This document shows, piece after piece, positions 1 to 26,439 of a stretch of DNA of 26,439 nucleotides. Every line of letters begins with the position of its first letter. The stretch's first letter is position 1. Source of the DNA: a virus; IMG/VR virus record IMGVR_UViG_3300043449_000435, positions 1-26,439 of that record, one strand, 5' to 3'. The notes under the pieces are model-generated. The model was not told the DNA's origin, ran no database searches, and was given only the letters and a program-made list of their open reading frames with translations. A program made the translations under genes and the position numbers.

Positions 1-153
1 CCCTCGGTCTACGTTGACAATTTTTATATAATGTTCAGCAAAATATTCCGGACTCTCAGAACATTTAATGTATTCGTCTATTTGTTCCTGTGTGAACTGA
101 ATAGGTACATTGGTGCGCTTGAGTTGCGGGTTGCCAAGATAAACTTCGCTCAT
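1..153 (-). CDS. gp17: Terminase large subunit, N-terminal fragment (T4 gp17-like), cut by window edge
   Basis: Only the first 51 codons are present; the frame is open to base 1. The product begins MSEVYLGNPQLKR and continues through a helix-forming stretch to HYIKIVNVDRG. This is how T4-like large terminases of aquatic phages begin (conserved YLGNPxLK, and FAxxYIKIVNxDxG before the ATPase domain). The full protein would be the packaging motor: an ATPase plus a nuclease that cuts concatemeric DNA and pumps it into the prohead. The ATG at 153 follows the stop of the 54-residue gene by one base, so translation is probably coupled. Its place directly after gp16 matches the T4 order 16-17. Walker A/B and nuclease motifs lie outside the window, so the call rests on N-terminal resemblance and synteny. 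Confidence 0.88.
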   Translation of the reverse strand, partial: MSEVYLGNPQLKRTNVPIQFTQEQIDEYIKCSESPEYFAEHYIKIVNVDRG

Positions 154-154
154 A

Positions 155-319
155 TTACTTTACGGGCTTCTTAGTCCTTGGCTTTTTGACTACGGCTTTC
201 TTAACTGCAGTTTTCATTGTTGGTTCAATCTTGACTGGCTCTTTGGTTGAAGTGTATGCGCAAAAATCTAAAAACTTCTTTGCGTACATTACAACTTTCG
301 CGTATAGTTCATTCCACAT
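155..319 (-). CDS. Small basic protein between gp16 and gp17, unknown function
   Basis: This is a 54-residue protein. The start chosen is the ATG at 319 (MWNELYAK), preceded by a strong Shine-Dalgarno AAGGAG about 9 bases upstream; an upstream ATG at 367 in the same frame has no such site and lies deep inside gp16. The gene overlaps the end of gp16 by 11 bases, and the ribosome site is inside gp16. The N-terminal half is a probable amphipathic helix; the last 20 or so residues are very rich in Lys, Val, Ala and Pro (KKAVVKKPRTKKP), like histone-type or nucleic-acid-binding tails. Position between the two terminase genes suggests a packaging accessory, but that is inference from neighbours and basic charge only. 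I do not recognise a family. Confidence 0.7.
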   Translation of the reverse strand: MWNELYAKVVMYAKKFLDFCAYTSTKEPVKIEPTMKTAVKKAVVKKPRTKKPVK

Positions 320-734
320 TTCTCTTCTCCTTAATATATTTTTGTAAATCTGTTGTACTACCAACAAATAGTGCGTTTGTTACGTTTTGAGGATGGAGTG
401 TATTTGAATCACCATTCTTATTCTGCAACTCTTTCTTTTGTTTATGAAGATTCAATAAGTCTTTATTGGCATCTATCATAGTCTTCATTATCTGTCCAAC
501 AACCTCATATGATCTTGGATGTTCGCTCGTCTTCGCAAGAAATAATATACCATCTAATGCTTCTTCGCCCTTATTCATAATATTCTTTATGTTTTTTCGA
601 GCAGAATCAAAGTCGCTGTCAAACTCATTCTCAACATGCTCTTCTACAGGAACAATGTCTACGACCGAAATTGTTTGTACTTCAGTTTCAGGAAGATCAA
701 AGATTTTGTTTAAATTGTCTTCTAACTTACTCAT
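309..734 (-). CDS. gp16: Terminase small subunit (T4 gp16-like)
   Basis: This 141-residue protein is close in size to small terminases of aquatic T4-like phages (T4 gp16 is slightly longer, 164). An acidic, disordered-looking N-terminus (residues 1-42) is followed by a helical core at about 43-105 with the conserved pattern ARKNIKNIMNKGEEALDGI, then SEHPRSYEVVGQ and DANKDLLNLHKQKK. That core forms the oligomeric ring/coiled coil in the family. Small terminase recognises or gauges DNA at packaging initiation and stimulates the gp17 ATPase. The ATG at 734 shares a base with the lipase stop (TAATG) and has no good Shine-Dalgarno, so it is probably translated by coupling. It sits immediately upstream of the 54-residue gene and gp17, as expected. 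Confidence 0.9.
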   Translation of the reverse strand: MSKLEDNLNKIFDLPETEVQTISVVDIVPVEEHVENEFDSDFDSARKNIKNIMNKGEEALDGILFLAKTSEHPRSYEVVGQIMKTMIDANKDLLNLHKQKKELQNKNGDSNTLHPQNVTNALFVGSTTDLQKYIKEKRNVE

Positions 735-1522
735 TATATAGTCGTCTGTTGACGCTCCAGTTTCTTGGCATTCGTGCGAAGATTTTCGGTATATCTACTT
801 ATACTATGATTAGCAAAATAGTTTATGTTCTTCATTTTTAAACCTTTAATGAACCCACGAAATCTGTCTTTAATCATTTGAATGGTAGACATGTCACGGA
901 CATTGCCCCAGTGATTCATATAATGAAGTGTTCCTTTATGTTTATATGGCCACGGTGGAACTCGGGTGACAATATCAGCACTATTGACCCACCGATGATG
1001 AGCAAACGTAAATGCGTTTACATATTCAGCATTACCTGGCTTTGGGCAACCATATGTATAAACTGCTTCTACATTAGGAAGAGTTTCATCGCATTGAAGA
1101 ACATTAGCCATAATGACGGTCATTGCTGCGCCAAGGCTGTGCCCAGTACACCAAATATTTTGCTGTCTATTATAAATTTCTCTTAGATGATTTGATATAT
1201 CTTCCCACAATGCGACCACACTATCTTGAAACCCACGATGAACCTTACCTGGTCCAATAATAGGTTTTACCATTTTGACCTTCAAATCTGCTTTGATATC
1301 ACGAAATTCAGTCGGCTGTGTTCCTCGACACACAATAACAATATCATTATCATTATGAAGAACATATGCTTGACTGCCGTGTGAATCGAAGAAACTCACA
1401 TTTGAGGGGTTAAAACCAATTTTCTTGAAAATAGATGATGCTTTTTTTGGTGCCAAATAAGCACTATCGCTTATAAGGGCAAGAATATAACTTCTTTCAT
1501 CAAACGTCATTTCCTTTATCAT
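734..1522 (-). CDS. Class 3 lipase-like alpha/beta hydrolase inserted in the neck/packaging operon
   Basis: This 262-residue protein shows all the hallmarks of Lipase_3 (fungal lipase-like) hydrolases. These are an oxyanion-hole-type strand with CRGTQP at 65-70, the nucleophile elbow GHSLG at 127-131 (Ser129), a catalytic Asp region SADIVTRVPP (Asp183) and a C-terminal NHSISRY (His239). Members hydrolyse acylglycerols or related esters. No signal peptide or membrane segment is visible, so it acts in the cytoplasm or as a virion component. The start ATG at 1522 overlaps the gp15 stop by one base (TAATG) and its stop overlaps the gp16 start the same way, so it is translated with late structural genes. 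T4 has no gene between 15 and 16. The substrate is unknown; host membrane lipid during lysis, or virion-associated activity on entry, are both possible. Confidence 0.85.
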   Translation of the reverse strand: MIKEMTFDERSYILALISDSAYLAPKKASSIFKKIGFNPSNVSFFDSHGSQAYVLHNDNDIVIVCRGTQPTEFRDIKADLKVKMVKPIIGPGKVHRGFQDSVVALWEDISNHLREIYNRQQNIWCTGHSLGAAMTVIMANVLQCDETLPNVEAVYTYGCPKPGNAEYVNAFTFAHHRWVNSADIVTRVPPWPYKHKGTLHYMNHWGNVRDMSTIQMIKDRFRGFIKGLKMKNINYFANHSISRYTENLRTNAKKLERQQTTI

Positions 1523-2487
1523 TATTCATTCCAATCATATGAGTTAGTATCTATTATCTGGTCTACACGAAGCGAATCTTGTCCTGTCTTTGGATCATAT
1601 TTTTTACCGTCTGTAAAGAAGAAGGTATTTGACGCAATACCGTAGTTGCTATTAGCCGAAATCAAACTATACGAAATAGATTGTGCGCTATTGCTCGTTG
1701 GTTGTCCATTTGCAGTTAGACCAGGAACAATAACAATACGACTTGATCTACCAGTCCTTTCAATATCCGCATTTGTAATTTTAGGCGTCGATACACCATA
1801 TAATGTATTTGAAGACGTATTCGCATTGACGACATTGAAATCGATCTGAACACGTTTGATAACTCCAGACGTTCGAACTGGTCCAAAGAAGTATCCCTTC
1901 ACAGTAAACGAAAATGTATAGATTAATGCGCGGCGCGTTAGAAAATCGCCCTCATATGTATCTTCAAGATTTACATCATTTAGAACTGTCGGAATATCCA
2001 TTACTATTCCCATTTGGGGAATGAGATTTACACTATTTGTCCATTCTGGACCAAAATATGGTAATATTTGTTCAAGAAGTTGTGCGCCATCATCCGCATT
2101 CTTGACATAGATATACAGAGCAAAGTTCATATTATATGGAACAGGAACATATTGATTATTGAGTTTATTTTTATCTGTAGAAACAACAGACGTATTTCGT
2201 GTCGTGCTTGTTAGTCTCCGTGAACCATCATATGTTATATTAAGCATTTCAAACGACGCAGCAGGAAGTTGAACTGCGATTGCTCTTTGTAAATCTGGAT
2301 CAGCAGCCAAACGCACAAGAAACTTATCGCGTGGGCTATAAGCAAGTGGCACCTCAAGAGCCTGTACAACATTTGAATCAGCATCTAATCTATGAACAAC
2401 CATATCGTTGAACATATTACCAAACATCACAATATACTTGCGAATAGATTGATGATAGAACTGCGCGCCAAACATAGACATTACCAT
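1522..2487 (-). CDS. gp15: Tail sheath stabilizer and completion protein (T4 gp15-like)
   Basis: This 321-residue protein has the characteristic start MFGAQFYHQSIRKYIVMFG, then FNDMVVHRLD, VPLAYSPRDKFLVRL, a DPDLQRAIAVQLP segment and FEMLNITYDGSRRL, typical of gp15 in T4-like phages. In T4, gp15 forms the hexameric terminator that caps sheath and tube and joins the tail to the neck. The C-terminal third is less conserved. Three in-frame ATGs occur at the start (2487, 2481, 2475); the first overlaps the gp14 stop by 7 bases, and the third gives the MFGAQFY form usual in the family. None has a strong Shine-Dalgarno, so coupling with gp14 is likely. Confidence 0.92.
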   Translation of the reverse strand: MVMSMFGAQFYHQSIRKYIVMFGNMFNDMVVHRLDADSNVVQALEVPLAYSPRDKFLVRLAADPDLQRAIAVQLPAASFEMLNITYDGSRRLTSTTRNTSVVSTDKNKLNNQYVPVPYNMNFALYIYVKNADDGAQLLEQILPYFGPEWTNSVNLIPQMGIVMDIPTVLNDVNLEDTYEGDFLTRRALIYTFSFTVKGYFFGPVRTSGVIKRVQIDFNVVNANTSSNTLYGVSTPKITNADIERTGRSSRIVIVPGLTANGQPTSNSAQSISYSLISANSNYGIASNTFFFTDGKKYDPKTGQDSLRVDQIIDTNSYDWNE

Positions 2488-3308
2488 CTATCCGTTTCAG
2501 AGAAGGGACTGGATTCGCTCCAGTTTACAAACTCAAATGATTCTTGTGTAATAATCTCATTATTGGCCATAAATGCGGTCGTTTCAAGTCTAAACTCATT
2601 TAGCATGAATCCGTCATCTTCATTTAGAATATTAAACCCATCTTCTGTCTTCAACTGATACATTAGAATATCAAGAGATAGACTTGTACTAATGGTATCA
2701 ATCTGTGTGTTGCCAGTCTGCATAACCCAGTCGCGATCCATAAGTTCACATTGAAGATCATAAGTATATAATTTACCATGTTGATAAAATATAGATTCAT
2801 GTTCAACAAATTTAATCTTATAAATTTTATTTGTAAATGGAAAGAATATGGCATCGCCTTCAAGTGGGCGAGATGATGTAATACTATATCCGTTTGCTGT
2901 GCCAGATTCAAGTAAGTAGCTCTCAGTATTAGCATAATTATTTGTATCTGCTGTTTCTACTTGATAGTTATATCCAACTTCCTCAATGAGTTTTTCAGTA
3001 GATATTTGATTCCATCGTTTTCTGGCTATCGTAAGCGTAATAGAATCTCGAATTTCAAGATTGAACTTACTTAGAAAATCACCCTCGCCCTGAAATCCCT
3101 GAACATCTTTGAGATATACTTCTACATCAACTGCTTTATTAAACGTCGCAATACGGTCTTCACCTAAAAGAAAGTCTTGATTGACTAGTGTTAGTGGCAA
3201 ATATTTAACATCAAGCCCATGCATCTTGATTGATTCAATAATCAAATCTTCTGCTGTGTCTTGTTCTCTTGCGTAAGAATAGTTGCGAAAATATTTATTA
3301 GTTGCCAC
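2481..3308 (-). CDS. gp14: Neck protein (T4 gp14-like)
   Basis: This is a 275-residue protein. The start MATNKYF, the ED-LIIESIKMHGLDVKYLP stretch (about 20-40), LLGEDRIATFNKA, GFQGEGDFLSKFNLEI and DSITLTIARKRW follow the T4 gp14 pattern, in which the GED motif and the EGxxxFxxFG-type segment are conserved. With gp13 it builds the neck that closes the filled head and receives the tail. The start codon is GTG at 3308, four bases after the gp13 stop, with AGGA at a proper distance. The C-terminus contains a duplicated-looking acidic tract (GFNILNEDDGFMLNEF, near 229-244). Confidence 0.92.
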   Translation of the reverse strand: MATNKYFRNYSYAREQDTAEDLIIESIKMHGLDVKYLPLTLVNQDFLLGEDRIATFNKAVDVEVYLKDVQGFQGEGDFLSKFNLEIRDSITLTIARKRWNQISTEKLIEEVGYNYQVETADTNNYANTESYLLESGTANGYSITSSRPLEGDAIFFPFTNKIYKIKFVEHESIFYQHGKLYTYDLQCELMDRDWVMQTGNTQIDTISTSLSLDILMYQLKTEDGFNILNEDDGFMLNEFRLETTAFMANNEIITQESFEFVNWSESSPFSETDRW

Positions 3309-3312
3309 AAGT

Positions 3313-4056
3313 TTATCCTATCATATCCGAAACAGGTAAACTATATGTATTAATTAGTTCTTCTTCCATCTTTGCTATTTCGTCCATAGCATCCTGAAGG
3401 ATTTGACGACCATTGAATGTAATACCACCCGGCATTTGCATACCTTCAAACTTCGTGATGTTCTCGCCCCATTGCCGCTTAATAAGCGCAGTCGCGTATT
3501 TCTTAATCCATGGATCATTCCAGATATCAGTATAAACTTCTGGATCCAATGCCATATACCCATCTACAATGATATAATCGTCCACACTAACATCTACACT
3601 CCACATCATATCTACATGAAGTTTGTTATTGTGTCGAGTGAACCGAATGGGCTTTTCACCAGATAAAATTTCATCGATGGATTCAATCTGTCTCATGGCC
3701 ATAACATATGGAGCCATGTCCAGAGTCGTAAATGTGTACATATTACTCAACATCATTTGATATCTGATATTGAACATACTAGATGAGTTTAGTCCAGTGC
3801 TAATTCTAAAGATGCGAACAACACCGATGAGATTCTCTGGTAATGTGAAATATTGATTGGCAATATCTGCAGCAGTAACTTTGATCTTAAAATATACATG
3901 CTCAGTGCCATCATAATGATAATCCCTATATTTTAGTAGGGCATCATCAACACGATCTGATATTTGTTCTGGGTCTACGTTTATGTCGATTACTGGGTAT
4001 CCAAGTCTACGCAAGCAATAATCGATAAATTGTTGCCGTGATGATGTGATTGCCAT
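3313..4056 (-). CDS. gp13: Neck protein (T4 gp13-like)
   Basis: This 247-residue protein matches gp13 in T4-like phages. It has an N-terminal SSRQQFIDYCLRRLGYPVI, then NVDPEQISDRVDDAL with KYRDYHYDGTEHVYFK, a segment YFTLPENLIGVVRIFRI, and a C-terminal KYATALIKRQWGENITKFEGM followed by PGGITFNGRQI. These are the recognised conserved blocks. gp13 sits on the portal and, with gp14, completes the head. The ATG at 4056 has a good Shine-Dalgarno (GAGGG) and an exact late-promoter match TATAAATA lies about 25 bases upstream (4081-4088), so it is the first gene of the late unit gp13-14-15-lipase-16-54aa-17. Confidence 0.93.
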   Translation of the reverse strand: MAITSSRQQFIDYCLRRLGYPVIDINVDPEQISDRVDDALLKYRDYHYDGTEHVYFKIKVTAADIANQYFTLPENLIGVVRIFRISTGLNSSSMFNIRYQMMLSNMYTFTTLDMAPYVMAMRQIESIDEILSGEKPIRFTRHNNKLHVDMMWSVDVSVDDYIIVDGYMALDPEVYTDIWNDPWIKKYATALIKRQWGENITKFEGMQMPGGITFNGRQILQDAMDEIAKMEEELINTYSLPVSDMIG

Positions 4057-4080
4057 ATTACCCTCGTTTGATTACGAGAC

Positions 4081-4088
4081 TATTTATA
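4081..4088 (-). promoter_or_regulatory. T4-type late promoter upstream of gp13
   Basis: The minus strand reads TATAAATA, the exact T4 late promoter -10 element (recognised in T4 by gp55/gp33 with the gp45 clamp). It stands about 25 bases before the gp13 ATG, leaving a short leader that contains the GAGGG ribosome site. It lies in a 94-base intergenic stretch (4057-4150), one of the longest in the structural block, which supports it being a real promoter. A weak CTCG/CGAG stem lies between the promoter and the ribosome site. Confidence 0.8.
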
Positions 4089-4150
4089 CTTGACAGATGC
4101 TTCATATTGCGGTATAATAACTATGTTGTTTGTGCAGATACTATATTGTA

Positions 4151-4513
4151 TTAACCGCCCGCATTACCTGGCACGTAACAAATAACACCACGAACAGGGA
4201 TAAAGCAAACAACTGCTTGAAAGAATGGATTATTTCGGAGTACTTCTGAATCGGTAATACGTGCTTCATCCGGAACTACACGCCAGTCATTGATTTCTTC
4301 TATATATGCTTCAAGAGTATCATTTCGATATCGCATTTGACGTTGTTTACAGTCTGACTGATCACAACAAGATATGCCAGGTGGAAGATTACCAACATCA
4401 TTTGGCGTTTTTAGTGAACGAAACCAGTCCGCAATATCAGATGATGTTTGTGATAATGCTGAATTAGCTAAGACTAGACAAATGCCAATAATGATAAGGC
4501 TACGGTATCTCAT
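4151..4513 (-). CDS. Small exported cysteine-containing protein, alphaproteobacterial-type
   Basis: Read from the ATG at 4513 the product is 120 residues. It has a clear Sec signal peptide: MRYR, a hydrophobic core SLIIIGICLVLA, then a small-residue cleavage region near NSALSQ. The mature part has Cys at 49, 50 and 55 (SCCDQSDCK) and at 103 and 112 (VVCF, ICYVP), suggesting disulfides or metal binding in the periplasm. The pattern WF-SL, G-SCCD-SDC, W-VVPDE, NP--AVVCF-P-RGV-CYVP resembles short secreted hypothetical proteins common in Alphaproteobacteria, from memory. A TTG at 4537 with GGGGGA just upstream would add eight residues and remains possible. It lies between a fiber-associated gene and the gp13 promoter. 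Its function is unknown; a role at the host envelope is inference. Confidence 0.75.
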   Translation of the reverse strand: MRYRSLIIIGICLVLANSALSQTSSDIADWFRSLKTPNDVGNLPPGISCCDQSDCKQRQMRYRNDTLEAYIEEINDWRVVPDEARITDSEVLRNNPFFQAVVCFIPVRGVICYVPGNAGG

Positions 4514-4552
4514 AATATTTAAGGTCTTATATCTCAATTTCCCCCACGGGTG

Positions 4553-5044
4553 TTATTCTGATGGAAATTGGTTTTTTACAGATTCTGACATAGCAATCAA
4601 TGCAGATCCATCGGCTCCGATATCAATCCCATCAAGACTAAGTTTTTTAAACGTTTTAATAATCATATCCAACTGATCACCTAATGGAATATAGGCTTCA
4701 ACTCTTTTTTCTCTATACGACCTAGCTGATTTAGCTGCATCCTCTCTTATAGAGATAGAAGATTTATAATCTAATATTTTTGAGATATAAGATGTAATTG
4801 TTGCGTCGATACTTTCATCTAGTACCAAAGGATTACCATCACTATTGACCGCAACTCGCATAATTTGGCCGTTTGGTAAAACTTCCCAATTAAAAGAAAT
4901 ATATTGACTGTCCAGGTTGAAAGAGGGCTCATCAATCCTAAATTCAGAAATCCCATTCCAATACCCAACAGTATCGATTCCATCGGTTATAATTAGAATA
5001 CCGTCTGACTGCATGACGAAATGTTTTGGTTTGTATGTTGGCAT
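4553..5044 (-). CDS. Probable tail-fiber accessory/assembly-type protein
   Basis: This is a 163-residue protein. The N-terminal half (about 8-80) looks like a small beta-rich domain. A hydrophilic helix follows (about 96-135) with SYREKRVEAYIPLGDQLDMI. The R-x-x-x-Y-x-x-x-x-D-Q-L-D pattern is common near the C-terminus of small phage proteins encoded beside tail fibers, including tail-fiber assembly and tail chaperone families. No signal or membrane segment is seen. The ATG at 5044 has a strong Shine-Dalgarno (TGGAG). It follows the collar-repeat fiber gene, which fits a chaperone or accessory role, but function is inferred from motif and position only. Confidence 0.65.
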   Translation of the reverse strand: MPTYKPKHFVMQSDGILIITDGIDTVGYWNGISEFRIDEPSFNLDSQYISFNWEVLPNGQIMRVAVNSDGNPLVLDESIDATITSYISKILDYKSSISIREDAAKSARSYREKRVEAYIPLGDQLDMIIKTFKKLSLDGIDIGADGSALIAMSESVKNQFPSE

Positions 5045-5060
5045 TTTTATTCTCCAGATA

Positions 5061-5068
5061 TATTTATG
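5061..5068 (-). promoter_or_regulatory. Possible late promoter (one mismatch) before the accessory gene
   Basis: The minus strand reads CATAAATA, one mismatch from TATAAATA. It lies 17 bases upstream of the ATG at 5044 and overlaps the end of the collar-repeat fiber gene. The spacing leaves only a short leader containing the TGGAG ribosome site. It is plausible but unproven, since late elements with a first-base change occur but chance matches do too. Confidence 0.4.
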
Positions 5069-6164
5069 CTGCTCGCATTATATAGTATAATGCCTTCCAT
5101 GGTGGTAGAGGTAGTGTCGCCGACGCTGTCCAAGTATGAGAGTGTGATACACTATATGAGTTATGCATATCACCAGCGCCGCTGCCATAACCGCCGTTTT
5201 CATGTTGATGTGTCCAACTGTTCGTTGGTACAGCAGATCCTGCTGTAATCGATCTTGTCGCGGTGCCACCGCTAGAAGCTAGAGTATATGTAGTATCTGC
5301 TCCTATAATGAATTTCCCACGAAGATTTGGAGTTGAGTTTGTTCCATCACAATTTCTCCAGCTTGCGGGCAAATCTATAAGAGCACCATAATAGGCAGCA
5401 ATCATATTTGCTTTTGGTATGGTTTGAGCCGTCGCGGCTACTGCTGTCAGTGCATGATATGGAGGAAGATTGACTGTGGTTGATACTCCAGTTTGAGCAT
5501 CGTGTGTGTGTCCGCCAACGCCATAATAATGATCTCCATATGGCGGATCTTCATTTACTGGGGTATAATTGGTGTGTGTGTGGGCACCAGCAGATGCTGT
5601 GGTTGTATTTGCTGTGGGGGTGAGGCTACCCAATGCTGCTCTTACATCATTCGCCACACCCTTAATGAAATTACCCTTCAGCGCAGTTTTTTCTGTATAT
5701 CCGGTTGGTATATTGCCCACAGTATCATTAAACCATAGAACTCCTCCATTTGGAATAGTGGTAGAAGATAGATTTTGAATATAAGCAAGACTATACGACG
5801 GTGGTGTAACATTGACATTGACTGCAACTGTGTGTGCATGACCAGCATGAACAAGTGGTGCGTAGCCAGCGCGGCCGCCGCCGGACCCACCACCCGTTGT
5901 GTTTGTGCTATGAGCACCTGCTGTTGACGTTGTTCCTGCTATAGGTACATCTTGATTCGATCCGCCTGTAGTATTATATAAGTATGTTTCATTTTCTGCT
6001 ATAATAAATTTATTAGATAGATCGATAGTACCGCCAGTTCCATTAGCCAAAGCCCATCCCGTAGGAATTGAAGCAACGGTTCCTTCGTATGATATTATTA
6101 ATCCCACAGGAACGTTGCCACCGGAAGCAACAGTTCCCATCATCATCTGAAGAATGCCAGTCAT
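5064..6164 (-). CDS. Tail fiber/tip protein with three tail-collar-like repeats
   Basis: Read from ATG 6164 the product is 366 residues. Three tandem modules (about 20-130, 139-243, 254-363) each have a proline/aromatic opening such as IPTGWALANG, IPTGYTEK or LPASWRNCDG. Each then shows a DLSNKFIIA, LKGNFIKG or LRGKFIIG strand, Gly/Thr/His-rich loops with HxH motifs (HAHTV, HTHTN, HTHDA, HQHE, HSHTW) and a closing PPSYSLAYI, PPYHALTAV or PPWKALYYIM. This is the pattern of phage tail-collar domains, as in T4 gp12, whose trimer binds metal through HxH. The protein is likely a receptor-contacting fiber tip. An ATG at 6194 would add 10 residues; I prefer 6164 because it overlaps the upstream stop (TAATG). 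Confidence 0.82.
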   Translation of the reverse strand: MTGILQMMMGTVASGGNVPVGLIISYEGTVASIPTGWALANGTGGTIDLSNKFIIAENETYLYNTTGGSNQDVPIAGTTSTAGAHSTNTTGGGSGGGRAGYAPLVHAGHAHTVAVNVNVTPPSYSLAYIQNLSSTTIPNGGVLWFNDTVGNIPTGYTEKTALKGNFIKGVANDVRAALGSLTPTANTTTASAGAHTHTNYTPVNEDPPYGDHYYGVGGHTHDAQTGVSTTVNLPPYHALTAVAATAQTIPKANMIAAYYGALIDLPASWRNCDGTNSTPNLRGKFIIGADTTYTLASSGGTATRSITAGSAVPTNSWTHQHENGGYGSGAGDMHNSYSVSHSHTWTASATLPLPPWKALYYIMRAA

Positions 6165-7273
6165 TATGTGAGCCCGGTTCCCACGATCAACCATGTTGTT
6201 GAGGTAAGTTTGCGAGCCGTAGCGACCCCATATTGTGCGAGAGAGCGAGAGCCAGTTGTGCCTGCGCCGGCAAGATACATCGTGTCAGTCGTGATTGCAA
6301 TGGTAACAACTTGAGAAGACATATTTGAAAACAAAATACACGTTCCGACTGGATATGGTACGTTCGCGTTGCTATCGATGGTGAACGTGCGAGCATTTGC
6401 GTCCGTCGAAGGATGATCTATTGAGTAACCGCTGTCTGCGAGGACCGTCGTGTAGTTCGCACTTTGTGAGTTAGGGGGAACCTCAAGAAATCCAATGGAT
6501 ATATCATTAAGTGTTAGTGTTCCGCGGACCTTTGTGGTTTTCCCGCCAGCACTACCGAGTACAGTATTACCAAATACAGTCAACGATGATGCCACGTTTG
6601 CGTGGCCAGATACTGTAACTAGGCCAGCAAAGGTCGTTGTCGCAGATGAGTTTGAACTATTGGTATTACCTGTAAGAACTAGGGCATTTTTTACTGTGGT
6701 CGCGCCTCGAATAGATACGGTGCTTGTTTGATCACCTATAGTAAATGTACCAACTCCAGTGTTCGCTACGAAGTTACCATTAATGACAGTTTTCTTGCCT
6801 GTATCGCCAAGAACTGTATTACCTGATACTAGAAACGATGTACTGATCGTTGCTCGACCGTTAGCACTCAATAGTCCATTAATGACAGTTTTCTTGCCTG
6901 TATCGCCAAGAACTGTATTACCTGATACTAGAAACGATGTACTGATCGTTGCTCGACCGTTAGCAGATAATAGACCAGTTACAATAGTGCGCTTACCAGC
7001 AGCACCATGAACGCTGTTGCCCGATACAATGAGATTGTTTGTGACAGTCAATACACCGTTGGCTTTAGATGATCCATTGAATATGGTAAGTTTACCAGCA
7101 GCACCTAAAACTGTATTACCAGTTGCTTTAAGAACATTATTAGCAGTAATTGTGTTTGCGTATAGACTTGAATTGTTGATAGCAAACTGACTCAATCGAT
7201 CAAACGCCTCATTTGACCGAATTCGCCAAGTATTAAATGTATTTGTAAGTGCTACGTTAGCGATTTTTGCCAT
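6164..7273 (-). CDS. Tail fiber protein with 33-residue repeats (fiber A)
   Basis: This is a 369-residue protein. Residues 1-45 (MAKIANVALTNTFNTWRIR onward) form a short anchor typical of fibers in aquatic T4-like phages. Then come repeats of about 33 residues with the core SGNTVLGxxGKKTVINGxxxANG, giving a repetitive beta shaft from about 50 to 265. Two neighbouring copies are identical at protein level and over 90 bp of DNA. The C-terminal part (about 270-369) contains TFTIDSNANVPYPVGTCI and TTGSRSLAQYGVATARKL, a C-terminal module widely seen in phage fibers. The anchor and repeats are nearly identical to those of the fiber at 18844-19905. An exact late promoter and AGGA precede the ATG at 7273. 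It probably attaches to the baseplate; the receptor is unknown. Confidence 0.85.
   Translation of the reverse strand: MAKIANVALTNTFNTWRIRSNEAFDRLSQFAINNSSLYANTITANNVLKATGNTVLGAAGKLTIFNGSSKANGVLTVTNNLIVSGNSVHGAAGKRTIVTGLLSANGRATISTSFLVSGNTVLGDTGKKTVINGLLSANGRATISTSFLVSGNTVLGDTGKKTVINGNFVANTGVGTFTIGDQTSTVSIRGATTVKNALVLTGNTNSSNSSATTTFAGLVTVSGHANVASSLTVFGNTVLGSAGGKTTKVRGTLTLNDISIGFLEVPPNSQSANYTTVLADSGYSIDHPSTDANARTFTIDSNANVPYPVGTCILFSNMSSQVVTIAITTDTMYLAGAGTTGSRSLAQYGVATARKLTSTTWLIVGTGLT
6777..6965. repeat. Perfect 90-bp direct repeat with 99-bp period inside fiber A
   Basis: Bases 6777-6866 are identical to 6876-6965; the 9-base spacer completes a 99-bp unit that encodes one 33-residue fiber repeat. 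Absence of synonymous differences shows a recent tandem duplication or gene-conversion event. A diverged third copy is at 19326 onward in the paralogous fiber gene. The repeat keeps frame, so changes in copy number would lengthen or shorten the fiber shaft. Confidence 0.95.
6952..7006. repeat. 55-bp segment identical to 19683-19737 in the paralogous fiber
   Basis: The 55 bases encode the GRxTxGTxL/SANG-type module edge and match 19683-19737 base for base. The offset between the copies (12,731) differs from that of the shared N-terminal block (12,632) by exactly 99 bp, one repeat unit. The two fibers have therefore gained or lost one module relative to each other. Confidence 0.9.
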
Positions 7274-7281
7274 TTATGAAT
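7092..7281. repeat. Long direct repeat shared by the two fiber genes (copy 1; copy 2 at 19724-19913)
   Basis: About 190 bp covering the ribosome site edge, start codon and N-terminal anchor of fiber A are nearly identical to 19724-19913, with roughly ten substitutions by eye. The copies are in the same orientation about 12.6 kb apart and flank the whole cargo island plus the glycine-rich adhesin. Such homology permits recombination that could delete or exchange the intervening DNA. Confidence 0.9.
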
Positions 7282-7298
7282 TTCCTATCGTATTTATT

Positions 7299-8324
7299 CT
7301 ATTTATATTTAGTATCATACTTAGGTAACCTTAAATCGCCAGTACAGGCACAGAAATTTTTTGGGCATGTTAGATAATCATCTAACAATTCAAAGGTATC
7401 TAATCTACCAAGTTCAACTGATCTGCATATACCTCCATAAACCATGCCAGAATAAGATATACTAATTCCAGACGAGCCCGCCGCGCATTTCCAATTCAAA
7501 AATTGATTCTGTTTATTTATAATGATTTTTGACATATTTCCATGGATAGGCTCTACACTTTCATCTGAATATGTGACGAACGATGAGTCTATGAACTGTT
7601 TCCGGGTAGTTGGTTGAGTTTGATCTAATTCTAAATCCTGATGAAATGCTTCTGCTTGTCTAAGATTGAAAATTCCCTGTAGTGCTTTAATTAAATTGTT
7701 CTGAGATTCGTCATATTCATATGATGTATTATTGAAATTATTTTCTTCTTGAATGCCTAAATAACTTAGTACTTTTGGCTGTACATATTTTTTTAATCTA
7801 TCATCTAATTTCATGTATAAATCGACGGTACTGTGCCAGTTATTTGGATCACACATAAAATTAAAATTAAATTTTCTATTGGTTTCTTCAAACCATAAGC
7901 ATAAATCGTTAATCTTCTGTATGTTGGTAAATTCTGGATGTAGTGATATTGTTATATAATCCGGAAACGAACGAAGATTTTTCCACCAAGTCAATCCTCT
8001 AGAGCCGTTAGTCGTTGTTGATATTGATCCATATGAGTTGAGAGTTTCAATTAACATTTCATACATTGGATGTAATGTTGGTTCGCCACCAGATAGAGTC
8101 AGAAACAATTTTCTTCCCTTCAGGTGAACATTAATTAGTCTATCAATAAATGTTGTAATTTCTATATCTGTTGGATATCCATCTTTGATACCCTTAGCAT
8201 ATTTTCCTGAATGTAAATTTGGCAAACAATAATTACACTTAAAATTACATAGGTCGGTCAAGGTCCAATATATGTAAAGATTATCATTTGGTTTATCAAT
8301 TTTTATAATTTTCAAGGCTGCCAT
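7299..8324 (-). CDS. Radical SAM enzyme with C-terminal cysteine cluster
   Basis: This is a 341-residue protein. The radical SAM 4Fe-4S motif CNFKCNYC lies at 26-33 (C26, C30, C33), followed by LSGGEPTLHP (78-86) for SAM binding and TTTNGS in the next strand. The C-terminus has further Cys (WKCAAG, GGICRS, LTCPKNFCACTG), resembling a SPASM/twitch auxiliary Fe-S site found in enzymes that modify peptides or act on sugar or nucleotide substrates. The ATG at 8324 has AAGGG at about 9 bases. It is divergent from the other radical SAM gene across 59 bases, and its stop overlaps the late promoter of fiber A, so it ends exactly at the edge of the structural block. Substrate unknown; it is not a paralogue of the neighbour by obvious alignment. 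Confidence 0.85.
   Translation of the reverse strand: MAALKIIKIDKPNDNLYIYWTLTDLCNFKCNYCLPNLHSGKYAKGIKDGYPTDIEITTFIDRLINVHLKGRKLFLTLSGGEPTLHPMYEMLIETLNSYGSISTTTNGSRGLTWWKNLRSFPDYITISLHPEFTNIQKINDLCLWFEETNRKFNFNFMCDPNNWHSTVDLYMKLDDRLKKYVQPKVLSYLGIQEENNFNNTSYEYDESQNNLIKALQGIFNLRQAEAFHQDLELDQTQPTTRKQFIDSSFVTYSDESVEPIHGNMSKIIINKQNQFLNWKCAAGSSGISISYSGMVYGGICRSVELGRLDTFELLDDYLTCPKNFCACTGDLRLPKYDTKYK
7300..7307 (-). promoter_or_regulatory. T4-type late promoter upstream of fiber A
   Basis: This is an exact TATAAATA on the minus strand, 27 bases before the ATG at 7273, with AGGA close to the start. It overlaps the last codons of the upstream radical SAM gene, so the fiber can be transcribed late independently of the cargo. 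Confidence 0.8.
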
Positions 8325-8340
8325 TTAGATATCCCTTACT

Positions 8341-8370
8341 AGTATATATAAGTATATATAAGTATATATA
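8341..8370. repeat. Three perfect 10-bp repeats in the divergent radical SAM intergenic region
   Basis: AGTATATATA occurs three times head to tail. On the minus strand each copy contains TATACT, close to a sigma70 -10 hexamer, toward the gene at 8324. On the plus strand the array runs directly into ATAGGAG, the ribosome site of the gene at 8384. One repeat per DNA turn in a 59-base divergent spacer looks regulatory: stacked -10 boxes or a helical-phase protein binding site. No TATAAATA is present here, unlike the structural genes. Confidence 0.6.
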
Positions 8371-8383
8371 ATAGGAGTTCAAT

Positions 8384-9799
8384 ATGGCATTTGATTTACA
8401 TAGTTTTTGCCCAGAAGCCTGGTCGCAGTTAGAAATAGATGGAGCTGGCGATTATAAACTATGTTGCCTAGCTAATTTAAATAAAGATTACGGATACGCC
8501 ATTGATGAAAATGGACTAGTCATGAATGTCCTAACTCACACGATGGCTGATGCTCTGAATAGCGTAACACATAAAGAACATAGAAAAGAATTACGAGAAA
8601 ATATACAACCAACCCGTTGCAGAAGTTGTTATGATTCTGAGATTGCGATGAAGGCAGCATTCAATAGAACTTCTGTTGGTAAGCCAAATGATATAACTGC
8701 TTTTGACGAGGTTGATCCAGCTAATACTGGATGGAGTAAGCGCATGAGCGTTTTAACCAAAAATAAAAAAAACGCATACGTGACGATTGACCAGGCCGAT
8801 AAAATTACTATGCTCGATGGTAGTGTCACTGAAACTAAAATTGTTAGTTTGGATTTGAGATTTGGAAATCTTTGTAATTATAAATGTATCATGTGTAGTC
8901 CAGTTCATAGTAATTTATGGTATGATGACTGGTTTTCTATTGACCTCAACGGCGTAAATAAATATTTGGATAAAGATAAAACTATATTTTCAAAGGGAGC
9001 CAACAAAGCATATGAGTTGAAAAAAGATGAATACGGCCGGGCTAGAATGGAAGGAACCGTTGCTTGGTGGGAATCTGATATTTGGTGGAAGCGATTCGAA
9101 GAAGTATTACCGACTCTAGGCATGATATATTTTACTGGTGGGGAGCCAATGTTAGTTCCCGCAATGCTAGAATGCTTAGATAGAGTTATCGCGTCAGGTC
9201 GCGCCGGACAAATTAGGTTAAGATATGATACAAATCTAAGCGTAATTAATCCTAAACTTATTGATAAATGGAAGCATTTCCGTGGATTGAGTTTGTGTTT
9301 GAGTATGGATGATATCGATGAAAGATATAATCTGATTCGTTTTCCAGGTAACTACGATAATTTTGTACGAAATATTAAAATTCTTCAGAAAAATAATGTT
9401 CCTATACACAAAACAACATGTTGCATAGGAATTGCGTCAATATATACAATGAAGAGAGTTCTTGACGCATCAATCGATCTTGGTATTAATACTACATTCA
9501 GATTTTTAGAGGGTCCCACTTGGCTTGATATTAGAGCATTACCAAAAGCTGCTAAATATGAAATAATAGTAAATCTGTTGAAGATGGACGGTTCGCGTGT
9601 TCATAAAATGTGGTATAATTCAGAAGTCGAGATTCTAAGAAAATACTTTGATGCAGAAGATAGAGCTAAAACTACTAACTTCGTTAGAATTATGACCATA
9701 CTAGACCAAAGTAGAAATACAGATTGGAAAACTACATTACCTGATGTATATGACTTGTTAAATAGACATTGCCCAGAAGCATTTAAAACCAATATTTGA
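8384..9799 (+). CDS. Radical SAM protein with N-terminal SPASM/twitch-like region
   Basis: This is a 471-residue protein. An N-terminal cysteine region (SFCPEAW at 7-13, LCCLA at 26-30, RCRSC at 78-82) resembles an auxiliary Fe-S (twitch/SPASM) module. It precedes the radical SAM core, which has CNYKCIMC at 164-171 and FTGGEPML at 250-257. Proteins of this architecture are frequently annotated in aquatic phages as twitch-domain radical SAM proteins. The core is followed by an alpha/beta barrel with LRYDTNLSV and SLCLSMDDIDERY. The ATG at 8384 has a strong AGGAG. The enzyme should cleave SAM to a 5'-deoxyadenosyl radical and modify an unknown substrate; neighbours do not show an obvious precursor peptide except possibly the small gene at 9844. 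Confidence 0.85.
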   Translation: MAFDLHSFCPEAWSQLEIDGAGDYKLCCLANLNKDYGYAIDENGLVMNVLTHTMADALNSVTHKEHRKELRENIQPTRCRSCYDSEIAMKAAFNRTSVGKPNDITAFDEVDPANTGWSKRMSVLTKNKKNAYVTIDQADKITMLDGSVTETKIVSLDLRFGNLCNYKCIMCSPVHSNLWYDDWFSIDLNGVNKYLDKDKTIFSKGANKAYELKKDEYGRARMEGTVAWWESDIWWKRFEEVLPTLGMIYFTGGEPMLVPAMLECLDRVIASGRAGQIRLRYDTNLSVINPKLIDKWKHFRGLSLCLSMDDIDERYNLIRFPGNYDNFVRNIKILQKNNVPIHKTTCCIGIASIYTMKRVLDASIDLGINTTFRFLEGPTWLDIRALPKAAKYEIIVNLLKMDGSRVHKMWYNSEVEILRKYFDAEDRAKTTNFVRIMTILDQSRNTDWKTTLPDVYDLLNRHCPEAFKTNI

Positions 9800-9811
9800 T
9801 ATTTATAAATA
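9800..9811. promoter_or_regulatory. Two-way late promoter match TATTTATAAATA
   Basis: The plus strand carries TATAAATA at 9804-9811, about 33 bases before the ATG at 9844. The overlapping TATTTATA at 9800-9807 gives the same element on the minus strand. The plus-strand copy is well placed for the small gene downstream. The minus-strand copy would read antisense into the radical SAM gene and may be a by-product of the palindrome. Confidence 0.6.
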
Positions 9812-9843
9812 GACCATAATTTATACAGTAGAGGATGCAGACC

Positions 9844-10143
9844 ATGGCTCACGTAGTAAAATATACATTGATAAAACCATCTCCGGATATTGAGTCTTTT
9901 ATAAATGATCCAGACTTTCGCGCCGCGAGACAAAGCCTTTTTATTGATAGTGGGCGATTATCGGAAGAAAGAATTCAAGTATCTGATACGGAACTAACTA
10001 TTATAAGGACATTCCGTGACGCTCTCAGTGCGGCAATTTATAAAGAATTTTGTGAGACTTTTAATGGTGGCCGAAACCGAGAGCGCCTACAATCTCATAT
10101 TGCCAAAAATAACATAACAGTTAAAAAAGAAAGAATTAATTAG
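9844..10143 (+). CDS. Small conserved-looking protein, unknown function
   Basis: The start chosen is ATG 9844 (MAHVVKYTLIKPSP) because GAGG lies 9 bases upstream; the in-frame ATG at 9835 overlaps that site. The product is 99 residues with a beta strand at the start (VVKYTLIKP), a central TELTIIRTFRDALSAAIYKEFCE segment and a basic, hydrophilic tail. No signal, membrane segment or known motif is visible. It has its own late-promoter match and converges with the DUF2061 gene, sharing bases of both stop codons. It could be a structural or accessory protein; a radical SAM substrate is conceivable given the neighbour, but the single Cys and lack of a leader/core pattern do not support a classical RiPP precursor. 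Confidence 0.6.
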   Translation: MAHVVKYTLIKPSPDIESFINDPDFRAARQSLFIDSGRLSEERIQVSDTELTIIRTFRDALSAAIYKEFCETFNGGRNRERLQSHIAKNNITVKKERIN

Positions 10144-10150
10144 CTAATTA
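10137..10150. terminator. Perfect 14-bp palindrome at a convergent gene junction
   Basis: TAATTAGCTAATTA is a perfect palindrome containing the stop codons of both convergent genes (TAG on plus, TAA on minus). It could act as a weak two-way terminator or simply reflect paired stop codons. It is AT-rich with no loop and no adjoining T-run, so termination is uncertain. Confidence 0.35.
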
Positions 10151-10574
10151 TCTTTCTCCATCTAATTGAATTCCATACTCGTTCATGGAAGTAATATACT
10201 GCAATATTGAGAAATGTTGCTATTGTCGCAAACGTGAGTGCGGTCTGCCATGATCCCGTGGTAAAGTATGGAATAGCAAAGTTGTTGATGGTGATTAGTA
10301 TTCTCCAGGTAACTGATTTGCTGATTGTTCTAGGATGCCCCTCTTTGAACATCAAAGAATCCTTTGGTGTTCTATTCCACTGAAAATAATTCCAAATTCG
10401 TTCGTGTGACCAAAATAAAATCATATTGATCAGCGTAGCAAATGTTGCAATCTGAATGCCCATCATCAAACTTCCTGTGACAATGAATCCATTCAGTATG
10501 TGACTAAGCGTAAAGCATACTCGAACAGTGAGCGTTTTAGTAATCGATCTAATATGATCTTCTGCGTATTTCAT
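10140..10574 (-). CDS. Double DUF2061 membrane protein
   Basis: This 144-residue protein contains two copies of the DUF2061 pattern. Unit one (about 8-65) has RSITKTLTVRVCFTLSHIL, FIVTGS and SHERIWNYF. Unit two (about 82-141) has RTISKSVTWRILITINNF, YFTTGSWQTAL and FHERVWNSIRW. Each unit gives about two hydrophobic helices, so four membrane segments in all. DUF2061 proteins are small bacterial inner-membrane proteins of unknown role, in some genomes found next to sulfate-assimilation genes (from memory). The ATG overlaps the stop of the PP-loop gene (ATGA), so the pair is translationally coupled, and this is the last gene of the operon. A membrane partner or transporter for the product of the PP-loop enzyme is an inference. 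Confidence 0.85.
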   Translation of the reverse strand: MKYAEDHIRSITKTLTVRVCFTLSHILNGFIVTGSLMMGIQIATFATLINMILFWSHERIWNYFQWNRTPKDSLMFKEGHPRTISKSVTWRILITINNFAIPYFTTGSWQTALTFATIATFLNIAVYYFHERVWNSIRWRKIIS

Positions 10575-11770
10575 AGTTTATACCTCATTTTATCAATTTT
10601 ATAGTCATGGCGCATAGTGATAAGGCCGTCTGGTTGACCATTTATCTCGTTTTTATACACAAATGGCGTTGCGTTTCTTGCGATGTAGTCAAGGCCTTCT
10701 TTCCACAAAGAATGTTCTTGTGTACCTTCACATCCTTTGATAAACCAAGTGTCAAATTCGCTATGCCAATCAGACAAGGCTTTATCAGATTGAAACCAGT
10801 TATCATTCCACGAACTATATATCAAACTACGAAGAACTCTTTCATGAACTAGTCGATATACAGCGTTAGACAAATAATCAGACATAAACACTTTGCGGGC
10901 TTTTGGAGTTAATTCGAGCCATTTCTTGATTGTGTGGGCTTGTTTGCATAATAAATCGCAAGCATCTGGACTCCAATAAAAGAACTCAACTGTGGTATTA
11001 GAATATTCTCCAAGATAATCTTCAACGGCAGCAATATTCGCAGCACGATCTGCGAATCTGATATAAAGATCATTGCTAACATGATCGATGAATATTCGTG
11101 GTTTTTCAACACCCAAAACAATGCCGATAGTCTTGTCTTTGTCGATCAGCTTCTTCATATCAGCAAAGTAGAAGTAATTAAATCTTGTCACATTAAGTGG
11201 GTTCAGTCCCTCTTTCTTTTTCAGGACCCAACCAGCATCGCCGTGTTTTGAGAATGCATCGAATAGATGATCAGTCAAATCAAATATTTTTATTTTTGTA
11301 GCAGGAATCATCTTTTGAATTTCAGCTAATCTTGGTATTGTTTGGAGAGCATGTTCAGATGAGGCCGCAAATTCGGGTTGCTTATTATTTGGATTAATAT
11401 TCATAAAAGATTTTGCGCCCTTTTCCATAGTGTTGACTATAAGTTCATCAATATGGAGTTTTTGTCGAATGAATGCCATAACAACATTGTGGCTATCGGC
11501 GCCGCCACTATAACTAATTACTATGTAATCATATTTTTCGCGTAGTTCTCTGGCCCGCCTATCGTATAGTTGGTCTAGTGTTTCTTCTGGTTCATTTGCC
11601 CAATTATATTTACCAAATACATCTTCATTGAAATGCCATTTGACATAATTACTAGCAGCACTTAGCGGCGTCGTCAATTTATTCATGGCATGAGTTGCAA
11701 ATAAACACGCTAAAATTTTAGACTCAAACTCAATGCCACCAACAGTATAATAACCAAGTGTTTTATTCAT
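10571..11770 (-). CDS. PP-loop ATP pyrophosphatase-type enzyme (SGGADS)
   Basis: This is a 399-residue protein. An N-terminal extension of about 80 residues precedes the strand-loop DYIVISYSGGADSHN (81-95), the PP-loop of N-type ATP pyrophosphatases (the SGGxDS family, including PAPS reductase, QueC and asparagine synthetase C-domain relatives). Members adenylate a substrate carboxyl or carbonyl oxygen, or handle adenylyl-sulfate, releasing PPi. The remaining 300 residues include HLFDAFSKHGDAGW, GIVLGVEKPRIF and a Trp/Tyr-rich C-terminus with no motif I can name. The ATG overlaps the end of the upstream flavoprotein gene by 8 bases, and the stop overlaps the DUF2061 start. The PAPS-reductase-like or amidating role is open: no ECGxH motif of classical PAPS reductase is seen. 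Confidence 0.8.
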   Translation of the reverse strand: MNKTLGYYTVGGIEFESKILACLFATHAMNKLTTPLSAASNYVKWHFNEDVFGKYNWANEPEETLDQLYDRRARELREKYDYIVISYSGGADSHNVVMAFIRQKLHIDELIVNTMEKGAKSFMNINPNNKQPEFAASSEHALQTIPRLAEIQKMIPATKIKIFDLTDHLFDAFSKHGDAGWVLKKKEGLNPLNVTRFNYFYFADMKKLIDKDKTIGIVLGVEKPRIFIDHVSNDLYIRFADRAANIAAVEDYLGEYSNTTVEFFYWSPDACDLLCKQAHTIKKWLELTPKARKVFMSDYLSNAVYRLVHERVLRSLIYSSWNDNWFQSDKALSDWHSEFDTWFIKGCEGTQEHSLWKEGLDYIARNATPFVYKNEINGQPDGLITMRHDYKIDKMRYKL

Positions 11771-12626
11771 TTCTTAGCCTTTTTGCGATTTCAGTAAGAG
11801 AAAGAACTTCTGTTATATTATCTATGCCTACTCCGGCAAAAATGTGTCCATCTTTACCTTTAGAATAAATACCTGTGGCCAAAGACGCGTTTCTATTTAA
11901 TATATCGTCGTTGAAAACATATTTGTCTGTAAAATTCGGGTATACAATATCACTAAACCGAATTGAATTTAATTTCATATTATTCCCACGATCAAATTTA
12001 TATAAATTTTTTGATGATTCTCGGCACATTTTGTCTTTTATTTTTTGATCTAAGCCACTTTCTTTTGAAAAAGCAAACAATGTTCCTATGCCTATGGCTG
12101 AAGCACCAAGGCCCATATAATATGATACTTGCTCAGAAGTAGAAATACCCCCAGAAACTATGAATGGAACTTTGTGTGAATAAAAATCAATCAATTTGGA
12201 TAGTGAAGTATCAGAAACAGCTCCAGCACCATCAGGACCCTTCAAAATTACATAGCTAGGAAGATTATATAAACGTGTACCTTGTGTTTTAGAGTAAACA
12301 ATAAATCCGTATTTTTTAAGTTTACTCATAAGTTCATATTCTTGCGGTGCTCCTGTTTCTAATATATATTCCATATGTTCAATTTTATATTTTGATATGA
12401 TCCCAGCCCTAATCATCATTGCAATTTCGGTGTATGTACCACTAACAATAAGAGAATCACAATTGCCAATGCGATCATTATAGTATTTTAGTTCAGCATC
12501 AATCTTATCCATATCGCGTCTAGACATAAAAACGGAAAACGTTGGAGTGATACCAGCCCTAAAGCAATGTACGGCAAATTTTGAATCGGAAACTCCATTC
12601 ATGCCAAGAGCAATTAATTTAATCAT
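11763..12626 (-). CDS. Nitronate monooxygenase-like FMN TIM-barrel protein
   Basis: I chose ATG 12626 (MIKLIALGMNG), which overlaps the previous stop by 8 bases, over a TTG at 12650. The product is 287 residues. The fold signature is strongest in the second half: PFIVSGGISTSEQVSYY (154-170) and LGASAIGIGTLFAFSKES (173-190). This is the FMN-phosphate-binding pattern of the nitronate monooxygenase / 2-nitropropane dioxygenase and FabK group. The catalytic-loop region, EGGGHRG in class I enzymes, reads here KGPDGAGAVSD (129-139) and has no His, so nitronate oxidation as such is doubtful. It lies between the TctC-like and PP-loop genes in a coupled operon. It may oxidise or reduce a pathway intermediate; other FMN barrel families cannot be excluded. 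Confidence 0.75.
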   Translation of the reverse strand: MIKLIALGMNGVSDSKFAVHCFRAGITPTFSVFMSRRDMDKIDAELKYYNDRIGNCDSLIVSGTYTEIAMMIRAGIISKYKIEHMEYILETGAPQEYELMSKLKKYGFIVYSKTQGTRLYNLPSYVILKGPDGAGAVSDTSLSKLIDFYSHKVPFIVSGGISTSEQVSYYMGLGASAIGIGTLFAFSKESGLDQKIKDKMCRESSKNLYKFDRGNNMKLNSIRFSDIVYPNFTDKYVFNDDILNRNASLATGIYSKGKDGHIFAGVGIDNITEVLSLTEIAKRLRNE

Positions 12627-13629
12627 TATATCTAGATAAAAATTGTTCAACTTCGGGTGACACTGAAAAATTCTTTACAAGATCCTCCGCTTCTTTTCCA
12701 ATCTTAAATGACGAGAACGCAGAGTATCCAATGGGATTTTCTAATATTTTTGGATCTGTTGACATTTTTTCTATGATTTTATGAATCTTCTTAGCTTCGG
12801 CCGGATCATAGTTCTTGAATTCCCTGAATTGTATCATTTGAGTTGATAAATATTGGGCAAGATCGCTCAATGTGATGTAACTTTTCCATAAAATGCCTAA
12901 GTTTTCGGGATTTTTTCCCTCTACAGATTTATACAATTTACGCAATGATCTATCGCCTGGATATGTTGGAGTATCCAAATGCCATAGTGGTTTTACAAGA
13001 TTTGTGTCAACATATCTTTCGGTAAAATCAGGATCATTTAATTGTCCCTGCATAATATCCGTTTCTCCGCGCAGGGTTGCTAATCTCGCTTCGTCCGTGT
13101 TTTTATATCCGCCAATTGCCCTATATTTAATATTGAGAACATCTAATCCGATTCGTTCTAATGCATTTGCTAAATTTAGATTCACCGGTAACCCTATATG
13201 TAGAATTGCTGACGAATTCTGTAAAGTTTTGATATCATTTGATTTATCTATCGGAACCCACAAAGCAATTAATCTACCAGATGTGAAATATATTTCTGAT
13301 GAGTTTAAGTATTTCGTATCTAATAGGTTTGAAATTTTCGAATGGTGAACTATTTGATTGTGAACCCCAAATACTAGATCATTGCTGTCAGAATTATTGT
13401 ATTGTGCCACTGGGCCAGCCAGTCCAGACGCACTCGTGCTAGGAATAACGATGATTCTATCTATTCCGTCCATATTTTCCTTAATGTATTGTCCAACTAA
13501 CCTAGCTATCTGGGCAGGCCTTGATGTAGGTCCAAGATTCACATAAAACTTAATATCCTTGGCAATAGCATCGCCCGCGCCGATAATACATAGCAATATG
13601 GTTAATATCATTGTATATTTTTTAATCAT
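12619..13629 (-). CDS. TctC/Bug-like periplasmic solute-binding protein
   Basis: This is a 336-residue protein. Signal peptide: MIKK, hydrophobic core MILTILLCIIG, cleavage after AIA (about residue 23). The mature part follows the tripartite tricarboxylate transporter receptor pattern: an early KFYVNLGPTSRPAQIARLV, the SASGLAGPVAQYNN and NDLVFGVHNQ region, and later GGYKNTDEARLATLRGETDI, typical of the second ligand-binding lobe. Length is usual for the family. Family members bind carboxylates or other small metabolites. Here no TctA/TctB permease is present, so it is either an orphan binder serving a host transporter or recruited for another job. The ATG at 13629 has AGGAAGAG at good spacing and begins two bases after the ligase stop. 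A signal-peptide-bearing binding protein inside a phage enzymatic operon is unusual. Confidence 0.75.
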   Translation of the reverse strand: MIKKYTMILTILLCIIGAGDAIAKDIKFYVNLGPTSRPAQIARLVGQYIKENMDGIDRIIVIPSTSASGLAGPVAQYNNSDSNDLVFGVHNQIVHHSKISNLLDTKYLNSSEIYFTSGRLIALWVPIDKSNDIKTLQNSSAILHIGLPVNLNLANALERIGLDVLNIKYRAIGGYKNTDEARLATLRGETDIMQGQLNDPDFTERYVDTNLVKPLWHLDTPTYPGDRSLRKLYKSVEGKNPENLGILWKSYITLSDLAQYLSTQMIQFREFKNYDPAEAKKIHKIIEKMSTDPKILENPIGYSAFSSFKIGKEAEDLVKNFSVSPEVEQFLSRYND

Positions 13630-13630
13630 G

Positions 13631-14905
13631 TCATACTCTTCCTATGTATTGTACAATTCCATTATCGTTTAGTATGAACTCGTCTCCAGTTCTTATGTAG
13701 ATATCATCTACATATTGAACATTATATATATCTTGTGCGTAGTCAAATCTATACTCTTTATTTACTGCCAATTCATATGTGTTTTTGCCTGCAATGGAGA
13801 TTAATTTCCCTGCCCCATTTTTCAACGTATCAATATGAAATCCTGCAATATGAATTTTGTCATGGATAGACGAATCTTGTGGAATATGCCACGAAACTGA
13901 GGAATCTGATGCCCCATATATATTATTTATGGTGATGTTCTTCTGAGCATTTGCAATAATTTCATATGCGTATAATGAATTTTTGTTAGGAGTTATTAAT
14001 CTGATTGAGATATTGGTCGTGACTCTAGAAAATTCTAAAATCATCTCATCAAGTTTTCCAGAATATGATGCCCAGAATGGATTTTCTTTTACGTATTCAT
14101 CATACAGTGGATGGGTCGGTAAAATATCTGAATAGATTGTTAAGTTTGTTACTCCATAATCGATAATATTATTCACGATATATTTCCAATTTACTTTTTT
14201 ATGATCATTGTCTAATATGACCGTGAAATTTTTAAGCATGAGATGTGCGGAGGTTAAATTACCAAAAGACAATACTGGAGTACCGATTATATATAAAATA
14301 TTATCTGACTCTGCTTCTGATATGTCCTGATTAATTCCGGGAGTAAAATTAATAGTTCGATTAATTTTATCAAATGATTTCCCTCTTGTTCGTTTCATAA
14401 TCTTTTTTTGCCCGGTTGTACCGGAAGTAAAATTAATAGAAATTGGATCATCCAGAGTAGGAAAATCGGTTATATCATTAGTCGGCGAAATCCTTGAGTA
14501 GTGATTAACTGTAAAATCGTTGATATTATATTTTATATCAAGTCCCCCTTGATCTATGATATATGCTGCGTCGTGCCCTCTTTGATGATCTATGATATTT
14601 TTCTTAAAATTTACTCCAAGTTGATTATGTTTGAGCTGAAGATATTGGCTCTTGAGGGATAAAAATGGAAATCCAGCCATAATACACGCCATTTCCGCTA
14701 ATATTCTATTGCGATTATTGGCGCACGTTATAGCAACACAATCCCCCAGATTAATACCAATGGCTAATAATGATTTTGCGATATTACCAGACAAGAATTT
14801 TGCTTTACCTCTACTGACATATTCACCATTGGTCATTCTAATAATAACACAGTTTTCATCCAATGATGCCATTGTCTTATTAAATACATCAGGTTCTTGC
14901 GCCAT
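13631..14905 (-). CDS. ANL-superfamily adenylating enzyme lacking the C-terminal lid domain
   Basis: This is a 424-residue protein. The A3 phosphate loop NFTSGTTGQKKIMKR lies at 158-172, an A5-type NNIYGASDSS at 327-336 and an A7-type YIRTGDEF at 403-410, followed by VQYIGR at 418-423. The protein stops one residue after the GR at the hinge (A8). The mobile C-terminal domain of about 100 residues with the A10 lysine, present in acyl-CoA synthetases and NRPS A domains, is therefore missing. The N-terminal core can still bind ATP and carboxylate. The next gene starts two bases later in another frame with its own signal peptide, so the lid is not simply frameshifted there. ATG 14905 has AGAGGAAA upstream. 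It likely activates a carboxylic acid as an acyl-AMP; the acceptor is unknown. Confidence 0.85.
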   Translation of the reverse strand: MAQEPDVFNKTMASLDENCVIIRMTNGEYVSRGKAKFLSGNIAKSLLAIGINLGDCVAITCANNRNRILAEMACIMAGFPFLSLKSQYLQLKHNQLGVNFKKNIIDHQRGHDAAYIIDQGGLDIKYNINDFTVNHYSRISPTNDITDFPTLDDPISINFTSGTTGQKKIMKRTRGKSFDKINRTINFTPGINQDISEAESDNILYIIGTPVLSFGNLTSAHLMLKNFTVILDNDHKKVNWKYIVNNIIDYGVTNLTIYSDILPTHPLYDEYVKENPFWASYSGKLDEMILEFSRVTTNISIRLITPNKNSLYAYEIIANAQKNITINNIYGASDSSVSWHIPQDSSIHDKIHIAGFHIDTLKNGAGKLISIAGKNTYELAVNKEYRFDYAQDIYNVQYVDDIYIRTGDEFILNDNGIVQYIGRV

Positions 14906-14918
14906 TCTATAGTTTCCT

Positions 14919-15710
14919 CTATTGTTTCATTCTTTTTAAGAATTCAATTTTATTATAAGATTTGTACATCGCAACATCATGTGGCGATGTTCTTTTTAAA
15001 ATTTCATTAAATATTTCGTACACTCCTCTATTATATGCGTAATTTATTTTTGGCCGCCAATTTAGGCCATATAACTTAGATTTAAACTCTTGTGTGTCCG
15101 TAGTATTTGTTGCTTTTATCATAGCATAACACAACTCTCTTGTATATAAGAAGAATTGTATATTTTTATCATTTATAATACTAGCATAAAAATCCCATTC
15201 GCAACATAACACCGAATCCAGTGGTTTATTATCATCAATAAAATGATCGCCTGTTACTAATATTCCATCTCTGTCTTTAACGTATTCAGATAACAAAAAT
15301 GTTGTGATGGCATAGATTGCCCTTCCCCTAAACATTTTATTCACTCTCAACATACCACTTACAAGATCATGATTGCTATACTCTATTGTGATTGGAGTAA
15401 CTGCTAGAGTTTTACATACACGAAATGCATATTGCCGTTCAAGTTCGTTCCCTTCACATATAGCAATTATGGGCGTAACTTGTATGCCAAGCCGACAAAA
15501 AGTTGTCAATACATATTCAGAATCTAAGCCGCCACTTAAGGCAACATATATATTTGGTGACACATTTGATATTAAATTTGCTGTATAATTGGAAGCAGAT
15601 TCAAAAGACATTTCGTCAAACTCTTTTGAAACAATAGAAACTTTAAAATCTAAATTGTGAGTTTTAGCTCTCTCTAAGAGATTATGACTAATCCAATCTT
15701 CATAAACCAT
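14919..15710 (-). CDS. PP-loop enzyme, asparagine-synthetase-like (SGGLDS)
   Basis: I start at ATG 15710 (MVYEDWISHN), which has GGAGAG about 7 bases upstream; that site contains the alternative ATG at 15725. The product is 263 residues. The PP-loop strand NIYVALSGGLDSEYVL is at 53-68, as in the synthetase domain of class B asparagine synthetases and related amide/carbapenam-type enzymes. It continues with PIIAICEGNELERQYAF and ILVTGDHFIDD. There is no N-terminal glutaminase domain, so ammonia would come from elsewhere or the reaction differs. It is the first gene of a six-gene minus-strand operon (gaps of 13, 1, -8, -8 and -4 bases). It is clearly different in sequence from the SGGADS protein of the same operon. 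Confidence 0.78.
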   Translation of the reverse strand: MVYEDWISHNLLERAKTHNLDFKVSIVSKEFDEMSFESASNYTANLISNVSPNIYVALSGGLDSEYVLTTFCRLGIQVTPIIAICEGNELERQYAFRVCKTLAVTPITIEYSNHDLVSGMLRVNKMFRGRAIYAITTFLLSEYVKDRDGILVTGDHFIDDNKPLDSVLCCEWDFYASIINDKNIQFFLYTRELCYAMIKATNTTDTQEFKSKLYGLNWRPKINYAYNRGVYEIFNEILKRTSPHDVAMYKSYNKIEFLKRMKQ

Positions 15711-15729
15711 TATATCGCTCTCCATTCTG

Positions 15730-15752
15730 ATTATATATAATTATATATATAA
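15730..15752. promoter_or_regulatory. Divergent AT-rich promoter region of two cargo operons
   Basis: Two adjoining perfect palindromes, TTATATATAA (15731-15740) and TTATATATATAA (15741-15752), lie between the PP-loop gene (minus) and the fatty-acid-hydroxylase-like gene (plus). TATAAT is present on the plus strand at 15736-15741 and on the minus strand at 15740-15745. Both are placed to give short leaders that keep the ribosome sites. No good TTGACA is seen and no TATAAATA, so an early or host-type promoter is suggested rather than a late one. Confidence 0.5.
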
Positions 15753-15777
15753 CATAGCGAGATGATTTGAGGTGACT

Positions 15778-16209
15778 ATGATTTTGTTGTTTTTTTTGAG
15801 TTGGACTTTTCTTCTTTATTTTATCCATAGAATTGCGCATGGATTTAAATGGTCGTGTCATATGGATCATCATAAATTTATCTTAGACCATTCCGTTACT
15901 TCTTGGAAATGGAATAATTTATTATTATTCAATGATACTTGGCTAAGTACTCTAGACTTATGGGTAACAGAGGTTCTTCCAACTATAGTATTTTGTATGA
16001 TAACTGGTATTTGGGAAATTGCCGTCTTTTACTATCTCTGGGCATCTCTCATTCAAGAAATCGTAGAGCATAATCCAAACTTCAATATCTTTCCATTCTT
16101 AACTAGTGGAAGATGGCATCTTCTGCATCATACAGATGATAAAGTTAATTTTGGATTGTTTATTCCCGTATGGGATTTGATGTTTGATACATATAGGAGA
16201 TTATCATGA
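15778..16209 (+). CDS. Fatty acid hydroxylase / sterol desaturase-family membrane enzyme
   Basis: Start ATG 15778 is chosen over GTG 15772 because GAGGTG lies just upstream and contains that GTG. The product is 143 residues. The His motifs of the membrane di-iron hydroxylase superfamily are complete: HRIAH (17-21), HMDHH (28-32), His98 in EHNPN and HLLHH (114-118). They are followed by the usual NFG...PVWDLMFDTYRR end. Hydrophobic segments lie at 1-16 and 66-96. It is short, nearer to CrtZ-type carotenoid hydroxylases than to full sterol desaturases. It should place a hydroxyl or double bond on a lipid-like substrate in the inner membrane. It overlaps the next gene by ATGA, so it is co-translated with two 2-oxoglutarate oxygenases. 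Confidence 0.83.
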   Translation: MILLFFLSWTFLLYFIHRIAHGFKWSCHMDHHKFILDHSVTSWKWNNLLLFNDTWLSTLDLWVTEVLPTIVFCMITGIWEIAVFYYLWASLIQEIVEHNPNFNIFPFLTSGRWHLLHHTDDKVNFGLFIPVWDLMFDTYRRLS

Positions 16210-16898
16210 AAACTCACGAATTATTTCCCACTGTAGTATGCTCTTGGGACTATCCAGAACAAGATGAATTTGCCGCAACATTCTATGCCAATATATTTAA
16301 GTATATGACACCCGATGGATTCTCTAGTGAATTCACTGGTCATGTTAATATTCATCACGAAGAATCTTTTGGTCATCTATTTCTGTTTGCCACACAATGT
16401 CTAAAGCAGTATATTTCGCAGTTAAATGTTGATCCAGAAATGTTTGATTTGAACATAGTTAAAACTTGGATGAATATAACCAAAGATCGCCAAACTCCTA
16501 TTCATAGTCATGCCGATGCTAACTATTCATTTACGTATTATATTAATATCCCAAAAGATATTCCAAAGCCACTTAGATTCTACAATAATGAAGCATCCAC
16601 ACATAACGCAAACGATGGTTATTATTGTATGAGTAAATTTAACTCATCTGAATGGAATAACTATAACTCATATACTTGGCAATTTGAGCCACAAGAAGGT
16701 CAACTATTTGTGTTTCCCGCAAATCTTGTTCATGACACAGTTGGCGCAGTTCTCGGTAAGGAATCTGGAACTAAAACAGTCGATGAATTGAAACAAAGTC
16801 GCATCTGCATCGCTGGAGATTTTCTATTAACATATAAGGTGCCGACCGCGAAGGCGACCGGGCTACAGCCAGTATCAAACTGGAGAATATTTCAATGA
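16206..16898 (+). CDS. 2-oxoglutarate/Fe(II)-dependent oxygenase, T4-like phage type
   Basis: This is a 230-residue protein. It begins KTHELFPTVVCSWDYPE, as in a family of putative 2OG-Fe(II) oxygenases common in aquatic T4-like phages. The iron ligands read as HADA (H102, D104) and a distal His in NLVHDTVG (H176); Arg199 in QSRICIAGDF is the likely 2-oxoglutarate anchor. The jelly-roll core strands FTYYINIPK and QLFVFPANL are visible. The ATG overlaps the previous stop (ATGA) with AGGAG upstream, and its own stop overlaps the next start the same way. The reaction would be hydroxylation coupled to 2OG decarboxylation; the substrate is unknown. Confidence 0.85.
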   Translation: MKTHELFPTVVCSWDYPEQDEFAATFYANIFKYMTPDGFSSEFTGHVNIHHEESFGHLFLFATQCLKQYISQLNVDPEMFDLNIVKTWMNITKDRQTPIHSHADANYSFTYYINIPKDIPKPLRFYNNEASTHNANDGYYCMSKFNSSEWNNYNSYTWQFEPQEGQLFVFPANLVHDTVGAVLGKESGTKTVDELKQSRICIAGDFLLTYKVPTAKATGLQPVSNWRIFQ

Positions 16899-17512
16899 TG
16901 TATAATTATCTTTCGAATAATCCACACGAGAGGTCGCGAGTAACTTATCCCTATGTATATTGGGATGGATTGTTTACCGATGATGAACTGGATAAGATTA
17001 TCGAAATATCTGAGCGACAGGAACTAGTCCCTGGTAAAACTGGAGGCGCTGGAGATGGTAATATATCTGAAATCCGGGTAAGTAAAATCGCATTCGTTAA
17101 TTATAATCCAGATACTCAATGGATTTATGACAAACTCAACTGGGTAATTAGTACAGTAAATGATAGGTACTACAATTTTAATTTGAATGGCTACTCGACG
17201 TATCAATATGGGACATACGATTCTGATCACGCCGCGCAATATAATTGGCATATGGATACGTTCTTTGGGCCAATCGTTGAAAAATTTTCCGCTGAACACG
17301 AGACCCGTAAATTATCATTATCGTTGTTGTTAAATGATAATTTTGAAGGTGGGGAATTTCAAATGAATCTAGGAGAGACCCCGGAAACAATAGAATTCAA
17401 AAAGGGGAGAATTCTATTGTTTCCGTCATTCCTAACGCATAGAGTCGCCCGCGTCACATCTGGCATCAGGAAATCTCTAGTAGTATGGGTTACTGGACCA
17501 AAGTTTGTTTAA
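16895..17512 (+). CDS. PKHD-type 2-oxoglutarate/Fe(II) oxygenase (prolyl 4-hydroxylase fold)
   Basis: This is a 205-residue protein. The core is NWHMDTFFG (HxD ligands H119 and D121), LSLSLLLNDNFEGGEFQ (141-156), FPSFLTHRVARV (third ligand His182) and SGIRKSLVVWVTGP (2OG-binding Arg192). This is the PKHD/P4Hc pattern of small bacterial and phage hydroxylases. ATG 16895 overlaps the previous stop, with GGAG 9 bases upstream; ATG 16898 is also possible. Near its 3' end lies a perfect 17-bp inverted repeat. The gene converges on the minus-strand fiber accessory gene, sharing 4 bases at the stops. It is not a close duplicate of the upstream oxygenase. Confidence 0.87.
   Translation: MMYNYLSNNPHERSRVTYPYVYWDGLFTDDELDKIIEISERQELVPGKTGGAGDGNISEIRVSKIAFVNYNPDTQWIYDKLNWVISTVNDRYYNFNLNGYSTYQYGTYDSDHAAQYNWHMDTFFGPIVEKFSAEHETRKLSLSLLLNDNFEGGEFQMNLGETPETIEFKKGRILLFPSFLTHRVARVTSGIRKSLVVWVTGPKFV
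17382..17425. repeat. Perfect 17-bp inverted repeat with 10-base loop inside the PKHD gene
   Basis: The left arm CGGAAACAATAGAATTC (17382-17398) is the exact reverse complement of the right arm at 17409-17425; the loop is AAAAAGGGGA. It lies wholly within coding sequence (residues near PETIEFKKGRILLFPS). In RNA it would form a very stable stem in the plus transcript and in any antisense transcript from the fiber side. No T-run follows, so a classical terminator is not indicated. Confidence 0.9.
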
Positions 17513-17967
17513 TCTTTAGTTCTAATAGCCGCAAGCAACTTATCAATTTCTGACATGAACGCTTCTGATTCTAGTTTAGAGGCTGTTGTCGATGCCACAG
17601 GTGTTGGTGATACAACTTCTGGTTCCACATATTCTACTTCGAATGTTTTACCAATATTTGCATTAATATCAGCCATAGTTGTATCAATTTCCGGGTTGTC
17701 AACATCATCGAGCAATTTTAGATAAGCGGCAGGCGCACAAGAAATGATGTAATCGTGTAATGCCTGCCCACTCAAAGACGGAGTTTGGTACATCGTAAGA
17801 TTATAATCTGTCGTGCATCTTACCGGAGTTCCATCATCATTTCTTGCGATTGGTCCAGCAAATTTATCTATTGCGAAAAAATCTTCGCCATGCGTGTCGC
17901 TAAAATACCGAACTACCATAGAATGATTAGCTTCGTCTTTTGAGATAATTTTATATTTGATGATCAT
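17509..17967 (-). CDS. Small protein downstream of the glycine-rich adhesin, probable fiber accessory
   Basis: The start is ATG 17967 (MIIKYKIISKDEANHSMVV), 2 bases after the adhesin stop with AGGA upstream; a longer open frame to 18096 is only the Arg-rich shadow of the glycine-rich gene. The product is 152 residues: an N-terminal beta-rich half (VVRYFSDTHGEDFFAIDKF), a middle with LHDYIISCAPAAYLKLLDD, a Pro/Val/Thr linker (about 118-130) and a C-terminal helix ending LLAAIRTKD. I do not recognise the family. Its position behind an adhesin mirrors the small gene at 4553-5044 behind the collar fiber, so a chaperone or assembly role is likely but inferred. Confidence 0.65.
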   Translation of the reverse strand: MIIKYKIISKDEANHSMVVRYFSDTHGEDFFAIDKFAGPIARNDDGTPVRCTTDYNLTMYQTPSLSGQALHDYIISCAPAAYLKLLDDVDNPEIDTTMADINANIGKTFEVEYVEPEVVSPTPVASTTASKLESEAFMSEIDKLLAAIRTKD

Positions 17968-17969
17968 GG

Positions 17970-18836
17970 TTATGATTTCCTGCCAGTTAATGTTCCTGTT
18001 GCGACCCATGTTATACTTGTATTTCCGACGACAGCGTTTCCGCGAACACCAGTCGAGCCTGCTGCTCCACCCGCCCCACCTGGACTTGCTCCCCATCCCG
18101 GCGAAGGCGGCGAGGTGCCGGGCGATCCTGTTGCGCCCGAATTACCTCCGGCGCCGCCCGATCCGGTTGCGGCGCCAGCCCCGCCGGCGCCACCGATTGT
18201 CGCGCCGCCGCTCGTGCCTGCTACTGCTGTTCCAGAACTTTGAGATCCAAATGGTCCTCCGGCACCGCCCGGAGTTCCTGCTCCGCCGCCGCCGCCGCCT
18301 CCCGCATAATAATCTGGTCCTGCCGGAGTAGCTTCACCCTTTGAGCCGCTAATATAACCACCAGTATTATAAGATCCGCCGCCGCCGCCGCCGCCTCCGC
18401 CGCCGGGTCCACCCGCACCGCCGCTAATTGTACCTGTATTTTTTGCGACAATAGTCACACCAGAAATTATGTCAGCTTTAAATGCTGATCCACCTTGAGG
18501 TCCAAGTGATCCAACGGATCCTATTCCTGGCGCACCAATTGTTGGTGTGCCCGCAGGACAGCCTCTGCCACCTGCGCCACCCTGACCAGTTAGTGTTACT
18601 GTTGTGCCCGTTATCGTGCTTGTGTTCTCAACATAAATGAAATTACCAGGAGCCCAGCCCGTACCTGTGCGAAATGCGGGTACTGTATTAGCCGAAGCTG
18701 TCAGTGCTGCATTATTAAAGAACAACACATTACCGGGGTATGATGGAGACCCTGCTGTGGTATACAAATTCACATCGCTTGTGGGCGATGAAATCGTAAC
18801 GACTTTTGTTGGTCTAACTGCTATTGCTAGAAACAT
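17970..18836 (-). CDS. Glycine-rich tail tip adhesin, gp38-like
   Basis: This is a 288-residue protein. The N-terminal part (1-100, MFLAIAVRPTKVVTISSP onward) is beta-rich and contains VLFFNNAALTASANT. From about 98 to 275 it is dominated by GGxGG tracts, including a run of ten glycines near 147-156 and several separate blocks such as GGAGGAGAATGSGGAGG. These alternate with short non-glycine loops (IVAKNTGTIS, KADIISGVT). Such an arrangement resembles Salmonella phage S16 gp38-type adhesins, where stacked polyglycine II helices display variable loops that bind the receptor. The DNA is markedly GC-rich compared with its surroundings because of GGN codons. It sits right after a tail fiber gene, as gp38 does after gp37. 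Similarity is by composition and context, not by alignment. Confidence 0.75.
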   Translation of the reverse strand: MFLAIAVRPTKVVTISSPTSDVNLYTTAGSPSYPGNVLFFNNAALTASANTVPAFRTGTGWAPGNFIYVENTSTITGTTVTLTGQGGAGGRGCPAGTPTIGAPGIGSVGSLGPQGGSAFKADIISGVTIVAKNTGTISGGAGGPGGGGGGGGGGSYNTGGYISGSKGEATPAGPDYYAGGGGGGGAGTPGGAGGPFGSQSSGTAVAGTSGGATIGGAGGAGAATGSGGAGGNSGATGSPGTSPPSPGWGASPGGAGGAAGSTGVRGNAVVGNTSITWVATGTLTGRKS

Positions 18837-18843
18837 TTGTTAT

Positions 18844-19905
18844 TTACCTTACATCTGGCATATATGAACCGTACAAATTCGTACCATCGCTAATAAATGT
18901 AATAATATCTCTACGATTTGCTGTTGTAGTCAATACGGGTGCTACAGCCGCAGTAAATTTAAATACTGCGTTCCAAGTTATAGTACGTGACCCCGTACCA
19001 TCTTGAATGACATGAAGAATATATGTACCAACTTTAAGAGGTGTCGGTGCTGCAAATGTTCTATTGCCACCTAGAGTTACTGTTGCCACTGACCCGAGCG
19101 TCGTATCCCAACTGATTGTTGCTCCGTCTGTTAGTGTCTGACTTAAGTAATTTGCGTTTGTTACGTCAATCGTGCCAAAGAACTTATTGGTGCTGCTTGT
19201 GTTTGAGAATGTTGTATTGCCCGCTACTGTTAAGGCATTACTGATTCGTGCTGCGCCGCGAACATCCACGGTGCTTGTCTGATCGCCTAATAAGATACTA
19301 CCTGTACCAGTATTAGCGACGATGTTTCCATTAATAACAGTTTTCTTGCCAGAAGCACCTAAAACTGTATTACCTGATACTAGAAACGATGTACTGACTG
19401 TTGCGCGACCAGTATGTGCAAGAAGACCAGAAGTTGTTGGATTAGTTGCGTTTGCTTTTGTTGCGATGAACGAATTGGTGTTTGCTAGTGCTGCGCGTTC
19501 TGTTGCCTTTGTCTGAAACGTAGAAACAGCATTGGCAACTTCTAGATACTGAGTTGTTGGTGCCCAATATACTGATGTGCCGTTGGTGCGAAGGACGAAA
19601 TTAGATGTACCAAGTGCTCCGTTAGCAATCAATCCCGATAATGTTGTATTACCCGTTACAGCAAGATTTGTACCAACAGTTACTCGACCGTTAGCAGATA
19701 ATAGACCAGTTACAATAGTGCGCTTACCAGCAGCACCTAGAACTGTATTACCAGTTGCTTTAAGAACATTATTAGCGGTAATTGTGTTTGCGTATAGACT
19801 TGAATTGTTGATAGCAAACTGACTCAATCGTTCAAACGCCTCATTTGATCGTGTCCGCCAAGTATCAAATGTATTTGTAAGTGCTACGTTAGCAATTTTT
19901 GCCAT
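18844..19905 (-). CDS. Tail fiber protein, paralogue of the 6164-7273 fiber (fiber B)
   Basis: This is a 353-residue protein. Residues 1-60 differ from fiber A at only a few positions (MAKIANVALTNTFDTWRTR), followed by shared SGNTVLGAxGKKTVING and GLLSANGR repeat units. Unique inserts include SNFVLRTNGTSVYWAPTTQY (about 99-118) and an Ala/Thr-rich helix-like stretch. The C-terminal module (about 255-353) differs from that of fiber A: ATISWDTTLGSVATVTLGG, KVGTYILHVIQDGTGSRTIT and ANRRDIITFISDGTNLYGSY, a common terminal domain of phage fibers. Anchor and shaft are therefore conserved and the tip is swapped. Two exact late promoters lie upstream. The next gene, the glycine-rich adhesin, probably caps this fiber. 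Confidence 0.85.
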   Translation of the reverse strand: MAKIANVALTNTFDTWRTRSNEAFERLSQFAINNSSLYANTITANNVLKATGNTVLGAAGKRTIVTGLLSANGRVTVGTNLAVTGNTTLSGLIANGALGTSNFVLRTNGTSVYWAPTTQYLEVANAVSTFQTKATERAALANTNSFIATKANATNPTTSGLLAHTGRATVSTSFLVSGNTVLGASGKKTVINGNIVANTGTGSILLGDQTSTVDVRGAARISNALTVAGNTTFSNTSSTNKFFGTIDVTNANYLSQTLTDGATISWDTTLGSVATVTLGGNRTFAAPTPLKVGTYILHVIQDGTGSRTITWNAVFKFTAAVAPVLTTTANRRDIITFISDGTNLYGSYMPDVR

Positions 19906-19913
19906 TTATGAAT
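19724..19913. repeat. Long direct repeat shared by the two fiber genes (copy 2; copy 1 at 7092-7281)
   Basis: This covers the fiber start region and first repeat module, nearly identical to 7092-7281 in the same orientation. A further 55-bp exact match (19683-19737 to 6952-7006) overlaps its left end at a shifted register. Together they bracket the cargo island. Confidence 0.9.
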
Positions 19914-19947
19914 CCTACTCTTTATTAGCGGTTGGTACTTGTGGTTC

Positions 19948-19964
19948 TATTTATATTATTTATA
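19948..19964 (-). promoter_or_regulatory. Tandem T4-type late promoters upstream of fiber B
   Basis: Two exact TATAAATA elements on the minus strand (19957-19964 and 19948-19955) are separated by one base, 43-52 bases before the ATG at 19905. They lie in the 86-base gap between the small coiled-coil gene and the fiber, where a promoter would be expected. Confidence 0.8.
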
Positions 19965-19991
19965 ATCTACAATATCTCTTACGTTACTTTT

Positions 19992-20210
19992 TTATTTATA
20001 TTGGTTTTGATCTACAATAAATTTTAATAGAGATTTAATTTCAAGAAGTTCATTCTTAAGTGTATTTATATCTTCTATGGCGTTTATCATATCAACATGA
20101 GCCGATCTTTTCTTTCGATAAGATTCAAGTGATCCTAAGTTTGTATTCAATATAGCCTTTGATTCTGAATCGCGGACTAAACTTGAAGAATCTTTTACTT
20201 TAAGTAACAT
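19992..20210 (-). CDS. Small coiled-coil protein conserved in T4-like aquatic phages
   Basis: This is a 72-residue protein. It starts MLLKVKDSSSLVRDSESKAILN and continues NLGSLESYRKKRSA, a pattern I recall in short proteins of many T4-like and other aquatic phages (VRD, AILN, Y-x-x-K-R). Residues 40-68 form a likely coiled coil (INAIEDINTLKNELLEIKSLL). The ATG at 20210 shares a base with the stop of the giant DUF4815 gene, indicating coupling. A virion or assembly role is inferred from location. The stop overlaps another exact TATAAATA (minus, 19993-20000). Confidence 0.75.
   Translation of the reverse strand: MLLKVKDSSSLVRDSESKAILNTNLGSLESYRKKRSAHVDMINAIEDINTLKNELLEIKSLLKFIVDQNQYK
19993..20000 (-). 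promoter_or_regulatory. Additional late promoter match at the end of the coiled-coil gene
   Basis: This is an exact TATAAATA on the minus strand, about 88 bases before the fiber ATG at 19905 and overlapping the stop codon of the upstream gene. With the two elements at 19948-19964 it makes three late-promoter matches within 52 bases, which may add strength. This one is the least certain because stop-codon context favours such words. Confidence 0.5.
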
Positions 20211-23200
20211 TATCTTTGCAATGCGATAATACGAAGATTGCGAACACGTGGCGGCTGAGTTGATGTGTCTTTTTGAAGAACAATCTTAATTGCCAAATGT
20301 TTATATCCTACAAATCTTGCTTTGTTAGTTGTATTCCGATATTCTAGAATGCCCGAGTTTACAGTATTTGCGCCAGACCGATACACATTATCATATGTTG
20401 ATACGATATACTTATATTCACGGAAGTCATTCGTATTAACAGAACTTGATACTTGTGTTGTAGCAGTTTCAAGACTCATTGGAATCCAGCGAGCATTATC
20501 AAATCCATCTGAATCGTCGGCATGAATTGCTTTATAATACACTACAATATCTGATCCACTTGGCTTATATCCATCAAGATACACAACAACATCTTCTGCG
20601 TCTTGACCTTCAGCCAGTGTTACTTTACGAGTAATATACCGAGCAAGAGCATTGCCGCCAGATAGAACACCATCTTCAGAACTGGCTATTGCTACGTTTG
20701 AGTTGATTAGATTTTGAACTGTGATAAGCGAGATGCGGCGAGTATCAACAACAGGTGAACCAATAATCGTGTTGCTGGTAAGTGTGATCTTAACTTCAGC
20801 ACTTTTATTGGCTGCCATTGTTGCACTAGATGCTGAAGTATTGGATTCGACTGACCGACTAAGAACAAATCGAGGAGCAGTAAATTCCATATCATCATTT
20901 AGATTTAGACCAATATATGAACTATCACGAGTTGAATCTGATGTAGCAAACTTACCAGCATATGCTAGTGATGTATTTGATGGTAGCAATACGTCACCAC
21001 GAAGATTGGCTACATCCAACTGTAACTTATCCATTGTCATAATTTTCGCATAATATCCATCGGTCTGACCAGTGATGTACATATTTGGAATAAATGTGCG
21101 ATTCAATGTTGTTGAACCACTATTTGCATATGATACGCTCGTCAAATGAACACGAGTATTTGCGAAGTTTACTGCGTCATAATATTCCATTGTGCCGATA
21201 GGATACGAAGCAGATACGATAACACCAGTTGAGTTGCCTACAATAACACCAGTCGTCGCATTTGTATTTCGAATGCGAATACGTTCACCGCCTTTAAACT
21301 TAGTGGCTGATACGCTATAGACTTTAATGTTACCACTAGCACCAGAAGTATATTCACGAACACGACCAGTTGCGCCAGACACCATACCCTGAACATATGT
21401 AACGTGGGCATTGACTGCTTTGGTATTAGCGAAGGTACCAAAAAGTAGAGTTTCGCCATGAATAGTCTCACCCATTTTAGTGAATGTAGATGACACGTTT
21501 GAAAGTGTCATATAATCACGGGCTTCGTTCTTCAATACTGCGGTACCAACTGTCTTAGTAAATTTCGCATAATATAGAGTGTATTTAATATCTTCTTCTT
21601 GAATGGTGCTGAACGCAGTATCATTCGAAGACACATATAGAACGCCTGTAGCAGGTTGACTTACGATTCGATTGCCAGTCGTAATATCAATATCGCCCAA
21701 TCTAGCAGTATAAACAGCATATTCAGGCGAAGCAGCACCAGGAATAACAATAAATCCATATTCTTTATCAGCCAACAAATACACTGGAGCCGAGAAGTAG
21801 AATGGAGTTGCTGCGCTACCATCATCGCTTACATTTACATCTGCAGATGATATGGTTACGCGAGAGAATGGCACGAGATTACCAGTCATAGCACCATTGA
21901 TAATTTCACGAAGTTCAACAGTAACTGGATAAGTCGAATCTTTGCGTGAGAAATACAAGTCGATTTTTGTCACGAACATGCCAGAGCCAGATACACCAGA
22001 TACTTGAATAGGTGTTACCAAGAACGACTGCGCGATTGGATCACCCTCGGCTTGACCACTAACAGCGGCTGGCTGAGGCACTTGCCCGACAACTGTTTGC
22101 TGGAGACCACGCGATGCGAACTCAGTAGAACCAACAACCTGAGATTCATGGACATCGGCATTTGTGAACTGAACACCGCGAGTTGTAATGACAGCATCTT
22201 GCTGTTGTGTGTTTAGACCAGACGCAGTATATACTGCCTCTGCTCCGCTAGTTGTTAGTCCAAGTCCATCTACATTTGTTGGATTGTCTGTTAGACGGAA
22301 TATCTTTGCCCCAGTATAAAATCTCAATGAGTCATCTGCGGGAATACGGAAGATACCATATACATTACCAGACGTATCTGATGTTAGGCGTCCACTCTCA
22401 TTTGCTGTGTTAGCAAATGATGAGTTTGTTGGTGTAACATATGATCCAACGTTTTTGCCATCAAAGAAAGCATATAATCTTGAACTTGGCTTCATACCAC
22501 GTGCGGTGAAGCGAACGCTGCGAGAGCGCATGTATGGTTGAATATTGATATCAGTGATACGGTTACCAATGCGCTGTGTCTGCGTGTATGGAACTAATGT
22601 TGGTTGAACACCAGCGCGACTTTGTTGAGTTGAGACTGCGATAACGTCTTGAACTAAATCGGTTTGAATAATATCATTACCAAGAATGCTTTGTCCTTGT
22701 GACACTAATCGTTGACCAGTGATTGTTTCTTGGCGCCCACCGATAACGTCTTGCCAGTTGCCCCATGCTGTCTGCCAAGATGAAGCGACATGCATCCATG
22801 CGTCAACATTCAAGTCAAAGTTAATATTGACATCTGGCTTTTGTGTAGTATCTACCCAGAAGTCATTATCTGGATCAAGTGTCAATAGACCTACGAACTT
22901 CCAACTTGCGCCAGCAACGACGCGGGTTGTCGTTGCGTATGGTTGATTGACTAGGATTTCATGTGAATATGGAAGTGTGATTAGTTCACCAATAGTAGTT
23001 GTGACAACCGTTGAGATTGTCGCGGTACTTCCAGAAGTACCGCCAGACACACTTGCAGACGCAACAAAGTTACCTGTCGCATTTTCAATATAGAGTCGCC
23101 CATCGGTTTGATGGCGAAGTGTTGCGGTAAATGCTCCAGATGTAAGAGTTTCACCAGCAGTAAACGTGATTTGTGAATTTGAGATTGCTACTGTTTGATC

Positions 23201-26200
23201 TTTAGATATGCCAGCAACAGTTACGTTTGTGCGAACCACACCACTTGATGAAGAATCGTATTCAAGAGTTAAGAAGTCTAACTTGAACGGTGGGCGCATT
23301 TCGCCTTTCTTTGAATCAATGGAAATCTTATAGTCTAAATCATGGACGTTACCGATGCCGTGGCCAGTAAATGCGTCAACAAGCATACCATTTTTGAAAC
23401 GATCTAGACCATTCGCATCTTGAATGTTTAAATCATTTGCGTTCTTTTCGAGCATATTCAATGATGTGTAATATTCAAGATGATCGACACGATCTTTGAT
23501 TGCTCCAATATCTCGCATAGTATATCGTTCGTGGCGAGCAGGAAACACACCGCAAGCCATACTTTGACGACCAGCCGCAATTGCGACAGATATGGGTAGT
23601 GAAGGATACGGTGAAACCAACACAGTGGCTAAATCCATTGTAGTCTTTGGCACTTCTGGCGCAGCAGGTTTAATGTTTGGTGTACCGCGAACCGAGTTGA
23701 TTCTTCCATTTACATCCATTGTTATAAGGTCTTTACGGGCTAGATAATAATCTAGATCCATAGAGAAGTTTTCGCCAGGATATGGAAAACGTAGACCGCC
23801 AGATGGTTCGTCTGTTGAAGTAGATAGTTTTGGATTAATAGAGATATTTGTAAGTGTCGTGACAGTATTTGCGGTGTCTGTCATACGTGGACGAACATCG
23901 ATTGCATTTCGCAAGTCAATCGCAGTACCGGACTCTGGTGACACATATACCGGAATCTGGTATGTGTAAATCTTCGAAGTATCGGATCCTGCGGTAGCAT
24001 CGTCAACTGGATACGAATCGACTGAGAAGTAGCCAACACCTGAAGAATAACTATGAGTGAAGTGATCAAACTTCACAAGAAATCTATCACCACTTGCGAT
24101 AGTCAATGAACTACTGGGCTTCTTTAGCAGTTGTGCGTGTTCATATAGAGGATCATGCATCCCAGAAGACAGAGTGAAGTGAGTTGTTACATCTGTACCT
24201 TCGCCTGTTGAAGCAAAGTTTGATCCTGATTTTTGTCGAACTGAAACAAGTCGAAATCCATCTGATAGACCAAGTGGCCATGGACCAGTTGTATTGGCGG
24301 TATATGATGTGCCGCCACCAGCACCAACACGAATCTGAACGAGTCGATCTCTGGCAATTATCTTAGCTGCTTCTTGTCCATTGGACTTATTCATCTTTGC
24401 GATAACTGTACCAGTAATAGTTGCTGGCGAGTTAAACGTCTCATTTAAATCAATAGTAATACCAGTAGCAGATGTAACGTTGATTGACCGATTACCTTGA
24501 CCACCAACACCAGCCATATTGATAAGCTGACCGGGATTAAAACGTTTTGCAAACGGCATTCCTGATTTAGTAAATGTTGGTGTGTTTAACACACGAAGTT
24601 GTGTTGCGCTATCGATCTGAGTAACTAAGAAATTACGATTATTTGATCCCTGATAAATGTCAAGAACATCGCCAACTGATACTTGTGTTGTAAAGGCCGT
24701 GCCAGTTCCAATGATTGTATTTGAATGGCTAACGTCGATAGCAATTGTGCCAGTAAGTGCTGATGTATTAGCAGAAGTTTTACACACAACAATATAATCA
24801 GTTGTAGCAATAGTATCAGATTGAACACCAGAGCCACTAAATGTTTCTGAGGCTTCACCTGATGTTACTGTACCAACACCTAAATTATTAAGAGATAGAT
24901 CAAATGTTTTGATGAACTGCCAATCGGTATTTACATTACCACTTGTGTCGCGAAGTCGTTTGACATTGCTTGCTGGTGTTAAAAATACACCGCGTTCATA
25001 TGAAGTATCGAATGTTGATGCAGTGCTGCCGTCGCCAGAAGTACCAACGATATCTGCTTTACCATTTGCTGTCGCAGATGAAAATACAATACTTTGTGTG
25101 TTTGCGAATGACTTACCACCTGTAGTAATCTGAATATCAGCCAAATATATTTTGTAAATACAGTTTGGCAGACCGACAGTACCAGAATAATATACGATAG
25201 CACGAACAACTGCGGTACCAATAGCAGAACCAGCAGCCGCTGTAAGAGAATAGTTTAGTCCACTAACAGCATTATTTTGCGATGAATATAATGATACTCG
25301 GTCTTGCCCATTAAGATCCCATAGACCAGCGACGTTATCGCACAACACATAGTTGCCATAATCCGCAATAGCAGAAACGTCTGCTACAGACGCATAATCA
25401 ATTCCCTTATCAATAGCAACACCCTTAGATATAATCGTCTTAAGGTCATACCCCTGAATGTATGCTTTACCTGGAGAAACTTCGACGTAGAGTTTATTTG
25501 AGTCGCCACCATTACCTGTCGTAAATGCGCCTCGATTTGACCCAGTATCAAGATGTTCTCGAAGAATAGATTGAAGACCATTTACGATATAATCACCAGA
25601 TTCATCCGCTGTACGATTTGCCATATAGTCGCGAATCTTAGAATATTCAGTTGTCTCGGCAATCGATTGTACAATGCCATTTTTGATTTGAAGCAACTCA
25701 ATAAAGTTATTTGCTGAAGTATCAGTAAACGAATATTTTGCGAGAGTTGGTGTAAGAACCAATCTATCTGCGCCAGGTGCTGCATAGTTGTATGCGCCAG
25801 CCGCTGGGTCTAACAGTGTATCATCACTATCTGAGTTGATGATGCTTTCAACTACATTTAATCCAACACGATATGATGGAGTTGTATTGTATTTTTCAAG
25901 AATGAGTGTTTGTTCATTTACGCGAATAAAATGATCTTTAGCATAAACAATACCCGATGCTATAGTGTATGCTGATCCATGACCACCTGCGCCACCCTGA
26001 TTTGCGCGAATCGTGTTGGCACTTAAACCAGATCCATCAACTGCTGTGAGGATTTCATTATTAGCAAAATATCTTGTGCCATTTGTATTTGCTGCTGTAT
26101 ATTTGACAAATATAGTTTTAAAGTTTGGTGTATTTGCTTCTGCGCCATCAGTGGCATTTAATACAATAGCACGAACACCAGAAGTTGTTCCCTTTAATGT

Positions 26201-26439
26201 TTTGCCTACGAGAGATGATACAGTTACCGTGTCGCCAGTGGATGTGTTATTTCGAAGTTTTACGTAAAGATACTTTTGATCATATTCGCCTTCACATCCG
26301 CGAACTTTTGACCCCTCTTTGAAAATATGTTCAGCAAATCGATCAATCTGATTCTGCTGGATGCTCTGCATCTGCGTAAGTTCGCGAGCCTGAACAGCCA
26401 AACCTGGTCGAAATAGAATCCGATGATAGTTCTTTGTTT
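20210..26439 (-). CDS. Giant DUF4815-type virion structural protein, 5' end beyond the window
   Basis: At least 2,075 residues are present. The frame stays open to the right edge, encoding NYHRILFRPGLAVQARELTQ before the first usable TTG at 26401. That LFRPGxAVQARELTQ(L/M)QS motif and the following QIDRFAEHIFKEGS are the hallmark N-terminus of DUF4815 proteins of aquatic T4-like phages, so the true start lies just outside. The N-terminal 1,000 residues include RDYMANRTADESGDYIVNG and SPGKAYIQGYDL; the centre has LRFPYPGENFSMDLDYYLARKD and GVFPARHERYTMRDIGAIKD (about 905-1010). The C-terminal part has repeated beta-sandwich-like stretches and ends RVRNLRIIALQR. It is a baseplate- or fiber-associated structural protein by family context; the exact position is unknown. 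Confidence 0.9.
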   Translation of the reverse strand, partial: TKNYHRILFRPGLAVQARELTQMQSIQQNQIDRFAEHIFKEGSKVRGCEGEYDQKYLYVKLRNNTSTGDTVTVSSLVGKTLKGTTSGVRAIVLNATDGAEANTPNFKTIFVKYTAANTNGTRYFANNEILTAVDGSGLSANTIRANQGGAGGHGSAYTIASGIVYAKDHFIRVNEQTLILEKYNTTPSYRVGLNVVESIINSDSDDTLLDPAAGAYNYAAPGADRLVLTPTLAKYSFTDTSANNFIELLQIKNGIVQSIAETTEYSKIRDYMANRTADESGDYIVNGLQSILREHLDTGSNRGAFTTGNGGDSNKLYVEVSPGKAYIQGYDLKTIISKGVAIDKGIDYASVADVSAIADYGNYVLCDNVAGLWDLNGQDRVSLYSSQNNAVSGLNYSLTAAAGSAIGTAVVRAIVYYSGTVGLPNCIYKIYLADIQITTGGKSFANTQSIVFSSATANGKADIVGTSGDGSTASTFDTSYERGVFLTPASNVKRLRDTSGNVNTDWQFIKTFDLSLNNLGVGTVTSGEASETFSGSGVQSDTIATTDYIVVCKTSANTSALTGTIAIDVSHSNTIIGTGTAFTTQVSVGDVLDIYQGSNNRNFLVTQIDSATQLRVLNTPTFTKSGMPFAKRFNPGQLINMAGVGGQGNRSINVTSATGITIDLNETFNSPATITGTVIAKMNKSNGQEAAKIIARDRLVQIRVGAGGGTSYTANTTGPWPLGLSDGFRLVSVRQKSGSNFASTGEGTDVTTHFTLSSGMHDPLYEHAQLLKKPSSSLTIASGDRFLVKFDHFTHSYSSGVGYFSVDSYPVDDATAGSDTSKIYTYQIPVYVSPESGTAIDLRNAIDVRPRMTDTANTVTTLTNISINPKLSTSTDEPSGGLRFPYPGENFSMDLDYYLARKDLITMDVNGRINSVRGTPNIKPAAPEVPKTTMDLATVLVSPYPSLPISVAIAAGRQSMACGVFPARHERYTMRDIGAIKDRVDHLEYYTSLNMLEKNANDLNIQDANGLDRFKNGMLVDAFTGHGIGNVHDLDYKISIDSKKGEMRPPFKLDFLTLEYDSSSSGVVRTNVTVAGISKDQTVAISNSQITFTAGETLTSGAFTATLRHQTDGRLYIENATGNFVASASVSGGTSGSTATISTVVTTTIGELITLPYSHEILVNQPYATTTRVVAGASWKFVGLLTLDPDNDFWVDTTQKPDVNINFDLNVDAWMHVASSWQTAWGNWQDVIGGRQETITGQRLVSQGQSILGNDIIQTDLVQDVIAVSTQQSRAGVQPTLVPYTQTQRIGNRITDINIQPYMRSRSVRFTARGMKPSSRLYAFFDGKNVGSYVTPTNSSFANTANESGRLTSDTSGNVYGIFRIPADDSLRFYTGAKIFRLTDNPTNVDGLGLTTSGAEAVYTASGLNTQQQDAVITTRGVQFTNADVHESQVVGSTEFASRGLQQTVVGQVPQPAAVSGQAEGDPIAQSFLVTPIQVSGVSGSGMFVTKIDLYFSRKDSTYPVTVELREIINGAMTGNLVPFSRVTISSADVNVSDDGSAATPFYFSAPVYLLADKEYGFIVIPGAASPEYAVYTARLGDIDITTGNRIVSQPATGVLYVSSNDTAFSTIQEEDIKYTLYYAKFTKTVGTAVLKNEARDYMTLSNVSSTFTKMGETIHGETLLFGTFANTKAVNAHVTYVQGMVSGATGRVREYTSGASGNIKVYSVSATKFKGGERIRIRNTNATTGVIVGNSTGVIVSASYPIGTMEYYDAVNFANTRVHLTSVSYANSGSTTLNRTFIPNMYITGQTDGYYAKIMTMDKLQLDVANLRGDVLLPSNTSLAYAGKFATSDSTRDSSYIGLNLNDDMEFTAPRFVLSRSVESNTSASSATMAANKSAEVKITLTSNTIIGSPVVDTRRISLITVQNLINSNVAIASSEDGVLSGGNALARYITRKVTLAEGQDAEDVVVYLDGYKPSGSDIVVYYKAIHADDSDGFDNARWIPMSLETATTQVSSSVNTNDFREYKYIVSTYDNVYRSGANTVNSGILEYRNTTNKARFVGYKHLAIKIVLQKDTSTQPPRVRNLRIIALQR

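Follow-up and report, generated by a model that had tools for sequence, protein, structure and literature searches.

The enzyme genes packed between two tail fibres of a T4-like phage contig are very probably one variant of an enzyme module that recurs among phages in mix-and-match form. Ten of the 12 cargo families turn up jointly, in shuffled combinations, across dozens of uncultured viruses, and this co-occurrence in other phages supports the biosynthetic block that had been proposed for this DNA. By sequence and structure comparison, the module core comprises two PP-loop proteins (PP1 and PP2), a small di-iron membrane hydroxylase (FAH), TctC-type binding proteins and 2OG oxygenases; radical SAM, FMN, DUF2061, desaturase, Rieske, and amidoligase or ATP-grasp proteins are exchangeable partners. 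The module appears to be undescribed.

The cargo block and its setting

The window (the whole 26,439-nucleotide stretch that was analysed) holds 12 intact cargo genes at 7299-17512, flanked by two fibre genes; the coordinates of all ORFs were verified. Tail fibre 1 (6164-7273, minus strand), with a late-promoter-like box, TATAAATA, upstream, forms the left border, and tail fibre 2 (18844-19905, minus), recognised by its similarity to fibre 1, forms the right; the two share 95% identity across their first 61 aa and 54% across 275 aa. On one side of the slot lies a gp10-like gene (20210-26401) and on the other gp13, at most 53% identical to its counterparts in T4-like phages and adjoined by gp14, gp15, and gp16. 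Coordinates, fibre identity, and the gp13-gp16 flanks thus bear out the original prediction of a dense cargo between paralogous fibres of a T4-like phage, with one amendment: two genes that go with fibre 2 separate it from the cargo. These are a chaperone-like gene for fibre or adhesin (17509-18096, minus), a putative role for a protein that is syntenic with the module in relatives, and a gene for a glycine-rich adhesin-like protein (17970-18836, minus), named for its composition, whose family is also module-syntenic; in the relative L071 a neighbouring glycine-rich gene is a Gly_rich_2 member (PF21722, 7.7e-20). Tail fibres plus variable cargo at this position match the host recognition cluster of T4-like phages, described in pelagimyophages and cyanomyophages as hypervariable islands in which radical SAM cassettes and LPS glycosyltransferases accompany the tail fibres (PMC7029224); the location itself was thus already known. 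Pfam and PHROGs found no LPS glycosyltransferase in the window, and the definition of the cluster does not require one; glycosyltransferase-like genes occupy the same slot in a sister clade (L039).

Pfam and NF033640 matches agree with the families first named for eight of the cargo genes. rSAM1 (7299-8324, minus; PF04055, 2e-10) has conserved C-terminal cysteines, rSAM2 (8384-9799, plus) is a twitch/SPASM radical SAM protein (PF04055, 5e-10, plus SPASM; NF033640 twitch-rSAM, 4.7e-81), and CxxxCxxC reads intact in both. The AT-rich divergent region between them (8325-8383) contains three TATATATAAG units and, from its sequence, may be a bidirectional promoter. A 102-aa protein (9835-10143, plus; TATAAATA upstream) is followed by a DUF2061 membrane protein (10140-10574, minus; PF09834, 4e-27) and, beyond PP1, by an NMO/FabK-like FMN barrel oxidoreductase (NMO; 11763-12650, minus; PF03060, 4.8e-8) whose best solved relative is FabK (2.9e-6). 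The predicted adenylating enzyme of the ANL type (13631-14905, minus) was upheld in its AMP-binding domain (PF00501, 1.3e-9) and fell short in its other half: the ORF ends at the hinge (RTGD..GR) and the next gene begins at once, so the usual C-terminal domain with the A10 lysine is absent. FAH (15772-16209, plus) matches FA_hydroxylase (PF04116, 1e-12; 49.1 bits, cut-off 31), and every His motif is intact and invariant. The AT-rich divergent region between PP2 and FAH (15726-15771) carries palindromic TATATATA elements that may be functional. Downstream of FAH lie 2OG5 (16206-16898, plus; 2OG_Oxy_5, 1.1e-9) and 2OG3 (16895-17512, plus; 2OG_Oxy_3, 7.5e-13), which have HxD...H intact and are 59% and 52% identical, respectively, to module relatives. 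Searches for solved relatives by sequence returned none for FAH, ANL, or the SBPb profile at the cut-offs used.

PP1 (10571-11770, minus) and PP2 (14919-15725, minus) gave no significant match in single-protein Pfam searches and are PP-loop synthetases by predicted fold, in keeping with the two PP-loop proteins anticipated from sequence. Among the Foldseek/VIA matches listed, the AF2 model of PP1 (pLDDT 85.7) matched asparagine synthetase with Z of 10.5-11 and that of PP2 (pLDDT 92.6) with Z of 15-15.8 over 243-248 residues, and both models were closer to asparagine and beta-lactam synthetases than to LarE, TtuA, or NAD synthetase. The motif SGGxDS is intact in both proteins; about 87 residues precede it in PP1 and about 63 in PP2, and the N-terminal glutaminase domain is absent.

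The expected secreted binding protein (12619-13629, minus) proved to be a diverged solute-binding protein of the TctC type; it lies below Pfam detection and aligns with the SBPb family of module relatives (hhalign 97.9%, E 4.6e-13). Both SBPa and SBPb match PF03401 TctC, and by a heuristic the window protein, like every complete SBPa and SBPb protein, has a hydrophobic, signal-peptide-like N-terminus. Neither TctA nor TctB is present in the 26-kb window, and of TctABC only binding proteins were seen in T4-like phages.

Recurrence and exchange of the module

Single-sequence scans with PP1, ANL, and NMO gave zero viral relatives, as if the gene set were private; alignment-based scans overturned this for PP1, PP2, FAH, NMO, and rSAM1. 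FAH has 134 viral relatives, and 87 of 90 distinct FAH loci have a PP-loop gene no more than 10 genes away; at 57 of the 90, no recognised binding protein is found within that distance. In 26 dereplicated loci found by fibre alone, FAH co-occurs with PP2 (p=5e-5), PP2 with PP1 (p=1.6e-6), and FAH with the binding protein (p=2e-5). Of 52 PP1L or QueC-like genes, 45 adjoin a binding-protein gene, where 2000 permutations gave 18.2 +/- 3.2 (maximum 29). NMO, rSAM1, rSAM2, and DUF2061 also occur around independently found NMO loci, and 9 of the 11 viral NMO relatives from that scan lie by PP-loop genes. Close rSAM2 relatives stand beside NMO-PP1 in L234, L235, and L241, the DUF2061 gene adjoins PP1 in L220, L234-L237, and L241, and rSAM1 relatives adjoin FAH or PP-loop genes in L214, L241, and L242; seven window families share one block in L241. 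These families remain linked in phages where no T4 genes were recognised, and in different genomic surroundings.

The idea of a single pathway stands in part: the families are linked, but individual members come and go and are readily exchanged. A Rieske oxygenase occupies the FAH slot in some relatives, an amidoligase, QueC-like proteins, or a B12-type radical SAM protein appear elsewhere, and most occurrences of the rSAM1 superfamily lie outside the module (it is present at 0 of 69 more distant loci). FA desaturases are present at L182 and L216 and absent from the 26-kb window; as a counterpoint to a lipid reading, the FA_hydroxylase and desaturase families act on non-lipids too. Two proteins, ANL and the 102-aa one, occur in this contig alone: no viral relative of ANL was found and it recurs in none of the loci examined, and the 102-aa protein has zero homologues among 321 loci.

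A scan of 84,980 prokaryote genomes yielded zero PP2 relatives at the sensitivity used and FAH matches in only two contigs of one archaeal MAG; both contigs carry PP2, one (L151) also PP1L, and they look like phage DNA. Among 50,697 phage records, no relatives of PP1, PP2, or the TctC-like protein were found at the sensitivity used, and tblastn of phage records gave no matches for PP1, ANL, or rSAM2, nor for the PP2, PP1, and SBPa of relatives. We considered a chimeric assembly, as PP1 and FAH group with non-T4 loci, and rejected it: the genes around them are arranged as in many independent T4-like contigs, which makes exchange the likelier explanation. Module genes pass between phage lineages. 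Late expression is suggested by the promoter-like sequences: TATAAATA lies upstream of 44 of 74 fibre genes and 12 of 38 gp13 genes, against a 0.5% background, and in relatives the module genes read on from the fibre.

Proposed pathway and alternatives

In the pathway that we propose, the binding protein would deliver an organic acid to the host tricarboxylate transporter, with some phages bringing their own TctAB; the PP-loop enzymes would use ATP to activate a carboxylate and then couple it to an amine; at the membrane, the product may be oxidised or modified in other ways by FAH, the oxygenases, and the radical SAM enzymes; and a lipid-like or surface-linked amide, made late, could remodel the host envelope (masking receptors or excluding superinfection) or decorate the fibre. 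Amide-bond synthesis is probably the core chemistry. Membrane or acyl chemistry is suggested by the desaturases of L182 and L216, the FabK-like NMO, and FAH, and a surface purpose by the sister clade's glycosyltransferase-like genes together with published host-recognition clusters (PMC7029224). The whole chain, from organic acid uptake through amide synthesis and tailoring to envelope remodelling or fibre decoration, is quite possible, if short of probable; the envelope purpose we put forward tentatively. Several observations weigh against the chain: the 26-kb window lacks TctA, TctB, desaturase, and glycosyltransferase genes, a majority of FAH loci have no recognised binding protein in the ten-gene neighbourhood, ANL is without its C-terminal domain, the 102-aa gene has no evident place in the scheme, and the link to fibres is weak beyond T4-like phages. 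A bolder version, which we consider rather unlikely, holds that several phage lineages share a pathway confined to phages, in which carboxylates supplied by TctC-type proteins, themselves paired with particular PP-loop synthetases, undergo joining, hydroxylation, and desaturation to yield a lipid-like or adhesin-bound tag, the synthetase-binding protein pairs being swapped in a host-recognition arms race.

Alternatively, cytoplasmic module enzymes could modify residues of the glycine-rich adhesin or fibre (by side-chain amidation, cross-linking, or hydroxylation) and so alter receptor binding. T4-like relatives have the module genes after the fibre, the glycine-rich adhesin, and the chaperone on the same strand, and across the 26 dereplicated loci the presence of the adhesin coincides perfectly with that of PP-loop genes (17/0/0/9, p=3e-7); in the non-T4 locus L096 the adhesin sits between PP1S and PP2, in L101 it adjoins PP1S, and both L234 and L241 terminate next to a fibre-like gene. 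However, the association could come from one replacement event: within T4-like phages it amounts to two changes on the tree, which may stem from common descent, and outside them the fibre association is weak (8/60 vs 0/42), so we set the adhesin tie aside as the main clue. Secreted binding proteins, TctAB, desaturases, and a membrane hydroxylase are also ill-suited to a cytoplasmic protein target, leaving this explanation unlikely.

Ordinary auxiliary metabolism, with uptake and use of organic acid or nitrogen during infection, no dedicated product, and clustering only through the T4-like cargo slot, would fit the hypervariable, cargo-bearing character already described for this island (PMC7029224), Mosig's 2OG, heme oxygenase, and other genes in this slot, and the TctA once noted on a phage contig (PMC4164917). 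Yet the families are linked beyond T4-like phages, PP2 and FAH are almost without cellular relatives at the sensitivity used, unlike borrowed host metabolism, and PP-loop and binding-protein genes pair beyond chance; we find this reading quite doubtful. Queuosine and thiolation pathways typically use PP-loop and radical SAM enzymes, and some relatives have QueC-like PP-loops, but modification of phage DNA, tRNA, or nucleotides against defence by the PP-loop, radical SAM, and 2OG enzymes is highly improbable, as the PP-loop models lie nearer asparagine and beta-lactam synthetases among the matches listed, the genes sit with structural genes alongside secreted and membrane proteins, and PADLOC gave only a weak radical SAM similarity to viperin and a generic 2OG match, on which a defence function was also rejected. 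Against viperin, rSAM1 scores 42.9 bits, below the curated cut-off of 180.

Relation to known systems

If the proposed amide pathway is correct, uncultured phages have an amide-forming and membrane-oxidising route that is specific to phages, comes with solute-binding proteins of its own, and moves between lineages, and phage-encoded biosynthesis reaches past nucleotides, photosynthesis, and LPS glycosylation. The module would also supply new AsnB-type ligases and di-iron hydroxylases and give a testable way into the question of why non-tail enzymes are so abundant in host-recognition islands.

Our literature search found no paper tying asparagine synthetases to desaturases in phages. The closest published setting is the pelagimyophage and cyanomyophage host recognition cluster, which like the window lies between a large baseplate-side gene and neck genes and combines fibres with cargo, including radical SAM; that account stresses LPS glycosyltransferases and does not mention asparagine in its text, whereas the window has synthetases, a di-iron hydroxylase, and TctC proteins (PMC7029224). 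PP1 and PP2 share the synthetase-domain fold and SGGxDS PP-loop of asparagine synthetase B and beta-lactam and carbapenam synthetases, but lack the N-terminal glutaminase domain and are only 8-13% identical to them. Pfam matched no CarB-type crotonase or other carbapenem or clavulanate signature gene among the window cargo genes; by general knowledge, carbapenem- and clavulanate-type clusters are alike in combining an AsnB-fold synthetase with 2OG oxygenases, and some module relatives have a B12-type radical SAM protein. The likeness to TctABC, which SBPa and SBPb share through TctC, extends in some phages to the transporter itself, with TctA in L096 and a complete TctABC (TctA, 4.8e-125) in L126.

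Composition of the cargo and its flanks

The window, an IMG/VR record of 26,439 bp, carries twelve cargo genes (7299-17512) between two tail fibers (6164-7273 and 18844-19905) that are 95% identical across the N-terminal 61 residues and 54% identical across 275. The flanks are T4-like, with gp13 (3313-4056), gp14, gp15, and gp16 on one side and a gp10-like protein of very large size (20210-26401) on the other. Window gp13 matched 2041 phage records, the best being Stenotrophomonas phage DLP6 (53%) and Caulobacter phage Cr30 (49%). Identity between the gp10-like protein and its counterpart in another viral contig (L006, 3391-9690) reaches 98.9%, whereas the adjoining second fiber is just 65.6% identical, a contrast that, at the sequence level, indicates fiber turnover among otherwise near-identical phages. 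Two minus-strand genes also lie in this region: a class 3 lipase (734-1522; PF01764, 1.9e-21) between gp15 and gp16, with no relatives found in 230 loci, and a small secreted-looking protein (4151-4537) between gp13 and the fiber-associated genes, with no homologue among the compared loci.

Pfam, PHROGs, and NCBIfam assigned two radical SAM enzymes (rSAM1 and rSAM2), the membrane protein DUF2061, a FabK-like FMN barrel (NMO), an adenylating enzyme (ANL), a small di-iron membrane hydroxylase (FAH), and two 2OG-Fe(II) oxygenases (2OG5 and 2OG3), bearing out the families named in the original prediction. The ANL reading frame stops at the domain hinge and is followed at once by another gene. Assignment of the PP-loop synthetase-like proteins, PP1 and PP2, required structure. 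For the PP1 AlphaFold model (pLDDT 85.7, pTM 0.89), the nearest structures are asparagine synthetases (Z 10.5-11), with beta-lactam synthetase second (9.5-9.9), NAD synthetase at no more than 8.0, and GMP synthetase and LarE below 8. The PP2 model (pLDDT 92.6) aligns with asparagine synthetase across 243-248 of 268 residues (Z 15-15.8) and scores 14.5 with beta-lactam synthetase and about 11 with LarE and NAD synthetase. Because both lack the glutaminase domain of asparagine synthetase, we do not give them that name; the models suggest that they resemble its synthetase half in predicted working. Pfam gave no match for the secreted cargo protein, but it shows homology to one family of phage-encoded TctC-type binding proteins, and that family also matches a second such family and PF03401.

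Recurrence and linkage of the module

A scan for the fiber N-terminus, blind to cargo content, yielded 79 loci, and more than half of those with sufficient sequence past the fiber carry the same module order, or a variant, in the same slot: adhesin, chaperone, PP1S (a PP1-type gene), FAH, PP2, PP1, and a TctC-type protein on one strand; 2OG3, 2OG5, and a second TctC-type protein on the other; then gp13. PP2 scans (65 loci) and FAH scans (134 relatives, 80 kept) widened recurrence to many loci without recognized T4 genes. In 26 dereplicated fiber-found loci, co-occurrence gave p values, which ignore shared ancestry, of 5e-5 for FAH with PP2, 1.6e-6 for PP2 with PP1, and 2e-5 for FAH with the binding protein. 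Of 90 distinct FAH loci, 87 have a PP-loop gene no more than ten genes away. Genes of the PP1-type PP1L or QueC-like kind adjoin a binding-protein gene in 45 of 52 cases (vs 18.2 ± 3.2 in within-module permutations), and this pair is inverted or duplicated as one unit in several loci.

NMO adjoins FAH in L216 and L226, L220 has DUF2061 flanked by FAH and PP1, and in L214 rSAM1 separates FAH from PP2; an independent NMO scan found 11 loci, 9 with PP-loop genes. A DUF2061-PP1-NMO-rSAM2 block sits beside PP2 in L234, L235, and L241, with FAH too in L234 and L241, and L241 additionally has rSAM1, bringing seven of the window's families into one locus. The wider rSAM1 superfamily does not track the module (0/69), and the window's ANL and 102-aa protein had no homologue among 321 loci. 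Since NMO, DUF2061, rSAM1, and rSAM2 recur with the module and ANL and the 102-aa protein do not, ten of the twelve families recur with it, and for these the co-occurrence as a block raised by the original prediction is supported.

At 1e-5, tblastn of 50,697 phage records returned zero matches for the queried PP1, PP2, and SBPa (phage TctC-type family) sequences, as for ANL and rSAM2. Across 84,980 prokaryote genomes, a PP2 profile scan found no relative, and FAH relatives appeared in only two contigs of phage-like DNA, both of one MAG; distant relatives may escape such scans, which depend on short peptide patterns. These two contigs, L150 and L151, binned in a Nitrososphaerales archaeon MAG, each hold FAH and PP2, with PP1L also in L151, and are probably misbinned phage DNA. 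The module is real and recurrent in phages, and apparently undescribed.

Exchange and expression in the fiber slot

In the PP1 tree, window PP1 groups (100/100) with L220, L216, L226, and L129, all loci without recognized T4 genes, whereas the window's 2OG enzymes have their closest relatives in module contigs of T4-like type. At least six changes of the T4 label are required. The module is swapped piece by piece. A Rieske oxygenase occupies a module position in L101, fillers elsewhere include amidoligase_2, QueC-like PP-loops, B12-type radical SAM enzymes, FA desaturases, and ATP-grasp, and L126 encodes a complete TctABC. Module locus L216 has a TRAP-type DctP binding protein (13817-14749, minus strand; PF03480, 1.7e-42) with no signal peptide in its longest reading frame. 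In L220 (3-1598), a DAHP-synthase family gene (KdsA-like, 1.1e-30) and a glycosyltransferase-like gene stand immediately ahead of FAH-DUF2061-PP1.

TATAAATA, the T4 late-promoter motif, lies upstream of 44/74 fiber genes and 12/38 gp13 genes (vs 0.5% of random stretches) and is rare ahead of module genes (12/280). Because it precedes fibers, and module genes in relatives closely trail the fiber on the same strand, the module is likely expressed late. The window's divergent pairs, rSAM1/rSAM2 and PP2/FAH, have AT-rich TATATATA spacers in common.

Possible function and known host-recognition clusters

With families, folds, linkage, pairing, and exchange established, the folds suggest that the module may perform carboxylate activation and amide formation; TctC and TctAB would fit organic-acid uptake, and FAH, the desaturases, and FabK-like NMO point to a lipid-like substrate that may be oxidized at the membrane. 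The main alternative is that the enzymes modify the fiber itself: association with the glycine-rich adhesin is perfect (17/0/0/9), but may stem from a single event, and it is weaker outside T4-like phages (8/60 vs 0/42).

We infer the purpose of the module from its position in the host-recognition slot. In the published clusters, radical SAM cassettes accompany tail fibers and LPS glycosyltransferases, and the clusters are thought to change the host surface against coinfection (PMC7029224). A sister clade that does not carry the module has glycosyltransferase-like genes in this slot; in L039 (12294-15647), naming by eye gave three of them, one gene resembling an Asp/Arg hydroxylase, and one resembling a methyltransferase. 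CsgG-like and curlin-like genes, also identified by eye, lie downstream of the module in L015 (13437-15659) and L078, and similar genes are reported in pelagimyophages (PMC7029224). Pelagibacter phage Mosig has 2OG oxygenase, ferrochelatase-like, heme oxygenase, and PcyA genes annotated in the same slot (10880-15965), before gp13. The slot is a known kind of location, and the enzyme set within it appears to be new.
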